Assembly (NCBI RefSeq): GCF_900111745.1 | Contig: NZ_FOIJ01000018.1 | Span: 1 to 64,000 of the forward strand | Length of the DNA: 64,000 nucleotides | DNA from: Stigmatella erecta | GTDB taxonomy: Bacteria; Myxococcota; Myxococcia; Myxococcales; Myxococcaceae | Direction of reading: 5' to 3' | Shown here: positions 1 to 64,000 of the stretch, piece by piece | Layout of the letters: every line of letters starts with the position of its first letter | Position numbering within the stretch: the first letter of the stretch is position 1 | The notes under the pieces: generated by a model | Told to the model about the DNA's origin: nothing | The model's input: only the letters and a program-made list of their open reading frames with translations | The model's database searches: none | Program-made: the position numbers and the translations under genes

Positions 1-11
1 AACGCTCCATG

Positions 12-32
12 CGCCACCTCCGTGAGGTGGCG
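12..32 (+). terminator. Hairpin at the window edge
   Basis: A perfect 9-bp inverted repeat (CGCCACCTC / GAGGTGGCG) with a 3-base loop. There is no T-tract, so it may be a Rho-type or attenuating hairpin rather than a classical intrinsic terminator. It lies just before the kinase-like reading frame opens at 39. Confidence 0.35.
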
Positions 33-182
33 ACCTGAACACGCGGCGACAGCCCGCGTCGATCCCCTGCCGCTTGCCTGCTCCCTCGCCGTAACCTGAT
101 CGGCGCTCTAGCCACGTACCTGCAACATCCGAGGATCGCCCGCATCCTGGGGCCCTACGAAGTCCAAGGCGTTCTTTTCATC

Positions 183-1046
183 GTGTCCGACCGTGTAGAG
201 GGCAACTCGATCAACAGCCTGATCACCTACTCGCAAATGCGCGAGAAGTTCCTATCCCCGGCGTTCTGCCTCTACGTGGGTGCCGAGGTTGCGGGCGCCC
301 TGCACTACGCGCACACCTGCAAGGGCGAGAACGGCGCCCCGCTGGGCATCGTTCATCGGGACCTGAACCCCGCCCGCATCTTCCTGGAGCCAGAGGGCGG
401 GGTGATTCTGACGGACTTCGCCCGCGCGCGCTCCCTGCTCCCGGGCCGCGTGGCATCGACGCTGCCGCGCCCTCATGGCGACGTGTTCTATTGCTCCCCC
501 GAGGCGTTGCTATGCGAGGAGACGGATCCGCGCGCGGATCTGTTCTCGCTGGGGCTGGTGCTGCTGAAACTGGCCACGTGGCGCCACCTCTACAGCACAG
601 CCAACGTGCGGCCCGACGACTTGGAGGAGGCGCTAACGGAGAAGGTAAAGGGGAAGGTTCTGGACGCGGCGATCACGGCCATGGAGGCAGACCTACCGGA
701 CCATGCGGACGACTGCATCCTGCGGGCTGCCACGTTCACGCGTGAAGACGTGGACGAGATCACCGAGCCTCTAGCGCATCCGCTGCGCTCCATCGTCCGC
801 AGGTTGATCCATCGGGACCCAGAAGATCGCTATCAGTCGGCGGCTGAAGTGGAGGCCGATCTGCGGGCGGGCCTTGCTGCGCTGGGAGTCCCCTACGGAG
901 CCACGGAAGCGCTAGACGAAGTGCTGATCTCGCTGACGGGCGCCAGCATGAGCCGGGGCGTTCTTGGGCCTACGAGCGAGAGCCAGTTACCCCCCGCCAT
1001 GGTGACGGAAGAGGACATCATCACCGAGCGGGGCGGAACTACCTAG
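183..1046 (+). CDS. Ser/Thr protein kinase-like protein lacking its N-lobe
   Basis: This is the C-lobe of a Hanks-type kinase. The catalytic loop reads HRDLNPARIF, where HRDLKPEN is usual, so the catalytic Asp is kept but the loop Lys and the metal-binding Asn are lost. DFG is DFA, and SPEALL stands at the APE position. The frame is open from 39, and kinase-like sequence (LQHPRIARILGPYEV) continues upstream of the GTG at 183. No start codon lies between the stop at 36-38 and 183, and no glycine-rich loop or ATP-binding Lys is present. The gene is therefore either a 5'-truncated remnant or a pseudokinase whose N-terminus is lost; the degenerate catalytic residues favour a non-catalytic product if it is expressed. 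The C-terminal tail after the kinase fold is short and shows no membrane segment. Confidence 0.6.
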   Translation: MSDRVEGNSINSLITYSQMREKFLSPAFCLYVGAEVAGALHYAHTCKGENGAPLGIVHRDLNPARIFLEPEGGVILTDFARARSLLPGRVASTLPRPHGDVFYCSPEALLCEETDPRADLFSLGLVLLKLATWRHLYSTANVRPDDLEEALTEKVKGKVLDAAITAMEADLPDHADDCILRAATFTREDVDEITEPLAHPLRSIVRRLIHRDPEDRYQSAAEVEADLRAGLAALGVPYGATEALDEVLISLTGASMSRGVLGPTSESQLPPAMVTEEDIITERGGTT

Positions 1047-1113
1047 CCACTCACCGCGCTTCTCTCACGCGCCCCCGCAGTCCCTGCTTCGGCTTCGTGC
1101 CGAGGATGGGATC

Positions 1114-1145
1114 GGCTTGTCTCCGAGGTAGACGGGAGACAGGCC
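1114..1145 (+). terminator. Strong hairpin after the kinase-like gene
   Basis: An 11-bp stem (GGCTTGTCTCC pairing with GGAGACAGGCC, one G-U pair) with a 10-base loop lies 68 bases after the kinase-like stop codon. No U-tract follows. It probably separates the kinase-like gene from the regulator downstream. Confidence 0.4.
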
Positions 1146-1235
1146 CCCCTGCACAGCAACCCCTCTCCGTAGCCGTCCGCCGCTGGCCCCTTGGGCCCTT
1201 CACCCGTCCGACAGGACAACGCCCGCAGGTTCCGT

Positions 1236-1709
1236 ATGCCAAGAGCCCCCGCGAAAACTCCCGCCGCTGCACGCTCCCGGCGCCCCTCGGAGCGAAACCG
1301 CAAGCCCTTCCCACTGCCTCGACACATCCAGATCCGGCAGCGCCGATTACCGGCCATCCTTGGGGCAGCGCTCAAGCAGGCACGCAAGCGAGCGTGCATG
1401 ACACAGGCAGAAGTAGCCGAGGGCATCGGCAACGCTCCCGAGGTTTACGGGCGCATGGAGCGGGGGGGAGTGCTGCCGAGTGTTCCCACGTTGCTGCGCC
1501 TCTGTCTGATTCTCGGAAGCGGGCCCCACGAATTGATGGGGTTTGCCGAAGTGGAGCCGAGGCAGCAGGCCCCCGGGACGAATACCGTGCCGCCCGGCTT
1601 GATTGACACTCCCGAGAAGCGGCGCCTATTGCGTCGCCTTGCTCGCCTTGACCGTCCGAGGATCACGATCTTGTCACGCTTGGCCGCCTTGCTTCTGCCG
1701 GGACCGTGA
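1236..1709 (+). CDS. XRE-family helix-turn-helix transcriptional regulator
   Basis: A 157-residue DNA-binding protein. A basic, Pro/Arg-rich N-terminus of about 40 residues precedes a Cro/C1-type HTH. The recognition region runs from LKQARKRACMTQAEVAEGIG through YGRMERGGVLPSVPTLLRLC, the standard five-helix layout. The C-terminus is short and Arg/Leu-rich, with no recognisable ligand or peptidase domain. The ATG at 1236 is preferred over the TTG 45 bases upstream because the extra residues are low-complexity. It stands alone between the truncated kinase gene and an AT-rich lipoprotein gene, so its target cannot be inferred. The HTH assignment is secure; the physiological role is unknown. Confidence 0.75.
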   Translation: MPRAPAKTPAAARSRRPSERNRKPFPLPRHIQIRQRRLPAILGAALKQARKRACMTQAEVAEGIGNAPEVYGRMERGGVLPSVPTLLRLCLILGSGPHELMGFAEVEPRQQAPGTNTVPPGLIDTPEKRRLLRRLARLDRPRITILSRLAALLLPGP

Positions 1710-2080
1710 AGGGACGCACGGTTGCGGCGATTCAATCCTGCCTCAATCCTGCCTGGAGCCCTGCAAGGGCCGCCTGGCCGACGCAGCCCGCAACTCTCCA
1801 TTGGTCCGGCTTAGCTAATCCAAGAAGGCCAAGCCCATTCAGGGATGTGAGCCAAGCCCCGATTTCTCGGAGGTGTACAGCGAGGCTCCCTCACAGAACC
1901 TTCTCTCCTTGGCTTGGCAGTGGTGCGCTCGTAGGATAAAACCCCCAAGAGGAAATGCTCAATGCGAGGAAGATCGCACTCCATCGCGGCGATGCATGGA
2001 AAAATAAAGCACAAGTAAGGGTTTGCGGCAAGGTTTGATGGGGAAGCGCGGACAATTCAGCAGGCAATGGGAGGGAATTT
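1710..2080. other. Intergenic region, no gene seen
   Basis: 371 bases without a convincing reading frame. Base composition shifts from GC-rich to clearly AT-richer at about 1930, marking the left edge of the compositionally different lipoprotein gene. A possible promoter lies inside and is listed separately. Confidence 0.5.
1909..1937 (+). promoter_or_regulatory. Possible sigma70-type promoter
   Basis: TTGGCT (1909-1914) and TAGGAT (1932-1937) are separated by exactly 17 bases, followed by an A-rich stretch. It sits about 145 bases upstream of the AT-rich lipoprotein gene. Match by eye only. Confidence 0.3.
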
Positions 2081-2998
2081 ATGCGATACTTTATTGCGCT
2101 GTTAATCATTTGCTCGACGGGGTGTGCAACGACGAAAACCGTTGCGGAAGAGAGGTCAGGCTATGCGTATATCCCTGTCGATCCGATACCCGCCAATGAA
2201 ACATCTGTACCATGCGCCGCGCCCAACCGCCTTCTGGGAGTTATCGAGTCGTTGCCTGATAGCGCAGTGAGAACCTTGGTACAGCAGGTTGATGGAAAAG
2301 GTAATTTTTCCTTTGGAATTGGCGAGGTCAAGGAAAAAGGCTCAGCGTTTCAAGTGACAGTCGATTTCATAAATTCGACGACTGTTCTGACTCAGTTTTA
2401 TATCAAGAAGACGGCCGAGTTGTATGGAAACAAAGAACATAAGAGGGATCCGATTAATCCTTGGCGGGAGACTAAAGGCATATATACTATTGGGTCGGAA
2501 CTTTACGAAGTTTACCGCGCAGACTCGAAAGTGCGGCCTAGTGATTTGAGTGGATTCTATCTTATAAATATCCCGGTTTATGTGGGACTGGGGATTCGCG
2601 TGAAGTCGACCGGATCTACTCTTGACAGTAATGTTGACATTTCTGGCTTGGCTAAGATTGGCCTTCAGGCGGAAGCAAAAGCCATCAGTGGATCCCTCGT
2701 TGCTCAGACGCTTGGTATCAGCGGCAAGGCGGTTACGTCAGCCTTGCCACTACACAGCGACCTGAACCTGACGACTACGACTGACGCTGTTGGAGCTGCA
2801 GGTTCCATTAAGGCGCAATTGTTTAGCGAAGATGCCGTTGTCTCTCCACGAGTGGTTGGGTTCTACTTACCGTTGCCTGCGGATGTCGCTTTGGTCAATG
2901 CTGTGGTTTCCGCGCTCTCCGACGGCTCGGCAGCTCCTTTGGTTTGGTCTCGGTCATGCGTGCCGCAGGCCCAAAGGGGCCCAGTCTTGTTGAATTAA
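2081..2998 (+). CDS. Lipoprotein of unknown function, AT-rich
   Basis: A 305-residue exported lipoprotein. The signal peptide MRYFIALLIICSTGC ends in a lipobox with Cys15, followed by Ala-Thr-Thr, which gives no inner-membrane retention signal by the usual +2 rule. The rest is a soluble, beta-rich, Ser/Thr/Val-rich domain with no family I recognise. A strong ribosome-binding site (GGGAGGGAA) sits five bases before the ATG. Codon use and base composition are distinctly AT-richer than the flanking genes (ATA, AAA and TTT codons are common), which suggests horizontal acquisition or a fast-evolving accessory gene. No partner is evident: the neighbours are a regulator 371 bases upstream and a non-coding repeat field downstream. 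Confidence 0.7.
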   Translation: MRYFIALLIICSTGCATTKTVAEERSGYAYIPVDPIPANETSVPCAAPNRLLGVIESLPDSAVRTLVQQVDGKGNFSFGIGEVKEKGSAFQVTVDFINSTTVLTQFYIKKTAELYGNKEHKRDPINPWRETKGIYTIGSELYEVYRADSKVRPSDLSGFYLINIPVYVGLGIRVKSTGSTLDSNVDISGLAKIGLQAEAKAISGSLVAQTLGISGKAVTSALPLHSDLNLTTTTDAVGAAGSIKAQLFSEDAVVSPRVVGFYLPLPADVALVNAVVSALSDGSAAPLVWSRSCVPQAQRGPVLLN

Positions 2999-3007
2999 TC
3001 GAGGAAT

Positions 3008-3560
3008 ATGTCGCCATCTAAAGCTGGGCTGCGGGGCTTGTTGACGCTGGCCCCAAGCCCGGCACTCACCACGAGGCCAGCGTCGAGGCGTCCGGCTTGG
3101 ACGCTTGCCCCGAGCCCCAGCGTTCACCACGAGCGACCTGAATGCTCACCACGCGGCCCCCAGGCGTGGCTCCCTCCCCTGTCTGGGGGCTCGCCACGAG
3201 GCGCGCGTCGACGTGCCTAGTTCGGGGCGCTCGTCCCGAGCCCCAAACGCACCATGAGGCCCCAAGCGCTCGCCGCGAGGGACTCGTCGACCAAGCCCGT
3301 GCCTAGCCTGTTCGGACACGCCACGAGCCCCCAGCGCTCGCTATGAGGCCCGCGAAGCTGCACCTGCGTCCGACCTAGACTGGACGCGCCATGCCCCTGC
3401 CAGCGCGCACCACGAGGCCAGCGTCAACACGGCCCACACGTCCGGCCCGCATGGACGCGCCACGAGGCCTGCGTCGACGTGTCCGCCATGGAGGCTCCTC
3501 TACGAGCCCGCAGCGCTCGCGCGAGGCCCGCGCCGATCTCTCAGCTTGGTCCCGGGAGAG
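3008..3560. repeat. Degenerate short-repeat field
   Basis: A non-coding stretch with about ten diverged copies of a unit resembling CTCACCACGAGGCCAGCGTC, often followed by GACG. Clear copies start near 3066, 3125, 3189, 3277, 3319, 3405 and 3459. Spacing is irregular, with no constant repeat/spacer pattern, so it is not a CRISPR array. Open frames through it are low-complexity and unlikely to be genes. Confidence 0.5.
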
Positions 3561-3650
3561 ATTCTGGGGACCAAAAAAGGACCAAATCGAGCGGACGCAA
3601 GCGGACGCGTGTGGACGCTTCGAGGGGCCGATTTTCAGAGGGAAACCGAG

Positions 3651-3714
3651 GGAGGCGCCGTTTTTCAGAGCGGGCCGGTTTACCCCCTACACGGCTTCGA
3701 AAGCCGCCGCCTCC
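3651..3714 (+). other. Shrunken tRNA-Ser-like element (possible att remnant)
   Basis: GGAGGCG (3651-3657) can pair with CGCCTCC (3708-3714) as a 7-bp acceptor stem. Immediately inside the 3' strand is a T-arm with correct 5-7-5 geometry, loop TTCGAAA at 3696-3702 and one mismatched pair. Only 33 bases replace the D, anticodon and variable arms, so it cannot be a functional tRNA. The 3' half matches the tRNA-Ser-like end at 6559-6583. Confidence 0.45.
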
Positions 3715-3869
3715 CCTGTCTTACTCAGCAATTATAGATGGTTCGACGCTGGCTCCATCCGTGTTGCACCTATGTCGCACGCCGGAGCAGAAGGGCCTGC
3801 TGGACGTGAGGTGCCTATGCTGCCGGTGTGGCAGGAGGAACCCGCCACCTGCGGGGAGGAGCGCGTTTG

Positions 3870-4037
3870 GTCATGGTGGAGGCCGAGGCATTGCGCGGCG
3901 AGGCATAAGAGACCTTCACGCTCAAACTCTGCGATAGAGGCGGCACGCGCACCGTGACCCTCGACGGGGTGATGCTCCCTCCGCTCCTGGTGTCCGCGAG
4001 CCCCGTGATTGATGGGCCTGTCATGGTTCTCCTGTAA
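3870..4037 (+). pseudogene. Remnant of a lipoprotein-type gene (DUF2381-like end)
   Basis: One frame reads ARLVMVEAEALRGEA, a TAA stop, then ETFTLKLCDRGGTRTVTL and LPPLLVSASPVIDGPVM before a terminal TAA at 4035-4037. The protein-like character on both sides of the in-frame stop suggests the decayed 3' end of a gene. From memory it resembles the end of the myxobacterial DUF2381 family, but this is weak. It ends 48 bases before the toxin gene. Confidence 0.3.
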
Positions 4038-4085
4038 TCTCGGGTGGTGCTCCCAGCGCTCGGGGCCACGGCGAGGAGGCTCCAC

Positions 4086-5519
4086 ATGCGGTGCTGGGCG
4101 ATTGTCCTGCTGTTCGCGTTCCTCTCAGGATGCAGCGCCGCAATGAAGGGCGTCGTCCGCTTGGACACAGGCCAGGGCGAGCCCATCGTCCACACTCCGG
4201 GCCGCGACGTGGAGCCGGCGGCGGTGAGCGAAAAGGAATTCAAGAAGGCCATCGCGCAACATGCCCCCACTGTGTCTGTGGTGGAGCGGCCTCTGGAGCA
4301 CGCCAGGCAGCTGTTTGGAGTGCCCGAGCGAAGCGGCTGGTACAGGTACGAGAGGAGGGGCCAGCGCCTCATTGCTTCGGAGCCGGGGAGTACCAGGAAC
4401 CTACGCTTGTTACCCGAGGACGAGGAGCTCAAGCGCCGCTACCTGCTGTGGTGCGAGCACACGTGGGGAGGCGGAGATTGCCTGCGCCTGCTGGTAGACA
4501 AGCCCTTCCTGGATGGCGATGCCAAATACGCGCTCGCCATGGCGATTGCTCACAGCAAAGTACTGGGGGCCATGAAGGAGGAACTTGCCCGGATGGTGAG
4601 CCCTCAGGCGGTGGTAGCCACAGTGGTGGGCGGCCTGACCATGTATGCCATTCTGCTCGCACTACCCGAACCGGTGAGTAAGGGCATCGCCGCGCTGATG
4701 ACGCTGGGGGCCGTGGCGTACCTGGGCTGGGACACGGTGTGGCGCCTGATCGACGGGTGGCTGGTGCTGATGAAGGAAGTGGATAAGGCCACCACCTTCG
4801 ACGGCCTCTACTCCTCCGGAGAGAAGTTCGGGGACACGATGGGAGAGAAGGCGGCCCGAGCCTTCGTCATGCTGGGCACGGTGGCCCTGGGGAATACGGC
4901 TTCGGGGATGGCGGCGACGCTGCCGAAGTTGCCGGGAGCCGGGCAGGCGGCGGTGGTGGCCGAGACGCAGCTGAACATCCGCTTCACGGCCCCTGCTCTG
5001 GCTCAGGTGGAATCGGTTGCCATCAGTGCCGAGGGCGGCACTATCGCGTTGGCCCCCAACGCAGTCGCCATGACAGCGCGCGGCAGCTCAGGCGGCAAGG
5101 CTGGCGCGAAGGCTGCGCCGCCCAGCTCGGGTGGCCCGGGGCAATGGTTCAAGGCGAAAGAGGGCATGCCCGAGCAGGCGCGCCGCTATCAGGCGCAGGT
5201 GACGGGCGCCCCCGAAGGCTATGTCTACCGCGTCGAGCAGGGTGGTAAGTACGTGAAATTCGACGGCTTCGACCAGGGGGTTCTGATCGAAACCAAGGCC
5301 ACCGGCTACGCGCAGTGGATCAATAAGAAGCTGGAGTTTTTCGGAAACTTTCAGGGGCGCGACCAGATGCTTGATCAGGCGCAGCGCCAAGTCACAGCCG
5401 CCAATGGAACGCCCATCCGGTGGATCGTCGCCGAAGAGAAACTCGCGGGTGCGCTCAGGAAGATGTTCACGAACGAGCAACTCCCGATTGAGGTCATCCA
5501 TATTCCCGCAGCTCCGTAA
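4086..5519 (+). CDS. SitA-like polymorphic toxin lipoprotein with Tox-REase-5-like C-terminus
   Basis: A 477-residue lipoprotein. The type II signal peptide MRCWAIVLLFAFLSGC gives a lipid-anchored Cys. The middle (about residues 90-290) has a Cys-containing segment (LWCEHTWGGGDCLRLLV), then two hydrophobic helical stretches near ALPEPVSKGIAALMTLGAVA. This layout matches, from memory, SitA5-type toxins passed between myxobacteria by outer-membrane exchange. A Gly/Ala/Pro-rich linker leads to a C-terminal domain of about 110 residues (GYVYRVEQGGKYVKFDGFDQ ... LIETKATGYAQW ... IRWIVAEEK) with the restriction-endonuclease-fold pattern D-x(n)-ETK of Tox-REase-5. The ATG at 4086 is chosen because AGGAGG lies six bases upstream and it begins the signal peptide. 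An immunity-like gene follows 14 bases later. Nuclease activity and transfer route are inferred. Confidence 0.7.
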   Translation: MRCWAIVLLFAFLSGCSAAMKGVVRLDTGQGEPIVHTPGRDVEPAAVSEKEFKKAIAQHAPTVSVVERPLEHARQLFGVPERSGWYRYERRGQRLIASEPGSTRNLRLLPEDEELKRRYLLWCEHTWGGGDCLRLLVDKPFLDGDAKYALAMAIAHSKVLGAMKEELARMVSPQAVVATVVGGLTMYAILLALPEPVSKGIAALMTLGAVAYLGWDTVWRLIDGWLVLMKEVDKATTFDGLYSSGEKFGDTMGEKAARAFVMLGTVALGNTASGMAATLPKLPGAGQAAVVAETQLNIRFTAPALAQVESVAISAEGGTIALAPNAVAMTARGSSGGKAGAKAAPPSSGGPGQWFKAKEGMPEQARRYQAQVTGAPEGYVYRVEQGGKYVKFDGFDQGVLIETKATGYAQWINKKLEFFGNFQGRDQMLDQAQRQVTAANGTPIRWIVAEEKLAGALRKMFTNEQLPIEVIHIPAAP

Positions 5520-5533
5520 GGAGTAGCCGCTCG

Positions 5534-6256
5534 ATGACAGAGACCTATTATGCTGGCTCCTATTGGCTGGCCCGGCCCGAATCCGCCGAGGCTTGCGCAC
5601 GACGCGCGGGGCGTTTCTTCCGCAGCCTGGGGCGCTGCGACCCGGCGTGGAACCGCTGGTATCAGCCGGCTCGCTCCTTCGAGGAGGCTCGCAAACGCCC
5701 ATTCACGACAGATGAAACGAGCTTCCAGAAGCTGTTCGCACATGAGAAGCATCAGATCTTTGACGGTGTCAAGTTCCGGTTGTGGACGGGTGACAACCAG
5801 GAGGAAACGTCCTCCGCCGGAGGATCGTGCGGTTCATCCTCCCTCCAGCTTCCATCCAACTGCGTGCTTGAACCCTTCGATGAAGGTCTTGTCGGGGAAC
5901 GGATCCTGACCGCTCCCATCATGGCCGAGGTGTTGCGCACCATGGCCATAGCCTGGGACCCGGAGTGGGGAGTGGCTACCTCGCACCAGCACTTGGAGAC
6001 GGCGGTGAAGGGGTTCCCGTACGCAGGCACCTTCGTGGGCTGGGTGATGTACTTCTCGCGGCTTCGCGGCACGGTGCCCCCGCTGCCTGCGCCCGTGCGT
6101 ATTGCACCCGTGGAGGATAAAGGCACCCTCGTCATCCTTACCCCCGAGAGGTTCACCGCCGCCAATCCGGAGCACGTCGCGCTGGCCGCACGTGTCCACG
6201 AGTTGCTGGACCGAGCTGGGCTGCTACGGCCGTTGCAGCCCTGGCCGACAGGTTGA
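5534..6256 (+). CDS. Imm52-like immunity protein, cognate to the upstream toxin
   Basis: A 240-residue soluble protein with no signal peptide, consistent with a cytoplasmic immunity factor. The N-terminus (TETYYAGSYWLARPESAEAC, then RRAGRFFRSLGRCDPAWNRW) follows the pattern I associate with Imm52. This family is commonly paired with Tox-REase-5 toxins. The gene begins 14 bases after the toxin stop, with AAGGAG overlapping the toxin stop codon, so the two are almost certainly co-transcribed. A mid-protein Ser/Gly/Cys-rich loop (SSAGGSCGSSS) is probably variable. The operon position is direct evidence; the family name is from memory and neutralisation is inferred. Confidence 0.7.
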   Translation: MTETYYAGSYWLARPESAEACARRAGRFFRSLGRCDPAWNRWYQPARSFEEARKRPFTTDETSFQKLFAHEKHQIFDGVKFRLWTGDNQEETSSAGGSCGSSSLQLPSNCVLEPFDEGLVGERILTAPIMAEVLRTMAIAWDPEWGVATSHQHLETAVKGFPYAGTFVGWVMYFSRLRGTVPPLPAPVRIAPVEDKGTLVILTPERFTAANPEHVALAARVHELLDRAGLLRPLQPWPTG

Positions 6257-6708
6257 CTGCATGGCCTAAGGTTGCTCCCTCGCACGACGCGGGCTCGGGC
6301 GCGCTCGCGCAAAGGCCTGTGCAGGGTCCGAGGTACACGCTTTCAGACCGTTGCCGAAAGCCGCGAGGCAGGGGCCGCATGTGCCCCGTGGGCGTGAGGG
6401 TTCGGCGTCCGCCATGTTGCACGTATGTCGCAGGAGCCTGCGGAATGGGATGGGACAGGACGGGACGACACGGGACGCGGCGGGATAACGACTCCGAATC
6501 ATTCCGGGCGGTTGCGAGGTAAGGGCGCGATTCTGCTAGAGGTTTCACACCGCCCGGCGCGGGTTCGAAACCCGCCGCCTCCATCAGATTCTTCGTCACA
6601 TCGTGGGTGGGCCCTCTCCCCCTCGAGGCCGCCTTGGTCCAGGTCGAACCCTGGCAGAGATTGAGCAGAGTGCTGGAATTCCTACCCACGGAGAATCGAG
6701 TTCCGACC
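6257..6708. other. Intergenic region with G/A-rich micro-repeats and a tRNA-like end
   Basis: 452 bases without a supported gene. Around 6445-6485 is a run of short GGGAC/GGGAT-type repeats. The tRNA-Ser-like 3' end at 6559-6583 is listed separately. The reading frame of the methyltransferase gene extends back to 6607, but that extension shows no methyltransferase-like sequence. Confidence 0.45.
6559..6583 (+). other. tRNA-Ser-like 3' end without a tRNA (probable att scar)
   Basis: A perfect T-arm (GCGGG, loop TTCGAAA, CCCGC) is followed by CGCCTCC and discriminator A, exactly the 3' 25 bases of a long-variable-arm tRNA such as tRNA-Ser. No GGAGGCG acceptor 5' strand occurs at the right distance upstream, so the tRNA body is absent. 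Such isolated tRNA ends are typical of attachment sites left by tRNA-targeting integrases. Confidence 0.55.
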
Positions 6709-7746
6709 ATGTCGCAGAGCACGAACGACGCCCCTGCCCAGCAGGTTTCTCCCGCACAGCAAATGTACGAGCTCGTCGCCAGCTACTGGAAAACCCAGCT
6801 GGTCGCGGCCGTCGCCCGCTTGGGGCTGGCGGACCTCCTGGGGCGTGGTGCTCGCCTGAGTGACGAGCTCGCACACGAGGTCAAGGCCAGTCCTGACGGC
6901 GTCTACCGCCTGCTGCGCGGAGGCGTGGCCATCGGGCTCTTCGAGGAAACGCCTCCGCGCACGTTCACGCTCACCCCCTTGGGCGCATGCCTCCGCACGT
7001 CCGAGCCCGGCTCGATGGCGGACTGGGCCATCACCCAGGCTGGCCAGGTGCATTGGCTGCCCTGGGGCCAGCTCCACGAGGCGGTCCGCACGGGCCAGCC
7101 GATGACCCGGCAGGTGCTGGGCGCCGAGGGGTGGGAGTACCTCGCCAAGCACCCCGAGGAGGCCGCTTCCTTCGCCCGGGCCATGGGCAACCTCAGCGCC
7201 TTCGTGGCCAGCGACGTGGCGCGCGTCCATGATTTCTCGCGGTATGCCCGCGTGGCGGATGTGGGAGGGAGCGAGGGCGTGCTCCTGGCCGCCGTGCTCC
7301 GCGCATTCCCCCCATGCCAGGGCATCCTCTTCGATTTGCCCCATGTCATCGAAGGGGCCCGTGAGCGCCTGAAGGCGGAGGGACTGGCCGGCAGGACCCA
7401 GGTGGTGGGCGGAAACTTCTTCGAGCCGGTCCTCCCGGAAGCGGAGGCCTATCTGCTCAAGAACGTCCTCCATGACTGGGACGATGCGCGCTGTACCCTC
7501 CTGCTGACCCAGATCCACCGGGCCGCGCCGGCGGGGGCCCGGCTGCTAGTGGTGGAGGGCGTCATTCCCGATGACGGCAGGGCCTCGGCCACCGCCCTCA
7601 TGGACGTGAACATGCTCGTCATGGTCGGTGGGCGCGAGCGCACGGCCAGCGAGTACAAGGCGTTGCTCGCCAGCGCCTCCTGGGAGCTGGAGCGCATCAC
7701 GCCCGCAGGGGCCCTGGTGAGTGTCGTCGAGGCGCGCCGGCGCTGA
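6709..7746 (+). CDS. SAM-dependent O-methyltransferase (plant/bacterial OMT family)
   Basis: A 345-residue cytoplasmic enzyme predicted to transfer a methyl group from S-adenosylmethionine to a hydroxyl of a small molecule. The N-terminal winged-helix dimerisation region (about 20-105) contains QMYELVASYWKTQLVAAVAR and SPDGVYRLLRGG. The Rossmann-like domain has VADVGGSEGVLLAAV as motif I (usually DVGGGxG), an FDLPHVIEGAR segment, and the family signature LLKNVLHDWDD followed by LLVVEGVIPDD. The catalytic His falls in NVLHDW. The ATG at 6709 is preferred over an extension to 6607, which adds unrelated residues. No biosynthetic neighbours are present, so the substrate is unknown. It is a single-gene unit followed by a hairpin. 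Confidence 0.85.
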   Translation: MSQSTNDAPAQQVSPAQQMYELVASYWKTQLVAAVARLGLADLLGRGARLSDELAHEVKASPDGVYRLLRGGVAIGLFEETPPRTFTLTPLGACLRTSEPGSMADWAITQAGQVHWLPWGQLHEAVRTGQPMTRQVLGAEGWEYLAKHPEEAASFARAMGNLSAFVASDVARVHDFSRYARVADVGGSEGVLLAAVLRAFPPCQGILFDLPHVIEGARERLKAEGLAGRTQVVGGNFFEPVLPEAEAYLLKNVLHDWDDARCTLLLTQIHRAAPAGARLLVVEGVIPDDGRASATALMDVNMLVMVGGRERTASEYKALLASASWELERITPAGALVSVVEARRR

Positions 7747-7786
7747 AGGAGGGCCGGTGCGGCACACACCCCTCCCGTTCCGTCCC

Positions 7787-7804
7787 GGGCCGAGAATTCG
7801 GCCC
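7787..7804 (+). terminator. Hairpin after the methyltransferase gene
   Basis: GGGCCGA and TCGGCCC form a perfect 7-bp stem with loop GAAT, 41 bases after the stop codon. There is no strong U-tract. Confidence 0.4.
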
Positions 7805-7986
7805 GCGCGGCGTTGTCAATCATCCAGGTGCCCCGAAACGTGAAAAGCCCCAGCTATTTCGGGGGTTTACCTGCCATCTGGGTCTGACATATGGTCCGCC
7901 GCCCGTGACCCAAGATGGCCCTCCGTTGCTTCGACGAACGCGCTGTCCGGGGGCTGTAGCGTTTTGGGTGGAGGGCTGTTCAGGCC

Positions 7987-9843
7987 GTGAGTGATGAGCG
8001 TCCGGACGCGCTGCTCAAGAGCGCGCTCGAAAAGATCGTCTACTTCGAGGCCCGCGCGGACCAGCTCCACGGTGAGCTCGACGCGGCGCGGCAAGAGGTC
8101 GCCCGCCTCCAGCGCGAGCTCAACGAGACCGGGCAGCGCGAAATCGTCCTGCGCCGCGAGCTGGCCGAGTTCGAGGTGCGCGTCAACCGCGCCCACTCCG
8201 AGCGCGAGGAGCTCAGCCGCCTCAACCAGGCCCTGCGCGACGAGCGCACCCAGCTGCTCGGCAAGCTGCTGGATGCCACCCGCATCCGCACCGCCTCCCA
8301 GGCTCCCGAGTCCCTGGACGATGATGACGACCTGGGCATCGACCTGGCCTCGTTCATCTCCCAGCTTCGCAGCGAGGCGCTGAACCGGCCCGCGGCGCCC
8401 GCCCCTGAAGCGCCCCCCTCGCGCGGGACGCCCCCCGCGGGGGCCCCCCCGGCGCCTCCGGCCGCCCGTCCCGCGCCCACCCTGAGCCGTCCGGGCTTCC
8501 GGGAGCGGCCCCCGCCGCCCGTGCCGGACGAGGACGAGCCGCTCTGGTCCGTGCCCGTGCCCGCCGTGGCGCTCGCCGTGGCCGCCGCGCCCGCGGTGGC
8601 CGCCGCGCCCGCGGCCTCGGCCGTGGTGCAGCAGGCGCAGCGCTTCCGCCACGAGGGAAGGCTCGGGGTGAGCGCCGCGCAGCTCGCCGAGCTGTCCGGG
8701 GACACCGGGCCCGCGGGGCGCTCCGGCGAGACGCTGTTCGGCTTCTCCGTGCGCGAGCTGTCCGCCTCGGACCCCTCGGCCCGCATCCGCGCCGCCGAGC
8801 GCCTCAAGGCCCTGGGGCAGACGGCCGCCGCGCCCGCCCTGGCCACCGCGCTCCACGCGGAGACGGACCCCGGCGCGCAGGTGGTGCTGCTGCAGGCCTT
8901 CGCCGGCCTGTGCCGCGAGCAGGGCGCCTCCGTCGTCTCGCCGCTCCTGGCCTCCCCCGTGGCCGAGGTGCGCATCGCCTCGCTCAAGGCCCTGCTGTCC
9001 CTGGCCCCCAAGGATGCCGCGCCCCACCTGGCCCAGGCCATGAAGGACCCCGACCGGGCCGTGCGCCGCCGCGCCTCGCTGCTGGCCCTGGGCCTGGAGG
9101 GCGAGGCCGCGCACCGGCTGGGCGAGGAGGCCATTCACGACGCGGACCCCGAGGTGCGCAGCCTCGCCGCCCTGGCCCTGGGCGCCGGCAGCGGTGAGGG
9201 GGCCCGGCTGCTGCTGCTGGACGCGCTCCTGGATGCCGACCGCCGCGTGCGCAAGTCCGCCGCGCAGAGCCTCTCGCGCATCCTCGGCCAGGATGTCTCC
9301 GCCGTGGTGGAGCTCGACGAGCCCCAGCGCCGCCGGGAGATTCGCCGCCTGTCCCTGCTGCCCTCCCACCCCGTGAAGGCCCCGATGAACGCGCGGCCTC
9401 CGCCCCGGCCCGTGGCCCCCGAGCCCCCCCCGGCGCCCGTGGCCCGGGCCCCGGTGCCCAGAGCTCCCAAGGTGGTGGTCCCTCCCACCCCGGCCCCGGA
9501 GCCCGCCGCCCTCCGGCCCGCGCCCGCGCGCCCCACCCGGGAAGTGCCCGCCGTGGCCGCCGAGCGCACGGGCCCCGTCCGGGCCGCACTGGCGGTGATG
9601 GGCTCCGCGCCTCAGGGTTCGGCCGCGCCCCGTCCGGCCGTGAACCGGGCCGCGGGCCCCTCTCCCGTGGAGGCGCTGTGCGCGCCGTTGATGGAGGACA
9701 TTCGAACCGCTATCCGAGGACGTTCGTTCGGCGAGCTGGCATCCATGCTATCGGCTCCCGTGGAGTTGGCGCAGGAGGCGCTCACCCTCCTGGTGGCCCG
9801 GGGGGCGGTGGTGCGCAGGGGCCACAAATACTTCGCCGCTTGA
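7987..9843 (+). CDS. pomY: PomY, HEAT-repeat protein of the PomXYZ division-site positioning system
   Basis: 618 residues. An N-terminal coiled coil (about 5-100, heptad-rich, e.g. LHGELDAARQEVARLQREL) is followed by an acidic patch (SLDDDDDLG), a Pro/Ala-rich linker, HEAT repeats (about 250-425, e.g. IRAAERLKALGQTAAAPALA), a second Pro-rich linker and a C-terminal helical region of about 55 residues. In Myxococcus xanthus, PomY has the same coiled-coil/HEAT/Pro-rich architecture and joins PomX and PomZ in a cluster that marks midcell and stimulates FtsZ-ring formation. The order here, pomY-pomZ-pomX, agrees with the M. xanthus locus as I recall it. The GTG at 7987 is used. Slightly shorter than the M. 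xanthus protein, mostly in the linkers. Confidence 0.88.
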   Translation: MSDERPDALLKSALEKIVYFEARADQLHGELDAARQEVARLQRELNETGQREIVLRRELAEFEVRVNRAHSEREELSRLNQALRDERTQLLGKLLDATRIRTASQAPESLDDDDDLGIDLASFISQLRSEALNRPAAPAPEAPPSRGTPPAGAPPAPPAARPAPTLSRPGFRERPPPPVPDEDEPLWSVPVPAVALAVAAAPAVAAAPAASAVVQQAQRFRHEGRLGVSAAQLAELSGDTGPAGRSGETLFGFSVRELSASDPSARIRAAERLKALGQTAAAPALATALHAETDPGAQVVLLQAFAGLCREQGASVVSPLLASPVAEVRIASLKALLSLAPKDAAPHLAQAMKDPDRAVRRRASLLALGLEGEAAHRLGEEAIHDADPEVRSLAALALGAGSGEGARLLLLDALLDADRRVRKSAAQSLSRILGQDVSAVVELDEPQRRREIRRLSLLPSHPVKAPMNARPPPRPVAPEPPPAPVARAPVPRAPKVVVPPTPAPEPAALRPAPARPTREVPAVAAERTGPVRAALAVMGSAPQGSAAPRPAVNRAAGPSPVEALCAPLMEDIRTAIRGRSFGELASMLSAPVELAQEALTLLVARGAVVRRGHKYFAA

Positions 9844-9886
9844 GGCAAGGTAGGCCCCCGCGGGTTCCAGGGATGAAGGGTTCTTG

Positions 9887-10843
9887 ATGGAAGCTCCAAC
9901 CTACAGCGCCAAGCAGGTAGCCGAGATGCTCGGCGTGACGCCCAAGGAGCTCTCCGGGGCGTTGAAGAAGGACGCCTATACCCCCGACGATGTGTGGGAG
10001 CTGCGCACCACGCTCCAGAAGTTCCCCGCCCCCATCGGCCACCGGCGTCAGCTGTTCCTCAACTTCAAGGGCGGCACGGGCAAGACGTCCCTGTCCACCT
10101 CCTATGCGTGGCGCCTGGCGGAGCTGGGCTACGCGGTGCTGCTCATCGACCTGGACAGCCAGGGCCACTCCACCAAGTGCCTGGGCTACGAGGGCGAGGA
10201 CTACGAGAAGACGCTCCAGGACGTGCTGGTGCGCAAGGCGCCCCTGTCCCAGGTGATTCAGAAGTCCACCCTGCCCAACCTGGACTTCATCCCCTCCAAC
10301 CTGAGCATGTCCACGGTGGACCTGGCGCTGATGCCCATGGCCGGCCGCGAGTTCAAGCTGCGCAACGCGCTCAAGGAGGTGGAGAGCCGCTACGACGTCG
10401 TCGTCTTCGACGCGCCCCCGTCCTTCGGCCTGCTCAACCTGAACGCGCTCATGGCCGCCTCGGACCTGTTCGTCCCGGTGCTCGCCGACTTCCTGTCCTT
10501 CCACGGCCTGAAGCTGCTGTTCGAGACGGTGCAGAGCCTGGAGGAGGACCTGAACCACGTGTTGGATCACGTCTTCATCGTGGTGAACTCCTTCAACGCC
10601 ACCTTCAAGCTGGCCAAGGAGGCGCTGGAGGCGCTCCAGACGCACTACCCGGAGTACCTGCTGCCCACCATCATCCGGCAGTGCACCAAGTTCGCCCAGG
10701 CCGCCAGCGAGGGCCGCCCCGTGTTCGTCGCGGACCCGTCCTCCAAGGGCGCCACCGACATCCAGGCCATGATTGACAACGTGCTGCCGCGCATGGTGGC
10801 TGCCGCGGCGGCCCGCGGCGCCGAGGCCACGCGCGCCGGCTGA
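9887..10843 (+). CDS. pomZ: PomZ, ParA/MinD-like ATPase for cell-division positioning
   Basis: 318 residues. An N-terminal MerR-like helix-turn-helix segment (YSAKQVAEMLGVTPKELSGA) precedes a ParA ATPase domain. The deviant Walker A motif FKGGTGKTSLS has the signature Lys61 and catalytic Lys66, with Gly62 between them. Asp90 lies in LLIDLDSQGHS, and the Walker B-like strand is VVFDAPPS. These positions coincide with residues mutated in studies of M. xanthus PomZ (G62, K66, D90). ATP-bound dimers bind DNA non-specifically, and the PomX/PomY cluster stimulates hydrolysis so that it moves over the nucleoid to midcell. The ATG at 9887 is directly preceded by a TTG that would add one residue. It lies 43 bases after pomY. 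Confidence 0.93.
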   Translation: MEAPTYSAKQVAEMLGVTPKELSGALKKDAYTPDDVWELRTTLQKFPAPIGHRRQLFLNFKGGTGKTSLSTSYAWRLAELGYAVLLIDLDSQGHSTKCLGYEGEDYEKTLQDVLVRKAPLSQVIQKSTLPNLDFIPSNLSMSTVDLALMPMAGREFKLRNALKEVESRYDVVVFDAPPSFGLLNLNALMAASDLFVPVLADFLSFHGLKLLFETVQSLEEDLNHVLDHVFIVVNSFNATFKLAKEALEALQTHYPEYLLPTIIRQCTKFAQAASEGRPVFVADPSSKGATDIQAMIDNVLPRMVAAAAARGAEATRAG

Positions 10844-10880
10844 CCTTCCTCACCTTCTCCTCCGCCCCCTTGTTCCGCTC

Positions 10881-12002
10881 ATGAAGAAAGCCTTCGAACA
10901 GAATGTGTCCCGCGCCAAGCCCCGGGTCCGCCTCGGCGCGCTGACGGGCGTCCTGGAGACCGCGGAGGGCACCGCCGAGGCCGAGGCCGCGCACGAGCCC
11001 GAGGCGTTCGCCGCCGAGCAGGCCCCCGCCCCGGACCTGTCCGCCGAGGTGCGCGCCCGCATCGAGCGCGCCCGGGCCCCGCGCCCCACCGCCTCGGAGG
11101 CCGTGAGCGCCGCCTTGCGCGCCCCCCTGTCCGTGCAGGAGGCTCAGGCCATGGCCGCCCTGCACAGCGAGGTGTTCGGCGCTTCCGTCCCGGCGCCCAG
11201 CGCGGAGGCCTCCCCGCGCGTCACCGCCATGGAGCCGGAGCCCGTGTCCGCCTCCGCACTGTCCTCTCCCCCCGTGGCGGTGTCCCCCATGGCCCACGCC
11301 GATGCGCCCCCCACCGAGGTGGAAATCCAGACGCCCACCGAGGAGCTGGACCCGGATGCCCGCCGCGAGCGGCTCAAGGAGCGGCTCAAGGCGGTGCGCG
11401 AGAACCCGCGCCCCGAGCCCCTGCCGGCCTCCGTGGCCGAGGCGGGCCAGCGCGCCGTGGAGCGCATCAACTCCCTGCAGGGCGAGCTCAACCGGCTCAA
11501 GGCGCTCAACCTGTCGCTCACCCAGGAGCTGGAGGTGACGCGGCGCCAGTCGGAGAAGGCCACCGAGGAGGCGCGCCTGCGCATGGACGAGGCGCGCCGG
11601 CTCTCCTCGGAGATGGAGGCCCGGGTGAAGCTGCTGAGCGACCTGGAGCGCGAGCTGGCCGCCCTGGAGGGCGAGCGCGACGAGGCGCTCCTGTCCCTGC
11701 AGGAGGCCCGCCAGGCGCTCCAGGCGGCCGCGCAGGAGCGCGACTCGCTGGAGGCCCAGGTGAGCCAGGGCAAGAAGGCCCTCACCGACAGCCTCGCCGA
11801 GGAGGAGCGGCTGGCCACGGAGCTGGAGGGCGCCCGCGACGAGACGGGCCGCCTGAGCCGCGCCGTGGAGACGCTCCAGGGCGAGCGCGACGTGCTCGCA
11901 CAGCAGGTGGCCTCGCTCACCGCCGAGCGCGCCGAGCTGCTCGAGGCGCGCAAGGCGCTGGAGTCGGTGCACCGGGCGCTCAGCCAGGCCATTTCGCGCT
12001 GA
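10881..12002 (+). CDS. pomX: PomX, coiled-coil scaffold and PomZ ATPase activator
   Basis: 373 residues. The N-terminus MKKAFEQNVSRAKPRVRLGA places Lys13 and Arg15 where the PomZ-activating peptide of M. xanthus PomX has its two essential basic residues. An Ala/Pro/Glu-rich linker to about residue 170 is followed by a long C-terminal coiled coil (about 175-370), with heptad runs such as LEGERDEALLSLQEARQALQ. PomX polymerises through this coiled coil and scaffolds PomY and PomZ. The ATG at 10881 is chosen because it begins the conserved activating peptide; the longer open frame overlaps pomZ. Spacing of 37 bases from pomZ suggests one operon. Confidence 0.93.
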   Translation: MKKAFEQNVSRAKPRVRLGALTGVLETAEGTAEAEAAHEPEAFAAEQAPAPDLSAEVRARIERARAPRPTASEAVSAALRAPLSVQEAQAMAALHSEVFGASVPAPSAEASPRVTAMEPEPVSASALSSPPVAVSPMAHADAPPTEVEIQTPTEELDPDARRERLKERLKAVRENPRPEPLPASVAEAGQRAVERINSLQGELNRLKALNLSLTQELEVTRRQSEKATEEARLRMDEARRLSSEMEARVKLLSDLERELAALEGERDEALLSLQEARQALQAAAQERDSLEAQVSQGKKALTDSLAEEERLATELEGARDETGRLSRAVETLQGERDVLAQQVASLTAERAELLEARKALESVHRALSQAISR

Positions 12003-12086
12003 ACCCTCTGCCCCCCGGGGTGAGGGGGCGGCGCGGACGCCACGCGGTGGGTACACTTCCCCGGGAGACCATCGAGCGAGGGTGGC

Positions 12087-12659
12087 GTGGCGTTCGAGAA
12101 GCAGGGCAAAGAGCAGTTCTCTGGCAGTCTCTTCAAGGCCTGCCTCAGCGGCCTGGACACGCTGGGGCTCCGCTCGGTGGTGCGCACCATGGTGCCCCCC
12201 CACGTGCAGCGCCTCATGGACGCGCCGCCGCCCTCCACCGCCTGGCTGGACGGCGATGAGCTGCCGCTGCTCTTCAACGCCGTGCAGCGGCTCCAGGGCC
12301 AGGAGGGGCTGAGGCAGCTCGGCTACGCGGCGATGAGCATCACCATGGGGCGCTTTCTCAAGCCCCTGATGCAGACGATGTTCTCGCGCTACGGCCACGG
12401 CCCGGCCTCGCTCTTCCACCACCTGGAGTCCATCTTCCGGCCCTTCTTCCAGGAACTGGAGTTCCACTTCCTGGCGGACGGGGCGCGCTCGGGCACCGTG
12501 CAAATCCGCTCCAAGCACCCCAAGGGCCCCGCCTCGTGGGCGGCCTGGGAGGGCGCGCTGCGCATCCTCTTCGAGGAGTGCGGCACCCGCACGGGCATCA
12601 TCAGCCCCGGCGTCATCTCCGAGGGCGGCCTGCTGTCGAGCATGCGCGTGCGCTGGTAG
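12087..12659 (+). CDS. Conserved hypothetical protein (possibly TIGR02265/DUF2378-like)
   Basis: 190 residues, no signal peptide or membrane segment. It begins with a GTG, 84 bases after pomX. The sequence is mainly helical, with conserved-looking blocks FKACLSGLDTLGLRSVVRTM, YAAMSITMGRFLKPLMQTMF and WAAWEGALRILFEECG. Length and layout recall the myxobacterial paralogous family TIGR02265 (DUF2378), but the match is from memory and weak. A role linked to the pom genes is possible only by proximity. No catalytic motif is visible. Confidence 0.6.
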   Translation: MAFEKQGKEQFSGSLFKACLSGLDTLGLRSVVRTMVPPHVQRLMDAPPPSTAWLDGDELPLLFNAVQRLQGQEGLRQLGYAAMSITMGRFLKPLMQTMFSRYGHGPASLFHHLESIFRPFFQELEFHFLADGARSGTVQIRSKHPKGPASWAAWEGALRILFEECGTRTGIISPGVISEGGLLSSMRVRW

Positions 12660-12800
12660 CCCGCCCGGGAGCAGCCGGCCAGACAGGCCTCCGGGCCACC
12701 CCACGGGGGTTAGGCAGCGCCGATTCCGAGATTGCCGGCCCGGGGGGGCCACCCGAACTTAAGGCCCGATTACAGCGCTCAACTCATGAAGGAGTCAGCC

Positions 12801-14003
12801 GTGGCCTTGGATCTTTTCAAAGAAAAGGGCGTGCCGTTGGACCGCCAGGTCTTCACCTGGAAGGACCTCGTCCAGCGCCCTTACAGCAAGCTGGATGACG
12901 ACGCCTTCACGCGCGTGCGCGTCATCCTCATGAACGGCATCGAGTCCGAGGCGGTGCGCTTCCAGCATGCGGCGGCCCGGTTCAACGGCCGGCTGCGCGA
13001 GGCGCTCGCGCTGGTGCGCCGCGTGGAGCACCACCAGCAGACGCTCATCAACTGGCTCAACCCGCCGGACCAGAGCGCCATCGAGACCACGATTGGCTTC
13101 GAGCAAGTGGCCATCGAGGTGACGGCCAGCGTGGCCCTCAAGGAGCCGGATCCGTACCTGGCGGCCACCTACCGCTTCGGCATGCTGGAGGACTTCGACC
13201 ACCTGTACCGCTACTCGGCCCTCTATGACCGGGTGGAGGGCAAGGATCCCAACACGCTCGTCCAGTCCTACTCGGACATCCGCCCGGGCCGGCCCACCGT
13301 GGTCGAGCACCGCCACCCGCTCGATGACCTGCGCAGGCCCTATGACCGGCGCACGGCCGCGCCGCTGTCGAAGATTCACGCGCTGCTCATCACCGCGGCC
13401 GAGAACCAGACGCACGACTACTACATGACCATCGGGCCCATGTTCACCGACCCCGTGGCCCGCCAGCTCTACGCGGAGATCGCCTCCATCGAGGAGCAGC
13501 ACGTCACCCAGTACGAGTCGCTGTGCGACCCGGCCGAGTCGCTGCTGGAGAAGTGGCTCATGCACGAAGTCATGGAGGTCTACTGCTACCAGTCGTGCCT
13601 GGCGTACGAGGGCAACACGCGCCTCAAGGGCATCTGGGAGCGGTTCCTGGCCTACGAGCTGGGCCAGCTGCACTACGTGATGGAGCTCTTCAAGGAAGTC
13701 GAGGGCAGGGATCCCGCCGAGGTGCTGCCGGCCACGCTGCCCGAGCCCATCGCGTTCAAGAGCCACCGCGAGTTCGTGCGGCGCGTGCTCAACCAGGAAG
13801 TGGACCTGCGGGCCAACGGCACCGAGTACGTGGACAAGGCGGAGCTGCCGCCCAACCACCGCTCCACGCTCATGGCGCAGCAGCTCAACTCGGAGGGCTC
13901 GCCCTCGGAGACCGCCGCGGCGGGGTATCAGTGGACGCCGGGCACGGAGTTGGTCCAGCGCATCGATGTCACGGCGGACGGCAAGGCCGGGAGGATCCAG
14001 TAA
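12801..14003 (+). CDS. Ferritin-like (di-iron) domain protein, upstream member of a coupled pair
   Basis: 400 residues, cytoplasmic. The C-terminal half contains ferritin-type metal-ligand patterns: AAENQTHDYYM, EIASIEEQHVTQYE (ExxH), HEVMEVYCYQSC and YELGQLHYVMELF. The N-terminal half is helical (LMNGIESEAVRFQHAAARFN) and may be a second, degenerate bundle. The GTG at 12801 is preferred because AAGGAG lies six bases upstream; an in-frame ATG at 12786 overlaps that ribosome-binding site. The stop codon overlaps the start of the next ferritin-like gene (TAATG), so the two products are made together, perhaps as a hetero-oligomer for iron or oxidative stress handling (inference). Confidence 0.75.
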   Translation: MALDLFKEKGVPLDRQVFTWKDLVQRPYSKLDDDAFTRVRVILMNGIESEAVRFQHAAARFNGRLREALALVRRVEHHQQTLINWLNPPDQSAIETTIGFEQVAIEVTASVALKEPDPYLAATYRFGMLEDFDHLYRYSALYDRVEGKDPNTLVQSYSDIRPGRPTVVEHRHPLDDLRRPYDRRTAAPLSKIHALLITAAENQTHDYYMTIGPMFTDPVARQLYAEIASIEEQHVTQYESLCDPAESLLEKWLMHEVMEVYCYQSCLAYEGNTRLKGIWERFLAYELGQLHYVMELFKEVEGRDPAEVLPATLPEPIAFKSHREFVRRVLNQEVDLRANGTEYVDKAELPPNHRSTLMAQQLNSEGSPSETAAAGYQWTPGTELVQRIDVTADGKAGRIQ

Positions 14004-14761
14004 TGAAGACGACTTCCAGTGACGTGGGCTTCAACCGCACCGGCATCCAGACCTCTCCCCTGGAGACCGAGGAGGCCATCGAGGGGGCGCGCGAGGGCAT
14101 CCCCAGCAGCCCGGGCGATGGCAGCGGCATCCTCGCGGTGCGCGCCGCCTACTCGGTGGAGAGCCCCAACGTGGGCTCGGTGCCCGTGCCGGCGACCTTC
14201 AAGGGCCTGCTGACCACCACCAAGGACTTCCTCAAGGGCAACAAGTCCACCGTGTTCATCGACAAGCTGGGCGAGCGGCTCGCCTTCGAGCGCTCGGGGG
14301 TGCGGCTCTACGAGGCGGCCCTGGCCAAGTTCGACCTGCACGGCACCTGGCCCGGCGGGCCCTCGCGCGAGCAGATTGAGAGCATCTACCGCGATGAGCT
14401 GAACCACTTCGCGCTCATCCGCGAGACGATGGAGACGCTCGGCGCGGACCCCACGGCGGTGACGCCCTCGGCGGACCTCATCGCGGTGGCGTCCAAGGGC
14501 GCCCCCGAGGTGCTGGCCGACCCGCGCACCAACCTCGTCCAGTCCCTGGAGGCGCTGCTGGTGGCGGAGCTGACGGACAACGCGGGCTGGGAGCTGCTCA
14601 TCGAGCTGGCGCGCGGGCTGGGCCAGGACGCGCTCGCCGAGCAGTTCCAGGTGGCGCTGGACGCGGAGGCCGAGCACCTGCTGCTCGTGCGCCGCTGGCA
14701 CGCGGCCGGTGTCACGGGCGAGGCCGGCGTGTGGTCCGGGGCCGCCGCCCCGGCGTTCTAA
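14003..14761 (+). CDS. Ferritin-like domain protein, downstream member of the coupled pair
   Basis: 252 residues. After a disordered N-terminus of about 55 residues comes a four-helix bundle with the full di-iron ligand set: LAFERSGVRLYEAA (E), IYRDELNHFALIRE (ExxH), LLVAELTDNAGWELL (E) and LDAEAEHLLLVRRW (ExxH). This favours a working metal centre, of rubrerythrin/ferritin-like type without a rubredoxin domain. Its ATG overlaps the upstream stop (TAATG), implying translational coupling. tspO follows 40 bases later. The function is not known; iron or peroxide chemistry is the natural guess. Confidence 0.8.
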   Translation: MKTTSSDVGFNRTGIQTSPLETEEAIEGAREGIPSSPGDGSGILAVRAAYSVESPNVGSVPVPATFKGLLTTTKDFLKGNKSTVFIDKLGERLAFERSGVRLYEAALAKFDLHGTWPGGPSREQIESIYRDELNHFALIRETMETLGADPTAVTPSADLIAVASKGAPEVLADPRTNLVQSLEALLVAELTDNAGWELLIELARGLGQDALAEQFQVALDAEAEHLLLVRRWHAAGVTGEAGVWSGAAAPAF

Positions 14762-14801
14762 GTCCCACGCGGAGCCCCCTTCACGGGAGCGAGGTTCCAC
14801 C

Positions 14802-15314
14802 ATGCAGACCGGCAGCCTGGCGTTGAAGAACCCCTCCCTGAAGGCGGAGTCCACCGCGGCCCTGGCCGTGTTCAGCGCCCTGAGCGCGGGCGCGGCCATC
14901 GCGGGGGCCCTGGCGACGAACGGGGCCACCCAGGGGTGGTACCGGCGGTTGAACAAGCCCCCGTTCCAGCCGCCCCGCGCCGTGTTCGGCCCGGTGTGGA
15001 CGGTGCTCTACGGGCTCATCGCCGTGTCGGGGTGGCGCGTGTGGAATGGGCCCGCGGGCGTGGCCCGCTCCCGGGCCTTGAGCCTGTGGGCCGTGCAGCT
15101 CGGCTTCAACGCCGCCTGGTCCTGGCTCTTCTTCGGCCGGCGGCGGCTGCGCAGCGCCCTGGTGGACGTCACCGCGCTGAGCCTGTCCGTGGGGGCCTAC
15201 CTGGCCGCCGCGCGGAAGGTGGACCGCACCGCCGCGGTGCTCGTGGCGCCCTACCTGGGCTGGGTGTGCTTCGCCGGCCTCCTCAACGAGGAGATCGTCC
15301 GCCTCAACCGCTAA
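14802..15314 (+). CDS. tspO: TspO/MBR family tryptophan-rich membrane protein
   Basis: 170 residues with five predicted membrane helices. Family signatures are clear: WYRRLNKPPFQPPRAVFGPV followed by WTVLYGLIAVSGWRVW, FNAAWSWLFFG, and PYLGWVCFAGLLNEEIVRLN near the C-terminus. TspO proteins bind porphyrins and help regulate tetrapyrrole and stress responses. The N-terminus is about 30 residues longer than in minimal homologues. The ATG at 14802 has GGGAGCGAGG upstream. Its place behind two ferritin-like genes suggests a shared oxidative, haem or iron stress context. Confidence 0.9.
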   Translation: MQTGSLALKNPSLKAESTAALAVFSALSAGAAIAGALATNGATQGWYRRLNKPPFQPPRAVFGPVWTVLYGLIAVSGWRVWNGPAGVARSRALSLWAVQLGFNAAWSWLFFGRRRLRSALVDVTALSLSVGAYLAAARKVDRTAAVLVAPYLGWVCFAGLLNEEIVRLNR

Positions 15315-15357
15315 AGGCGGGCCCGGCCCAGGTTCGCGCCTGCGTGCTGCCGGGGCT

Positions 15358-15534
15358 TCAGTTGCGGAAGCGCGTGGGCTTCAGCGGGTTCATGGCCAGC
15401 ATGGCCGCGAAGTAGCGCGCCTGGTTCTCCGTGGCGCAGCGCACCTCCTGCACGCGGCCAGCGAGCTTCACGCGAATGAGCCAGCCATCCTTCTCGCGGG
15501 TCAGGGTGGGAGAATCCATCGTCAGCGTATCCAT
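15358..15534 (-). CDS. Small hypothetical protein, 58 residues
   Basis: A short frame on the minus strand that begins MDTLTMDSPTLTREKDGWLI and ends LKPTRFRN. A good ribosome-binding site (GGAGG) sits nine bases before the ATG. The product is basic, without signal peptide or membrane segment. Strand-like (GWLIRVKLAGRVQEVRC) and helical (NQARYFAAMLAMN) segments could form a small alpha/beta fold. It lies downstream of the histidine kinase gene on the same strand and converges with tspO. No family recognised. Confidence 0.6.
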   Translation of the reverse strand: MDTLTMDSPTLTREKDGWLIRVKLAGRVQEVRCATENQARYFAAMLAMNPLKPTRFRN

Positions 15535-15681
15535 CGTGTTCGAGCCTCCATTCCTCTCGTTTTCTCTCTAAGCAGTGAACGTGCCAGCGCTGGAACCGTG
15601 GGGTTGCGGGCGGTTGCTCCTGGGGAGCGATCACCGGTGGACGCTCGGCCTGACTTTTTTGCAGCCGGCTCTGCAAGAGTT

Positions 15682-17733
15682 TCAGTGCACCTGGGGCTCG
15701 GGGGTGGGCCCGGTGAGGGCGCGCGAGGCCTGGAGTGTTGGCAGGGCCACATAGAAGGTGGAGCCCCGGCCCACCTCGCTCTCCACCCAGATGCTGCCCC
15801 CGTGGCGGGCGACGATGTCGCGGCAGATGTAGAGCCCCAGCCCCAGCCCCCCGTACGAGTGGGTGGAGACGTTGCGCGCCCGGAAGTGGCGCTCGAACAG
15901 GTGCTTCTGCTGGTCCGAGGGGATGCCGATGCCCGGGTCGGACACCGTCATCAACACCACCTCGCCCCGGGCCTCCAGGGAGACGTGGATGGTGCCGCCG
16001 TCCGGGCTGTACTTCAGGGCGTTCTCCAGCAGGTTGGCGATGACCTGCTCCAGCCGGTACGGGTCCCCCATCACCTCGATGGGGCGCACGGGCACGTGGA
16101 AGGCGATGCGGTTGCCCGCCTCGCGGAAGGCCTCGGTGACGCGGATGACGTGCTCGATGAGCACATCCAGCCGCGTGGGCTGGGGGTGGAGCGCCAGCCC
16201 CCCGGACTCGATGCGCGAGGAGTCCAGCAAGTCGTTGATGAGCGTGGTCAGCCGCATGAGGTGCCCGCGCGCCTGCTGGAGGGCGGAGGCATCCAGCGGC
16301 TCGCCGCGCTCCAGCTTCCGCTCCAGGGTGGCCAGGCGCAGGGACAGGGGCGTGAGCGGCGTCTTCAGCTCGTGCGAGGCGATGGTGAGGAAGTCGTCGC
16401 GCACGCGCACGGCCTCCTGGGCCTCGCGCAGCAGGCGCAGCCGCTCCTGCTCGGCGTGCTTGGCGCCCGTGGTGTCCTCCACCACCGAGCCGAGGCCGAG
16501 AATCCGCCCATCCGGGGCGCGCACCGGGTACATGCTGACGTTGCAGTACTCCCAGGTGCCCAGCAGGCCCATCTCCCGGGCGCTCACCTCCAGCCGCTCC
16601 AGGGGCTGGCCCGTCTCCATCACGTGGCGCAGGAACTGGTCCAGCAGAACCCCCGGGGGGCCCAGCATCTCCGGCAGGGTGTGCCCGATGTAGGCCTCCG
16701 GGGGCTGGCCGGTGACGGAGGCCAGCACGTCGTTGATGTGCACGAAGCGCAGGCGCGTGTCGTAGAAGGCCATGCCCACGGGGGCGGTGCGCAGCAGGGT
16801 GCTGGCCAGGGCCAGCTGGGTGTCGCGCTCCTGCTCCATGCGGCGCTGGGCGGTGATGTCCTCGACGATGCCCACCCCGCCCACCACCTGCCCGTGCTCG
16901 TCGCGGAAGGGGGCGAAGTGGGCCCGGAGCGGGGTGCACTTGCCCGTGGTGGTGGAGACGTAGTTGCCCTCGTAGCGGGTGTGCTGGCCCTGGAGCGTGA
17001 CGCGGATGCAGTCCATGACGCGCGTGTCCCGCAGGGTCAGCAGGTTCAGGCCCAGCAGCTGCTGCCGGGTGGAGCCGAGCAGCCCGGCGAACTGGTCATT
17101 GCACGCGATGAGGAAGGGCGGGTTGCCGAAGTGGAACAGGCCCAGCGGGGCGTTCTCGAAGATGAGCTGGTAGAGGCGCTCGGCGAGCGTGGGCACGTGC
17201 GCGAGCCCCTGGTGGGCGTGCTGCCAGGGGTAGGGGGCCAGGCCCACCTCCAGCGGCTCGGCGGTGGCGTCCGGGACTTCCGGCAGGTGGCGCAGCGTGA
17301 GGACCACGCGCTCGGAGGCCTGCTCTCCCGTGTGGCTCACCACCGCCTCCAGGGCCAGCTCCACGCCGGTGCGGTGGCGCAGGGGCACCAGGGTGGAGCG
17401 GCCCGCGGACGCCAGGCGTTTGCCCAGCAGGTGCCGCAGCAGCGAGCCCTCCTTCCAGGCCTGGAAGCGCGGGGGGACGAGCACCGAGAAGGACTGTCCC
17501 TGCAGCTCCTCGCGCGGCCAGCCCAGCAGCAGCTCCGCCGCCCGGTTGAGGTAGAGGACGTGCTCCAGGCCGTCGCAGACGAGCAGCGCATCGGCCATGG
17601 CATCCATCCACTGCTTGAACTCATCCGCCTCGATGTGCGCCACCGCTGGCTTCTCCTGCCGCACGAGGCCCCCCGGGCGCGGTGCGGCTGCACGGGAAGA
17701 GCGTGCAGCCCTCTTCCCGGTAGAGTTATCCAC
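15682..17733 (-). CDS. Multi-PAS sensor histidine kinase
   Basis: 683 residues. Three PAS/PAC modules are visible, starting near residues 36 (EFKQWMDAMADALLVCDG), 190 (LIFENAPLGLFHFGNPPF) and 315 (LLRTAPVGMAFYDTRLRFVH). The HisKA domain has H-box SHELKTPLTPL (His near 453). The HATPase_c domain has N-box NLLENALKYSPDGG (near 571) and G-boxes DPGIGIP and GGLGLGLYICRDIV. There are no transmembrane helices and no receiver domain, so it is a soluble sensor whose response regulator is encoded elsewhere. The PAS domains could bind haem, flavin or small ligands, but no ligand residues are obvious. No regulator gene is adjacent. Confidence 0.92.
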   Translation of the reverse strand: MDNSTGKRAARSSRAAAPRPGGLVRQEKPAVAHIEADEFKQWMDAMADALLVCDGLEHVLYLNRAAELLLGWPREELQGQSFSVLVPPRFQAWKEGSLLRHLLGKRLASAGRSTLVPLRHRTGVELALEAVVSHTGEQASERVVLTLRHLPEVPDATAEPLEVGLAPYPWQHAHQGLAHVPTLAERLYQLIFENAPLGLFHFGNPPFLIACNDQFAGLLGSTRQQLLGLNLLTLRDTRVMDCIRVTLQGQHTRYEGNYVSTTTGKCTPLRAHFAPFRDEHGQVVGGVGIVEDITAQRRMEQERDTQLALASTLLRTAPVGMAFYDTRLRFVHINDVLASVTGQPPEAYIGHTLPEMLGPPGVLLDQFLRHVMETGQPLERLEVSAREMGLLGTWEYCNVSMYPVRAPDGRILGLGSVVEDTTGAKHAEQERLRLLREAQEAVRVRDDFLTIASHELKTPLTPLSLRLATLERKLERGEPLDASALQQARGHLMRLTTLINDLLDSSRIESGGLALHPQPTRLDVLIEHVIRVTEAFREAGNRIAFHVPVRPIEVMGDPYRLEQVIANLLENALKYSPDGGTIHVSLEARGEVVLMTVSDPGIGIPSDQQKHLFERHFRARNVSTHSYGGLGLGLYICRDIVARHGGSIWVESEVGRGSTFYVALPTLQASRALTGPTPEPQVH

Positions 17734-17836
17734 TGTGCGGAAGGCTGGCTCGCAAGCGGCACGCGGGGGCGAGCCCAGGTTGCCTACCCGTCATCCGGAT
17801 GGCGCCTGTCCGGGCATCCAGCCCCCGGGGCCCTGC

Positions 17837-18817
17837 TCACACGGCTTGCTGGGAAGGGCCCTCCAGGGTGAAGCGGGCAATGAGCGGCATGTGGTCCGAC
17901 AGCCCATGGAAGCGGCTGCCCACGTCCCCGAAGGGGCGCGTCTCCTCCATGTCCAGCCAGCGCACGCCGCGGCCGGAGAAGAGGTGGTCCAGGTGCATGC
18001 GCAGGTGCATGAAGCCCGCGGTGGGAAAGCCCCGGATGAGCGCGGGGTTGATCTGCCCCACGGTGGCCTGGGCGCACGTGAGCTGGGCCTCGTCACACAG
18101 GTAGCGGAACACGGGGGAGGCGGGCGGGGAGTTGAAGTCCCCCGTCACCACGAAGGGCTCGCCCTGGGCGTGCTCCGTCACGAGCGCCACCAGCTTGCGC
18201 GCCTCGTGGAGCTGGTTGACGCCGCAGCCCATCTTGTCCTTGGTGGCCCAGAACTCGCGGGCGAAGGGGGTGGGCAGGCTCAGGTGGGTGTTGAAGACGT
18301 GGAAGGCCCGCCCATCCGAGGCGCGCGCCAGGCGCATGTGCGCGCAGATGCGGCTCTGCTTGCGCTCCTTGAGCCGCTGCACGTGGTGGTGGGTGATTTG
18401 CGCGGGCGCATCCACGTTGTGCCGGTCCACGCGCAGGGTGTCGCGGTTCACCAGGATGGCCAGGCCCGTGGTGTAGAGCGAGAAGTCCCCCAGCTTGTAG
18501 TGGTGGGCGCGGAAATAGAAGGCGTCGTAGGGCATGGCGCGGCCCTGCGCGGTGAAGATCTCCTCCATGCGGCCCATGAAGGCCTGGAGCTGCGTCTCGC
18601 CGGGCACCTTGCGGCGCTCGGCCACCGAGCTGCGGAACGAGGAGGTCTCCACCTCCTGGAGGCAGACGACGTCCGGCAGCGGGTCCAGCGCGGCGAGCGC
18701 CGCGGAGACCCGGCGCTTGGGGCCCTGCGTGCTCGCCAGCCCCCGGAGCGCATGGCCAAAGTAGCGGACGTTGTAGCTGACGATGCGGATGGGGGGCTCG
18801 GACATACCTGGAGTCAT
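17837..18817 (-). CDS. Endonuclease/exonuclease/phosphatase (EEP) superfamily protein
   Basis: 326 residues, DNase I-like fold. Visible motifs are RIVSYNVRYFGHA (metal/Asn site), VVCLQEVE (metal-binding Glu), FHVFNTHLSL, VVTGDFNSPP (Asp/Asn site) and FHGLSDHMPLIARF (catalytic Asp-His). Substrates in this superfamily range from DNA to phospholipids and inositol phosphates, so the substrate cannot be assigned. A second in-frame ATG at 18805 is an equally plausible start. There is no signal peptide. It is divergent from the MoxR operon. A second, unrelated EEP protein is encoded at 40541-41335. Confidence 0.82.
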   Translation of the reverse strand: MTPGMSEPPIRIVSYNVRYFGHALRGLASTQGPKRRVSAALAALDPLPDVVCLQEVETSSFRSSVAERRKVPGETQLQAFMGRMEEIFTAQGRAMPYDAFYFRAHHYKLGDFSLYTTGLAILVNRDTLRVDRHNVDAPAQITHHHVQRLKERKQSRICAHMRLARASDGRAFHVFNTHLSLPTPFAREFWATKDKMGCGVNQLHEARKLVALVTEHAQGEPFVVTGDFNSPPASPVFRYLCDEAQLTCAQATVGQINPALIRGFPTAGFMHLRMHLDHLFSGRGVRWLDMEETRPFGDVGSRFHGLSDHMPLIARFTLEGPSQQAV

Positions 18818-18979
18818 AAGGCGGTGACGCCCAGGAGATAATCCGCCCCCCGCCAGGCTGGAAGGATGCCACCGGTCCCTCGGCTGGTTTCCTGTCCCCG
18901 GCGTGCCGCCTCCCGCCCACTTCCCAACGCTCCGGGCGCGCACCGGGCCTGCGGGGAGTGGTAAAGGAGGGGGTACACC

Positions 18980-19825
18980 ATGACGACGCCCCTTCCCGCC
19001 CGCTTCCGTGGAACCGACACGTACCTCTCCGGCGAGAGCCTCCAGGCCGCCGTGGACTGCGCGCTGACGCTGCAGCGCCCCCTCTTGGTGAAGGGCGAGC
19101 CCGGCACGGGCAAGACGCTCCTGGCGGAGGCCATCTCCAGCGCGCTCGGCCTGCGGCTCATCCCCTGGCACGTGAAGAGCACCACGCGCGCCCAGGACGG
19201 GCTCTACCTCTATGACACCGTGCAGCGCCTGTACGACTCGCGCTTCGGCGATGGGGACGTGAAGGACATCCGCCGCTACATCCGCCTGGGGCCGCTGGGC
19301 GAGGCGTTCGCCTCCCGAGAGCGCGTGGTGCTGCTCATCGACGAGGTGGACAAGGCGGACCTGGAGTTCCCCAACGACTTGCTCCACGAGCTGGACCGGA
19401 TGCGCTTCCGCATCCAGGAGACCAACGACGAGGTGGTGGCCACCCAGCGCCCCGTGGTCGTCATCACCAGCAACAACGAGAAGGAGCTGCCGGATGCGTT
19501 CCTGCGCCGGTGCGTCTTCCACTTCATCGACTTTCCGGACACGGAGCTGATGCGCCGCATCGTCGCGGTGCACCACCCGGGGCTGGACGAGGCGCTCACG
19601 GAGCAGGCGCTGAAGGTGTTCTACGAGCTGCGCGGCTTCAGCCGGCTGCGCAAGCGCCCCTCCACGAGCGAGCTCATCGACTGGATTGCGGTGCTCAAGG
19701 CCAGCGGCGTGCAGAGCCTGAAGCTGGAGGAGAACCTGCCCTTCCTCGGCGCGCTCCTGAAGAAGGAGCAGGACCTCATCGCGGTGGCGGAGGCCTTCGG
19801 GCGCGGCCGCAAGCCGCGGGCCTGA
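18980..19825 (+). CDS. MoxR-family AAA+ ATPase
   Basis: 281 residues. Walker A is GEPGTGKTLLAEA and Walker B VLLIDEVDKAD; sensor 1 is VVITSNNEKELPDAFLRRC, which includes the Arg finger. The C-terminal lid (ALTEQALKVFYELRG) is typical of the MoxR/CoxD branch. MoxR ATPases act as chaperones that help insert cofactors or mature partner complexes, almost always with a VWA-domain protein. The next gene, 14 bases downstream, encodes such a protein. The client is not visible in the neighbourhood. Confidence 0.9.
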   Translation: MTTPLPARFRGTDTYLSGESLQAAVDCALTLQRPLLVKGEPGTGKTLLAEAISSALGLRLIPWHVKSTTRAQDGLYLYDTVQRLYDSRFGDGDVKDIRRYIRLGPLGEAFASRERVVLLIDEVDKADLEFPNDLLHELDRMRFRIQETNDEVVATQRPVVVITSNNEKELPDAFLRRCVFHFIDFPDTELMRRIVAVHHPGLDEALTEQALKVFYELRGFSRLRKRPSTSELIDWIAVLKASGVQSLKLEENLPFLGALLKKEQDLIAVAEAFGRGRKPRA

Positions 19826-19839
19826 GAGGAACCGGCGCC

Positions 19840-21045
19840 ATGTTCCTGCCCTTTCTCTACGAGCTGCGGCGGCGCGGGGTGCCCGTGGGCACGCAGGAGG
19901 CGCTGGCGCTGGCGGGCGCGCTCAAGGCGGGCCTGCACGACAGCAGCCTGGATGGCTTCTACCACGTGGCGCGCGCGCTCCTGGTGCACTCGGAGACGCA
20001 GCTGGATGCCTTCGACCAGGCCTTCCTCGCTCACTTCCAGGGCGTGGAGTCCGCGGGGCTGGAGCTGACGCGCGAGCTGCTCGACTGGCTCAAGGACGCG
20101 CGCGAGCGGCGCGAGCTGTCCCCCGAGGAGCAGGCGCTGCTCAACTCCCTGGATGAAGCCGCGCTGGAGAAGCTCTTCCAGGAGCGGCTCCAGGAGCAGC
20201 GCGAGCGCCACGATGAGGGCAACCGGTGGATTGGCACCGGGGGCTCCTCGCCCTTCGGCAACGGCGGCCACGCGCAGGCGGGCTTCCGGGTGGGCGGCAC
20301 CGGCGGGCGCCAGGGCTCGGCCATTTTCTCGGCCGGGGCGCGCAAGTACCAGGGCTACCGGGATGACCTGGTGCTGGACACGCGGCAGATGGAGGTGGCG
20401 CTGCGCAAGCTCCGCGCCTTCGCGCGCGAGGGGCTGGCGGACGAGCTGGACGTGGACGAGACGATCCGCGCCACGGCGAGCAACGCCGGGGAGCTGGAGG
20501 TGGTGACGCGCGCGCCGCGCCGGCCCAACACGCGCGTGGTGCTGCTGATGGACGTGGGCGGCTCCATGGACCCGTACGCGGCGATGGTGAGCCGGCTGTT
20601 CAGCGCGGCGGGCCGGGCCACGCACTTCAAGGAGCTGCGCACCTACTACTTCCACAACTGCGTGTACGGCCGGCTGTACGCCACCCCTCAGATGACCGGC
20701 GGCACCACGGTGCCGGAGCTGGTGGCCCAGGTGGGCAGGCACCACAAGCTGGTGCTGGTGGGCGATGCCTCCATGGCCCCGTACGAGCTGGGCATCCGCA
20801 CGGACGCGCAGGGGCGCTACGCGCCCGAGGGGCTGGAGGGGCTCGTGTGGCTGATGCAGCTCGCGCAGCACTTCGAGCGCAGCGCCTGGCTCAACCCCGA
20901 GCCGCCCCGGCAGTGGCCCAACTCCACCATCTCCACCATCGCCCGCGTCTTCCCCATGTTCCCCCTCACCGTGGAGGGGCTGGGCGAGGCGGTGGGGCAC
21001 CTGACGCGCGGCCGCACGCCGAAGGGGACGACGGCCCGGCGCTGA
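19840..21045 (+). CDS. VWA-domain protein, CoxE-like partner of the MoxR ATPase
   Basis: 401 residues. A helical N-terminal region is followed by a Gly-rich loop (about 130-165) and a von Willebrand A domain from about residue 230. The MIDAS motif is DVGGSMDPY, a variant of DxSxS with Gly replacing the first Ser. The second part (LVLVGDASMAPYEL) supplies further metal ligands. The ATG at 19840 follows GAGAGGA and sits 14 bases after the MoxR stop, so the two form an operon. CoxE-like proteins recruit substrate to the MoxR ATPase. Confidence 0.88.
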   Translation: MFLPFLYELRRRGVPVGTQEALALAGALKAGLHDSSLDGFYHVARALLVHSETQLDAFDQAFLAHFQGVESAGLELTRELLDWLKDARERRELSPEEQALLNSLDEAALEKLFQERLQEQRERHDEGNRWIGTGGSSPFGNGGHAQAGFRVGGTGGRQGSAIFSAGARKYQGYRDDLVLDTRQMEVALRKLRAFAREGLADELDVDETIRATASNAGELEVVTRAPRRPNTRVVLLMDVGGSMDPYAAMVSRLFSAAGRATHFKELRTYYFHNCVYGRLYATPQMTGGTTVPELVAQVGRHHKLVLVGDASMAPYELGIRTDAQGRYAPEGLEGLVWLMQLAQHFERSAWLNPEPPRQWPNSTISTIARVFPMFPLTVEGLGEAVGHLTRGRTPKGTTARR

Positions 21046-21268
21046 CGGGCCCGGCGACGAAGCCCCCGGGGGAGGTGGGTGTACGCGGCCCGTGAGGGGC
21101 CCCCGCTCCGGGAGAAAACCTCCGCCCTCTATAAGGATGCGGGCGCCCCCTTGGAGACAGGGTGTGAGGTTTCCTCCGGAGTTCCCACACTTTCCGGAAT
21201 GCAGCGTCTATGGCATGCAGAGTGTCTGGCGGTTCACGTTGTCCTCCCTCGGCCACCTCCTCCTCGCG

Positions 21269-23059
21269 ATGACCCAGGCTCGACTCTCCTCGATTCTCTT
21301 CTTGGCGGTGGCCGCGCTCTTCTGGGGCTGTTCGGGAGAGGAGGACGCCGCGCAGGGCCCCTCCATCTCCGTGAGCCCGCGGGCGGTGAACCTCGGCGTG
21401 GGCCTGCAGCAGCGCTTCACGGCCACCGTCGAGGGGCTCGACGACACCTCGGTGCGCTGGGTCGTCGTGGAAGGGGATGGGGCGGGGACGATTGATGCCT
21501 CGGGCCTCTACACGGCCCCGTCCACGGTGGGCACCTACCACGTGGTGGCCATCAGCATGGGCGACCCCAGCCGGAGCAGCTCGGCGGTCATCAACGTCCA
21601 AAACGCGGCCTCCCCGGTCTCGGTGAGCCTCTCTCCGGAGAGGACGCAGATCCACGTGGCGGGCACCGTGCGCTTTACCGCCACGGTGGTGGGCACGGCG
21701 AACACCGCGGTGACCTGGAGCGTGACGGAGGGGAACGGCGGCACCATCGACGCCACGGGGCTCTACACGGCGCCCACCGCCGGGGGCACCTTCCACGTGG
21801 TGGCCACCAGCGTGGCGGCTCCGGACAAGAAGGCCACCGCCACGGTGGTGGTGGAGCCCGAGCTGGTCCCGGTCTCCGTGAGCATCACCCCGGACGAGGT
21901 GGACCTGCGCACCGGGGGCACGCAGACCTTCACGGCCACGGTGACGGGCACGGCCAATACGGCGGTGAGCTGGAGCGTGACGGAGGCGGGCGGCGGCACC
22001 ATCGACGCCTCCGGGCTGTACACGGCGCCCTCCACCCCGGGCACCTACCATGTGGTGGCGGCCAGCGTGGCGGAGCCCTCGCGGAGCGCCACGGCCACGG
22101 TGCGCGTCACCGCCGCGGACACCGTGGGGGTGACGGTGGCGCCCACGGAGGTGGAGCTGGGCACCGGCGAGACGAAGGACTTCACGGCCACGGTGACGGG
22201 CACGGCGGACACCGCGGTGACCTGGAGCGTGACGGGCGGCACCATCGACACCGCGGGGCATTACACGGCCCCGGCCACGGCGGGCGCCTTCCAGGTGGTG
22301 GCCACCAGCGTGGCGGATCCGTCGAAGAGCGCCTCGGCCACCGTCCGCGTGCGGCCCTTCTCCACCGCGGGCCTGGTGATGCACTTCTCGGCCGCTGACT
22401 TGCGGGGGCTCGGGGGCACGTTGCCCGCGGCGGGCGCCCCGGTCGCCTCCTGGGTGGACCTCTCCGGCAACGGGCGGGACCTGACCCAGACCGACGCCAC
22501 CCGGCAGCCCGTCTTCAATCCCAACGCCCTCAACGGCCTGCCCACCGTGTCGTTCGATGGCAGCAACACGAGCGGGGACTTCCTGCGCACGGCGGCCCTC
22601 AGCCCCGCGCTGGCGCAGCCCGTGACGATCTTCTTCGTCTACAAGGCCCCGCCGGTGAGCGTGAACAAGACGTTGCTGGACGCGCCCCCGGGCACGGGCG
22701 CCAACCGGGCCCGCATCCAGGCCACCCCCGTGCCCACGGGCGCGCTGCAGCTCTACGCCACCAAGTTCTCCAGCCCCTTCAAGCAGAAGACGCCGGGGAC
22801 CTTCTACTCCGTCACCGCCGTGTTCAACGGGGCGGGCTCGCGCCTCCGGGCCAACGGCGTGGAGGAGGCGCCCTCCTCCAGCGCGGATCCGGGCACCACC
22901 GGCATGGCAGGCCTGATGCTCGGGGGCCGCCAGGAGCTGAACGCGGATGCCTTCGCCGCCACCGAGTTCGCCGAGGTGCTCGTGTTTGACCGTGCCCTCG
23001 ACGCCGCGGAGCTGGGCCGCGTCGAGGCCTATCTGAAGAGCCTCTACTTCCCCCCCTGA
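21269..23059 (+). CDS. Lipoprotein with four Ig-like repeats and a LamG-like C-terminal domain
   Basis: 596 residues. A lipoprotein signal (LSSILFLAVAALFWGC) is followed by four tandem bacterial Ig-like repeats of about 80 residues, each with TVTGTANTAVTWSVTE-like and GGTIDASGLYTAP-like cores. The C-terminal 225 residues form a concanavalin/LamG-like domain (VASWVDLSGNGRDL, FFVYKAPPVSVNKTLLDA, EFAEVLVFDRALDAAELGRV). It is a surface or periplasmic protein, probably adhesive or glycan-binding. A shorter paralogue follows at once. The ATG at 21269 opens the signal peptide; the longer frame does not. Confidence 0.8.
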   Translation: MTQARLSSILFLAVAALFWGCSGEEDAAQGPSISVSPRAVNLGVGLQQRFTATVEGLDDTSVRWVVVEGDGAGTIDASGLYTAPSTVGTYHVVAISMGDPSRSSSAVINVQNAASPVSVSLSPERTQIHVAGTVRFTATVVGTANTAVTWSVTEGNGGTIDATGLYTAPTAGGTFHVVATSVAAPDKKATATVVVEPELVPVSVSITPDEVDLRTGGTQTFTATVTGTANTAVSWSVTEAGGGTIDASGLYTAPSTPGTYHVVAASVAEPSRSATATVRVTAADTVGVTVAPTEVELGTGETKDFTATVTGTADTAVTWSVTGGTIDTAGHYTAPATAGAFQVVATSVADPSKSASATVRVRPFSTAGLVMHFSAADLRGLGGTLPAAGAPVASWVDLSGNGRDLTQTDATRQPVFNPNALNGLPTVSFDGSNTSGDFLRTAALSPALAQPVTIFFVYKAPPVSVNKTLLDAPPGTGANRARIQATPVPTGALQLYATKFSSPFKQKTPGTFYSVTAVFNGAGSRLRANGVEEAPSSSADPGTTGMAGLMLGGRQELNADAFAATEFAEVLVFDRALDAAELGRVEAYLKSLYFPP

Positions 23060-23161
23060 CAGGCGAGCGTGAGGGAGCGCCGGCGAGCCACCGTCTCCAC
23101 GAGGTACGCTTCGCCCCCGGCCCTCGCCCCGCCTCTCCGGTCCTGCTGGACCTTGCGTGTC

Positions 23162-24331
23162 ATGAACAAACTTCTGCTTCTCACCGTGGGTTGCGTGCTG
23201 CTGGCTGGGTGCTCGGTGGACTTCACCGAGCCCGAGGGGCGCAGCTGTGACGACACGCACGCCTGTCCCGCCAACCAGATCTGCGTGGACCTGCGGTGCC
23301 AGCCCTTCGAGGTACCGCTCCCGCCGGACGGAGGCACCCCGGACAGCGGCACGCCGGATTCGGGCACCCCGGACGCGGGCCCCACCCTCGAGGTGCGCGT
23401 GAGCCCGGTGTCCGCGAGCCTCACGCCCTCCGGGACGTGGCGCTTCACGGCCACGGTGAGCAACGCGGCCGACCCGGGGGTGACCTGGAGTGTGCGGGAG
23501 GGCGCCGCGGGCGGCACCATCGACGCCTCCGGGCTGTACACCGCGCCGGCGCAGGCGGGCACCTACCACGTGGTGGCCACGAGCGTGCAGGACCCCTCGC
23601 GCTCGGCCTCCGCGGTGGTGAGCGTGGCCGCGCTGCCCTCGAACCTGGAGCTGCACTTCTCGGCGGACCGGCTCAACGGCCCCACGGGCGCGCTGCCCGC
23701 GGACGGCGCCCGGGTGGCCTCCTGGACGGACCTCTCGGGCCACGCGCACACGCTGACCCAGGCCGAGGAGACCCGGCAGCCGCTCTTCAAGGCCCGGGGG
23801 CTCCACGGGCTGCCCACGGTGGTGTTCGACGGGGACACGCTGGGCGCCGGGGACTACCTGCGCACGGCGGCCTTCCCCTCCGCGCTGCCGCAGCCGCTCA
23901 CCTTCTTCTTCGTCTACAAGTCCCCGCTCACGGACGTGAACAAGACGCTGCTGGATGCGCCCCCGGGCGTGGGCCCGAACCGCGCCCGCGTCCAGGCCAC
24001 CATCGAGCCGCCGGGCGCGCTGCAGCTCTACGCGAGCAAGTTCTCCAGCCCCTACCTGCAGCGGGCCGCCGGGTCCTTCTACTTCATCACCGCCGTGTTC
24101 AACGGCCCCAGCTCGCGCGTGCGCGCCAACGGCACGGAGGAGGCCCCCTCGGCCAACCGGGATCCGGGCTCCGTGGGCATGGGCGGGCTGATGCTCGGGG
24201 GCCGTCAGGAGCTGACTGCCGACGCCTTCGCCGCCACCGAGTTCGCCGAGGTGCTCGTCTTCACCCGTGCGCTGAACGACTCCGAAATCGAACAGGTCGA
24301 AACGTACCTGCGAGGCAGGTACTTCCCGTAA
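23162..24331 (+). CDS. Lipoprotein with one Ig-like repeat and a LamG-like domain, paralogue of its upstream neighbour
   Basis: 389 residues. The signal peptide ends VGCVLLAGC. A Cys-containing mini-domain (CDDTHACPANQICVDLRC) typical of myxobacterial lipoproteins comes next. Then comes a low-complexity GTPDSGTPDSGTPDAG linker, one Ig-like repeat and the same LamG-like domain as the upstream protein (KTLLDAPPGVGPNRARVQAT, LMLGGRQELTADAFAATEFA). The pair arose by duplication followed by loss or gain of Ig repeats. It lies 15 bases before the PEGA kinase gene, which may share its transcript. Confidence 0.8.
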   Translation: MNKLLLLTVGCVLLAGCSVDFTEPEGRSCDDTHACPANQICVDLRCQPFEVPLPPDGGTPDSGTPDSGTPDAGPTLEVRVSPVSASLTPSGTWRFTATVSNAADPGVTWSVREGAAGGTIDASGLYTAPAQAGTYHVVATSVQDPSRSASAVVSVAALPSNLELHFSADRLNGPTGALPADGARVASWTDLSGHAHTLTQAEETRQPLFKARGLHGLPTVVFDGDTLGAGDYLRTAAFPSALPQPLTFFFVYKSPLTDVNKTLLDAPPGVGPNRARVQATIEPPGALQLYASKFSSPYLQRAAGSFYFITAVFNGPSSRVRANGTEEAPSANRDPGSVGMGGLMLGGRQELTADAFAATEFAEVLVFTRALNDSEIEQVETYLRGRYFP

Positions 24332-24346
24332 GCCCCCCGAGTCCCC

Positions 24347-26119
24347 ATGTCCACCGTCGCCGGCGCCTCCACGCCCGAAGTCCAACTCGGCAAGTACCGC
24401 CTCCTGAAGCTGCTGGCCACCGGCGGCATGGGCGAGGTGTTCCTGGCGCGCCAGGAGGGCCCCGCGGGCTTCGCGAAGACCGTGGTCATCAAGCGCATGC
24501 TGGCGCACCTGGGGAGGGATCCGAAGTTCGTGGAGATGTTCCTCAACGAGGCGCGGCTCGCGGCGGAGCTGTCCCACCCCAACATCGTCCAGATTTTCGA
24601 GCTGGGAGAGCACGCGGGCACCTACTTCCTGGCGATGGAGTTCATCCACGGGGTGAACCTGCGCACGCTCAAGCGGCGGCTGGATGAGCGGCACCTGGAG
24701 GTGCCCGCGGGCCTGGCGGCGTTCATCTGCGCCCAGGCGCTCAAGGGGCTGCACTACGCGCACACGCTCACGGACGAGGCCGGCAAGTCGATGAACATCG
24801 TCCACCGGGACGTGAGCCCGGACAACGTGCTCGTCGGCTTCAACGGCACGGTGAAGATGGTGGACTTCGGCATCGCCAAGGCCTCCAGCTCCATCTCGAC
24901 GACCAACGCGGGCACGGTGAAGGGCAAGTACGCGTACATGTCCCCCGAGCAGCTCAGCGGGCAGAAGGCGGACCCGCGCACGGACGTGTACGCGATGGGC
25001 ATCGTGCTCTACGAGCTCATCACCGGGGGCCGTCCGTTCCAGGGCCCCTCGGAGGGGGCGCTCGTGCGCTCCATCCTCCAGGACACGCCCAAGGCGCCCC
25101 GGGACGTGCGCCCGGGCCTGGCCCCGGAACTGGAGGAGCTCACCCTGCGCGCCATCGCGCGCAACCCGCAGGAGCGCTTCGCGAGCGCCGAGAGCATGGC
25201 CACGGCGCTGGAGGCCTACGCGCTGGGCGAGGGGGGAATGACGCAGCACAAGGTGAAGGGGCTGCTGCGCGGCCTGTTCAGCGAGGAGGCCGACATCATC
25301 TCCGCGGTCGGCGCCCGGCCGAAGTCCGGCGGCTCGCTCGAGGCCGCTCCCGGCGCCTCGCAGGTGGGCAATGCCTCGGTCCACCCGGGCACCTCCTCGG
25401 CGCTGAAGAAGACGGGCGATGCGCCGCCGCAGACCTCGGCGCAGTGGGTGAACGTGGATCTCTCCACCCACTTCACGGTCTCCATCGCCGAGGTGCCCCT
25501 GCCGCCGCCGCCGTCCGCGGCCGCCGTGCCCGCGCCGCCCCCCAAGCGCCGGTTCGTTCCCTGGCTCGTGGCGGGAGGGGGCGTGGCCGCGCTGCTGGTG
25601 GGCGTGGGCGTGACGCTGCCGGCGCTGCGCGAGCCCGCCGGGGCGCCCCCGGCCCGGGTCTCGCTCCAGACACTGGAGCCCGTGGAGCCAAAGGCCCCGC
25701 CCCCGGCGCCCGTGGCGGTGAGCGCGACGGCCCTGCCCCAGCGCCCGCCCCCCGAGGCGGCCGCGGCGGCCACACCCGCAGCACAGGCGCAGGACGCCCC
25801 CGGGGAGGCCCTGCCCGAGGCGGAGGCCCCCGAGGAGGCCACCGCTCCGGAAGCCCCCCGGGCCCCCGCCGCCAAACGCGCGGCGCGCCCCGGCAAGCAC
25901 GCCTCGGGCACCGTGTCGCTGCGGGTGAACCCGTGGGCCGAGGTGCTCTACGCGGGCAAGTCGCTGGGGGTGACGCCGATGGCGCCCTTCGAGCTGCCCA
26001 GCGGCACGCACACGCTCACGCTGGTGAACCAGGATCTCGACGTGAAGCGCAAGGTGCGGGTGGTGGTGCCCGCGAACAAGCAGGTGGTGCTGCGCATCAA
26101 CCTGCTCGACGGGATGTAG
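24347..26119 (+). CDS. Transmembrane Ser/Thr protein kinase with PEGA domain
   Basis: 590 residues. The kinase domain (about 15-285) is complete: glycine loop LATGGMGEVFLAR, ATP-binding Lys in VVIKRM, catalytic loop HRDVSPDNV, metal site DFGIAK and activation end YMSPEQ. HRDVSPDN instead of HRDLKPEN is common in myxobacterial kinases. A juxtamembrane region of about 120 residues leads to one membrane helix (WLVAGGGVAALLVGVGVTLP, about 405-425). An extracytoplasmic Pro/Ala-rich linker and a C-terminal PEGA domain (GTVSLRVNPWAEVLYAGKSL) follow. The PEGA domain probably senses or anchors at the envelope. It converges with the TPR-like gene nine bases away. Confidence 0.92.
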   Translation: MSTVAGASTPEVQLGKYRLLKLLATGGMGEVFLARQEGPAGFAKTVVIKRMLAHLGRDPKFVEMFLNEARLAAELSHPNIVQIFELGEHAGTYFLAMEFIHGVNLRTLKRRLDERHLEVPAGLAAFICAQALKGLHYAHTLTDEAGKSMNIVHRDVSPDNVLVGFNGTVKMVDFGIAKASSSISTTNAGTVKGKYAYMSPEQLSGQKADPRTDVYAMGIVLYELITGGRPFQGPSEGALVRSILQDTPKAPRDVRPGLAPELEELTLRAIARNPQERFASAESMATALEAYALGEGGMTQHKVKGLLRGLFSEEADIISAVGARPKSGGSLEAAPGASQVGNASVHPGTSSALKKTGDAPPQTSAQWVNVDLSTHFTVSIAEVPLPPPPSAAAVPAPPPKRRFVPWLVAGGGVAALLVGVGVTLPALREPAGAPPARVSLQTLEPVEPKAPPPAPVAVSATALPQRPPPEAAAAATPAAQAQDAPGEALPEAEAPEEATAPEAPRAPAAKRAARPGKHASGTVSLRVNPWAEVLYAGKSLGVTPMAPFELPSGTHTLTLVNQDLDVKRKVRVVVPANKQVVLRINLLDGM

Positions 26120-26128
26120 ACCGCCGGC

Positions 26129-26878
26129 TCACTGAAGGACGTAGGAGAGCAGCGCCCCGACGGCGGCCGTGGCGGCCACGCCGATGGCCACGTTGGCGAG
26201 CTTCGCGTTCTGCCGGGCATCGTCGCGGTGGCCGAGCGAGTCCTCGTAGAAGGTGTCCCGGTCATTGGCCTTCTCCTCCTCGGAGCGCGCCTGGAGGCCG
26301 AAGTAGACGGCCCCGCCCGCGGCCACGGCGCTGGTGCTCGACAGCAGCACGGGGAAGAGCAGCTTCTTGGGTTGGGGGGCCGGAGGCGCCTGCGTGAGCA
26401 GGGGCGGCTCGGGGGGCGGCGCCGGCTGCAACTCCACCTGGCGGGGCGTGTCCTGCACGGGCGCGGGCGGAGGCGGGGCGGGGGCCGGAGCGGGGGGCGC
26501 GGCCTCCTCGTCGGGCTCCTCGGCGGGGGGGGTGCGCTGCGCGAGCGCATCGAAGAAGGTGACGAGCCGGGGGCTGGAGTAGGGGGGCAGCTCCACCCGC
26601 GGATCCATCTCCAGCGCGAGGCTGAAGGCCTTGCGGGCCTCCTCCTCGTTGCCCAGGTTGAAGGCGCACAGGCCCGAGTACAGCTCGATCTCCACCTGCT
26701 CGGCGCGGGTGTTCTTCTTCCACCGGGTGGCCTGATCCAACCGCCGCAGGCACTTCTCGAACTCCAGCCCCTGGTAATGCACCTTGGCCTGCACGAGGAA
26801 GGGGTTGGGCTTGCGCGCGGCCAGCGCCGGCGAGGACAGACAGAGCATCAACAGCAGACAGGACCAGGCGCGGCGCAT
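26129..26878 (-). CDS. Exported TPR-like protein with Pro-rich linker
   Basis: 249 residues. The signal peptide MRRAWSCLLLMLCLSSPALA is followed by a TPR-like helical region (KVHYQGLEFEKCLRRLDQA, SGLCAFNLGNEEEARKAFSL). A Pro/Glu/Ala-rich linker (about 120-165) and two hydrophobic C-terminal segments complete it (PVLLSSTSAVAAGGAVYFGL and VAIGVAATAAVGALLSYVLQ). The ATG at 26878 starts the signal peptide. Similar proteins often accompany kinase genes in myxobacteria, but no function is established. Confidence 0.72.
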   Translation of the reverse strand: MRRAWSCLLLMLCLSSPALAARKPNPFLVQAKVHYQGLEFEKCLRRLDQATRWKKNTRAEQVEIELYSGLCAFNLGNEEEARKAFSLALEMDPRVELPPYSSPRLVTFFDALAQRTPPAEEPDEEAAPPAPAPAPPPPAPVQDTPRQVELQPAPPPEPPLLTQAPPAPQPKKLLFPVLLSSTSAVAAGGAVYFGLQARSEEEKANDRDTFYEDSLGHRDDARQNAKLANVAIGVAATAAVGALLSYVLQ

Positions 26879-26962
26879 GCCATCTCCGGACGGTTCGCTT
26901 CCGCCCGCAGCGTAGTGCCCACCCGGATGGGCCACAACCGGGATAAGCCGGACAGCAGGAAC

Positions 26963-28612
26963 TCAGCGGCCGAGGATGCGCTGGGTCACCTCCATGGCGC
27001 GCTTGGGGGCGTACTGGGTGTCAAAGAGGAGCGGTACGCCGGTGCTGCCCAGGTAGGTGTACTTGTCGGTGATGCCCCAGGTGGTGATGCGGGTGCAGCC
27101 GGGGCGGGCCTGACAGGCGGCCACCAGGCCCTGGTAAATCTGCGCCTGGAGCTCGAACTTCTCCGCGTCGGGGGTGTCGGTGAGCTTGGCGAGGCTCACG
27201 TCCAGCTCGGTGAGCTGGCCTTCGAGGCCCGCCTGCTCCAGGCGCGAGAGCACCGCCTCGAGCTGGGCCTGGGAGGGGTAGTAGTTGGGCGTGACGTGGG
27301 CCTGCATCCCGATGCCGTGCAGGGGCACGCCCTGCTCCTGGAGCGAGCGCGCCAGGGAGTAGACGGCGGTGGACTTCGCGTTGATCCGCTCGATGTTGTA
27401 GTCGTTGTAGAAGAGCTTGGCGGACGGGTCGGCGCGGTGGGCGGCCTGGAAGGCCAGGGCGATGTACTCGGTGCCAATGGTGGTGAGCCACAGGTTGGGC
27501 CGCCAGCTGCCATCATCCAGGAAGGCCTCGTTGACGACGTCCCACTCGGGGATGCGGCCCCGGTAGCGGCCCACCACGGTGGCGATGTGCGTCTCCAGCA
27601 CCTGGATGAGCTCCGCGCGCGTCCAGGTGCGCCCGGTGAGCCACGCGGGCAGCGAGTTGCCCCAGATGAGCGTGTGGCCGCGCACCTGCTTTCCGTTCGC
27701 CTCGGCGAAGGCGACGAGCTGATCGGCGATGGCGAAGTCGAACTGGCCCTGGGCGGGCTGGAGCTGGGCGATCTTCATCTCGTACTCGGGCGTGAGCGAG
27801 TCGAAGTGCGTGAGGAAGGTCTGCGCGTAGGCGGGCTCGGCCGCGTCGAAGAGGCGCTTCTGGTGGGTGGCGGCGCCCAGGCGCACCTGGCGCCGGAGCG
27901 GCACGCGCTGCGCGGGGCCGAAGTGGGTGAGGCCCTGCGCATCCTCGTAGCTGGGCAGCACCTGCCACTCGCCGGCCGGGGCGGTGGGCAGGGGGCGGCC
28001 CACGGCCTCCAGCGTCACCGTCTCGCCGGGGGCGAGCGTGACGGGGCCCAGCGTGGGCGTGAAGTCCACGCCCGCGGGCGCGCCGTCCGGGGCCAGGGCG
28101 GTGAGCCGCAGCCGGGGCAGCGTGAGGGGCTGGGGGCCCGGGTTGGTGAAGGTGGCCGAGGCGCGGAGCATGTCCCCGAGCACGCCGCCCTTCGGGGCCG
28201 CGGTGAGCGCCATTCCCAGGGAGGGCACGGGCCTGCCCTCGCCGGAGTTGCTCACCTCCACCGAGACGCTGGTGAGGCCGACGTTGCCGGAGGAGTCGGT
28301 GACGCGGACGGTGAGGGCGTGGACGCCGTCGCTCAGCGGCGAGGTGTCCCACAGGTAGCTCCACGCGGTGGTGCCCGTGGCGGGGGCGAAGGCGGCCGCA
28401 TCGACTTGCACCTCCACGGAGGCCACGGCGACGTCATCCGAGGCGGTGCCCACGACGCCCAGCGTGCCGCTCACCTGGGCGCTGGAGGTGGGCGCCTGGA
28501 TGGAGACGAAGGGCGCGCTCGAGTCCAGGGGAGTCCCCTGGTCCGAGGAGCTCCCGGACCCACACCCCACGAGGGCCAGGGACACCAGACTTCCCAACCA
28601 TCCACGGCGCAT
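26963..28612 (-). CDS. GH10 endo-1,4-beta-xylanase, lipoprotein
   Basis: 549 residues. The lipoprotein signal ends LVSLALVGC. Residues about 35-120 form a Big/Ig-like domain ([18 protein letters not shown]), then a beta-rich linker domain follows. The C-terminal GH10 TIM barrel (about 240-549) carries [24 protein letters not shown] with the acid/base Glu (near 360), and GQLTELDVS with the nucleophile Glu (near 468). It should cleave internal beta-1,4-xylose links of xylan. Being a lipoprotein, it probably stays on the cell surface. It stands alone, without other carbohydrate genes nearby. Confidence 0.93.
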
Positions 28613-28737
28613 CGCGGCACCTCAGGGGCACGCCCCTCCCACCCCGGGAGAGATTGGCCAACCCACGGGGGAGCCCTTTGCGCGAAGCGTGCCGGGGCGG
28701 ACGCCGCTCGGGGACGGGGGGCGGCGGGGGGGGCCAC

Positions 28738-28790
28738 CATGCAGCTTTGGCATGGTGGGGCGGCACGGTGGCATGCAGCTTTGGCATGGT
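28738..28790 (+). promoter_or_regulatory. Two 19-bp direct repeats upstream of the FHA activator gene
   Basis: CATGCAGCTTTGGCATGGT occurs at 28738-28756 and again at 28772-28790, a period of 34 bases. The first copy lies within the inverted repeat CCACCATG ... CATGGTGG. The second copy ends 36 bases before the chosen start codon. Tandem sites of this kind suit an enhancer or operator, perhaps for autoregulation. No exact -24/-12 sigma54 promoter was found. Confidence 0.5.
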
Positions 28791-28826
28791 TGCCTGACCG
28801 CTGGCCGGGGGGGAGGGGAGCGTTGT

Positions 28827-30632
28827 ATGGACGGGGGGCCTATGGAAGGCTTTGGGCAACCCATGAGCAAGGCCAGTGAGGTCGGGGTCTCGACCGCCGT
28901 CAACGACGTGGGGCAACCCGCTCGGCGGGGGCCTCCACCCGAGCTCGAGGGGCCCTACCTGCTCGTCTTCGAGAACGACTCCTCGCGCATCGTCCGCCTG
29001 CCGGGCACGGGGGAGGTGCTGGTGGGGCGGGGCGAGACGGCGCACCTGCGGCTCCAGGACGGGGCGGTGTCGCGCTCGCACGCGCGGTTCGTGCTGAAGG
29101 AGGACGAGGCGCACCTCATTGATTTGGGGAGCCAGAACGGCACGGCGGTGAACGGGGAGCGCATCCAGTCGCCGCGGCTGATGCTCTCCGGGGACATCAT
29201 CACGCTGTGCGGGGTGACGCTGGTGTTCCACGGGCCGAGCCGCTTGCGCACGCGCCGGCCGCTCCTGGCGTTGGGGGCGTTCCGGCAGCGCATCGAAGAG
29301 GAGCTGGAGCGGGCGGCGCGCTACGAGCGCACGTTCAGCCTGGTGTCGCTCGTGTGCCAGCAGGGGCTGGAGGACGAGGCGGCGGACGTGCTGGTGGGGC
29401 AGCTGCGGCTGATGGACGTGGTGGGCCGGGCGGGGGGCGGACAGCTGCTGCTGCTGTTGCCGGAGGTGGGAGCGGACGGGGCGGGGGCGGTGGTGGCGCG
29501 GCTGCTGAAGGAGAGCGGGCGGGCGCAGTGGAAGGCGGGCTTTGCGTGCTACCCCTCGGACGGCTGTGACGTGGACACGCTGATGTCGGGGGCGCGGGCG
29601 GCGGCGGGGGCGGCGACGGAGGGACAGGCGGCGGCGGTGGCGCAGACCTTCAAGCTGCTGCGGGTGGGCGAGGCGTCGGTGGTGGTGGCGGATCCGGCGA
29701 TGCTGCGGCTCTACGCCTTGATTGCGCGGCTGGCGAAGGCGGAGCTGCCGGTGCTGGTGCTGGGGGAGACGGGGACGGGCAAGGAGCTGGCGGCCTCGGC
29801 GCTGCACCACTGGTCCAGCCGGGCGGGGGCGCCGCTGGTGGCGGTGAACTGCGCGGCGTTCCAGGAGAACCTGGTGGAGAGCGAGCTGTTCGGCCACGAG
29901 AAGGGAGCCTTCTCGGGGGCGGTGAGCCGCAAGACGGGGCTGCTGGAGGCGGCGGACGGGGGCACGCTCTTCCTGGACGAGGTGGGGGAGCTGTCCTTGG
30001 CGGTGCAGGCCAAGCTCCTGCGAGTGCTCGACACGCAGCGCTTCACGCGGGTGGGCGACACGAAGGAGCGCGCCATCAACATCCGCCTGGTCGGCGCCAC
30101 GAACCGGGACTTGGAGCAGGAGGTGAAGGCGGGGCGGTTCCGCCAGGATCTCTACTTCCGGCTGAGCGCGGCGAAGCTGTGCCTGCCGCCGCTGAGGGAT
30201 CGCAAGCTGGAGCTGCCGCTGCTGAGCCAGAGCTTCCTGGACGAGGCGTGCCGGAAGGTGGGGCGGCCGAGGATGACCATCACGGCGGGGGCGCTGGAGC
30301 TGCTCTCGGCGCACCTGTGGCCGGGCAACGTGCGCGAGCTGCGGAACCTGATGAACTTCGTGGCGGCGGGGACCGCGGGGGAAGTGCTCGCGCCCGAGGA
30401 TCTCTGGGACTCGCTCGGCCCGGCTGCTCCGGAAGGGACGAAGGACGAGGAGGGCGGGGCGAAGGAGGCGGCGAAGGGTTTCCGCCCGATCGAAGAGGAG
30501 ATCCGCAACCTGGAGCGCAGCCGCATGCAGGAGGCGCTGGTGGCCTCGGGGGGAAACAAGACGCGGGCGGCGGAGCTGATCCGCATGCCGCTCAGAACCT
30601 TCCTGGCGAAGCTCAAGCGCTACAGCTTGTGA
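28827..30632 (+). CDS. FHA-domain sigma54-dependent transcriptional activator
   Basis: 601 residues. The N-terminal FHA domain (about 45-135; [20 protein letters not shown], then SHARF and [13 protein letters not shown]) reads phosphothreonine on a partner, typically a Ser/Thr kinase. A central segment resembles a degenerate GGDEF fold, with GGGQ where the catalytic motif would be. The AAA+ domain has Walker A GETGTGKE, the sigma54-contact loop GAFSGA (a conservative GAFTGA variant) and Walker [12 protein letters not shown] Fis-type HTH ([20 protein letters not shown]) ends the protein. The ATG at 28827 has GGGAGGGGAG upstream. The kinases nearby could phosphorylate its inputs (inference). 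Confidence 0.92.
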
Positions 30633-30646
30633 GGAGTTTTATCGCA

Positions 30647-31087
30647 ATGACCACTTCATCGAAGATTCTGGTACTGATTTCCACGCTTGCTTCGAGCCGC
30701 CCCTTTGCTGTTGATACGGTGAGCCGGTTGACAGGCGCGCAGTTGCAGCCTGCGCCTGAGGTGTCGAACGAGTACTTTACGGTCTATCGCTCTAGCAAAG
30801 TCAAAGACGCTTCCATTCTAAAGGTCGAGCTCCGAGTGCCAACACCCAAAACAAGCCGCAAGGATGGGCTGTTGCTCTTCGAGCTAACCCCTGCAACGTG
30901 CGTGACGCGGGATGAGGCTCAGCTTCATTTTGATTTGACTCCTACGCTTTCTTTTCCAACACCTCATCAGCCTCCGGGTTCTCCTGTCTATTTCAATTAT
31001 ACGCAGCCGTGGGGGCAGGTTCGATTGGGGTTCTCGCAATCTTCCCGGTCTTGTTTGATGTCTGTTGTCCTTGATGCGACTGGGTAG
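30647..31087 (+). CDS. Hypothetical protein, AT-richer than neighbours
   Basis: 146 residues, starting 14 bases after the FHA activator with GAGGAG upstream. The N-terminus MTTSSKILVLISTLASSRPF is hydrophobic enough to be a weak signal peptide. The rest is beta-rich (KVELRVPTPKTSRKDGLLLF, QPWGQVRLGFSQSSRSCL). The base composition is clearly lower in GC than the activator gene, as in the lipoprotein gene at 2081-2998. No family recognised. It lies directly upstream of the first duplicated kinase gene and may belong to that accessory block. Confidence 0.6.
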   Translation: MTTSSKILVLISTLASSRPFAVDTVSRLTGAQLQPAPEVSNEYFTVYRSSKVKDASILKVELRVPTPKTSRKDGLLLFELTPATCVTRDEAQLHFDLTPTLSFPTPHQPPGSPVYFNYTQPWGQVRLGFSQSSRSCLMSVVLDATG

Positions 31088-31113
31088 AATTGGGAGGGTA
31101 CGGTGCATACAGT

Positions 31114-32475
31114 GTGAGCCCTGTTCCGTGCGTATCCTTGCGGCCCATGACGAACTCAGCCGGACTGGCACCTGGAACGGAGATCGGCGCCTGGCGCGTG
31201 GTGAGCCACGAGGGCCAGGGGGCCTACGGCGCGGTCTACCGGGCCGAGCGGGTAGGCGCCGAAGGCACGGGCCCGTTCGCCCTGAAGCTGGCGCTTCATC
31301 CCCTGGATCCCCGCTTCGAGCGGGAGGGGGAACTGCTCGCGCGCCTGAACACCCCCCACGTGCCACGGCTCCAGGACCGAGGGTGGTGGATGCCGGAGGG
31401 AACGCCCTTCCCGTATCTGGTGATGGAGTGGGTGGAAGGAGAGCCCCTGTACGAGTGGGGCATGCGGCACGCCCTCACCTCCCGGCAAGCGCTGCGGCTC
31501 CTGTCACACGTGGCCCGGGCGCTGGAGGCGACGCACGCGGTGGAGGGCGTGCACCGGGACGTGAAGGGGGACAATATCCGGGTGCGAGCCGATGGGACGG
31601 CGGTGTTGATGGACTTTGGCTCATCGAACTACCGGCAGGCACAAACGCTCACCCACCAGCATCCCCCTCCGGGAACACCCGAGTATCAGAGCCCCGAGTC
31701 TCAGCGCTTCCAGTGGGAGACGAGACACCAGCCGAGGATCCGCTACGAGGCCCAGCCCGCGGATGACGTGTACGCGCTGGGGGTGACGGCCTACCGGCTG
31801 TGTACGGGCCAATACCCGCCCGGCCTGGAACTGAAACAGACCGAGGAGGGCTTCGAGTTCGTGGAGCCTCCCTGGGTCCCCCCGGAAACACTGGCATCGG
31901 TGTGCCCGGAACTGGAGGAGCTGATCCGCAGGATGTTGCACGAAGAGCCCGAGAGCAGGGGCAGCGCGGCCGCGGTGGCCCAGGCGCTGGAGCGCGCGGC
32001 GAAGAAGGCAGGCCGTGCAGCGGATCAGCCCCTGGCCGGGGGCCAACACGTGGCCTTGCCACCTCCAGCGTCTACCGCCGGGAGGCCCGCGCTCGTGGCG
32101 GCCCTCGGGATGTGCTTGGGGATGGCCGTGTGGTGGCTCGGGGCTCAATCCCTAGATAGGGCCAGGGGACTGGCAGAAGGGCATCAGCCAGCAGAAGGTG
32201 CGGTGGGCCTCGCCGATTCAACGCTGGATGCCTCAACGGCCGGGCCCCCGGCTGAATTCGAGCAAGGGGGAATGGCCCTCGATGTGCCAGAGAAGCCGTT
32301 CCCTGGCCAGCATCGCCCGCCCTGTGCTCAGCGAGAACTTGAGATTAACGGGGGGTGTTGGAGACGCTTGGCTGATGCCCCGCCGCCATGCGGTATTCGC
32401 ACGTACGAGTGGAAGGGCATGTGCTACGTGCCCATGTTTGATCCCCCTCGGCCCTCGACCTCGAATCCGCCATAA
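31114..32475 (+). repeat. Direct duplication, copy 1 (kinase gene plus 33-base leader)
   Basis: From GTGAGCCCTGTTCC to the stop codon this segment is repeated at 33962-35323 with no net length change. The similarity includes the leader (one G/A difference in the first 33 bases), so any promoter or ribosome-binding signal in it was copied too. The 3' end, encoding the extracytoplasmic tail, is the most diverged part. Confidence 0.9.
31147..32475 (+). CDS. Transmembrane Ser/Thr protein kinase, copy 1 of a tandem duplicate
   Basis: 442 residues. The kinase domain has loop GQGAYGAVYRA, ATP-binding Lys in FALKLAL, catalytic loop HRDVKGDNI, DFGSSNY, and the unusual stretch HPPPGTPEYQSPES at the activation end. 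One membrane helix (ALVAALGMCLGMAVWWLGA, about 325-343) leads to an extracytoplasmic tail. This tail has four Cys in the pattern PPC-x(9)-GGC-x(9)-PPC-x(10)-MC and a Pro-rich end. The ATG at 31147 is chosen because it and the preceding 33 bases are conserved in the second copy. The duplicate at 33995 has exactly the same length and about 93% identity by eye. Confidence 0.9.
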   Translation: MTNSAGLAPGTEIGAWRVVSHEGQGAYGAVYRAERVGAEGTGPFALKLALHPLDPRFEREGELLARLNTPHVPRLQDRGWWMPEGTPFPYLVMEWVEGEPLYEWGMRHALTSRQALRLLSHVARALEATHAVEGVHRDVKGDNIRVRADGTAVLMDFGSSNYRQAQTLTHQHPPPGTPEYQSPESQRFQWETRHQPRIRYEAQPADDVYALGVTAYRLCTGQYPPGLELKQTEEGFEFVEPPWVPPETLASVCPELEELIRRMLHEEPESRGSAAAVAQALERAAKKAGRAADQPLAGGQHVALPPPASTAGRPALVAALGMCLGMAVWWLGAQSLDRARGLAEGHQPAEGAVGLADSTLDASTAGPPAEFEQGGMALDVPEKPFPGQHRPPCAQRELEINGGCWRRLADAPPPCGIRTYEWKGMCYVPMFDPPRPSTSNPP

Positions 32476-32551
32476 AGCACGAGCGTTGGGTTAGCAACGA
32501 AGCCAGCTTGGCGTGCACGGCTCGGGGACCCTTCTGATTTAGCATGGGGAA

Positions 32552-33076
32552 ATGCAATCACTGGATCGCGTGCTTGCTCTGCGGATGCTGGTCATCCTCA
32601 CGGGCCTGATAGGAGGCTGCTCTTCGGGTGCGCACTCCACGGCAAGCCGCCAGTCTGGGCCGGACCACTCCACCGCCTCGAAACTGGCTGACGAGAAGGA
32701 TCAGATCTACTTGGCCCAGGCTGCGGCCTGCTGGAACTCGATGAGCTGCTGTATTCAAAACCATCCCCTTACGCCCGTGGAAAGCTGCGGGGCTGACCCT
32801 GTGGAAGTGGCGAAGATCCTCAAGACCTTGGAGGAGCTTGCGAAGGCCGCGCAGACTGCCACCTTGAAGGGTGTGGACGACCCCGAACGTGGAGAGGAGC
32901 GCGGCGACGGAGAAGAACGTCCGGATTGGAGGGAGTACTGCATCAATCAGTACTCCCGATGCATCGAGCTCAAGTGGACAGGCAATTGCTCCAGTTGTCT
33001 TGAGCGCTGTAAGGGGCAGCGGGGCGTATGGCCCGACAATATGTGCAGTGCGCCCATGCCCAGGCGGAAGCGGTAG
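32552..33076 (+). CDS. Cys-rich lipoprotein, candidate toxin of a lipoprotein/DUSAM pair
   Basis: 174 residues. The signal peptide ends LVILTGLIGGC (lipobox). The mature part has a Cys cluster (AACWNSMSCC), a short helical segment (KILKTLEELAKAAQTATLKG), a charged linker and a C-terminal Cys-rich domain: YCINQYSRCIELKW, NCSSCLERCKGQ, WPDNMC. From memory this last pattern recurs at the C-termini of myxobacterial polymorphic-toxin lipoproteins, but I cannot name a family. The gene ends eight bases before a DUSAM-domain gene, an arrangement like lipoprotein toxin plus immunity gene. The toxin role is inference. Confidence 0.65.
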   Translation: MQSLDRVLALRMLVILTGLIGGCSSGAHSTASRQSGPDHSTASKLADEKDQIYLAQAAACWNSMSCCIQNHPLTPVESCGADPVEVAKILKTLEELAKAAQTATLKGVDDPERGEERGDGEERPDWREYCINQYSRCIELKWTGNCSSCLERCKGQRGVWPDNMCSAPMPRRKR

Positions 33077-33084
33077 GAGAGGCC

Positions 33085-33879
33085 ATGACGGACGAGGATC
33101 AGCTGGACTGGCAACGCGTCGAGGAACTGGACCGGAGGGTATTGGTGCAGGGCGAACCCCTCGAACTCAGTGACGAAACCAGCTCCATCTTAAGCAGAGG
33201 TGCCCGGCTCGTGGCCATCGGCCCAGAGGACACCACGGCAGCTCTGCGGGGAGGCGCTGCCGCGATTAACCTCCTGAAGGAGATCAAGCGGCGTCTCAGG
33301 GAGGGGTCCACACGCTTGGGCACCGCGGATGCCCAGGCTGAGCGCTTGCGCGACAAGGGGGACTTCGCGGGCGCGAGGAAGATGCTGGAGGACGCGCTCG
33401 CTGCTGAAGCCGTTCCCTTCTACCGGGAGCAACTCACCGGCAGGCTTGAAGATCTGGCAACGCTTGAGACGGTGTTCCTGACCGGGCATGTGGCCGAGGA
33501 CTTCCATCCGTGGAGCCAGGTTCGAGCCCTGGCACTCCGGGTTCAGCAGGGCAAGCCGCTGGAACTGCGCGAGGACTTGCGTGGCTTCCTTCGGCAGACC
33601 GCCCCATCTGTCGCCATCAGCGAGGCAGAGGCAGAAGAGGCGCTCAAAACCGTGGAAAGCACGGCGGCGCTCCTCGCGCAGATGGTGAAGCGCATGGAAG
33701 ACGGGAAGCAGCGGATCTCACGAGCGCTCTACCAAATGATCCGTTGTCAGGAGGAGGGGGATCTCGACGGTGCACGTCAGCAGATGCGTGACGTGCTGGC
33801 TGTGGAGGTCGTGCCCTTGTACCGCCGTGCCGCGGAGGAGAACTTGGCGAGCCTGGATGAACCCACGCCGGCACCTTGA
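33085..33879 (+). CDS. Tandem DUSAM-domain protein
   Basis: 264 residues, cytoplasmic, with two copies of the myxobacterial DUSAM (DUF2379) domain. The first runs from WQRVEELDRRVLVQGEPLEL to AVPFYREQLTGRLEDLA. The second runs from WSQVRALALRVQQGKPLELR to VVPLYRRAAEENLASLDE, and contains ARQQMRDVLAVEVVPLYR. The ATG at 33085 follows GGAGAGG and lies eight bases after the lipoprotein gene. DUSAM proteins are restricted to myxobacteria and have no established activity; the position here suggests an immunity partner. The two halves are diverged, so this is an old internal duplication. Confidence 0.8.
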   Translation: MTDEDQLDWQRVEELDRRVLVQGEPLELSDETSSILSRGARLVAIGPEDTTAALRGGAAAINLLKEIKRRLREGSTRLGTADAQAERLRDKGDFAGARKMLEDALAAEAVPFYREQLTGRLEDLATLETVFLTGHVAEDFHPWSQVRALALRVQQGKPLELREDLRGFLRQTAPSVAISEAEAEEALKTVESTAALLAQMVKRMEDGKQRISRALYQMIRCQEEGDLDGARQQMRDVLAVEVVPLYRRAAEENLASLDEPTPAP

Positions 33880-33961
33880 ATCCTGGACTTTCCCCCTTGG
33901 CAAGCCTGGACGAACCCGTGAAGGCCTCGTAGGCCTGGGCCGAGCTGACGCTGGCTGGAAG

Positions 33962-35323
33962 GTGAGCCCTGTTCCATGCGTATCCTTGCGGCCCATGACG
34001 AACTCAGCCGGACTGGCGCCTGGAACGGAGGTCGGCGCCTGGCGCGTGATGAGCTACCAGGGCCAGGGAGCCTACGGCGCGGTCTACCGGGCCGAGCGGG
34101 TGGGAGACGAAGGCGCGGGCCCGTTCGCCCTGAAACTGGCGCTCCATCCCTTGGATCCCCGCTTCGAGCGGGAAGGGGAACTGCTCGCGCGCCTGAACAC
34201 CCCCCACGTGCCACGGCTCCAGGACCGGGGCTGGTGGATGCCGGAGGGGACGCCGTTCCCGTATCTGGTGATGGAGTGGGTGGAAGGAGTGCCCCTGTAC
34301 GAGTGGGGCACGCGGCACGCCCTCACCTCCCGGCAAGCGCTGCGGCTTCTGGCGCACGCGGCCCGGGCGCTGGAGGCGACGCACGCGGTGGAGGGCGTGC
34401 ACCGGGACGTGAAAGGGGACAACATCCGGGTGAGAGCCGATGGCACGGCGGTGCTGATGGACTTTGGCTCATCGAACTACCGGCAGGCACAGACGCTCAC
34501 CCACCAGCACCCCCCTCCAGGAACGCCCGAGTATCAGAGCCCCGAGTCTCAGCGCTTCCAGTGGGAGACGAGACACCAGCCGAGGATCCGCTACGAGGCC
34601 CAGCCCGCGGATGACGTGTACGCGCTGGGGGTGACGGCCTATCGCCTGTGTACGGGCCAATACCCGCCCGGCTTGGAGCTGAAGCAGACCGAGGAGGGCT
34701 TCGAGTTCGAGGATCCGCCCTGGGTTCCCCCGGAAACGCTGGCTCCGGTGTGCCCGGAGCTGGCGGCGCTGATCCGGCGGATGTTGCACGAAGAGCCCGA
34801 GAGCAGGGGCAGCGCGGCCGCGGTGGCCCAGGCGCTGGAGCGCGCGGCGAAGAAGGCAGGCCGTGCAGCGGATCAGCCGCTGGCCGGGGGCCAACACGTG
34901 GCCCCGCCACCTCCAGCGTCTACCGCCGGGAGACCCGCGCTCGTGGCGGCCCTCGGGATGTGCTTGGGGATGGCCGTTTGGTGGCTCGGGGCTCAATCCC
35001 TAGATAGGGCCAAGGGACTGGCAGACAGGCATCAGCCAGCAGAAGGTCCGGTGGGCCTCGCCGATTCAACGCTGGATGCCTCAACGGCCGGGCCATCGGC
35101 TGAATTCGAGCAAGGGGGAATGACCCTCGATGTGCCGGAGAAGCCGTTCCCTGGCCAGCATCGCCCGCCCTGCGGCAAGCATGAACTCAAGATCAACGGT
35201 GGATGTTGGGGAAGGTTGAGCGAGGCCACCCCACCGTGCGGTACCCGTGCATACGAGTGGAAGGGCATGTGCTACGTGCCCATGTTCGATCCACCCCGGC
35301 CCTCGACCTCGAATCCTCCATGA
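33962..35323 (+). repeat. Direct duplication, copy 2 (kinase gene plus 33-base leader)
   Basis: Second copy of the segment at 31114-32475. The two copies enclose about 1.5 kb holding the Cys-rich lipoprotein and DUSAM genes, so recombination between them would delete that cargo together with one kinase copy. Confidence 0.9.
33995..35323 (+). CDS. Transmembrane Ser/Thr protein kinase, copy 2 of a tandem duplicate
   Basis: 442 residues, the paralogue of the kinase at 31147. All catalytic motifs are kept (GQGAYGAVYRA, FALKLAL, HRDVKGDNI, DFGSSNY). Differences cluster in the N-terminal 35 residues, the end of the C-lobe and the extracytoplasmic tail (CGKHELKINGGCWGRLSE here against CAQRELEINGGCWRRLAD). 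The membrane helix is identical. The stop codon overlaps the start of the pentapeptide-repeat gene (ATGA), so the two are translationally coupled. That gene may encode the specific partner of this copy. Divergence in the tails could give the two kinases different ligands. Confidence 0.9.
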   Translation: MTNSAGLAPGTEVGAWRVMSYQGQGAYGAVYRAERVGDEGAGPFALKLALHPLDPRFEREGELLARLNTPHVPRLQDRGWWMPEGTPFPYLVMEWVEGVPLYEWGTRHALTSRQALRLLAHAARALEATHAVEGVHRDVKGDNIRVRADGTAVLMDFGSSNYRQAQTLTHQHPPPGTPEYQSPESQRFQWETRHQPRIRYEAQPADDVYALGVTAYRLCTGQYPPGLELKQTEEGFEFEDPPWVPPETLAPVCPELAALIRRMLHEEPESRGSAAAVAQALERAAKKAGRAADQPLAGGQHVAPPPPASTAGRPALVAALGMCLGMAVWWLGAQSLDRAKGLADRHQPAEGPVGLADSTLDASTAGPSAEFEQGGMTLDVPEKPFPGQHRPPCGKHELKINGGCWGRLSEATPPCGTRAYEWKGMCYVPMFDPPRPSTSNPP

Positions 35324-35925
35324 ACACAGAGCTTGCCGAGGCGCTTCGCCAGCACTTGGAGTGGTTGACGTCTCTGGGGCAGAAAGGAAAGCGGCTCTCA
35401 AGGGAAGACGCAGACCTGACCGCGTTCAACTTCTCGGCCATGAACCTGTCCGAGGCGGAACTTCCCGGTGCCCACTGCGATGGGTGTGACCTGAGCGAGG
35501 CGGACCTCTACGGGGCCCATCTGGCGTCAGCCTCATTCGCTGGCGCGAACCTGACGCGAACGCAGCTCGCGAAAGCGAACCTGGATCATGCGGTGCTCAG
35601 GGGCGCCACCCTCATGCAGGCGAAGGCATTCCGGGCCAGCTTCTACGAAGCGGACCTTCGTGGAGCGGACCTTCAAGGCGCGGACTTGCGAGGTGCCTAT
35701 TTCGTCAACGCCAACCTCGAATCAGCGATCCTGAGAGGCACTCAATGGGAAGGTGCCGTGATGGATGGAGCAAGGCTCCTGGGAGCTGACCTGACCGGTG
35801 CGACAGGACTGCACACGGTCCAGGCATCCTGGATTGACCTTGGCCGTGAGGGCGCGCCCCATCGAATCGAGGGCGCAGCCCTTGCCTCATGGTTGGCCCG
35901 AGTGGCATCCCAGAGCCCAGCATGA
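35320..35925 (+). CDS. Pentapeptide-repeat protein
   Basis: 201 residues. After a helical N-terminus of about 30 residues, A(D/N)LxG-type pentapeptides run from about 35 to 165 (ADLTAFNFSAMNLSEAEL, ADLYGAHLASASFAGANL, ADLRGADLQGADLRGAYF). They should form a right-handed quadrilateral beta-helix. The C-terminal 35 residues are non-repetitive. There is no signal peptide. The start codon overlaps the stop of kinase copy 2, pointing to a shared function. Pentapeptide proteins can be effectors, gyrase protectors or scaffolds; none can be chosen here. Confidence 0.88.
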   Translation: MNTELAEALRQHLEWLTSLGQKGKRLSREDADLTAFNFSAMNLSEAELPGAHCDGCDLSEADLYGAHLASASFAGANLTRTQLAKANLDHAVLRGATLMQAKAFRASFYEADLRGADLQGADLRGAYFVNANLESAILRGTQWEGAVMDGARLLGADLTGATGLHTVQASWIDLGREGAPHRIEGAALASWLARVASQSPA

Positions 35926-35971
35926 AGGGCCGTTTGTGGGCGCCCGAGGGCTGGTGCCAGCGGCCCTGAAC

Positions 35972-37795
35972 TCAGGCCGCTGCCGGGGCTCCGAAGCCGC
36001 GAGCCTCTTCGGGGACCGTGAGGTCCCACATCAGCGTCCGAAGCTGCTCGATCGTGAATGAGTAAAGCCCCGTTTTGGGGTCCTCCACCCTCGATTGGTC
36101 ATGCTGGATATCGCCAGCTTTCAGAAAATATTCTGTGCCCCACGGATTGCGGAAGAAAACCCGGTCTCCTTGCATACTGACAAAATTCACGGCGTGGTTG
36201 CCACCATCTATGCCAGGCGTCGTATCATAGCTGATGAGCACGGGCGTATTGGGACCTGCGGGCTGATAGTTCCTCAGGAATTCCATCTGAGCGTCGAACG
36301 TCGAGGGGGTTTTGTACCAAGTCGTGTATGCCCGGCCGAAAAGCGCACTTGCCGTCTGGACCATGCCCGGGGCGTATTGCCCTGTGTAAGTCGAGCCATC
36401 TGGGCGTACCGATTCATCTGTGCCTCGGGAGCCTTGGACATAGTACTCGTCTATGCCATTGGCGAATTCCATCAGCGAGGTCTGGAAGATGGCCTCGCTG
36501 AGGGTGCGGTGAGCCGAGCTATACGGCCCGCTGGCCTTAGAACTCAACGAATCGTCTTGCAGTTCTATCTCGCCGCCGCCACGCATTCCTACCCGGCCTG
36601 TGGGTCCTGCCAGTCCAGCGATGAGGCGTGCGTACTCGGCGGGATTGTCGCGGACCAGCTCATACTGCATGGAGGTCACGGTGCAGGTGTTGAACTCTTT
36701 CTGGTCCACCTGGAAGGACTGCGCAGTCTCCTCAAGGACGCCGTTGAGCAATTCCGCCCGCCGTTCGTGAAGGGCGGGGTGGAGCGGGCCCTTGGCGAGT
36801 TGGGCCAGATTGGACAGCAGCGTCCCTCCTTGGGCATCCCGATCCATCAGCATCCCGGGCATCTGGGAGAGCATGTGAAGGGACCGCAGGTTATCGGGGG
36901 ATGCCGTACTGAGAACCTGCGCGAGTTGCGTGCGCTCGGGGGCGCCCAGGCTTTTCCATGCAGGGCTGTGCACCAACTTCGAGGCGTAGGCCGCCTTCTT
37001 CTCGGAGAGACGAGGCCGGGTGAAGGGCTCAAGCAGTGCCTGCTGCGTTTGCTCCGGCTGGCCCTTGAGCGCGCGCAGCACGTCCCGCGTGGCCAACCGC
37101 ATGTCAGCATCACTCTTGGCGGAAAAGGCATGGCGGAGGATCTGCTCCCGCTGTGCTGCCGGCAGCTTCGCTTGAGAGAGCTGGCGCGCGACAGCCGGCA
37201 GCCCCCGCGCGGTGGCAGGGCTCGTGCTGGGAAAAACCCGCGCCATCAATTCCTTCTCAGATGTTGAAGCCTTTCGGAAATGGGAGTCCCGCACGAGCCG
37301 GGCGGCGGAGTGAGCCCTCTCTCCATGGGGATGGTCCACGAAGGGTTTCACCAGGTTCTCTTGGGCCGCGCGTGGCATCGAGCGCGTCGCGTAAACGGCG
37401 CGGCGCAGTTCACTCGCCGCCCGCTGGGCCTCGGCGGACTTCCCCGGGTGCAGCGCCGTCCGTTCAAGCTTCTTCCGGTCCTCCTCGGGCATGGGCAGAT
37501 GGCGGATCTCCCGTTCGATGATCCGGGAGACTTGCTCTTTTCGCTGGCTCTTCTGCTTCGCGGAGGACTTGGCGGGCGCCTCGGGCCGAGGGGCTGTTGC
37601 CACAGGCGGTTTCGGGCGTGCGATGGGGTTGGCCGGCCGGGCCGGCTCGAAGCTGTCCACGTGGCGAGCGAGCGCGGGCCGCGGAGGAGAAGCGGGGGCA
37701 CGATTGGGAGATGCAGGGGCTCGCGCTGGAACTGGCGCTGTGCGTGCATGCTGGGCAGGAGCGGGATTCGATGGCCGATGGTGAACTTTGGTCAT
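35972..37795 (-). CDS. Papain/calpain-like cysteine-protease-fold protein with helical N-terminal region
   Basis: 607 residues, no signal peptide. Residues 1-85 are Pro/Ala-rich and disordered. A long alpha-helical region (about 85-360) with repeated RxLVHSPAW- and RLVRDSHF-like segments follows. The C-terminal third looks like a papain-fold cysteine peptidase. A Cys-Thr-Val-Thr-Ser helix start (EFNTCTVTSMQYEL, Cys near 368) serves as nucleophile, GGNHAVNFVSMQGD gives the His, and RNPWGTEYF the Asn, as in calpain NPWG. I recognise no named subfamily. The lack of a signal and the long disordered N-terminus suggest an effector delivered by a dedicated secretion route or an intracellular protease; both are inference. 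Confidence 0.7.
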   Translation of the reverse strand: MTKVHHRPSNPAPAQHARTAPVPARAPASPNRAPASPPRPALARHVDSFEPARPANPIARPKPPVATAPRPEAPAKSSAKQKSQRKEQVSRIIEREIRHLPMPEEDRKKLERTALHPGKSAEAQRAASELRRAVYATRSMPRAAQENLVKPFVDHPHGERAHSAARLVRDSHFRKASTSEKELMARVFPSTSPATARGLPAVARQLSQAKLPAAQREQILRHAFSAKSDADMRLATRDVLRALKGQPEQTQQALLEPFTRPRLSEKKAAYASKLVHSPAWKSLGAPERTQLAQVLSTASPDNLRSLHMLSQMPGMLMDRDAQGGTLLSNLAQLAKGPLHPALHERRAELLNGVLEETAQSFQVDQKEFNTCTVTSMQYELVRDNPAEYARLIAGLAGPTGRVGMRGGGEIELQDDSLSSKASGPYSSAHRTLSEAIFQTSLMEFANGIDEYYVQGSRGTDESVRPDGSTYTGQYAPGMVQTASALFGRAYTTWYKTPSTFDAQMEFLRNYQPAGPNTPVLISYDTTPGIDGGNHAVNFVSMQGDRVFFRNPWGTEYFLKAGDIQHDQSRVEDPKTGLYSFTIEQLRTLMWDLTVPEEARGFGAPAAA

Positions 37796-38098
37796 GATTG
37801 TCTCGCGTGAGCGTCCCCCAGGGCTGGCATCGGACCGCTATCGGTCAGAGGCCATGAGCCCATCCAGACTCTATCGAAAAATGCGAAAACGGCGAGCCTG
37901 GGGCTTGAGCATTGTCTTTGGAAAAGATTGGGTAGGCGACAAAGACTGCCTGAGCACTTGAGGTCATACAGGAGGAGGCGGGGTGGGGGATTTCATCACG
38001 CACCGAGCCGTATCCGGGCCTCACGAAGAACGTCCCCTTTGCAGGTGGAAGCCACCGCCCCTACCGTACAGGAGGACACACTTCTGGGGGCGCACACC
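37796..38098. other. Intergenic region, no gene seen
   Basis: 303 bases between the divergent protease-like gene and a small basic protein gene. Both promoters must lie here. No clear -35/-10 pair, hairpin or repeat was found. Confidence 0.4.
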
Positions 38099-38266
38099 AT
38101 GAAGAAGAATCACCCGTTCGATTCGCAACCCGCCTGGGCGCGGGCCCAGTCCAAGAAGATGGGCAACCCCGTCTCGAAGATCACCAAGGTCGCGGGCCGC
38201 CGCATTGGCGGTGCCCTGCGTGCGGAGCAGGCGAGGCAGCAGAAGCGGAAGGACTCGCGGCACTGA
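38099..38266 (+). CDS. Small basic protein, 55 residues
   Basis: Begins MKKNHPFDSQPAWARAQSKK and ends RAEQARQQKRKDSRH. It is very rich in Lys and Arg, with no hydrophobic segment, so it may bind nucleic acid or ribosomes (inference from charge only). GGAGGAC lies upstream of the ATG at 38099, though at a long distance of about 20 bases. A longer frame to 37928 lacks protein-like sequence before this ATG. No family recognised. Confidence 0.55.
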   Translation: MKKNHPFDSQPAWARAQSKKMGNPVSKITKVAGRRIGGALRAEQARQQKRKDSRH

Positions 38267-38476
38267 CCCCTCGTCCGGCAGGACAGGAGACGGGCAGGCA
38301 TCCCTGAAGGCGATGGGAGTGTTGCAACAGCGGCTTTCAAAACTCCTGAAGAGACAGCGCGGCGTTGACTGGCCGACGGCAAGCAAAGTGTGGCGTCCGG
38401 AGGAACCCAGGTCCTTCCGGGCGTCATGTCTCGCATGTCTATGTTGCCGCCGCTTCAGCCCTCCAGGAGACACGTG

Positions 38477-39265
38477 ATGAAACGCGAAGGTTCTGTTGCG
38501 GGCAGAATGGTTCGGGTTTTCGGGGTAGCGGCTCTGTGCGGCGGTCTCATGACGGGGTGTGCTGCCGGGGGAGGCAATGACAGCGGCGCGGAGCCCGCCC
38601 CGGCCTCGGAGGACACGCTGGACCTGCGGCCGGCCGCCGGACTGCTCACGGCCTTGCCGCCGCGCGTCGGGTTGTCGCTGAAGAACATCCAGGACGCGCA
38701 GGCGAGCCTCCCGTATTGCCGTCTCTCTCCCGGGTACGTGACGCCCTATGTCCTCCAGGCGTACTACTCGGATCAGGGCTTCGACGGCTGCGTCGTCGCG
38801 TGGATTGGCGACACGGGCAACAGCCTGGAGGTGAACGCGAACTACGCGGAGGACGTCTACCGAATCTACGTGAAGCGCTCGGGCCCGGCCGTCGGGGACA
38901 CGGTGTTCCGCATGCTCGGTGACGGCGTGGGTCCCGTGGACCTGCACCTGGGACGGCCGCTCAAGGACGCTGTCGATACCTTCTCGCTCGCGCTCACCGC
39001 GCAGGGCTACCCCATCGTCGCTTGGCTCCATCAGCAGTCGGTTCACGCCCCGAACGTCGTCCTCCAGGCGGCCCAATGGGACGGACAGGCGTGGGTGAAC
39101 ATGGGGGCGGAGCTCAACGACGAGAACTCGGCCGACTCGGTCGCCTCGAAGCCGCGCCTGACATGGAACGCGAATGACCAGCTGGTGCTGAGCTGGGACG
39201 AGACGGTGGGAAGCACCACGCGCCGCATCCAGCGCGTCTGGAACGGCAACGTTTGGACGGAGTGA
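38477..39265 (+). CDS. Lipoprotein of unknown function
   Basis: 262 residues. The signal peptide ends VAALCGGLMTGC, giving a lipid-anchored Cys followed by Ala-Ala. The mature protein is beta-rich, with repeated W-containing strands (PNVVLQAAQWDGQAWVNMGA, RIQRVWNGNVWTE). The C-terminal part resembles beta-propeller-type blades, but too few repeats are present for a firm call. The ATG at 38477 follows CAGGAGA. Neighbours are small exported proteins of unknown role. Confidence 0.68.
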   Translation: MKREGSVAGRMVRVFGVAALCGGLMTGCAAGGGNDSGAEPAPASEDTLDLRPAAGLLTALPPRVGLSLKNIQDAQASLPYCRLSPGYVTPYVLQAYYSDQGFDGCVVAWIGDTGNSLEVNANYAEDVYRIYVKRSGPAVGDTVFRMLGDGVGPVDLHLGRPLKDAVDTFSLALTAQGYPIVAWLHQQSVHAPNVVLQAAQWDGQAWVNMGAELNDENSADSVASKPRLTWNANDQLVLSWDETVGSTTRRIQRVWNGNVWTE

Positions 39266-39355
39266 GCCCGCGGTGTCTCATTGCTCCCCGTGTGAACACC
39301 CTGTAAATTGCTCCATGTCTCTTTATCCGGACGAGACAGAAAGAGCAGGGAGACC

Positions 39356-39640
39356 GTGAAGATGCTGCGAGCCAAGTTCATCCTCCTGGCGATGGCGATG
39401 TCCTGGGCGGGCTGTGGCGTGGCCCCCGAAGAGGAGGCCACGTCCGGCGGAGACGTCGCCGCCGAGGCCAGCACCGAGGCGCCCATTCAGGTGGCCTGCG
39501 AGGCGGGCCCGCCGTCGAACTTCTGCCAGAACGTCGAGGGCAAGGCCTGTGCGACGACGTCCACGCGCCGGTGCTATCTGCCCAATTACTGCGAGTGGTT
39601 CGTCTGCCGGTGTACCAACGGCGCCTGGGTCTGTCAGTAG
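39356..39640 (+). CDS. Small Cys-rich lipoprotein
   Basis: 94 residues from the GTG at 39356, or 92 from the ATG at 39362. The signal peptide ends LAMAMSWAGC (lipobox). The mature part of about 70 residues has eight Cys (CEAGPPSNFC, KACATTSTRRCYLPNYCEWF, CRCTNGAWVC), consistent with four disulphides in a small knotted domain. The +2 region is acidic (APEEEATSGG). No family recognised. Confidence 0.65.
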   Translation: MKMLRAKFILLAMAMSWAGCGVAPEEEATSGGDVAAEASTEAPIQVACEAGPPSNFCQNVEGKACATTSTRRCYLPNYCEWFVCRCTNGAWVCQ

Positions 39641-39716
39641 CGCTCCGTAGCACGCGCATCCGCGGTTCGAGCCTGTCCCGGCCAGCCCCTGGGGCAGGCT
39701 CTTCTCTTGGACTTCC

Positions 39717-40490
39717 ATGGAACACGATCTCGCGCGAGTCATCGGGCACCTGTCCCGGGCCCGGAGTGTGCTGTTCGTCACCGGCGCTGGCATCTCGGCG
39801 GAGTCGGGCGTCCCCACCTACCGGGGCATCGGTGGGCTCTACGAGGGGAAGACGGCCGAGGACGGCGTGCCCATCGAGGTGGCGCTCTCGGGGAGCATGT
39901 TCCGGCACCGGCCGGAGCGGACGTGGAAACACCTCCACGACATCGAGCGCGCCTGCCGGGGAGCAGTCTTCAACCGCGCGCACGAAATCCTGGCGCGGCT
40001 CGAGGGCTGCTTCGAGCGCTGCTGGGTGCTCACCCAGAACGTGGATGGCTTCCACAAGGCGGCGGGCTCGAAGAACGTCATCGACATCCACGGTGACATC
40101 CATGAGCTGCGCTGCACGCGGTGTGATTTCGCGGAGCGTGTCGCGGACTACGCGCACCTGCCGCCCTGCCCATCCTGTCCCCGGTGCGGCGCGGTGGTGC
40201 GCCCCGAGGTCGTGCTCTTCGAGGAACTGCTCCCGCCCGCGAAGGTGGCGCTCATGGAGCAGGAGCTGATGCGAGGCTTTGATCTGGTGTTCTCGATCGG
40301 CACCTCCAGCCTCTTCCCCTACATCACCGCGCCGGTGCTCCAGGCGGCGAGGCGCCAGCGTCCCACGGTGGAGATCAACCCGGGGCGCACCTCGCTCTCG
40401 GAGTATGTCGATGTCCGGCTGGAGGCAGGCGCGGTGGCCGCGTGCGAGGCCCTGTGGGCCGCCCGCGGCCAGTGGGAGCGCCGCGGTTAG
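39717..40490 (+). CDS. cobB: Sir2-family NAD-dependent protein deacylase
   Basis: 257 residues. The NAD-binding motif is VTGAGISAESGVPTYRG, the Rossmann site is TQNVDGFH, and the catalytic His is in IDIHGDIHELRC. A zinc-binding Cys set follows in CTRCDF and CPSCPRCG. It also has VVRPEVVLFEE and FSIGTSSLFPYI in their usual places. The enzyme removes acyl groups from lysines using NAD+ and gives O-acyl-ADP-ribose. CobB is the usual bacterial name; acyl preference cannot be told here. It opens a four-gene run on the plus strand. Confidence 0.9.
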   Translation: MEHDLARVIGHLSRARSVLFVTGAGISAESGVPTYRGIGGLYEGKTAEDGVPIEVALSGSMFRHRPERTWKHLHDIERACRGAVFNRAHEILARLEGCFERCWVLTQNVDGFHKAAGSKNVIDIHGDIHELRCTRCDFAERVADYAHLPPCPSCPRCGAVVRPEVVLFEELLPPAKVALMEQELMRGFDLVFSIGTSSLFPYITAPVLQAARRQRPTVEINPGRTSLSEYVDVRLEAGAVAACEALWAARGQWERRG

Positions 40491-40540
40491 GGGGGGCCCT
40501 CGCTGGAGCATGCGTGAAACGGGTGCGGTAGAAGGAGCGC

Positions 40541-41335
40541 ATGTTGCGAGTGCTCACGCTGAACATCGCCCACGGCGTGCCCACGAGCCCCCTGCCGCTG
40601 CCCTTCCTGCTGCCCCGCCGCCGGTTGCTGGAACACCTGGACCGGATGGCGGGGCTGCTCGCGGAGCGGCGGGCGGACGTGGTGGCGCTCCAGGAGGTGG
40701 ACCGGGCGGGACTCTTCAGCGGGACGGTGGATCCCCTGGAGAGGCTGGCCCACCGGGCGGGGTATGCGCACGTGCTGCACGGCCCCCACCTGCACTGGCC
40801 GGGCGTCTGTGCCCGGGGAACGGCGCTGCTGTCCCTGCGGCCCCTGCACGAGCCGGCGTGGAACTCCTTCGAGGCGGACCGGGCGGTGGACAAGGGCTAT
40901 GTGGTGGCGGCGGTGGAGGACGAAGGCCGCTGGCTCGATGTGGTCTCCGTGCACCTGGACAGCTTCTCCGCGCGCTGCCGGCAGCGGCAGGTGGCGCGGC
41001 TGCTTCAGGCGCTCGGCCGCCGCCCGGCCCGGCCCCGGCTGGTGCTGGGAGACCTGAACGCCCCGGGGAGCCATCCCGGGGAGGCACCCGCGCAGCTGCT
41101 CCAGGCGCTGGCCCTGCATGTGCCGGACGTGGAGGGCGGCTCCGCCACGTACCCGGCTGCGCGCCCCGTCCAGCGGTTGGACTGGATCCTCGCGCCCCAG
41201 GAGCTGCGCTTTCACGCGCATCGGACGCTCCCCGGGCGCGTGTCCGACCACCTGGCGGTGGAGGCGGAGCTGGAGTGGCGAGGGGGACGCTCCGCCGTCC
41301 ACGGCGGCGGCCCGGGAGCCCCGGACGTCTGCTAG
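40541..41335 (+). CDS. Endonuclease/exonuclease/phosphatase superfamily protein
   Basis: 264 residues with the DNase I-like motif series MLRVLTLNIAHG, ADVVALQEVDRA, LDVVSVHLDSFSARCRQRQV, LVLGDLNAPGSH, VQRLDWILAP and RVSDHLAVEAEL. All metal and catalytic positions are present. There is no signal peptide. The KDWIL/VSDH type is closest to the phospholipase or sphingomyelinase-like branch, but substrate is not decidable. It starts 50 bases after the sirtuin gene and 18 bases before the next gene, implying an operon. Confidence 0.82.
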   Translation: MLRVLTLNIAHGVPTSPLPLPFLLPRRRLLEHLDRMAGLLAERRADVVALQEVDRAGLFSGTVDPLERLAHRAGYAHVLHGPHLHWPGVCARGTALLSLRPLHEPAWNSFEADRAVDKGYVVAAVEDEGRWLDVVSVHLDSFSARCRQRQVARLLQALGRRPARPRLVLGDLNAPGSHPGEAPAQLLQALALHVPDVEGGSATYPAARPVQRLDWILAPQELRFHAHRTLPGRVSDHLAVEAELEWRGGRSAVHGGGPGAPDVC

Positions 41336-41353
41336 GTTGACGCCGGAGGGCAC

Positions 41354-41884
41354 GTGGCGAGCTTCGGGCACATCGCGGTGGGATTGGCGCTGGGACGTGT
41401 GGGCGCGCGGAACGCGTCCCCCGGCAAGCGGGCCGCCGCGATGGTGGCGCTCTCCGCGCTGGCGATGTTGCCGGACGCGGACGTCATCGCCTTCGTCTTG
41501 AGGATTCCCTACGCGGCGCCCTGGGGACACCGGGGCGCCTCGCACTCGTTCGTGATCGCCGCGCTGGTGGCGCTCGCGGTGGCGGCGGGGATGAAGGTGG
41601 CGCGCGGGCCCGCGCTCAAGGCGGGGCTGCTCACCTTTGCCGCCGTGGGCAGCCATGGGGTGCTGGATGCGATGACCACGGGCGGGCTGGGCGCGGCGCT
41701 GCTGTGGCCCTTCACCGCCGCCCGGTACTTCCTGCCCTGGCGGCCCATCCCCGTGGCCCCCATCGGGGCGGGCATGCTCTCGGCGCGCGGCGTGTACGTG
41801 GTGCTGGTGGAGTTGCTCCTCTTCCTGCCCTTCTGGGGCTATGCGCTCTGGCCCCGCCGGAGCAGGTCCTCGGGCGGGCGCTGA
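41354..41884 (+). CDS. Membrane-bound metal-dependent hydrolase family protein (YdjM/DUF457-like)
   Basis: 176 residues with about four membrane helices. Conserved His/Asp clusters match the YdjM/DUF457 family: FGHIAVGLALG, LPDADVIAF, GHRGASHSFVIAAL and GSHGVLDAMTTGG. Starts with GTG. The Escherichia coli member is LexA-regulated, but no LexA-like box was seen here. The stop codon overlaps the next start (TGATG), so it is coupled with the membrane protein downstream. Reaction unknown. Confidence 0.8.
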   Translation: MASFGHIAVGLALGRVGARNASPGKRAAAMVALSALAMLPDADVIAFVLRIPYAAPWGHRGASHSFVIAALVALAVAAGMKVARGPALKAGLLTFAAVGSHGVLDAMTTGGLGAALLWPFTAARYFLPWRPIPVAPIGAGMLSARGVYVVLVELLLFLPFWGYALWPRRSRSSGGR

Positions 41885-42753
41885 TGCGACTCCATGTGCT
41901 GCTGTTCCTTCTGGCCCCCGTGCCGGCCATCCTCCTCGGCATGGCCGTGGCGGGCCCCGCCCACACCAGGGCGTTTCTCCCGAATGTGCTGGCGCTCCTG
42001 CTGGGGGGCGCCTGCGTGGGGCTGTGGAGGCTGGGCTCCCCGCTCAGAAGGGACCTGCGCCTGCGTGTCATGGCCTGTGCCGCGTTCGCCGCCATCACCG
42101 CGACGCTGGCCTTCCCTGGCCTGGACGGGGTGCATCGCTGGCTGCCGCTCGGGCCCCTGCGCTTGAACGCTTCCGCCGCCTTCCTTCCCTGGCTCTTGGC
42201 GGGAATGAGCGCCTCCCAGGCCGGGGTGCGCCGCTTGTGCACCGTGCTCGCGGTGCTGGCCCAGGGCGTTCATTGGCTTCAGCCCGACGCGGCCCAGGCG
42301 GCCGCGCTCGCGGGGGGAACGCTCATCCTGATGGGCCCCGGGGCGCCATGGCCCGGCAAGCCTCTTCGGATGGCCGTGGTGGGATGGATGGGAGGACTCG
42401 CGGTAGGGACATGGGCCCGGGCAGATCCGCTGGCCCCCGTGGCGCACGTCGAGCGGATCCTCTTCCTCGCCGCGGACCGGGGTCCCCTCTGGCTGGGGGC
42501 CACCGGGGCGGTGGGGGCGCTCCTGCTCGGGGCGTTCCTGCTCACCGCCAGAGCCTCCACCCCCGCGCGTGCCCGGGTTGTGCTGGCCTTCGGGACCGCG
42601 TTTGCCCTCACGCTGGGGGCCACGTTCCTGGGGAACTTCCCCGTGCCGCTGATGGGCGCGGGAGCGGGCCCTGTCCTGGGCTGGTACGCCTTCGCGGCGG
42701 TGCTTGCCCTTCCGGAGCGGCCTGCGGGCGAAGACACCGCTGACGCAGGCTGA
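41884..42753 (+). CDS. Multi-pass membrane protein of unknown function
   Basis: 289 residues with roughly nine hydrophobic segments (e.g. HVLLFLLAPVPAILLGMAVA, LGATGAVGALLLGAFLLTA). No charged motif typical of a transporter or enzyme is visible. The ATG overlaps the stop of the YdjM-like gene, so the two are probably made in fixed ratio. It converges with the next gene without any spacer. Confidence 0.7.
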   Translation: MRLHVLLFLLAPVPAILLGMAVAGPAHTRAFLPNVLALLLGGACVGLWRLGSPLRRDLRLRVMACAAFAAITATLAFPGLDGVHRWLPLGPLRLNASAAFLPWLLAGMSASQAGVRRLCTVLAVLAQGVHWLQPDAAQAAALAGGTLILMGPGAPWPGKPLRMAVVGWMGGLAVGTWARADPLAPVAHVERILFLAADRGPLWLGATGAVGALLLGAFLLTARASTPARARVVLAFGTAFALTLGATFLGNFPVPLMGAGAGPVLGWYAFAAVLALPERPAGEDTADAG

Positions 42754-43890
42754 TCACGGGACAAGGCCTGTCTGTTTCAGCCGGACGAGCTGGTAGCCCC
42801 TGCCACCGGGGCCGAAGCCCTGGACATTGGCGAGCTGGAGGACCAGCAATCCCGAGGGCAGCTCGAAGTAGACGTCGGCACGCACGTTGGCGGTGGGGTC
42901 CAGGCGGGGGTAGCTGCGCAGCTCCCGCCACTCCACGCCATCGAGACTGCCCCAGACGTGCGCGCTCAACTCGGTGGGAGGATAGATGTCTCCGCCCGGC
43001 TCCCGGGCAATGCCCGCCACGAAGCCTCCCGCCTTCAGGGCATAGGTGGAGTACGCGGGGCCGGTGAGCTGAACCAGCGCGGCATACGTCCCATCCTGCG
43101 AGAGCTGGGCCATGTGCGGCCGCTGCGGCAGGTAGGTGATGTCCTGCCCGAAGAGCAGGCTGCCATCGCTGAGCGGCACCGCGTCGACCACGCACCCCTC
43201 CTGGCCTCCGAGGACACGCACCCACGAGCCGCCCGCGTCCACCGAGCGATAGGTGCCGGCCTTCTGGGGGGTGTCTCCGAAGAAGGCCCACAGGGCATGG
43301 TGTGCCGGATCCGCCGTCAGCCCGTGGCCGTGGCGGTGGCCGGTGAAGGTTTGCCGCACCGCCCAGGTGAGGCCCCGGTCCTTGCTGGCGTGGAGCCGGA
43401 TGGGCGTGTCCTGGGTGGTGAAGGACTGATACTCGAGGAAGTACACGGTGCCATCGAGCTCCGCGATGTTGTGGGGCGTGAGCATGCGGAAGTCGCCGAG
43501 CGAGAGGACCTCTTTCCAGGTGGCGCCGCCATCCGCGGAGCGGGAGAGGTATTGCAGGCCGTCGCGGCTGGTGTTGGCCAGCAGCGTGCCGTCGGCCAGC
43601 GCGGACATGACGCGGAAGGAGCCTCCCAGCGGGTGCCGTGCCTTGAAGCTCCAGGTCTGGGCGCCATCCGTGCTCGCATGGAGACGGCTGGTCGATTCAT
43701 CCATCTTCAGCGCATACGCCGTCCCCGAAGGAGCGACTGCCATGATCTGGTGCGTCGTGTTGGTGAGCACCACCTCCAGGCCAGGCTGGGCCAAGGGCGT
43801 GACGGGCTCCGCCGCGTGAAGGCTCGACGTGAAGAGCAGGCACCCCAGCAGGGTGACGTGAACCGGGAAACGCGCATCCAGTGGCATCAT
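42754..43890 (-). CDS. Exported beta-propeller (BNR/sialidase-like repeat) protein
   Basis: 378 residues. The signal peptide (PVHVTLLGCLLFTSSLHAA) is followed by repeats with Asp-box character: ASTDGAQTWSF, SRSADGGATWKEV, HASKDRGLTWAVR, SVDAGGSWVRV and GSLDGVEWREL. These predict a six- or seven-bladed propeller. The catalytic Arg triad of sialidases is not evident, so it is probably a binding rather than hydrolytic protein. The ATG at 43890 has AGGA five bases upstream; a GTG at 43917 is an alternative. Confidence 0.75.
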   Translation of the reverse strand: MMPLDARFPVHVTLLGCLLFTSSLHAAEPVTPLAQPGLEVVLTNTTHQIMAVAPSGTAYALKMDESTSRLHASTDGAQTWSFKARHPLGGSFRVMSALADGTLLANTSRDGLQYLSRSADGGATWKEVLSLGDFRMLTPHNIAELDGTVYFLEYQSFTTQDTPIRLHASKDRGLTWAVRQTFTGHRHGHGLTADPAHHALWAFFGDTPQKAGTYRSVDAGGSWVRVLGGQEGCVVDAVPLSDGSLLFGQDITYLPQRPHMAQLSQDGTYAALVQLTGPAYSTYALKAGGFVAGIAREPGGDIYPPTELSAHVWGSLDGVEWRELRSYPRLDPTANVRADVYFELPSGLLVLQLANVQGFGPGGRGYQLVRLKQTGLVP

Positions 43891-43996
43891 GAGCGTCCTG
43901 ATGGAGATGACGCGCACTGTTGGAAACCCTCCCTTCGGTAGGGGGTTCCCGTCACGGCCCGGAACTTGCGAATCCCCCTACGTGGAGGTGGCACCG

Positions 43997-45445
43997 ATGG
44001 GGATTCGTGCAGGGGCGGTGGGGGCAGGGCTGGCGTTCATGTCTGTGTTCGCGGTGGGTTGTAGTGATGAACCCAGGACAGTCGAGCCCCCGGAGCAACA
44101 GGAGCCCGGGCCCCCGCTGGGAAATGAAGTTCCCCCGGAGAGCCCGCCGCTTCCCCCCGGGGAGGACGGCACGCCCCCGGCCCCCGTGCCGGACGAGGAG
44201 ACGGAGCCCGGGCCAGACGAGCCTCAGCGCGCGGGGCCGTGGCCGGTGGAGGCCATGCTCGACTACACGCAGCGGTTTGGCACCGGGACACCGCAGAGCG
44301 TGGGGCTCGATGAAGGGCTGAACCTCTGGCTGCTCGATGGCGGCCGCATTGGCGTCTTGCGCCCGGGAGACACGGCCCCCACCTGGAGCTCCGGCATCGG
44401 CCAGGCGCGCCAGCCGTTCGGCCGGGAGTCGCTCGCGATCGGCTCGACGGTCATCTGCGGCGGAGAGGCCGGACGCGCCTACGTGGGCTACCGCGCCGCC
44501 GAGATGAAGCGCGCGGCGGGAATCTCCCAGCGCACGTACATCCCGGGCCCGGGGGAGGATGACTACACGCCCGAGCGCTATGCCGAGTACCAGAAGGGAG
44601 ATCTCGACGCGGTCCGCCTCCAGCCGGATGGGTCCGTCGTGCTGGAGGAGCACATCTGGCGCACCACGGGCTTGCCGAACGCGGGCAAGCAGCTCGGAAT
44701 CCACAACACGAATGACCTTCACTACGAGGAAGACCGCAGCATCCTGAACTGCGCCCGCGTGACGCGCGGCCCGCATCGCGGCGACCTCTATGTCACGACC
44801 AACCACGGGGTGACGCGCATCCAAGGGCTCACCTACAACAGCCACCGCCATCCCGGCTGGTACCTCATCACCGAGAAGCCGGACGGAACGAAGGCCGAGT
44901 CCCTGCAATGCCCGCCCATGTATGGGCTCGGCATCGCGAAGAACGGAGACGTCCTCGTCGCGAACGAGCAGATGCTGGGCGTCCTCGTCCCGAGCTCGCG
45001 GCTGGAGGACTGGGACCGGGAGAACACGTGGGCGGGCCCCACGCCCTGGACGTTCAAGGGCTTCAACGAAGCGCTCAACGGTCAGGCCGCGGATGATTAC
45101 TGGCGCGCCTTCGAGCAGACGGCCTCGGGCCGCTACTACCTGGGCAGCGCGGAGTTCGGCGTCTGGGCGATGACGCCCAGGTCGCGCTCCGCGGGGAACT
45201 GGTCGAAGCTCGCGGGGCTGCCGTCGGAGCGGATCCTCTCGCTCAAGGCGACGGACGATGGCGCGCTCTACATCGGGACGCAGGGCGCGGGCCTCTGGCG
45301 GCTGGAGCCGGACGGAGTGACGCTGGCCCAGGTGCCGCAGGTGGCCGGCCAGAGCGTCTTGCAGCTCGTCTACGAGCCCACGGTGACGCCGAGCATGCTG
45401 CTCGTCCTCACGGACCAGGGGCTGACCGTCCTCCGGGGACCCTGA
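43997..45445 (+). CDS. Lipoprotein with beta-propeller-like repeats
   Basis: 482 residues. The signal peptide ends MSVFAVGC; an acidic Pro/Glu-rich linker (about 22-75) follows. The rest shows propeller-type strands (QSVGLDEGLNLWLLDGGRIG, MYGLGIAKNGDVLVANEQML, ALYIGTQGAGLWRLEPDGV), similar to two-component-regulator propellers. GTGGAGGTGG lies before the ATG at 43997. It is divergent from the exported propeller gene at 42754. Ligand unknown. Confidence 0.72.
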   Translation: MGIRAGAVGAGLAFMSVFAVGCSDEPRTVEPPEQQEPGPPLGNEVPPESPPLPPGEDGTPPAPVPDEETEPGPDEPQRAGPWPVEAMLDYTQRFGTGTPQSVGLDEGLNLWLLDGGRIGVLRPGDTAPTWSSGIGQARQPFGRESLAIGSTVICGGEAGRAYVGYRAAEMKRAAGISQRTYIPGPGEDDYTPERYAEYQKGDLDAVRLQPDGSVVLEEHIWRTTGLPNAGKQLGIHNTNDLHYEEDRSILNCARVTRGPHRGDLYVTTNHGVTRIQGLTYNSHRHPGWYLITEKPDGTKAESLQCPPMYGLGIAKNGDVLVANEQMLGVLVPSSRLEDWDRENTWAGPTPWTFKGFNEALNGQAADDYWRAFEQTASGRYYLGSAEFGVWAMTPRSRSAGNWSKLAGLPSERILSLKATDDGALYIGTQGAGLWRLEPDGVTLAQVPQVAGQSVLQLVYEPTVTPSMLLVLTDQGLTVLRGP

Positions 45446-45458
45446 CGGGCCCCGCGCG

Positions 45459-46658
45459 TCAACCCGCGGCGGGCGGCACCGGGGGGAGGCTCAGGTGCCG
45501 CTCCTCGATGCGCGAGCCCGCCGCGAGCACGAGGATGCCCACGCCCAGCAGGGCCAGGGTCCACGGCAGGGACCACTCGGCGAGCAGACCGATGAGGGGA
45601 TTCATCACCACGATGCCCAGCGTGCGCACCATTGACACGAAGGAGAGCACGGTGGCCCGCCGCTCCGAGGGCACGTGGTGGTTGATATAGGCGCTGAACA
45701 GGGGGATGCGCGGCAGGCTGAAGGTGAAGCCCAGCACGATGCCCAGGATGACGAGCGGCAGCCACCGGGTGGCCGAGAGCAGCAGGAAGCTCAGGCCGGT
45801 GAGGACGCTGGCCGCGAGCAGGAGCCGGCGCATGGAGCCGCTCCAGCGCTCCAGCCGCGCGGTGTTGCCCAGAAAGACGATCTGCCCCAGACACGATAGG
45901 GCATGCACGATGCCGAAGAAGCGCAGGGGCATCCCGGCGCGCTCCAGCAGGGGCTGGAACAGCCAGATGATTCCCCAGGCGAGGGCGTTGGTCAGGGCCA
46001 GCTCGATGGCGAGCAGCAGGACCACCTTGTGGCCGAGGAAGTAGCGGCCCCCCTCGGTGAGGATGCGCAGGTAGGGGACGCGGCCCGGAGCCTGCTGGGC
46101 CTGGATGGCGGGCTCGTGCAGGGTGAGCGAGAGCAGGCAGGCGAGGGCGGCGGGAATCGCATAGGCCGCCATGGGCGCGCTCATGCCGAAGGTGCTGGCG
46201 ATGAAGCCTCCCGCGAGGGTGGCGGTGATGATGCCGCCGAGCTTGAAGGACTCCATGCGGCCGAGCACCTGGGGCGCGCGCTCCGCCTGTCCGCTCGCCT
46301 TGAGGCTGTCATAGGCGAGCGCCTCGTCGGCGCCGGAGTGGAGGGTGTAGGCGATGGCGAAGAGCGCCTCGGCGGCCATGAACACGCCGAAGGAGGGCCG
46401 CGACACGTAGAGCAGGGCCGCGCCCAGGCCCACGGCGCTGCCGAGCGCCAGGGACACCTTGCGCCCGAGGAAGTCCGCCACGGTGCCCGTGGGCACCTCG
46501 AAGAGGAAGTTGCACAGGAAGAACCAGGCGTTGAGGTAGAGCACCTGCGCCAGCGAGAGGCCGCCCCATTGCGTGTAGAACGGCACGAGGACGGCGGCGA
46601 AGAAGTGCATCCAGAACAGCAGCCGGATGACCTGGAGCTTCCAGAGATTGGACCTCAC
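45459..46658 (-). CDS. Major facilitator superfamily transporter
   Basis: 399 residues with about 12 membrane helices. The loop 2-3 motif A reads GTVADFLGRKVSLALGS. Other helical blocks include AAEALFAIAYTLHSGADEAL and GIVLGFTFSLPRIPLFSAYI. This resembles drug-efflux-type MFS proteins, but the substrate is unknown. The GTG at 46658 is chosen because GGGAGAG lies seven bases upstream and it gives a normal N-terminus; the open frame continues without transporter-like sequence. It converges with the propeller lipoprotein gene. Confidence 0.87.
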   Translation of the reverse strand: MRSNLWKLQVIRLLFWMHFFAAVLVPFYTQWGGLSLAQVLYLNAWFFLCNFLFEVPTGTVADFLGRKVSLALGSAVGLGAALLYVSRPSFGVFMAAEALFAIAYTLHSGADEALAYDSLKASGQAERAPQVLGRMESFKLGGIITATLAGGFIASTFGMSAPMAAYAIPAALACLLSLTLHEPAIQAQQAPGRVPYLRILTEGGRYFLGHKVVLLLAIELALTNALAWGIIWLFQPLLERAGMPLRFFGIVHALSCLGQIVFLGNTARLERWSGSMRRLLLAASVLTGLSFLLLSATRWLPLVILGIVLGFTFSLPRIPLFSAYINHHVPSERRATVLSFVSMVRTLGIVVMNPLIGLLAEWSLPWTLALLGVGILVLAAGSRIEERHLSLPPVPPAAG

Positions 46659-46688
46659 GCGCGTTCTCTCCCGGGATAGACTGGCGGC

Positions 46689-47729
46689 ATGCTGCGTGTC
46701 CTCGTGCTGCTGTCCTCCGCCGCCGTGGCCCAGACCCCTGTGTCCACCGCCGTGCCGGTGGAAGAGAAGCTGCCCTTCGTGACGGCCCTGCACTTCGAGA
46801 ACGATGTGCTGGCGCAAAGCGACCGCTTCTACACCACCGGCCTCCGGCTGGAACATCATGGCGAGTACGGCACCTGCCGCAAGCTCGCCTTCGCGCTCGG
46901 CTTTCCGGACGCTGTGGACCACCGCTACCCCTGCGGCGTCTCGCTGTCCCAGAACATCTATACGCCCAGCGACATCACCCCGCCGGAGGGCGAGACGCCC
47001 TGGCCCAACCCGGAGGACCGGCCTTACGGCGGCTGGCTCCACGCGGGGCTGCTCTTCCAGCACCTGGCCGCCGCCGAGGCTCCCACCCGCTCGTCGCGGC
47101 TCACGCTGGAGGCCACCGTGGGCGTCACCGGCCCGGCATCGGGCGCGGAGCACGTCCAGCGCGGGGTTCACTCGGCGCTGCGGCGCCTCTTCGGGCCGGA
47201 CACGGCCCGGGACCCCATCGGCTGGGAGGCGCAACTGCCCACCGAGCCCACCTTCCACCTCTCCGCGCTCCGCGAGCAGCCCCTGCTCTGGAGCCCCTTC
47301 GTGGACGCGGCCTGGTCCGCGGGAGCCATGCTGGGTACGGTCTTCACGAATGCCAGCGCAGGCGCCACGGTGCGCGTGGGGCGGCTGGCCCGGCCGTTCG
47401 GGCTGGCCCCCCTCATGCCGTCCATCCGCCAGGCGCTGCGCGCGCAGCAGGCTCCCCCGGAGCGCACCTGGGAAGCGTACGTCTTCGCCCGGGGGCAGGT
47501 GCGGCTGGTGGCGCGCAACCTGTTCCTGGACGGGACCCTCTTCCGCAAGAGCCTGAGCGTCCGCAAGGCGCCCGTGGTGGGTGACACCGAGCTTGGCGGG
47601 GCCGTGCGCACGCGCCACTTCCAGGCCACCCTGAGCATGGTCTTCCGGTCCCAGGAGATGGCCGAGCCGCCCGATTCCCGGCTGGGAGGCCACCGGTTCG
47701 CGCAACTCCAGCTCGCGTACTTGCGATAA
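46689..47729 (+). CDS. LpxR-like lipid A deacylase (outer membrane)
   Basis: 346 residues. A signal peptide (MLRVLVLLSSAAVAQ) is followed by an outer-membrane beta-barrel. The LpxR/DUF2219 signature is HFENDVLAQSDRFYTTGLRL, which contains the calcium and oxyanion Asn-Asp and Thr positions. DRPYGGWLHAGLLF follows, with further alternating strands, and the protein ends in an aromatic/hydrophobic-rich strand (RFAQLQLAYLR). LpxR removes the 3'-acyloxyacyl chain of lipid A in a calcium-dependent way. It is divergent from the MFS gene. Activity in this organism is inferred from motif alone. Confidence 0.82.
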   Translation: MLRVLVLLSSAAVAQTPVSTAVPVEEKLPFVTALHFENDVLAQSDRFYTTGLRLEHHGEYGTCRKLAFALGFPDAVDHRYPCGVSLSQNIYTPSDITPPEGETPWPNPEDRPYGGWLHAGLLFQHLAAAEAPTRSSRLTLEATVGVTGPASGAEHVQRGVHSALRRLFGPDTARDPIGWEAQLPTEPTFHLSALREQPLLWSPFVDAAWSAGAMLGTVFTNASAGATVRVGRLARPFGLAPLMPSIRQALRAQQAPPERTWEAYVFARGQVRLVARNLFLDGTLFRKSLSVRKAPVVGDTELGGAVRTRHFQATLSMVFRSQEMAEPPDSRLGGHRFAQLQLAYLR

Positions 47730-47809
47730 GCTGCGCAGGCTCCCCTGCTGGGTACCCCTCCCGCTCGGGACATTCCCACATCCCCCTTGTGTCGCTGGAG
47801 GCGTTCTTC

Positions 47810-48694
47810 ATGAAGAAGCTGCTCTACGCTGTCGTGTTCGCGCTGACCGTCCTGGTGGTTCCGGAAGCTTCGGCCACCAACTACACCCTGTGGATTCACG
47901 GCAAGAACGGCGGCGGCACCCAGATTGGCAATTACAACGACTTCAGCAACTGGGGTCCCAGCAGCACCGCGGCGGGCGTGAACAAGAAGGCGGTGAACTG
48001 GAACGGGTCGCAGCAGATTGGCGGCCAGAACGGCTACATCCGGAACGCGCTGGACTGTTTCTGCACGGGAGACAACTGGTGCACCATCGCCGTGCACAGC
48101 GCCGGGAACCTGCAGATTGGCTACGCGCTGGCGCTCCACGGTGGCACGGCGCGTTACAAGAAGAACGCCACCCCCAACGCCAGCGGCGTGTGCGGCAACA
48201 CCGATGGCACCACGCAGACGGGCTGGAACATCAGGCGGGTGTACGTGGCCTCGGGGGCCGGCGGTGGCAGCGAACTGGCCGACGCGGGGGAGTGGGCGGT
48301 GAAGGACCCCATCGTGGGGGACCTGGTCACCACCACCGCGCGCTCGATGTATGACCACAACGCCACGCGCGCCAAGACGTTCTACATGTACGCGGGCGCC
48401 AAGGGGACGTTCTACGCGGCCATCCTGGATGGCCAGGATGACGAGGCCGTCGCCTACCACTCCACGGGCGGCGTCTCGGGCAGCTCGGGCGGCGCCTATT
48501 GCAACCCGGGTGACTGGTTCTGCGATGGCACGCTGAATACCGGCACCAACGCGTGCAGCAACGGCAAGGCCAAGTGGAGCTACCACTCGGTGGCCCTGCG
48601 CGATGATGCCGAGGCCTACAACCACCACGGCGCCGGCAACTGGGCGGGCATCGTCGGGCCCGTCCGCGCGGATGTCGTCAAATACTCCTACTGA
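47810..48694 (+). CDS. Secreted protein, possible alpha/beta-hydrolase fold
   Basis: 294 residues. Signal peptide MKKLLYAVVFALTVLVVPEA, probable cut after ASA. The mature N-terminus NYTLWIHGKNGGGTQIG looks like a hydrolase strand with an oxyanion-hole HG, and CTIAVHSAGNLQIGYAL resembles a nucleophile elbow (V-H-S-A-G). A His near the end (YNHHGAGNWAGIVG) could complete a triad. Several Cys pairs (CFCTGDNWC, YCNPGDWFC) suggest disulphides. GGAGG lies eight bases before the ATG. The fold call is tentative and no subfamily is recognised. Confidence 0.6.
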   Translation: MKKLLYAVVFALTVLVVPEASATNYTLWIHGKNGGGTQIGNYNDFSNWGPSSTAAGVNKKAVNWNGSQQIGGQNGYIRNALDCFCTGDNWCTIAVHSAGNLQIGYALALHGGTARYKKNATPNASGVCGNTDGTTQTGWNIRRVYVASGAGGGSELADAGEWAVKDPIVGDLVTTTARSMYDHNATRAKTFYMYAGAKGTFYAAILDGQDDEAVAYHSTGGVSGSSGGAYCNPGDWFCDGTLNTGTNACSNGKAKWSYHSVALRDDAEAYNHHGAGNWAGIVGPVRADVVKYSY

Positions 48695-48708
48695 AACACC
48701 AGGACCGG

Positions 48709-48748
48709 GAAAGACGGCTTTTAAGGTATAACCTCTTAAGCGTCTTTC
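48709..48748 (+). terminator. Terminator hairpin after the secreted hydrolase-like gene
   Basis: GAAAGACGGCTTTTAAGGT pairs with ACCTCTTAAGCGTCTTTC, with small internal mismatches and a 3-base loop, followed by the pyrimidine-rich TCTTTCCC. Outer bases (CCGGGA / TCCCGG) extend the pairing into the ribosome-binding region of the next gene, so it may also influence that gene. Confidence 0.55.
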
Positions 48749-48768
48749 TCTTTCCCGGGAGTTCAGGC

Positions 48769-50202
48769 ATGCGCGCGTCGTGGCGATCCACCCTGCTGAC
48801 GGTGATGTTGGGTTCGGTCTTGGCGGAGGGTGCCGCGTTCGCGGAAGCCGCGGCGGAGCCGCTCCCGGTGGAGGCCGGGCCCCAGCGCTGGGCGGAGGCG
48901 CTGGCCACGGGCGAAGGCGCGGGCGACATCGTGCGCACACGGGAGGGGCTGCTGTACGAGCCCTTCGCCGTGATGCGCAGGTCCGAGGGCTTGGAGCGGC
49001 TGACGGGCCTCTACACGTTCCCGGCGCGCACGCTGGATCGGACCGTGGACACGTTCCGGCCGAGCATTCAGGCGTCCATGACGCGGGGGATGGGCGTGGA
49101 GGTGGACGTGCGCGTGCGCGCTCCCGGGGGTGCCTGGAGCGAGTGGCGCACGGCGAACCCGGGAGAGGCCGTGCGGCTGCCCCGGGCCGGTACGGAGGTG
49201 CAGGTCCGGCTGGCGCTCGTGGCGGATGAGCACGGCCGGGGCCCGGTGGTGCAGGGGGTGGAGCTGGAAGGGTGGCACGAGGGCCACGGCGCCGGAGAGG
49301 ACTTCCAGACGCTGGCGCCCTTGAGCTACCGCGTCTTCGCCACCCGCGAGGGGCTGGTGGGCGGCACCACGGCCAACGGCCACGTCATCAAGAGCAACGA
49401 CCGCTTCGTGGCGCTGCCGTCCCGCCGGGGGCTCGCCTCCAACGGGGGCTCCGAGTACCAGGTGCGCGTCTGCTACGCGAAGACGTCGAAGTGCGCGACG
49501 GCCTCCGTGTGGGACGTGGGGCCCTGGAACACGAAGGATGACTACTGGAACCCGTCCAGCGTGCGCGAGTCGTGGAAGTCCTTGCCGCAGGGCAAGCCGG
49601 AGGCGCAGGCCGCGTACCAGGACGGCTTCAACGGAGGGTTGGATCAATTCGGGCGCCGGCCGTCGAACCCCGCGGGCATCGACATCGCGGACGGGACGTT
49701 CTGGATCGACCTGGGGATGACGAACAACGACTGGGTGGACGTGACGTACCTGTGGACCTCGGGCGGAGGCACGCCCACGGGCCTGGTCGTTGACAGCAAC
49801 AACGCGAACAACGACCAGGCGAAGGGCTACATCCAGCTCACGGGCACGAGCTGGGCCTCCTCCACGAACGTGACGGGCTACTACGGCAACAGCTACCTGG
49901 TATCCCCCGGCGCGGCCGTGTCAGAGCCGGCGACGTTCTGGTTCTACCTGCCGGCGGCGGGCACGAAGACGGTGGATGCGTGGTGGACGGCGGCATCGGA
50001 CCGCTCGGCGGCGGCGCCCTTCATCATCGTGAACGCAGCGGGCACGCAGCTGGCAAACGTGAAGGTGAACCAGCAGGTCAACGGCGCCCGGTGGAACACG
50101 CTCGGCACGTGGAGCTTCCCAGCGGGCTGGAACAAGGTCCAGCTGAGCCGCTGGGTGACCGCGGGCACCTACGTCGTCGCGGACGCCATCCAGGTCCGGT
50201 AG
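48769..50202 (+). CDS. Secreted protein with golvesin C-terminal-like domain
   Basis: 477 residues. A signal peptide (about 1-26, MRASWRSTLLTVMLGSVLAE) is followed by a beta domain with EWRTANPGEAVRLPRAGTEV. A middle domain resembles those of extracellular hydrolases (VWDVGPWNTKDDYWNP, NPAGIDIADGTFW, NNDWVDVTYLW). The golvesin-type C-terminal domain (about 350-477; FWFYLPAAGTKTVDAWWTA, SFPAGWNKVQLSRWV) probably binds polymer or cell wall. No catalytic residues could be assigned. The last 84 bases of the gene recur beyond the subtilase gene at 53290-53374. Confidence 0.72.
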   Translation: MRASWRSTLLTVMLGSVLAEGAAFAEAAAEPLPVEAGPQRWAEALATGEGAGDIVRTREGLLYEPFAVMRRSEGLERLTGLYTFPARTLDRTVDTFRPSIQASMTRGMGVEVDVRVRAPGGAWSEWRTANPGEAVRLPRAGTEVQVRLALVADEHGRGPVVQGVELEGWHEGHGAGEDFQTLAPLSYRVFATREGLVGGTTANGHVIKSNDRFVALPSRRGLASNGGSEYQVRVCYAKTSKCATASVWDVGPWNTKDDYWNPSSVRESWKSLPQGKPEAQAAYQDGFNGGLDQFGRRPSNPAGIDIADGTFWIDLGMTNNDWVDVTYLWTSGGGTPTGLVVDSNNANNDQAKGYIQLTGTSWASSTNVTGYYGNSYLVSPGAAVSEPATFWFYLPAAGTKTVDAWWTAASDRSAAAPFIIVNAAGTQLANVKVNQQVNGARWNTLGTWSFPAGWNKVQLSRWVTAGTYVVADAIQVR

Positions 50203-50222
50203 CGCAAAAACGCACGGTAGCC

Positions 50223-50257
50223 AACATGTGCTCCCCTGAACTCCGGGAGCACATGTT
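50223..50257. terminator. Bidirectional terminator between convergent genes
   Basis: A perfect 13-bp inverted repeat (AACATGTGCTCCC / GGGAGCACATGTT) with a 9-base loop, followed by ATTTTAT on the plus strand. The minus strand has GTTTTTGCG further on. The right arm overlaps the stop codon of the subtilase gene (50256-50258). It terminates the golvesin-domain gene and probably the subtilase gene too. Confidence 0.8.
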
Positions 50258-53039
50258 ATTTTATCACGCAGAGAACGCCCTCTCGGGAGCGCCCGCATAC
50301 GTCGGCACGGCCATCGCCATTGAGGTCTCGGAAACGGAGAGTCTTCCAATAGGAAGGATCGGCGTTCCAACCAGCCAAGTTACTGTAGGCGTTCGTCCAG
50401 TAATAGGGGGCACTGAAGGAGGAGCCGGTGGACAGGGAGCAGAAGAGGCCTTCCGACGAGCGCCCACAGACATCCGCGAGGCCATCACCGTTGAGGTCCG
50501 GGTACTGGAGGGTTTCCCAGTAGTAATTGGCGGAGGACCAGCCATCCGCGTTGCTGTAAGCGCGTGTCCAGTAATAGGGGGCACTGAAGGAGGAGCCGGT
50601 GGACAGGGAGCAGAAGAGGCCTTCCGACGAGCGCCCACACACATCTGCGAGGCCATCACCGTTGAGGTCCGGGTACTGGAGAGTCTCCCAGTAGTAGTTG
50701 GCCGAGGCCCAGCCATCCGCGTTGCTGTAAGCGCGTGTCCAGTAGTGGGGGGCACTGAAGGAGGAGCCGGTGGACAAGGCGCAGAAGAGGCCTTCCGACG
50801 AACGCCCACAGACATCCGCGAGGCCATCACCGTTGAGGTCCGGGTACTGGAGGGTTTCCCAGTAGTAGTTGGCGGAGGACCAGCCATCCGCGTTGCTGTA
50901 AGCGCGTGTCCAGTAGTGGGGGGCACTGAAGGAGGAGCCGGTGGACAGGGAGCAGAAGAGGCCTTCCGACGAGCGCCCACACACATCTGCGAGGCCATCA
51001 CCGTTGAGGTCCGGGTACTGGAGAGTCTCCCAGTAGTAGTTGGCCGAGGCCCAGCCATCCGCGTTGCTGTAAGCGCGTGTCCAGTAGTGGGGGGCACTGA
51101 AGGAGGAGCCGGTGGACAAGGCGCAGAAGAGGCCTTCCGACGAACGCCCACAGACATCCGCGAGGCCATCACCGTTGAGGTCCGGGTACTGGAGAGTTTC
51201 CCAGTAGTAGTTGGCGGAGGACCAGCCAGCCACATTGTTGTAATTCCGCGTCCAGTAGGAGGGAACGCTGAAGGAAGAGCCGGTGGACAAGGCGCAGTAG
51301 AGGCCATCCGACGCACGACCGCAGACATCCGCGAGGCCATCACCGTTGAGGTCCGGGTACTGGAGAGTCTCCCAGTAGTAGCTGGCGGAGGACCAGCCAG
51401 CCAGGTCGCTGTAAGAGCCCGCCCAAATGGAGCCATCCATATCCAAGATCACGGACAGTGCTCGTCTCAGATCGGGCAGTGGTCCGATGCGTCGTGAATC
51501 CGCATTCTGTGAGGTGCCCGTTTGGCCAAGCAATTGCCGCATCGTCTGTGGGCTCAAGGCGGGTCGGCTGCGGGCAAGCACGGCTCCTTGGATACTTGCC
51601 ACCGCGCCCACAACCACGGGCGAGGCACTAGAAGTACCGCTAAAGGATGACGTGTACCATTGGTTCTCGTCGCCTGGGTTGAACCGGTCGCCATAACCCA
51701 GTGTCGTCACGGACTGTCCCCAGCCATGCAGGTCAATGCGGCTTCCATGGTTGGTCCAGCAGGTAGGCTCGCGGATGTCTCCTGCACTCGCGCCCACCAT
51801 GATGGCGCCTGAGTCGCGCACTGCCCGGTTGAAGGCGTTGCCATAGGCAGAGTCATCTAAGTTCGAACTGCCGTTGCCGCCAGCCTCCACTATTATGACG
51901 CCGTTGGCCGTAGCTGTAGCAATGGCATCGAAGTTGGCTTGCCAGTATTCCATGGGGATGAAATCGCACTGGCGTGGATTGCAGGTACACGGCGTGCCAT
52001 TGGCCGGGCCTTGGGCGTGCAATTCAAGCAGCACGATGCCTCCTCGGCCCACGGCGGTGGCCGCACGGCTGAGCGCGCTCGCGGTGCTCTGCGCACCAAT
52101 GCTCTCGTAACCGACGGAAGCCGCATGGGCGATGCCCGTGACACCATATGTATTGGCAGCGCCTACCATTACCCCTAATACCGCCGTGCCATGGTTGCGC
52201 CACGTGATGTCGCTGTATTGGGTCCCATTGGCGTGGAACAGCGAGGGCATGTCCTCGTGAGGAGTGCGCCAAGCGCCCTCCACATCCACGATACGCACGC
52301 CCGCCCCATTGCCGCCCGGCACCGTCCAACCGTAGCGCGCGTCGATGCCCGCTGGCGCGGCATTGAGGTAGCCCTGCTCAGCTACGAAGGATGGCGTCAA
52401 GGGCGCAAGGTCGGCTGTGGACAGCAGGCCGCGCAGGGGCTCATTTTGCCCAAACCCCACCGAGGCAGGCTCGGCGAATGGTTGACTATAGGCAGTCTCG
52501 ATGCCAGCGAGGGCATTAAGGCGGGAAGTGAGGACTTTGGTATCGGCTGCGGTTGTGCCGGGTCGCAGCGGCAGTTCGAAGTAGAGCGAAAGGTCCGCCA
52601 ACTCACGGCCGCCACTCATCTCGCCCGAGCGTTTGCGCGCCTCAAGTGTGGCCTCATCCTCGCGGAACAGCCGGAGTACACCATCTGACGCCAACTCGCT
52701 GTGGGTGAGCAGGGTGTGTGCGATGACAACATCCTCTTCAAGCCGTTTCGCATCGAGCCTCAGCCGTGCCAACTGCGCCTGCTCGCGGGTGCCCCGCTCT
52801 TGGGCCAGCACAGTCAGTCGTCCACCGCGAAGGCGCACCCGGCTGCCCTCGTGGAATTTCACCACGAGACGCTCCACCGGGGTTGCTGCGGGCAGCGTGG
52901 CCTCATCAGTGGGGTCTGGAACTCGCGGGGTAAAGGATGAAGCTGTTTGCGCCCCGGCAGGTACTGACAGGAGTATGCTCCACCCTACTAGCAAACCTCG
53001 TACTCCAACCCATACTTGCTTGCGTGCTGTTGCGTCCAT
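50256..53039 (-). CDS. Secreted subtilisin-like (S8) protease with FG-GAP/VCBS-type repeats
   Basis: 927 residues. Signal peptide LVGWSILLSVPAGA, then a pro-region of about 180 residues. The S8 domain has its Asp in GVRIVDVEGAW, His in WRNHGTAVLGVM, oxyanion Asn in EAGGNGSS and Ser in SGTSSASPVVVGA, so the triad is complete. The C-terminus holds six tandem 57-residue repeats plus one diverged seventh, each with YYWETLQYPDLNGDGLADVC, a calcium-binding DxNxDG loop typical of FG-GAP/VCBS repeats. The start at 53039 opens the signal peptide. Lower GC in the protease part than in flanking genes. The gene is flanked by direct repeats of golvesin-domain sequence. Confidence 0.9.
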   Translation of the reverse strand: MDATARKQVWVGVRGLLVGWSILLSVPAGAQTASSFTPRVPDPTDEATLPAATPVERLVVKFHEGSRVRLRGGRLTVLAQERGTREQAQLARLRLDAKRLEEDVVIAHTLLTHSELASDGVLRLFREDEATLEARKRSGEMSGGRELADLSLYFELPLRPGTTAADTKVLTSRLNALAGIETAYSQPFAEPASVGFGQNEPLRGLLSTADLAPLTPSFVAEQGYLNAAPAGIDARYGWTVPGGNGAGVRIVDVEGAWRTPHEDMPSLFHANGTQYSDITWRNHGTAVLGVMVGAANTYGVTGIAHAASVGYESIGAQSTASALSRAATAVGRGGIVLLELHAQGPANGTPCTCNPRQCDFIPMEYWQANFDAIATATANGVIIVEAGGNGSSNLDDSAYGNAFNRAVRDSGAIMVGASAGDIREPTCWTNHGSRIDLHGWGQSVTTLGYGDRFNPGDENQWYTSSFSGTSSASPVVVGAVASIQGAVLARSRPALSPQTMRQLLGQTGTSQNADSRRIGPLPDLRRALSVILDMDGSIWAGSYSDLAGWSSASYYWETLQYPDLNGDGLADVCGRASDGLYCALSTGSSFSVPSYWTRNYNNVAGWSSANYYWETLQYPDLNGDGLADVCGRSSEGLFCALSTGSSFSAPHYWTRAYSNADGWASANYYWETLQYPDLNGDGLADVCGRSSEGLFCSLSTGSSFSAPHYWTRAYSNADGWSSANYYWETLQYPDLNGDGLADVCGRSSEGLFCALSTGSSFSAPHYWTRAYSNADGWASANYYWETLQYPDLNGDGLADVCGRSSEGLFCSLSTGSSFSAPYYWTRAYSNADGWSSANYYWETLQYPDLNGDGLADVCGRSSEGLFCSLSTGSSFSAPYYWTNAYSNLAGWNADPSYWKTLRFRDLNGDGRADVCGRSREGVLCVIK
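50373..51398 (-). repeat. Six 171-bp tandem repeats inside the subtilase gene
   Basis: Six copies of exactly 171 bases encode the FG-GAP-type units. Copies alternate between two versions (WSS/WAS and SLSTG/ALSTG variants), so the 342-bp pair is itself duplicated nearly perfectly. For example the segment near 50679 recurs at 51021. Confidence 0.92.
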
Positions 53040-53450
53040 CACGAGTTGTGCTCCCAATTGGCAATATGGCTTCGACAGCATAGTGCTGGAGGGGAGCCGT
53101 ACTCAAAAGCTGGCACGCGAAGCGGTGGCATCGCACCCGCAGCCCTTGCTGCGCTGGCCGGACCCTCAGGAGAGCCCGGCATTACGGCTCAAGGAGTGGT
53201 GGCCTCGCCGCCTTGCGTGAGGCGCTGCGAGGCGTTGAGAAGACGCTGGCTTGTGAAAAGAAGAGGTTCCAGTAGCTCATCGTGAACGCGGCGGGCTGGA
53301 ACAAGGTCCAGTTGAGCCGCTGGGTGACCGCGGGCACCTCCGTCGTCGTGGACGCCATCCAGGTCCGGTAGCGCCCGGACGAATTTGACTCGGAGTGCGT
53401 TCTCCTGCACCAATTCAGGGAAGTCCATTTTCACCAAGGCGAGGTGTTTC
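53040..53450. other. Intergenic region with a golvesin-domain remnant
   Basis: 411 bases between the divergent subtilase and M23 peptidase genes. Apart from the gene fragment at 53277-53374, listed separately, I see no gene, promoter consensus or hairpin. Confidence 0.45.
53277..53374 (+). pseudogene. Fragment of the golvesin-domain gene 3' end
   Basis: TCATCGTGAACGCG joins directly to GGGCTGGAACAAGGTCCAG and runs to the stop codon and GTAGCGC, nearly matching 50024-50043 plus 50121-50205. The intervening 84 bases are missing, as if deleted between two AGCGGGC repeats. It has no start codon of its own. Confidence 0.8.
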
Positions 53451-54188
53451 ATGGGAGTTGGAGGCGCGAGCAGCAGTGGCGGCAGCAAGGGGGGCGGGGG
53501 GGCTCGGGGAAGCTCCGGGAGCAGCTCCTCGAAGTCCGGCGGCGCCACGGGGAAGGGGTCTACGGGCACGCAGAAGTCGGCTGGCGCTACCGGCACGCAG
53601 AAGTCGGCCAGCGCCACGGGGAAGACGGCCAAGGAGGCGCAGAAGAGCACGAAGACCCAGCCCTCGAAGGCGCAGCCGAAGAGCACGAAGGCCCAGCCGC
53701 AGCAGACACCCGCGAAGAAGGGCTTGAAGGCCCAGGACACGTATGCGGCTGCGTCGCTGAAGGCCTGTCCTGTCACCGGGCCGCTCCGCTCCCCCATGAG
53801 CACGCGGACCCACCCCATCACGGGGAAAACCCATACACACAAGGGCATCGACATCTCCGCGCCCACGGGCACGCCCGTCCGGGCCACCCATGACGGTGTC
53901 GTGTCGGCCTCGTCGTTCCAGTACGACGCGAAGAAGGGCACGGGGTACGGCAACCACGTCACCATCGATGGGGCCTCGGTCCGCACGCTCTCCGCGCACC
54001 TCACCGAGCGCAACGTGAAGGTGGGCGATACCGTGAAGGCCGGTGACGTCATCGGGACCGTGGGCACGACGGGAGGCGTCACGGGTGCCCACCTGCACTT
54101 CGAGACCTCCCAGCGCACCGCGGATGGCTGGGACCGCAAGGACCCGCAGGGAGTCCTCTCGGGCAGTGGCCTGGACTGCCTGGATTGA
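53451..54188 (+). CDS. M23 (LytM-type) metallopeptidase without signal peptide
   Basis: 245 residues. Residues 1-100 are a Gly/Ser/Lys/Thr-rich low-complexity region with GTQKSAGATGTQKSASATGK-type repeats. The M23 domain (about 120-235) has THPITGKTHTHKGIDISAPT (first zinc His and Asp), LSAHLTERN and GAHLHFETS (HxH). This predicts a peptidoglycan endopeptidase. The ATG at 53451 gives a protein starting MGVGGASSSGGSKGGGG without an export signal, which is unusual for this family and suggests a specialised delivery route. It stands alone, followed by a decayed aadA-like gene. Confidence 0.85.
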   Translation: MGVGGASSSGGSKGGGGARGSSGSSSSKSGGATGKGSTGTQKSAGATGTQKSASATGKTAKEAQKSTKTQPSKAQPKSTKAQPQQTPAKKGLKAQDTYAAASLKACPVTGPLRSPMSTRTHPITGKTHTHKGIDISAPTGTPVRATHDGVVSASSFQYDAKKGTGYGNHVTIDGASVRTLSAHLTERNVKVGDTVKAGDVIGTVGTTGGVTGAHLHFETSQRTADGWDRKDPQGVLSGSGLDCLD

Positions 54189-54217
54189 GACCGGTTGCCG
54201 GGAACAGGCGGACCGCC

Positions 54218-54887
54218 TTCGACCCGGCGAGCGGGGGGCGCGTGCACAGCGACATCGACCTGCTCATGATCGCCCTGCGCGAACTGTGTGACGGCGGCGC
54301 GGGCCTTGAGCGCCTTGCTGGCTCAGGTGTCCGGTCCATGGGCAGAGGGCGGGCCCGCCAGGTCGGCTGAAGTCACGGTGGTGTGGGCGGGAGCCCCTCG
54401 CCGTGGCAGCCCCCCGCCCGGCGAGTCTTCTAGTACGGCGAATGGATCCGGGAGGCGGCGCTCGCGGGTGTGCTCGAAGGCCCCGTTCGCGACCCGGATC
54501 TCACGCTGCTATTGGCGGTCGCGCAGCACGCGCACCATCCCATAGTGGGATCGGCACTGGAGGCGTTCCTGGTTCCTCTGCCACGGGAAGACATCCGCCG
54601 CGCCATTGTCGATTGCCTTCCCGCCGTGATGGTCGGCTTGCAGAAGACGAGCGCAACGTACTGCTTACCCTCGCTCTCATGTGGCGGACCCTCGACGAGG
54701 GAACGATTGTCGCGAAGGACGAGGCCGCAGATTGGGCGATCACGCGACTGCCCAGGGAACTCGCCGAGCCGCTGAAGGCCGCCCAGGACGCCTATCGCGG
54801 CCTGAGCGATGACGGCTGGAGCGCGCGCGAAGAGCATGTGTCACGGCGGACCACCTCGCCGCGTTGCTCGCGGCGAGCGGCCCGTGA
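54218..54887 (+). pseudogene. Decayed aminoglycoside adenylyltransferase (aadA/ANT(3'')-like)
   Basis: Pieces of one protein lie in successive frames: GGRVHSDIDLLM (nucleotide-binding Asp pair), then SGPWAEGGPARSAEVTVVW, LEGPVRDPDLTLLLAVAQ with PLPREDIRRAIVDCLPA, then EDERNVLLTLALMW and VAKDEAADWAITRLPRELAE, then TADHLAALLAASG and a stop. Order and motifs match AadA-type nucleotidyltransferases (DERNVLLTL and KDxAADWA are diagnostic). At least three frameshifts are needed and the first 30 or so residues are missing, so it is not functional. GC content matches the host, so decay is not obviously recent. Confidence 0.82.
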
Positions 54888-55625
54888 TCCGAGGTTGCCG
54901 CTGGCCTGCATGGGTTAGCAGCCCAAGTGGCTGCATTGATTGATGACGCATCCGGTGGGCAGCTTTGAAGACGCGTCTCTGCGTGCCTTATCGCATCCAC
55001 CAATTGGGTTCTGCCTTCATCACTGTTCCAGGGTCAGATTCGCTGCTGTTGGTGTTGCCCGGTAGCTGGTGAGTCAAAGAACTGAATGCGGAGAGAGCGT
55101 CGCAGTCGATGGTGAGAGGGGAGGCTCTTCTTTACGCTTCCACCGAGAAAGAGCTGAAAACCGCTTTCGCTGCTATTTCGGCCATGCCAGCTAAGTCAAG
55201 AGAAGAAAGTTCTGTCCAAGGCTCCATCACGCAGGCCGCGAAATCGAGTTCCGCCGAATGCGCCCTACCCGCCCTTACATTCAGCAACTACGGCTGTGAG
55301 TGCCGCCATATGCACTTCAACCACTGATAGCTAAATGAACAGTTCCCATCGTAGCTGCTTCGACTTTTAGAAGAGGCTAAAAAAGCAGAGTCCTCCATGC
55401 GACAGACGCGTGATGATGCTCGCTGACTCGAAGCGATTGAAGACGTACAGCACGTAACCTCTCGCGCGTGTAAGTGGCAGAGAGTGGGAGTGGCATATTG
55501 CTGAGCCTGGAGGCAGCATCTCTTGTGGTGATGGCCGGAATGGGCGTTCTGGTTGGTCAAGATAAACAGGTGGTGCTGGGTGTAGGCATACATGGCATCT
55601 CGGCGGTCGTTCATGGAAGGTGGCG
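54888..55625. other. Intergenic region, AT-richer, no supported gene
   Basis: 738 bases. Short frames on both strands (for example 55109-55327 plus, 55288-55644 minus) lack ribosome-binding sites and protein-like composition. An imperfect hairpin CTTTTAG ... CTAAAAAAG lies near 55361-55382. The composition becomes AT-richer toward the RCC1-repeat gene. Confidence 0.4.
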
Positions 55626-58184
55626 ATGATGAAAAGGCTAACAATTTGGAGACTTCAAGTCCTCTGGGCCGCAGTATTGGCGGCAGGCGCTTTCGGTTGT
55701 ACTGACTTCGAACAAGAAAGAACCGCCTTCTGCCAACGGAACCCTGAACGCTGTGATGCAGAGGGGGGATACGTTCCGCCTGAAGATACGACAGCGCCTA
55801 TCATTATCGAGGGTTCTCAATCCGAAACGGCCTTGCAAGTGCAGGGAACTGTCACCTTCAGTGTGACAGCTCGGGATGAGGAGACGCCCAAGCTCGATTT
55901 TCTGTGGGCAGCGAGTATGGGTACAATGGGGGTTGCCTCTAATACAAATACCACCAGTACTCTTGCTTGGACTTCGCCTTCATGTGTCCCTGCAGGAACT
56001 GTTGCCTCAGTCTCAGTCACAGTTGGTAATGGCGGCAAGGCTACGGCATCCAAGACCTTTACCGTTACTGCGAATATATGCCCGAAGCCCACTGTCGCCG
56101 CAGGAGCTGCCCATGCAATGGTGCTGCACAGTGATGGCACTGCCTGGGGGTGGGGCGACAATCGCTCTGGCCAACTTGGTGATGGGGAGTTCACGCAGAG
56201 GGGCAAGCCAATGCGGGTGCCGAGTCTGACAAGCGTTAACGCTTTGGCCGCAGGCGATTCTCACTCTGTGGCATTGCGCAGCGATGGCACCGTCTGGGCT
56301 TGGGGGGGGAACAAAGCCGGTCAGCTCGGAGATAAGACGGCCACCGATCGGTCAAGGCCAATGCAAGTTTCTGGATTGGCGGATGTGGCTGCCTTGGCGT
56401 CTGGCCATGAGCATGTCTTGGCGTTGCGCAAGGATGGTACCCTGTGGTCTTGGGGAGGGAACAGGTACGGACAGCTTGGGGACGGAACTAAGAGCAATAG
56501 GTTTGAGCCGGTACAGGTGTCTGGTCTGACAGGCATCATTGCTATAGCTGCAAGCGGTTTTCATTCTTTGGCGTTGCGCGGTGATGGTACCGTCTGGTCT
56601 TGGGGGTATAATCAGTTTGGTCAGCTCGGTGATGGAACGACAAGTAACAGTGCAATGCCAGTGCTTGTGTCTGGGCTGGCAGGGGTGGCTGCTGTAGCGG
56701 CAGGTTATGAGCACTCGTTGGCGCTGCGCGGCGATGGGACTGTCTGGGCTTGGGGAAATAATGAACATGGCCGGCTTGGAGATGGAACAGAGACCAGAAG
56801 GGTGTTGCCGGTACAAGTTCCCAGACTAAATGGAATCACCGCTTTAGCGGGAGGGATGGCGCACTCGTTGGCATTGCGCAACGATGGCACGGTCTGGGTC
56901 TGGGGAGGCAATGATGCTGGTCAACTCGGTGATGGAACAGCTATTGGAAAAGTATCGCCAGTGCCGGTGTCCGGGTTGGCAAGTGTCACGGCGTTGACCG
57001 CCGGCCGTGATTACTCGGTGGTGATGCGTGGTGATGGTACTGTCTGGGCCTGGGGGGCCAAGCGTAACGGTCAACTCGGAAATGGGGAGACTACCCTGCG
57101 GGCCAGCCCTGTTCAGTCAATAGGGTTGACGAGCGTCATTGCTGTGGCTGCAGGCTACAACCAGTCCTTGGCCTTGCGTAACGATGGTGTGGTCTGGGCA
57201 TGGGGCGACAATCGTTTTAAGCAACTCGGAGATGGAGCGGACGTAAGGCGATCAACACCAGCGCCAGTTCCCGGGCTGACAAGTATCACTGCCTTGGCTT
57301 CAGGCACTTATCACTCAATGGCGCTGCGCAACAATGGCAGTGTTTTGGCGTGGGGTAACAATTATCACGGGCAGCTTGGGGATGGGACGACCGTCAATCG
57401 GGAAAATCCTGTTCAGTTAGTGGAGCCGAGGGGTGTCGTCGCCTTGGCCGCAGGCGAGAACCATTCGTTGGCGCTGCGCAATGATGGCATTGTCTGGGCT
57501 TGGGGTAACAATTATTTCGGACAGTTGGGGGACGGGACGAGTACTGGGAGGGAAATTCCGGTGCAAGTGCTGGGTCTGACAGGCGTTACTGCCTTGGCCG
57601 CAGGCCGCTCCCACTCATTGGCACTGCGCAGTGACGGCACTGTCTGGGCTTGGGGATTAAATGCCTATGGTGCATTGGGAAATGGGTCAACTACCGAGCA
57701 GGATACTCCGGTTCAAGTCCAGGGTTTGACAAATGTCACAGCCATCGCTTCGGGGGCCTTCCACTCGTTGGCTGTGCGTAATGATGGATCGGTCTGGGCT
57801 TGGGGGAGCAACGGGTACGGCCAACTCGGAGATGGCACTACCATCAACCGGCTGATTCCTGTACGTGCAGTAAGATTAACAGGCGTGACCGCCCTGACAG
57901 GGGGGTATTTTCATTCTGTGGCGTTGCGCAATGATGCGACTGGCCAAGCGTGGGGTAACAACAGCATCGGCCAGCTTGGAGACGGGACCATTGTCGATCG
58001 ATTAGAGCCAGGTGTGCCAGTATTGGGGTTGACGGGCATTACCGCCTTGGTTGCAGGCGACCACCACGCGGTGGCGATACGCAGCGATCGCACTGTTTGG
58101 AGTTGGGGTGACAATGAGTTCGGGCAGATCGGCGATGGGATCTCTCCTGTGGCGCTAGTACCGGTTAAGACTCTGTTCCCGTGA
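55626..58184 (+). CDS. RCC1-repeat lipoprotein
   Basis: 852 residues. The signal peptide ends AAVLAAGAFGC (lipobox). Residues about 55-145 form an Ig-like domain (GTVTFSVTARDEETPKLDFL). Fourteen RCC1-type repeats of about 51 residues fill the rest, each with LALRNDGTVWAWGxN and GQLGDGT; these fold as two seven-bladed propellers. GGAAGG lies five bases before the ATG at 55626. Base composition is lower in GC than the surroundings, while the repeats are diverged in DNA sequence. Extracellular binding role presumed. Confidence 0.88.
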   Translation: MMKRLTIWRLQVLWAAVLAAGAFGCTDFEQERTAFCQRNPERCDAEGGYVPPEDTTAPIIIEGSQSETALQVQGTVTFSVTARDEETPKLDFLWAASMGTMGVASNTNTTSTLAWTSPSCVPAGTVASVSVTVGNGGKATASKTFTVTANICPKPTVAAGAAHAMVLHSDGTAWGWGDNRSGQLGDGEFTQRGKPMRVPSLTSVNALAAGDSHSVALRSDGTVWAWGGNKAGQLGDKTATDRSRPMQVSGLADVAALASGHEHVLALRKDGTLWSWGGNRYGQLGDGTKSNRFEPVQVSGLTGIIAIAASGFHSLALRGDGTVWSWGYNQFGQLGDGTTSNSAMPVLVSGLAGVAAVAAGYEHSLALRGDGTVWAWGNNEHGRLGDGTETRRVLPVQVPRLNGITALAGGMAHSLALRNDGTVWVWGGNDAGQLGDGTAIGKVSPVPVSGLASVTALTAGRDYSVVMRGDGTVWAWGAKRNGQLGNGETTLRASPVQSIGLTSVIAVAAGYNQSLALRNDGVVWAWGDNRFKQLGDGADVRRSTPAPVPGLTSITALASGTYHSMALRNNGSVLAWGNNYHGQLGDGTTVNRENPVQLVEPRGVVALAAGENHSLALRNDGIVWAWGNNYFGQLGDGTSTGREIPVQVLGLTGVTALAAGRSHSLALRSDGTVWAWGLNAYGALGNGSTTEQDTPVQVQGLTNVTAIASGAFHSLAVRNDGSVWAWGSNGYGQLGDGTTINRLIPVRAVRLTGVTALTGGYFHSVALRNDATGQAWGNNSIGQLGDGTIVDRLEPGVPVLGLTGITALVAGDHHAVAIRSDRTVWSWGDNEFGQIGDGISPVALVPVKTLFP

Positions 58185-58281
58185 ACGGCGCATGGGTGGC
58201 GCTGTGACAGAGAGGATGGGAGGAAGCTCTACGGGCGGAGTGCTTGGCCAGGAAAGGGAAGGCAGAGTCTTTCAGGGCTGA

Positions 58282-58303
58282 GAGCGCCTAACAAAGGGCG
58301 CTT
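58282..58303 (+). terminator. Possible terminator after the RCC1 gene
   Basis: GAGCGCC and GGCGCTT form a 7-bp stem (one G-U pair) with an 8-base loop, 97 bases after the stop codon. No U-tract follows directly. The 58185-58456 gap holds nothing else I can support. Confidence 0.35.
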
Positions 58304-58456
58304 CAGAGCGGAATCTCCCCAGGGAAAAGGCTCCAGACCTTACTTTTTTTAGGCGTTCTCAAGGCAGTACTTGTGACTACGTGAGTGGCCCACGAGAGGG
58401 CATTGCGCCCAGCCCATGGGCCTGGAGAACCTTCTTACTGAGTCCGCCCCTTCAGG

Positions 58457-59461
58457 CTAAGGGGCGTAGGCGATGTTCCACTGGGCGTAGGCCTCCTTGT
58501 TGGGATCCGTGGCGTGCACGGTGACAGTGTTGGCCTGCGAGGCGCCCGGCGAGCAGCTGTTGCAGCGGGCCGCGTACTTGCCGGTGTCGGACTCGAGGGC
58601 CCACTTGCCGTTGTTGAGCAGCACGGGCTTGAACTGGGCATAGGCCGCGGCCGGGTCATCCACGTGGACGGCCAGGGTGTCGGGCTGCTTGGAGCCCACG
58701 ATGCAGCCATTGCAGCGGGCCACGTACTTGCCGTTGTCCGACTTGAGGGCGATCTTCCCGCCGCCCATCTCCCTCACCTCGAACTGGTCATAGGTCTCCG
58801 TGGGCGTCTTGACGTGGACGGTGACGGTGTCGGGGACCTTGTTGTCCACGGTCTTCTGGCAGCCATTGCAGCGCGCGAAGTACAGGCCCGTGTCCGCCTG
58901 GAGGGAGATCTTCTGGCCCTTGGGGAAGAGGGGCGTGATGGCCCACTGCGCGAAGGCCTCCTTGTTGGGATCCGTGGCGTGCACGGTGACGGTGTTGGGC
59001 TGCGCGGCGCCCGGCGAGCAGCCATTGCAGCGCGCCAGGTACTTGCCAGTGTCCGCCTTGAGCGCGTACTTGCCATTGGCCAGCCGCTCGATCGTGAACT
59101 GGGCATAGGACTCGGACGCGCTGTCCGCATGCACCGTCACGAAGTCCGGCTTGGCGCCACCCACGATGCAGCCATTGCAGCGGGCCACGAACTTGCCGTT
59201 GTCCGACTTCAACGCCACCTTCCCATTGCCCACGAGCACCAGCTCGAACTGGGAGTAGGCCCCGGTGGCATCCTTGGCGTGGGTGGTGACGGTGTCGGGG
59301 ATCTTGTTGTCCACGGTCTTCTGGCAGCCATTGCAGCGCGAGAAGTAGGTTCCCTCATCCGACTGCAGCGTGATCTTCAGCCCCGCGGCCTCGCTGGCCC
59401 CCGGAAGCAACACGCACATCGCCACCAGGCTCAATGCCCACTTCGTCAGTCCTGCGGTCAT
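58457..59461 (-). CDS. Secreted double beta-trefoil (fascin-like) protein with six CNGC-type motifs
   Basis: 334 residues. Signal peptide about 1-25 (LSLVAMCVLLPGASEA). Six repeats of about 51 residues follow, arranged as two triplets A-B-C-A-B-C, each triplet predicting one fascin-like beta-trefoil. Each repeat has the core ALKSDNGKYVARCNGC, ending in RCNGC (CNSC in the last), then TVTVHATDP and YAQF-type strands. The A-B-C order and near-identity of A with A' show duplication of a whole trefoil. AAGGAG lies before the ATG at 59461. Fascin-like trefoils bind glycans or protein surfaces; the CxxC pairs may form disulphides or bind metal. A related trefoil is fused to the LodA-like enzyme nearby. 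Confidence 0.83.
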   Translation of the reverse strand: MTAGLTKWALSLVAMCVLLPGASEAAGLKITLQSDEGTYFSRCNGCQKTVDNKIPDTVTTHAKDATGAYSQFELVLVGNGKVALKSDNGKFVARCNGCIVGGAKPDFVTVHADSASESYAQFTIERLANGKYALKADTGKYLARCNGCSPGAAQPNTVTVHATDPNKEAFAQWAITPLFPKGQKISLQADTGLYFARCNGCQKTVDNKVPDTVTVHVKTPTETYDQFEVREMGGGKIALKSDNGKYVARCNGCIVGSKQPDTLAVHVDDPAAAYAQFKPVLLNNGKWALESDTGKYAARCNSCSPGASQANTVTVHATDPNKEAYAQWNIAYAP

Positions 59462-59589
59462 GACTTCTCCTTGCCGGTATGGAAGGCCTTCGCCGGGGAT
59501 GTGCTCCCCAGACGGGCCACGGGCCGCTTGTGCAAAAGCCATGACAGGGGGGGCCGCCAGCACTTCCCTCTGAAGGTGCGTGACAACCA

Positions 59590-59626
59590 GCCCGGGCTGA
59601 CACGTCAGGCGCCCGGGCTGACACGT
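59590..59626. promoter_or_regulatory. Two 16-bp direct repeats, 21-bp period, in a divergent promoter
   Basis: GCCCGGGCTGACACGT occurs at 59590-59605 and 59611-59626, on the same face of the helix. Each contains the palindrome GCCCGGGC. They lie between the fascin-like gene (minus) and the LodB-like gene (plus), a good position for a shared operator. Confidence 0.55.
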
Positions 59627-59696
59627 TGTTCGCGCCGGCGGGCGCGAAGTCCCCGGAGGCACCCGCCGGGTATGCGCGTTGCACAGGAGGGCGCTG

Positions 59697-60860
59697 ATGA
59701 CGACCGGCCCTCTCTCCAGTTCCGCGGACGCCCCGTCCGCTCCCATTCCCGAGGCGCGAAGCCCGCAGGCCTCCTATGCCGTGGTGGTGGTGGGAGGCGG
59801 TGTGGCGGGCTTGAGCGCCGCGCTGACCTTGGTCCGGGCAGGCGTGTCCGTCTGTGTGCTGGAGCGCACCGATTATTCCACCTGGCGCCCCGGGGAGACG
59901 CTCTCCCCGGTGGCGTACGCCGAGCTGCTGCAACTGCTGGCGCCCGAGCCCCTGGAGACGGAGGGTTTCCTGGTCTCCCACGGCCTGGAGGCCACCTGGG
60001 GGTCGGAACAGCCGCACCACCACTCCTTTCTCACCAATCCCTACGGCAGCGGCTGGCATGTGGAGCGTCGGCACCTGGACGCGCTGTTGGCCCGGCATGC
60101 CCAGGCGCACCAGGTGCCCCTGTGGCAAGGAACCTGTCTCACCCACCTGGAGCGGGAGGGGGCGGGGTGGCGGCTCCAGGTCAACACCCCTCAGGGGCCG
60201 TGCGAGGTGCGCTGCGAGGCGTTGGTGGATGCGACGGGGCGCTCGGCGCAGGTGGCGCGCCACTGTGGGGTGCGGCGCCTGAACTGGGATGCGCTGTGCA
60301 GCGTGTCGGCCATCGTGGACCGGCCCCTGGCCCTCCTGGAGCAATCCCTGGTGGTGGAGGCCACGCGCTGGGGCTGGTGGTACGCCGCGCCGCTGCCCCA
60401 GGGACGCTTCATCCTCACCCTGATGAGCGACGTGGATGTGCTGGAGCGCCAGGGCTGCTGGAAGCCGGAGGGGTGGAGCGCGCTCTTCTCGGCCACCCAG
60501 CACCTGGCCCCCCGGGTGGGCGCCCTGCCCGAAGTGAAGCGGCTGTACGTGCGCCGCTGCGAGACAAGCTGCCTGGAGCGCGCGGCGGGGGAGAACTGGG
60601 CCGCCGTGGGGGACGCCGCGGCGATGTGGGATCCACTCTCGTCGAGCGGTATCCTCAAGGGCTTGCGCACCGGACGCGAGGCCGCGCAGGCCCTGTGTGC
60701 CGCGCTGGGGGGAGACGGAGCGGCGCTGAAGCACTACGCCCAGCAGCGGGACGCGGAGTTCTTCCGCTACCTCTCCTCGCGCCGGGCCCATTATGCGCAG
60801 GAGCAGCGCTGGGCCCGGGAAGACTTCTGGCGCCGCCGGCTGAGCGCTGCCTATGTGTGA
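59697..60860 (+). CDS. LodB-like FAD-dependent oxidoreductase (CTQ maturation flavoprotein)
   Basis: 387 residues. The Rossmann motif is VVVVGGGVAGLSAALTLVRA, with FAD contacts in RPGETLSPVA, ALVDATGRSA and AAVGDAAAMWDPLSSSGI. This pattern is shared by tryptophan-halogenase-like flavoproteins and LodB. The Lys of halogenase catalysis (KxxxW region) is not evident. LodB-type proteins are needed to build the cysteine tryptophylquinone of LodA-type oxidases. The LodA-like gene ends 36 bases away on the opposite strand, which supports this role. AGGAGG lies six bases before the ATG at 59697. In Marinomonas the two genes are co-directional; here they converge. Confidence 0.75.
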   Translation: MTTGPLSSSADAPSAPIPEARSPQASYAVVVVGGGVAGLSAALTLVRAGVSVCVLERTDYSTWRPGETLSPVAYAELLQLLAPEPLETEGFLVSHGLEATWGSEQPHHHSFLTNPYGSGWHVERRHLDALLARHAQAHQVPLWQGTCLTHLEREGAGWRLQVNTPQGPCEVRCEALVDATGRSAQVARHCGVRRLNWDALCSVSAIVDRPLALLEQSLVVEATRWGWWYAAPLPQGRFILTLMSDVDVLERQGCWKPEGWSALFSATQHLAPRVGALPEVKRLYVRRCETSCLERAAGENWAAVGDAAAMWDPLSSSGILKGLRTGREAAQALCAALGGDGAALKHYAQQRDAEFFRYLSSRRAHYAQEQRWAREDFWRRRLSAAYV

Positions 60861-60896
60861 GGCGCGCTCCCCGGCGGCGGACAGCCTGCCCCGGTT

Positions 60897-63146
60897 CTAG
60901 GCCGGGCGGGACTCCAGGATCTCGGCCTGCCAGAGGTTGCCGATGCCCTCGCCCCAGGTCGTCACGCCGGAGGCCGAGTCGGGCCGGTGCAGGCAGTCGC
61001 CCCTGGAGGACTTCAGGATGACCTGGCCGTTGAGCAGCTCGAGGATCCACTCACTGGCGGCCCCCACGGCGCCGGTGGTGACCCCTTGAGGGGTCTCGGC
61101 CCGCAGCAGGTAGTCGCCCTTCCACGACTTCAGCCGGAGCTTGTTCTCGCTCACCCACTCGACGGACCACTCCGTGCCCTTGCCCTCGCCCAGCGTGGTG
61201 ACTCCCGAGGCCGCGTCGGGCCGGTGCAGGTAGTCGGTCTTCCATGACTTCAGCTTGATCTTCGTCGCGTAGCGCAGGTTCGAGCCCGGGGTGGGCGCAG
61301 GGCTGCGCTCCTGGGTCTCGAAGTGCAGCTCGCCCTCGCTGATGACGAAGCCGAGCTGGGGCCAGTTCTTCTGCATCTGGACGTACATGGCCAGGTCGAT
61401 GGCGGGCACGTCCTCGGTCGCGATGCTCTGGAACTGCGGCTTCTTCGCCTCGGTCTCGGCCACCGCGTCCAGCGCGCGCGTCCAGGGCACGAGCTGGAAG
61501 TCTCCCTTCTTCGCGTAGACGTCATCCGGCCGGTGAGCGGACCACCACATGTGGTACATGCCCTCGCCCTCGTAGGCGTGCCCCTTGGGCGGGAAGAGCT
61601 GCTTCTTGCACTGGTAGAAGTCCGCCTGCCAGGGCAGCGCCATCTGCTGGGAGAAGAACCCCGGGCCGATGGGAAGCTTGGCCGTGCCAGGGAAGGCCAC
61701 CCCCGAGTGCTTCACCCGGAAGGGCGCCGCGTACAGCTCGGGCCGGCGCACCATCCAGCTGCAGTCGATGCCCGGGAAGAAGGGGCCGCCCACGCAGTTC
61801 TCCAGCGCGGCCCGGTCCAAGCCCTCGGCGGTGATGGCCGGATCAATCGCCCGGGCCGCCGCCTCGTTCCAGTCCTCCTCGAACGCCCCCTCGGACCACC
61901 GCTTGAGCAGCGCGTACTGCACGTGCGTGAGGGTCATGAAGTAGCCCGGCCGGGGCCCCTCCGTGTCCGAGTAGTTGTCGCCCAGCCCCTTGGGCATCAG
62001 CAGGGGCTCGACGGTGGTGCTGGACGGGTCGCGCAGGTAATTGAAGATGGTCTTGCGCAGGCGCTTGCCCTTGGAGGAACTCAGCGAGCCCAGATCCCCT
62101 TCCGCGCCCGCGAAGCTTCCATGGAACGCCTTGGAGGCCTCGGGGTTGTGGACCTGGCGGTGCTGCAGGGCGCGGTCCAGAATGGGGAAGATCTCCTGCC
62201 GGAAGGAGGGCAGGTACGTCTTGAAGGACTTGGATGCCTCATCCCAGTCCTTGCGCTGCTTGGCGAGCCGGGAGAACAGGCCCTGGGCGAACAGGCCGTC
62301 GGTGTCGAACAGCGGCACCTCGGGGAAGCGCACCGCCACATCCCACAGCGTGTCGATGAGGCGGATGACGTTGCTCGCCGAGGGCGCGAAGTCCGGCGGG
62401 CCCACCAGCAGCCAGGCCCCGGTGGCCCCCTCCAGCACCGCCTTCTGGGTCTTCCCGGCCTCGGTGTAGGTGACCTCGGCGCTCACGGGGCCGTCCGACA
62501 TGTCATCGAACCAGAAGTCGTTGTTCACGTAGTTGTCGATGAGCTTGCCCTGCGGAAGCTTCTCGGCGCGTCCCAGGCCGCCCAGCACGAGCAGGTTTCC
62601 GTTCTCGTCCGTGCGCAGCTCGCCCAGGGTGGGGATGGGAATGTGGCTCTTGGTGTGGGTGAGGGGCACGGGGGGCTGGCTGCGGCCGGAGACCGTCTTG
62701 GGCCCCGGGTCGATGACGAGCTGGCGCTCGCGCTCGGCGGCACCCTGGACATGGGCGTTGCGCAGGTTGACCCGCGGCTTGCCCTCCTCGGGCTCCGCGC
62801 CCTTCCAGATGCCGTCCACGCCGTCCTGGCCGTCGAAGGTGAAGAAGGCCGCCTTGCGGTTGGCCAGGTGGACCTTCCACTGGATGCTGACAACGCCATT
62901 CGTGCCCGCCGTCACCTCGCGCACGGGCACGATCGTGCCGTTCTTCTGCTCGTACTCGAAGATGCGGAAGCGGGCCGCCTGCCGCTTGATGCGGCCCTGG
63001 CTGTCCTTGAACGGCCTGAACTTCTTCTGGGCGATGTCGAAGTTGGGGGGCTCCCCGGGGTGCTCGGGGCCCATGAAGAACTCATCGGGGGAGTTGCCCA
63101 CGCGGGCAACGCCCACGGCGGGGTGGATTCTGAAGAACTTGGGCAT
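60897..63146 (-). CDS. LodA-family CTQ amine/amino-acid oxidase fused to a fascin-like beta-trefoil
   Basis: 749 residues, no signal peptide. The N-terminus KFFRIHPAVGVARVGNSPDE is the LodA/GoxA signature. Candidate quinone-forming residues are Cys451 (ENCVGGPFFPGI), with Cys462 as an alternative, and Trp506 (ALPWQADFYQC). In Marinomonas LodA, Cys and Trp 65 residues apart form cysteine tryptophylquinone; here the gap is 55. GMYHMWWSAHRPDDVY and QKNWPQLGFV are other family blocks. Residues 627-745 are three beta-trefoil repeats (KIKLKSWKTDYLHRPDAASG, KLRLKSWKGDYLLRAETPQG, VILKSSRGDCLHRPDSASG), absent from LodA itself. It lies 17 bases downstream of a di-heme cytochrome gene. Substrate unknown. 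Confidence 0.85.
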   Translation of the reverse strand: MPKFFRIHPAVGVARVGNSPDEFFMGPEHPGEPPNFDIAQKKFRPFKDSQGRIKRQAARFRIFEYEQKNGTIVPVREVTAGTNGVVSIQWKVHLANRKAAFFTFDGQDGVDGIWKGAEPEEGKPRVNLRNAHVQGAAERERQLVIDPGPKTVSGRSQPPVPLTHTKSHIPIPTLGELRTDENGNLLVLGGLGRAEKLPQGKLIDNYVNNDFWFDDMSDGPVSAEVTYTEAGKTQKAVLEGATGAWLLVGPPDFAPSASNVIRLIDTLWDVAVRFPEVPLFDTDGLFAQGLFSRLAKQRKDWDEASKSFKTYLPSFRQEIFPILDRALQHRQVHNPEASKAFHGSFAGAEGDLGSLSSSKGKRLRKTIFNYLRDPSSTTVEPLLMPKGLGDNYSDTEGPRPGYFMTLTHVQYALLKRWSEGAFEEDWNEAAARAIDPAITAEGLDRAALENCVGGPFFPGIDCSWMVRRPELYAAPFRVKHSGVAFPGTAKLPIGPGFFSQQMALPWQADFYQCKKQLFPPKGHAYEGEGMYHMWWSAHRPDDVYAKKGDFQLVPWTRALDAVAETEAKKPQFQSIATEDVPAIDLAMYVQMQKNWPQLGFVISEGELHFETQERSPAPTPGSNLRYATKIKLKSWKTDYLHRPDAASGVTTLGEGKGTEWSVEWVSENKLRLKSWKGDYLLRAETPQGVTTGAVGAASEWILELLNGQVILKSSRGDCLHRPDSASGVTTWGEGIGNLWQAEILESRPA

Positions 63147-63163
63147 GACACGTCTCTCGGGGG

Positions 63164-64000
63164 TTAGTGGGTCTGGTCGTAAAGCTTTTCAACGAGTTCC
63201 AGCAGGCGCTGCTTGTCCTTGGCGGGCATCTCCCGGTCAGCGGGCATCCGGAAGCCGAGGATTTTTTGCTGTGTGGGATTGGGGTCCACGCGGTCGAGGA
63301 TGGGGCTGCTCTGATCCGCGACCATGTCCTTGCTGTAGAGGTCGAAGCGGATGGCGCCGTGGCAGCGGTAGCAATACTTGTTCATCAGCCCCAGCAGCTC
63401 CCGGTCCTCGGCGTTGGTGGTCCAGTTCAGGGGGCCATTGGTGGGCTTGCGGTCCTTCTTGAGCGGGTGGCCGGTGTTGAAGAAGGAGATGGAGCGCTTG
63501 ACGAGGTCCGGCTCCGGCGCGGCCGACGTCTTGTGCAGCTCCAGCCACTTCTGGGTGGCGGCCAGGTGGAAGGCGCCCGGGTTCGTCCGCTGCTGCGTGG
63601 TGGCGATCTCCTGGTTCAGCCGGCGCAGGATGTTGAAGGCCGCCACGTACTGCGGGCTCTTCGGATCCTTGCCCGCGTCGAAGAGCGGTGCGGGGGCATC
63701 GGGCTTGGCCAGGGCGGGGAAGTCTCCGTCCGTGAGCCGGTCCATCCAGTGGTCCGTGTCCAGGTGGTTGAGCACGGCATTGCCACGCAGCGAGCCATGG
63801 CAGGTGTCACACCCGTTGGGGACGAAGTAGGGGGCCTGGCCGTTGCCGGGCAGGGAGCCCGCATCGAAGAAGGCGTCGAGCTGGTAGGAGAGCTTGGAGC
63901 CCTTGTCCGAGGCGCCGAAGTCCAGCCAGTAGATGCTGTTGAGCGTCAGCTCCTTGCAGGTGGGGTTGGAGGCCGGGCAATGGGTGACGAGCGCCACCTG
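63164..64000 (-). CDS. c-type cytochrome with two CxxCH sites, partial (N-terminus beyond window)
   Basis: At least 278 residues of the C-terminal part; the frame runs off the window end. Two haem-binding sites are seen, CDTCHG and CYRCHG, about 130 residues apart. Possible distal Met ligands include FRMPADREMPAKDK near the C-terminus. The region between has a cytochrome-like helical character (DTDHWMDRLTDGDFPALAKP). Only 17 bases separate it from the LodA-like gene, so they are one operon, and the cytochrome is the likely electron acceptor for the quinone enzyme. Its signal peptide, expected upstream, is outside the window. Confidence 0.8.
   Translation of the reverse strand, partial: QVALVTHCPASNPTCKELTLNSIYWLDFGASDKGSKLSYQLDAFFDAGSLPGNGQAPYFVPNGCDTCHGSLRGNAVLNHLDTDHWMDRLTDGDFPALAKPDAPAPLFDAGKDPKSPQYVAAFNILRRLNQEIATTQQRTNPGAFHLAATQKWLELHKTSAAPEPDLVKRSISFFNTGHPLKKDRKPTNGPLNWTTNAEDRELLGLMNKYCYRCHGAIRFDLYSKDMVADQSSPILDRVDPNPTQQKILGFRMPADREMPAKDKQRLLELVEKLYDQTH

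Follow-up and report, generated by a model that had tools for sequence, protein, structure and literature searches.

Does a protease with a tail of nearly identical repeats carry an open adhesive array that grows and shrinks, or a folded module of fixed size, and how did the repeats become so similar? This question is raised by a subtilase gene of Stigmatella erecta, encoded in the stretch of 64,000 nucleotides that was analyzed here (the window). A sequence-only reading had described six units of exactly 171 bases in this gene, which alternate between two versions, so that a pair had been copied almost without change as a higher-order repeat of 342 bp. It had also suggested that such arrays expand and contract easily and may thereby vary the adhesive tail of the protease between strains. 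We consider it likely that the C-terminal part of the subtilase is a ring of seven VCBS/FG-GAP blades that is recopied in place and that targets the protease to a surface or matrix bearing glycans. Proteins of this kind are known. It is the copying step, with two blades being copied together, that is unusual.

The subtilase and its tail

The features of the locus are listed in Table 1. The N-terminal hydrophobic stretch of the 941-aa protein reads, upon inspection of the sequence by eye, as a Sec signal peptide, and an internal ATG at residue 15 may be the true start of the gene. The Pfam domain PF00082 (S8) matches residues 285-530 with 41.3 bits (cut-off 21.8). The motifs DVEG at 266, NHGT at 296 and GTSS at 482 supply the expected Asp, His and Ser. 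The residues D266, H297 and S484, which we take to be the Asp/His/Ser triad of subtilases, are invariant in all six sequences that were aligned (the 941-aa protein and five relatives). Domain match and invariant residues support the assignment to peptidase family S8 (subtilase), which had been proposed beforehand. The catalytic part is 59% identical to that of a subtilase from Corallococcus carmarthensis (L008) and 62% identical to that of a subtilase from genome G006 (L003). The former is devoid of any tail, whereas the latter has AbfB domains where the Stigmatella erecta protein has its propeller. The tail of this subtilase is therefore exchangeable.

The tail is encoded by six head-to-tail, in-frame units of exactly 171 bp (57 codons) each, which are found at 50370-51395 within one ORF. 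Tandem Repeats Finder assigns a period of 171 to positions 50395-51415 (6.0 copies, 92% matches, 0% indels, score 1685), and the spacing between units is 171 bases in all five instances. This confirms the number and length of the units as initially described, to which a seventh, partial unit has to be added; it ends the protein and had escaped the earlier count. The six full units differ from each other at 0-12 of their 57 residues and are thus above the median blade identity of 60% that is applied as a criterion in a published survey (PMC9218822). All seven units contain DLNGDG, which corresponds to the calcium-loop motif DxNGDG, at exact steps of 57 aa, and all seven contain two Cys that are nine residues apart. 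The two opposed Cys probably form a disulfide that pins each blade.

Table 1. Features of the subtilase locus (positions in the window)
Feature	Position	Strand	Basis
Subtilase gene with propeller tail, 941 aa	50256..53081	-	ORF, translation, Pfam S8 + FG-GAP_3
N-terminal region, residues 1-44, contains hydrophobic stretch	52950..53081	-	sequence
Subtilase catalytic region, Asp motif to end of S8 match, residues 263-530	51492..52295	-	Pfam + alignment
Blade unit 1, diverged, differs from each other full unit at 21-29 bases	51225..51395	-	unit comparison
Blade unit 2, type A	51054..51224	-	unit comparison
Blade unit 3, type B	50883..51053	-	unit comparison
Blade unit 4, type A, differs from unit 2 at 1 base	50712..50882	-	unit comparison
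Blade unit 5, type B, differs from unit 3 at 2 bases	50541..50711	-	unit comparison
Blade unit 6, A/B mosaic	50370..50540	-	informative sites
Unit 7, partial, 37 aa + stop; would close the ring with the strand before unit 1	50256..50369	-	AAL2 analogy
Segment with 153 bp in its place in sister genome G002	50204..58457	.	8254 bp, sister alignment
84-bp direct repeat, 3' end of golvesin-domain gene	50122..50205	.	sequence comparison
Second 84-bp copy (96%), other side of subtilase gene	53291..53374	.	sequence comparison
Inverted repeat, perfect arms, between the convergent golvesin-domain and subtilase genes	50223..50257	.	read from sequence

Copying of a pair of units

The two A units differ at 1 of 171 bases and the two B units at 2 of 171, compared with 8, 9, 11 and 10 differences when A is compared to B (units 2/3, 3/4, 4/5 and 2/5, respectively). 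At a lag of 342 bases, the sequence matches itself over 426 bp with only 4 mismatches. This tract begins at the end of unit 1, stops at position 80 of unit 4 and has 276 bp as its longest exact stretch. Among the sites at which units 2-5 are split two and two, eight have the pattern ABAB, while AABB and ABBA are not represented. This excess has a binomial p of 1.5e-4 against an expectation of 1/3, for the best of three quartets. Tests that shuffle the order of the units have little power because there are only six of them: the difference between lag-2 and lag-1 identity was reached by 206 of the 720 orders of the six units, and an ABAB score over four units gave p = 0.067, neither being significant. 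The higher-order repeat is upheld by these data, which support that the A-B pair (342 bp) was copied recently and nearly unchanged.

The alternation of the two versions holds for units 2-5 (A-B-A-B). It is therefore limited to these four, because unit 1 is diverged and unit 6 has 15-18 base differences to units 2-5; the partial unit 7 is diverged as well. An alternation that extends across all six units is rejected by these differences. Unit 6 has the A base at the informative sites 4, 9, 27, 66 and 72 and the B base at sites 81, 103 and 106. On these eight sites, it looks like a mosaic that arose when an A unit recombined with a B unit.

The genome is a draft in 47 contigs, and an exact repeat of 276 bp exceeds common short reads, so that a duplication of the pair or a collapse of the array might have arisen during assembly. 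It is, however, very unlikely that the pattern is such an artefact. A mere duplication by the assembler would not invent the 4 mismatches that are present between the two copies across the 426 positions of the pair tract, and the reading frame is kept. The total of seven units coincides with the ring number of the lectin AAL2 (see below), although the true unit number could still differ.

A probable closed ring rather than an open tail

The Pfam domain FG-GAP_3 matches the protein with 79.6 bits (cut-off 26.9), by which the tail units are identified as beta-propeller blades of the FG-GAP_3/VCBS type. When the tail alone was compared to PDB sequences, it matched AAL2 (4tqj, 3.6e-23), 5mb4 (7.1e-21) and PVL (2bwm, 1.5e-17), each match covering roughly 80% of the tail or more, with E-values that are inflated by repetition, as in all matches of repeat arrays. 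AAL2 is described as a seven-bladed ring with about 56 residues per blade, which is closed by strands from both ends of the chain (PMC4483166). The fungal PVL lectins are assigned to the VCBS group (PMC8023676). The layout of the tail, in which a strand precedes the six full units and the partial seventh, fits that of AAL2. Since the tail has seven units and AAL2 is a seven-bladed ring, the units most likely fold into one closed seven-bladed ring rather than an open tail.

Structure prediction was of low confidence. AlphaFold2 gave a pLDDT of 47.2 for the tail alone and of 41.5 when the full-length protein was modeled together with five subtilase relatives. A Foldseek search with the tail model of pLDDT 47.2 returned 372 matches at E up to 10, with none at or below 0.001. 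The best 50 of these 372 are mostly porins, transporters and prenyltransferases, with TM scores of about 0.1-0.2. DDB1 and the GH43 enzyme found here are propeller proteins; three DDB1 chains and this one GH43 enzyme are also among the best 50 (TMq 0.10-0.14). At a pLDDT of 47.2, all of these matches are at chance level and carry no meaning.

With the fungal lectins AAL2 and PVL, the tail shares seven units (of about 56 residues in AAL2), DxNGDG-like loops, the connector Trp and homology over most of its length. In contrast to them, it is bacterial, fused to a subtilase, has two Cys per blade and has blades that are far more alike. The PLL lectins from Photorhabdus are also bacterial seven-bladed propellers, but they are described as lectins, and the part of the source considered here makes no mention of a protease domain (PMC12203525). 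PLL is not among the five PDB sequences that match the tail at E up to 1. From the proposed adhesive tail, binding may be retained in spirit, while homology favors a closed seven-bladed propeller of the VCBS/PVL-lectin type over an open adhesin array.

Putative ligand binding

In AAL2, the GlcNAc pocket is formed by Asn or Asp, Trp and His (PMC4483166). The Trp position is kept in all seven connectors of the tail. The position of His is occupied by Tyr in six and by Ser in one, so that His is found in none, and the Asn/Asp position has an Asn in only one of seven, irrespective of whether the register W-7 or W-8 is used. The determinants for GlcNAc are mostly lost, and the tail should therefore not be called a GlcNAc lectin; a plain GlcNAc lectin was rejected as a candidate. 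Relatives that are fused to metalloproteases vary in this respect: the GlcNAc motif, searched for as a strict pattern, occurs in 6 of 6 units of L036, in 5 of 6 units of L034 and in none of the 6 units of L031. Judged by homology, the propeller is a putative binding module for some target.

Turnover of blades and unit number in relatives

For 12 arrays that we chose out of 47, 61 of 62 blades have their closest match within the array to which they belong. This is so even in eight arrays of one kind of metalloprotease, with 37 of 38 blades (including L037, in which the catalytic part lies beyond the contig end). The arrays in the relatives look as if they are continually recopied in place, with blades that turn over fast.

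The number of units is nevertheless fairly steady. Complete arrays from metalloproteases of one family have 6 units in six of seven cases (L031, L032, L034, L035, L036 and L039). The exception, L040 from the single-contig genome G008, has 5 units with a mean blade DNA identity of 0.95, while its close homologues have 6. In their catalytic parts, these seven are 72% or more identical to the reference; they were taken from 16 metalloprotease-type rows. Those left out are four with 43-52% catalytic identity, all with 6 units, L049 (30%, 6 units), L048 (29%, 5 units detected), L037 and L047 (the ORF runs into the end of the sequence stretch) and L065 (29% over 63 aa, 2 units). Among the deacetylases, seven of eight have 6 units and one has 5. 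L065 (genome G037) is a distant metalloprotease ORF with 2 blade units only and is not cut by a contig end; it is either a propeller fragment or a propeller that closes as an oligomer.

An open-ended, elastic adhesive array, with a unit number that is free and varies between strains, would be consistent with the high identity of the in-frame units and with the homologous metalloprotease that has 5 units instead of 6 and the distant one that has 2. Variable forms are also known from the literature: the 2022 survey by Pereira and Lupas reports ongoing copying of blades and VCBS forms with 3, 4, 6 and 9 blades, these being found in a chitinase group (PMC9218822). We nevertheless regard the elastic array as unlikely, given that the tail is homologous to closed seven-bladed lectins, that six of the seven close metalloproteases keep their 6 units despite the likeness of blades within each array, and that seven of the eight deacetylases have 6 units as well. 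What remains of the proposed easy expansion and contraction is the continual recopying. Such repeats have reportedly been studied at the level of strains elsewhere, for alleles of NLR repeats in Podospora in 2025 (PMC12222747).

The tail might be an old seven-bladed propeller which was homogenized by gene conversion without gain of a blade, units 4-5 having been overwritten by units 2-3 or the reverse. The mosaic unit 6 points in this direction, as do the fairly stable unit number in relatives and the likeness of their blades within an array. However, a single sequence does not separate conversion from duplication plus deletion, and a relative with the older state was not found. We see gene conversion as quite conceivable, if not what we would expect; it is compatible with the rest of our preferred explanation.

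The recopied ring, as we envisage it, builds on what is observed directly (the repeats, the copy of the pair, the homology, the cysteines and the related modules on other enzymes). The tail would be the C-terminal recognition module of a subtilase that is presumably secreted. Its seven VCBS/FG-GAP blades, each held by its predicted disulfide, would close into one beta-propeller, as suggested by homology. Recopying of the array in place would account for the high identity of the blades, with the 342-bp A-B segment as a recent duplication, and recombination between A and B units may have led to the mosaic unit 6. The unit number would be set mainly by ring closure and not by free elasticity. The propeller would then most likely keep the protease attached to a surface or matrix that bears glycans as it digests protein. 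The locus would thus represent a recent natural case of repeat copying under a probable closed-ring constraint.

Pairs of blades in other arrays

The amplified VCBS propellers in the survey share with the tail a blade identity of more than 60% and local copying within the propeller, but the copied unit in the Stigmatella erecta tail consists of two blades (PMC9218822). A two-blade copy unit is reported there for a 47-blade fungal protein, described as the sole case observed (PMC9218822). Searches of the open-licence literature listed no further case of pair copying or of this architecture. The arrays analyzed here provide further examples. When 47 arrays were examined, a clean ABAB split was found in 6 of the 16 with a mean blade identity of at least 0.75. 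Given as ABAB:AABB:ABBA, the counts are 38:1:0 for L101, 16:1:0 for L032, 11:0:0 for L031, 8:0:0 for the Stigmatella erecta subtilase, 6:0:0 for L037 and 6:0:1 for L039, where each count is that of the best quartet among the one to three available for an array (ten in the 14-unit array). These six arrays represent three kinds of proteins, and those four that are of the metalloprotease type are possibly not independent of each other. Three of the 16 lean toward ABBA (L036 with 0:2:6, L087 with 1:1:10 and L075 with 2:2:7). Arrays with less similar blades, e.g. L100 and L027, also have an excess of ABAB and are outside the count of 6 in 16.

A different copying unit is seen in L100 (genome G042), a subtilase that carries two propellers of seven units each. 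The match between its blades 1-5 and its blades 8-12 is 84-93%, by which the double propeller is recognized as a duplication of the whole ring.

Two-Cys propellers on other enzymes

In 16 of the 47 propeller arrays from the fetched loci, that of Stigmatella erecta included, every unit has at least two Cys. The pattern D-x-C-x(6-9)-C is found in every unit of 14 of these 16 arrays and in 6 of 7 units of the remaining two. Nine proteins were scanned for domains; in the seven with two-Cys propellers, these are combined with an S8 domain (L100), TcB/Rhs (L101), GH25 (L086), an Ig-like domain (L029), polysaccharide deacetylase (L026, L004) and M23 (L030). The occurrence on S8, GH25, M23 and deacetylase proteins fits a function of the two-Cys propeller as a targeting module for enzymes that act on cell walls or polysaccharides. 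With such a module on proteases, on a lysozyme-type GH25 enzyme, on a wall peptidase and on polysaccharide deacetylases, a ligand that is tested once could be read across many enzymes.

For the group as a whole, we tentatively suggest, with a little less than even confidence, that propellers of secreted proteins are repeatedly renewed when pairs of blades, and also single blades or whole rings, are copied, that ring closure mostly keeps their number at six or seven, that recombination between half-blades repairs odd counts, and that the two-Cys propeller is a targeting module which is mobile between lytic enzymes.

Relatives were also searched for in viral contigs. None was found there with the tail as query, nor with the propellers of two relatives. 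A profile search returned three distant relatives, which are too few and too different to be aligned.

Genomic surroundings

In the genome comparison, which covers one genome per species, 54 of the 96 genomes from the family (Myxococcaceae) have a match to the tail at E up to 0.001, and a gene with the propeller tail is found in none of the six other genomes of the genus. The gene is part of a segment that also encodes a golvesin remnant, an M23 peptidase and an RCC1-repeat protein (Table 1). Similarity to the sister genome G002 covers positions 40952-50203 of the window (93.9%) and resumes at 58458 (96.5%). In seven other regions with a golvesin gene, the match is limited to that gene and its repeated end (the comparison of regions was made for 9 of 12 fetched regions). 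The segment was probably gained rather than lost because the six other genomes of the genus lack a gene with this tail. The GC content at third codon positions (GC3) is 0.71 for the subtilase gene and 0.56 for the RCC1 gene, compared with 0.87-0.94 in five neighboring genes.

The subtilase gene is flanked by the two 84-bp copies, which have the appearance of a gene end that was duplicated or of an integration scar. The inverted repeat between the two convergent genes is probably a terminator that both share.

Some further repeats were noticed in the window. The RCC1-repeat protein within the segment (55620-58184, 854 aa, GC 0.57) has 14 RCC1 repeat matches and is also of the propeller type. 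Just past the right edge of the segment, there is a tandem repeat of 465 bp (58478-59378, 1.9 copies, 79%), which is also present in the sister genome. Another tandem repeat, with a unit of 255 bp, is located at 21673-22350 (2.7 copies).

Follow-up and report, generated by a model that had tools for sequence, protein, structure and literature searches.

The stretch of DNA analysed here, a window of 64,000 nucleotides, encodes a LodA-family protein that ends in a beta-trefoil, a domain arrangement that is new to this known family. The residues of the cysteine-tryptophylquinone (CTQ) cofactor are conserved in the predicted protein, the gene of a diheme cytochrome is exclusively paired with the LodA subclade to which it belongs, and the same type of trefoil is found on either of the two partners. 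The features are as follows.

58457..59461, minus strand: secreted-looking protein of 334 residues, two ARCxxC-type trefoils with 6 repeats (sequence comparison)
59697..60860, plus strand: LodB/GoxB-like flavoprotein maturase (NCBIfam maturase_LodB, 1.1e-73)
60897..63146 (stop included), minus strand: 749-residue CTQ protein of the LodA family, trefoil at its C-terminus (reading of the open frame)
60906..61262, minus strand: beta-trefoil, residues ~629-747, with repeats 629-668, 669-708 and 709-747 of the LKSWK.DYLHRPD..GVTT type (repeat HMM, AlphaFold2, Foldseek, VIA)
61263..61301, minus strand: linker, residues ~616-628 (end point of unfused orthologues)
61302..63146, minus strand: catalytic LodA-like region, residues 1-615 (Pfam LodA_N/LodA_C)
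61608-61610 and 61542-61544, minus strand: codons of the CTQ residues Cys513 and Trp535 (homologue alignment)
63164..64000, minus strand: C-terminal portion of the partner, containing two CXXCH heme-c motifs, whose gene extends to about 65203 of the contig (L044:7165-9204; gene reading, profile)

The LodA-family protein and its C-terminal trefoil

The open reading frame from 63146 to 60897 on the minus strand codes for 749 residues without internal stops. Its identification as a quinone enzyme in a preliminary description held up. The Pfam models LodA_N (9e-64, 215.8 bits, cut-off 26.3) and LodA_C (5e-33, 114.4 bits, cut-off 25) were passed, and C513 and W535, which correspond to C516 and W581 of LodA, were invariant in 18 aligned homologues. 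By this alignment both CTQ residues are retained. The equivalog models for the LodA lysine oxidase proper (NF038172) and the GoxA glycine oxidase proper (NF038173) yielded 267.4 bits at a cut-off of 600 and 219.8 bits at a cut-off of 750, respectively. Because both scores are far below the cut-offs, neither activity can be transferred to the 749-residue protein. Judged from its sequence it is a CTQ enzyme of the LodA/GoxA family, but neither LodA nor GoxA proper. A signal peptide was not visible by eye on the window LodA; GoxA carries a twin-arginine signal (PMC3948610).

The maturase gene had maturase_LodB as its top NCBIfam match, under the equivalog cut-off, and its product scored 163.6 bits with the QhpG model. 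It is convergent with lodA in the window genome and in G003, and is located 3' of lodA in the same direction in most relatives. A scan for promoters and terminators gave no signal above chance. Elsewhere in the window we noted by eye a 941-residue protein containing consecutive, almost identical repeats of the type YWETLQYPDLNGDGLADVCGR (50256-53081) and an 854-residue protein with many RCC1-like repeats (55620-58184).

The claim that the C-terminus consists of three repeats forming a full trefoil was examined with a repeat HMM built solely from non-LodA repeats. It scored the three repeats with 57.8, 46.7 and 57.7 bits, while the best score in 1000 shuffles of the LodA C-terminus was 10.5 bits. 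AlphaFold2, a structure prediction of the kind proposed beforehand, returned a 12-strand trefoil for the last 127 residues with a mean pLDDT of 90.4 and a pTM of 0.87; two of the five models were in the range of 86 to 90 and three at about 51. The trefoil was modelled alone, without the catalytic part, because trefoil-only rows were misaligned in the alignment of full-length LodA. Foldseek and VIA-align matched the model to Symfoil designs, fascin, FRG1, HA33 and CBM92-B. Comparison with the CBM92-B structure 7zoh gave a Z of 18.2, with 118 residues superposed at 1.8 A; the highest Z of all VIA comparisons was 19.0. Taken together, the repeat scores, the model and the fold matches confirm a predicted full beta-trefoil of three repeats with four strands each.

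The label fascin-like, on the other hand, fits loosely. Closely related repeats in other proteins pass the Pfam Fascin model (PF06268) with 28.0 and 32.1 bits at a cut-off of 23.1, whereas the LodA trefoil had no match to this model and, as an isolated domain, reached DUF569 (PF04601) with 21.6, i.e. below the gathering score of 23. Among solved structures the single trefoil sequence had no match, and the trefoil alignment had hisactophilin as its sole match at 0.016. The second repeat is degenerate in the LodA trefoils. An L[HN]RP[DNA] motif follows the second strand in 43 of 57 LKSW repeats of other proteins, yet in 8 of 18 of those in LodA.

The diheme cytochrome and the placement of trefoils

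The gene directly upstream of lodA, separated by 17 bases, encodes a protein of 679 residues with a signal-peptide-like start and two CXXCH motifs (CDTCH and CYRCH), both of which are invariant in the partner proteins. An ARCxxC-type trefoil and the signal-peptide-like N-terminus are encoded past the end of the window. A profile of the cytochrome core, built without the trefoils, detected 18 loci in 195 Myxococcota genomes. The core adjoined lodA at 17 of the 18, i.e. at 17 of 17 assessable myxobacterial loci; the remaining locus (G009) is split over two contigs, the ends of which are compatible with the same arrangement. The pair is also present in Verrucomicrobia and Acidobacteria, and most LodA loci examined are without a dedicated diheme partner. 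In these neighbourhoods the cytochrome is the exclusive neighbour of one LodA subclade. Because the pair was found free of trefoils in Polyangium and in a Verrucomicrobia, a Bryobacterales and an Archangium bin, the pairing is probably older than the trefoils. AlphaFold2 models of the cytochrome core were poor outside the trefoils (mean pLDDT 59), and comparison of the core with solved structures gave no confident relative. We also considered a twin-arginine signal on the cytochrome carrying LodA along and dropped the idea, as the RR, inspected by eye, is not kept in all members.

The 334-residue protein with two trefoils matches the trefoil in the partner cytochrome with 57% over 157 residues, and these two proteins are the only carriers of the ARCxxC trefoil in the window genome. 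Among the neighbourhoods read, the free double-trefoil protein adjoins the operon only there and in G003. The preliminary description had named this neighbour as a possible docking site of LodA. By sequence it is a loose relative of the trefoil inside the upstream diheme cytochrome, and the cytochrome itself, which is mostly encoded past the window end, is likely the better candidate for a partner.

The placement of trefoils was counted in 21 readable operons, and the counts follow clades rather than independent events. Six loci including the window carry the ARCxxC trefoil on the cytochrome and the LKSW trefoil on LodA (type A). The five loci of type B, with G009 read from two contigs, have the ARCxxC trefoil on the cytochrome and a bare LodA. 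Type C (4 loci) has two LKSW trefoils on the cytochrome and none on LodA, type D (1 locus) a cytochrome with one LKSW and one ARCxxC trefoil, and type E (5 loci) is devoid of trefoils. Thus the LKSW trefoil is located on LodA in 6 operons and on the cytochrome in 5, is absent from 10 and was on both partners in none. The ARCxxC trefoil is, of the two partners, confined to the cytochrome.

The six LodA-trefoil fusions all belong to Myxococcaceae, and the LodA genes sampled contained no others. LKSW repeats were present on none of at least 80 LodA loci of other genomes, and a trefoil is absent from the additions listed in a 2015 survey of the family (PMC4417212, Table 3). The fusion is therefore as rare as had been supposed, and the extension is limited to one Myxococcaceae subclade instead of being shared by ordinary LodA proteins. 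The open-licence literature gave no match for a trefoil-bearing or a myxobacterial LodA. Additions to LodA in other genomes were heme-oxygenase-like, VWA, ferritin-like, and multicopper plus galactose-oxidase-like. Examples are a Variovorax open frame of 1506 residues that joins a multicopper oxidase, a galactose-oxidase-like part and LodA (L110:1971-6488), and a LodA protein with an N-terminal ferritin-like domain in a Calothrix bin (L146:455-3355). Of the 195 Myxococcota genomes, 16, all of a single family, contained LKSW trefoils; besides LodA and the cytochrome, the carriers include secreted-looking proteins built from one or two trefoils. In one further protein a Vps62-like domain is joined to an LKSW trefoil (L053:7777-10143), and in a secreted-looking one the trefoil is followed by a C-terminal region of about 90 residues with Cys and Trp (L177:1411-2160).

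In the LodA tree four type B loci are nested inside type A with good support, and the fifth, G009, falls in with types C and D, which belong to a sister clade. The four nested bare LodA proteins stop in the same linker as the fused forms, and no trefoil remnant was found 3' of their genes. Because these unfused operons branch from within the fused group and share the end point in the linker, the tree suggests one gain of the trefoil on LodA and one loss. Three separate gains are less likely for the same reasons. The trefoil is dispensable, in that one nested clade dropped the domain and kept the enzyme. The trefoils of LodA group together as a clade in an unrooted trefoil tree (100/99), separately from those of the cytochromes and of the free proteins. 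Because of this separate clade, the same operon probably captured the LKSW trefoil twice, once for each partner; a direct transfer between LodA and the cytochrome is not favoured by the tree, unrooted as it is.

Near the linker, DNA identity between G033 and G013 rises from about 84% to 92-96%, and L047 near 5500-5650 resembles the window lineage upstream and is 92-96% identical to G013 downstream. Hence a recombination breakpoint near the LodA/trefoil linker, i.e. at the domain border, is likely for this pair. For informative pairs dN/dS was about 0.4-0.6 in the trefoil and 0.23-0.44 in the catalytic part, with values that are rough owing to base composition. All six LodA trefoils have kept an open frame of three repeats at identities down to 58%.

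Possible roles of the trefoil

We propose, and consider the chances about even, that the trefoil is a non-catalytic binding module that places the LodA-cytochrome redox pair at an external ligand. LodB would mature the quinone of LodA, and LodA would oxidise an amine or amino acid. The quinone may then hand electrons to the hemes of the cytochrome, alongside or in place of oxygen. LodA and the cytochrome would form a physical complex outside the cytoplasm, which the trefoil would tether to the ligand; a matrix polysaccharide, or one on another cell, is the most likely candidate. The placement of the LKSW trefoil on either partner, never on both, suggests that it localises the pair rather than taking part in the chemistry.

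Docking on a glycan had been put forward in the preliminary description, and as far as the fold model goes this is plausible. CBM92 domains bind beta-glucans via the Trp and Glu of a WExF motif (PMC11039641). An alignment of the cytochromes, in which both trefoil types are mixed, matched CBM92 (7zoi) at 9.5e-6 through the trefoil region. The WExF motif that marks the subdomain ends of CBM92 was absent from the LKSW repeats, which end in G.G..W.V. In an alignment made by eye the conserved Trp of these repeats is located at the Phe of WExF, and the Trp-Glu pair is missing. From the modelled fold, a sugar ligand for the LKSW trefoil is possible. The LodA trefoils may have fewer binding sites and may be weak binders, because the L[HN]RP[DNA] motif is less frequent in them than in other proteins and because they evolve faster than the catalytic part.

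A wider reading, which we hold tentatively, is that a CTQ enzyme of the LodA type, coupled to a dedicated diheme cytochrome, constitutes an amine or amino-acid dehydrogenase instead of a peroxide-making oxidase, arisen independently of quinohemoprotein amine dehydrogenase (QHNDH), with exchangeable trefoils on either partner setting the site of work. In QHNDH a CTQ subunit is likewise served by a diheme subunit (PMC7876137). The protein could also be an ordinary secreted LodA-type oxidase that releases H2O2 against prey or competitors and is held on their surfaces by the trefoil, the cytochrome only finishing the cofactor or acting as a peroxidase. Anchoring is common to this and to the binding-module proposal; the chemistry differs. 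Myxobacteria are predators, which would suit such an enzyme. LodA-type proteins that have been characterised produce peroxide and are antimicrobial (PMC4699246), and quinone cofactors are completed by the diheme protein MauG and perhaps by the diheme subunit of QHNDH (PMC7876137). Yet the equivalog scores of the window protein, 267 against 600 and 220 against 750, set it apart from LodA and GoxA, and most of the LodA loci seen lack a dedicated diheme partner. We therefore regard a peroxide-making oxidase as somewhat unlikely.

The presence of three kinds of trefoil protein at one locus in the window would also be explained if the trefoil bound protein, be it the cytochrome, its trefoil or the free double-trefoil neighbour, and thereby assembled the redox complex. 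Trefoils such as fascin and FGF are known protein-binding folds, and the occurrence of the LKSW trefoil on one partner or the other agrees with this idea as well. However, the LodA-cytochrome pair is kept in operons without any trefoil and stayed intact in the nested clade that lost the LodA trefoil, which argues that the pairing does not depend on it, and the free ARCxxC protein adjoins only two of the operons read. Protein docking thus appears unlikely to us. Still less probable is a decaying or neutral appendage, fused by chance and being lost without a role. The elevated dN/dS of the trefoil, its clean loss in one clade and the degenerate second repeat are what such decay would leave behind, but the ratio is below 1, six copies retain the complete trefoil, and the same module was apparently captured a second time, on the cytochrome. 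The binding module remains the reading that we prefer.

Comparison with known systems

The trefoil adds to the few kinds of domain that LodA-family enzymes are known to carry as fusions. A larger lead is the LodA subclade with its exclusive two-heme partner, which may matter more than the trefoil; that one type of trefoil occurs on LodA or on the cytochrome predicts that the two proteins act together.

With LodA (lysine epsilon-oxidase, PDB 2YMW and 3WEU) and GoxA (glycine oxidase) the window protein shares the family, the CTQ residues and the adjacent LodB-type gene. It differs from them by its low equivalog scores, the trefoil, the upstream diheme cytochrome and the absence of a visible signal peptide. 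The LodA fusions of the 2015 survey (PMC4417212) likewise have an added domain, yet these are catalase-like, PF14518 and VWA only. The CBM92 or bacterial fascin-like domains (7ZOH, 7ZOI; PMC11039641) resemble the LodA trefoil as beta-trefoils appended to an enzyme; there the enzyme is a glycoside hydrolase and the domain has WExF, while here a quinone redox enzyme carries a trefoil without it.

QHNDH combines a CTQ protein, a two-heme c-type protein and a flavoprotein maturase, a set that is predicted here from the genes. The neighbours read were LodB, the cytochrome and the trefoil protein, and among them were neither a small QhpC-type CTQ subunit nor the radical SAM and protease maturation genes of QHNDH. 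The CTQ subunit of QHNDH is the 9-kDa QhpC, in contrast to the LodA-type CTQ half in the window. Should electrons pass between the two proteins, some members of a family known as peroxide-making oxidases would be dehydrogenases and a convergent counterpart of QHNDH.
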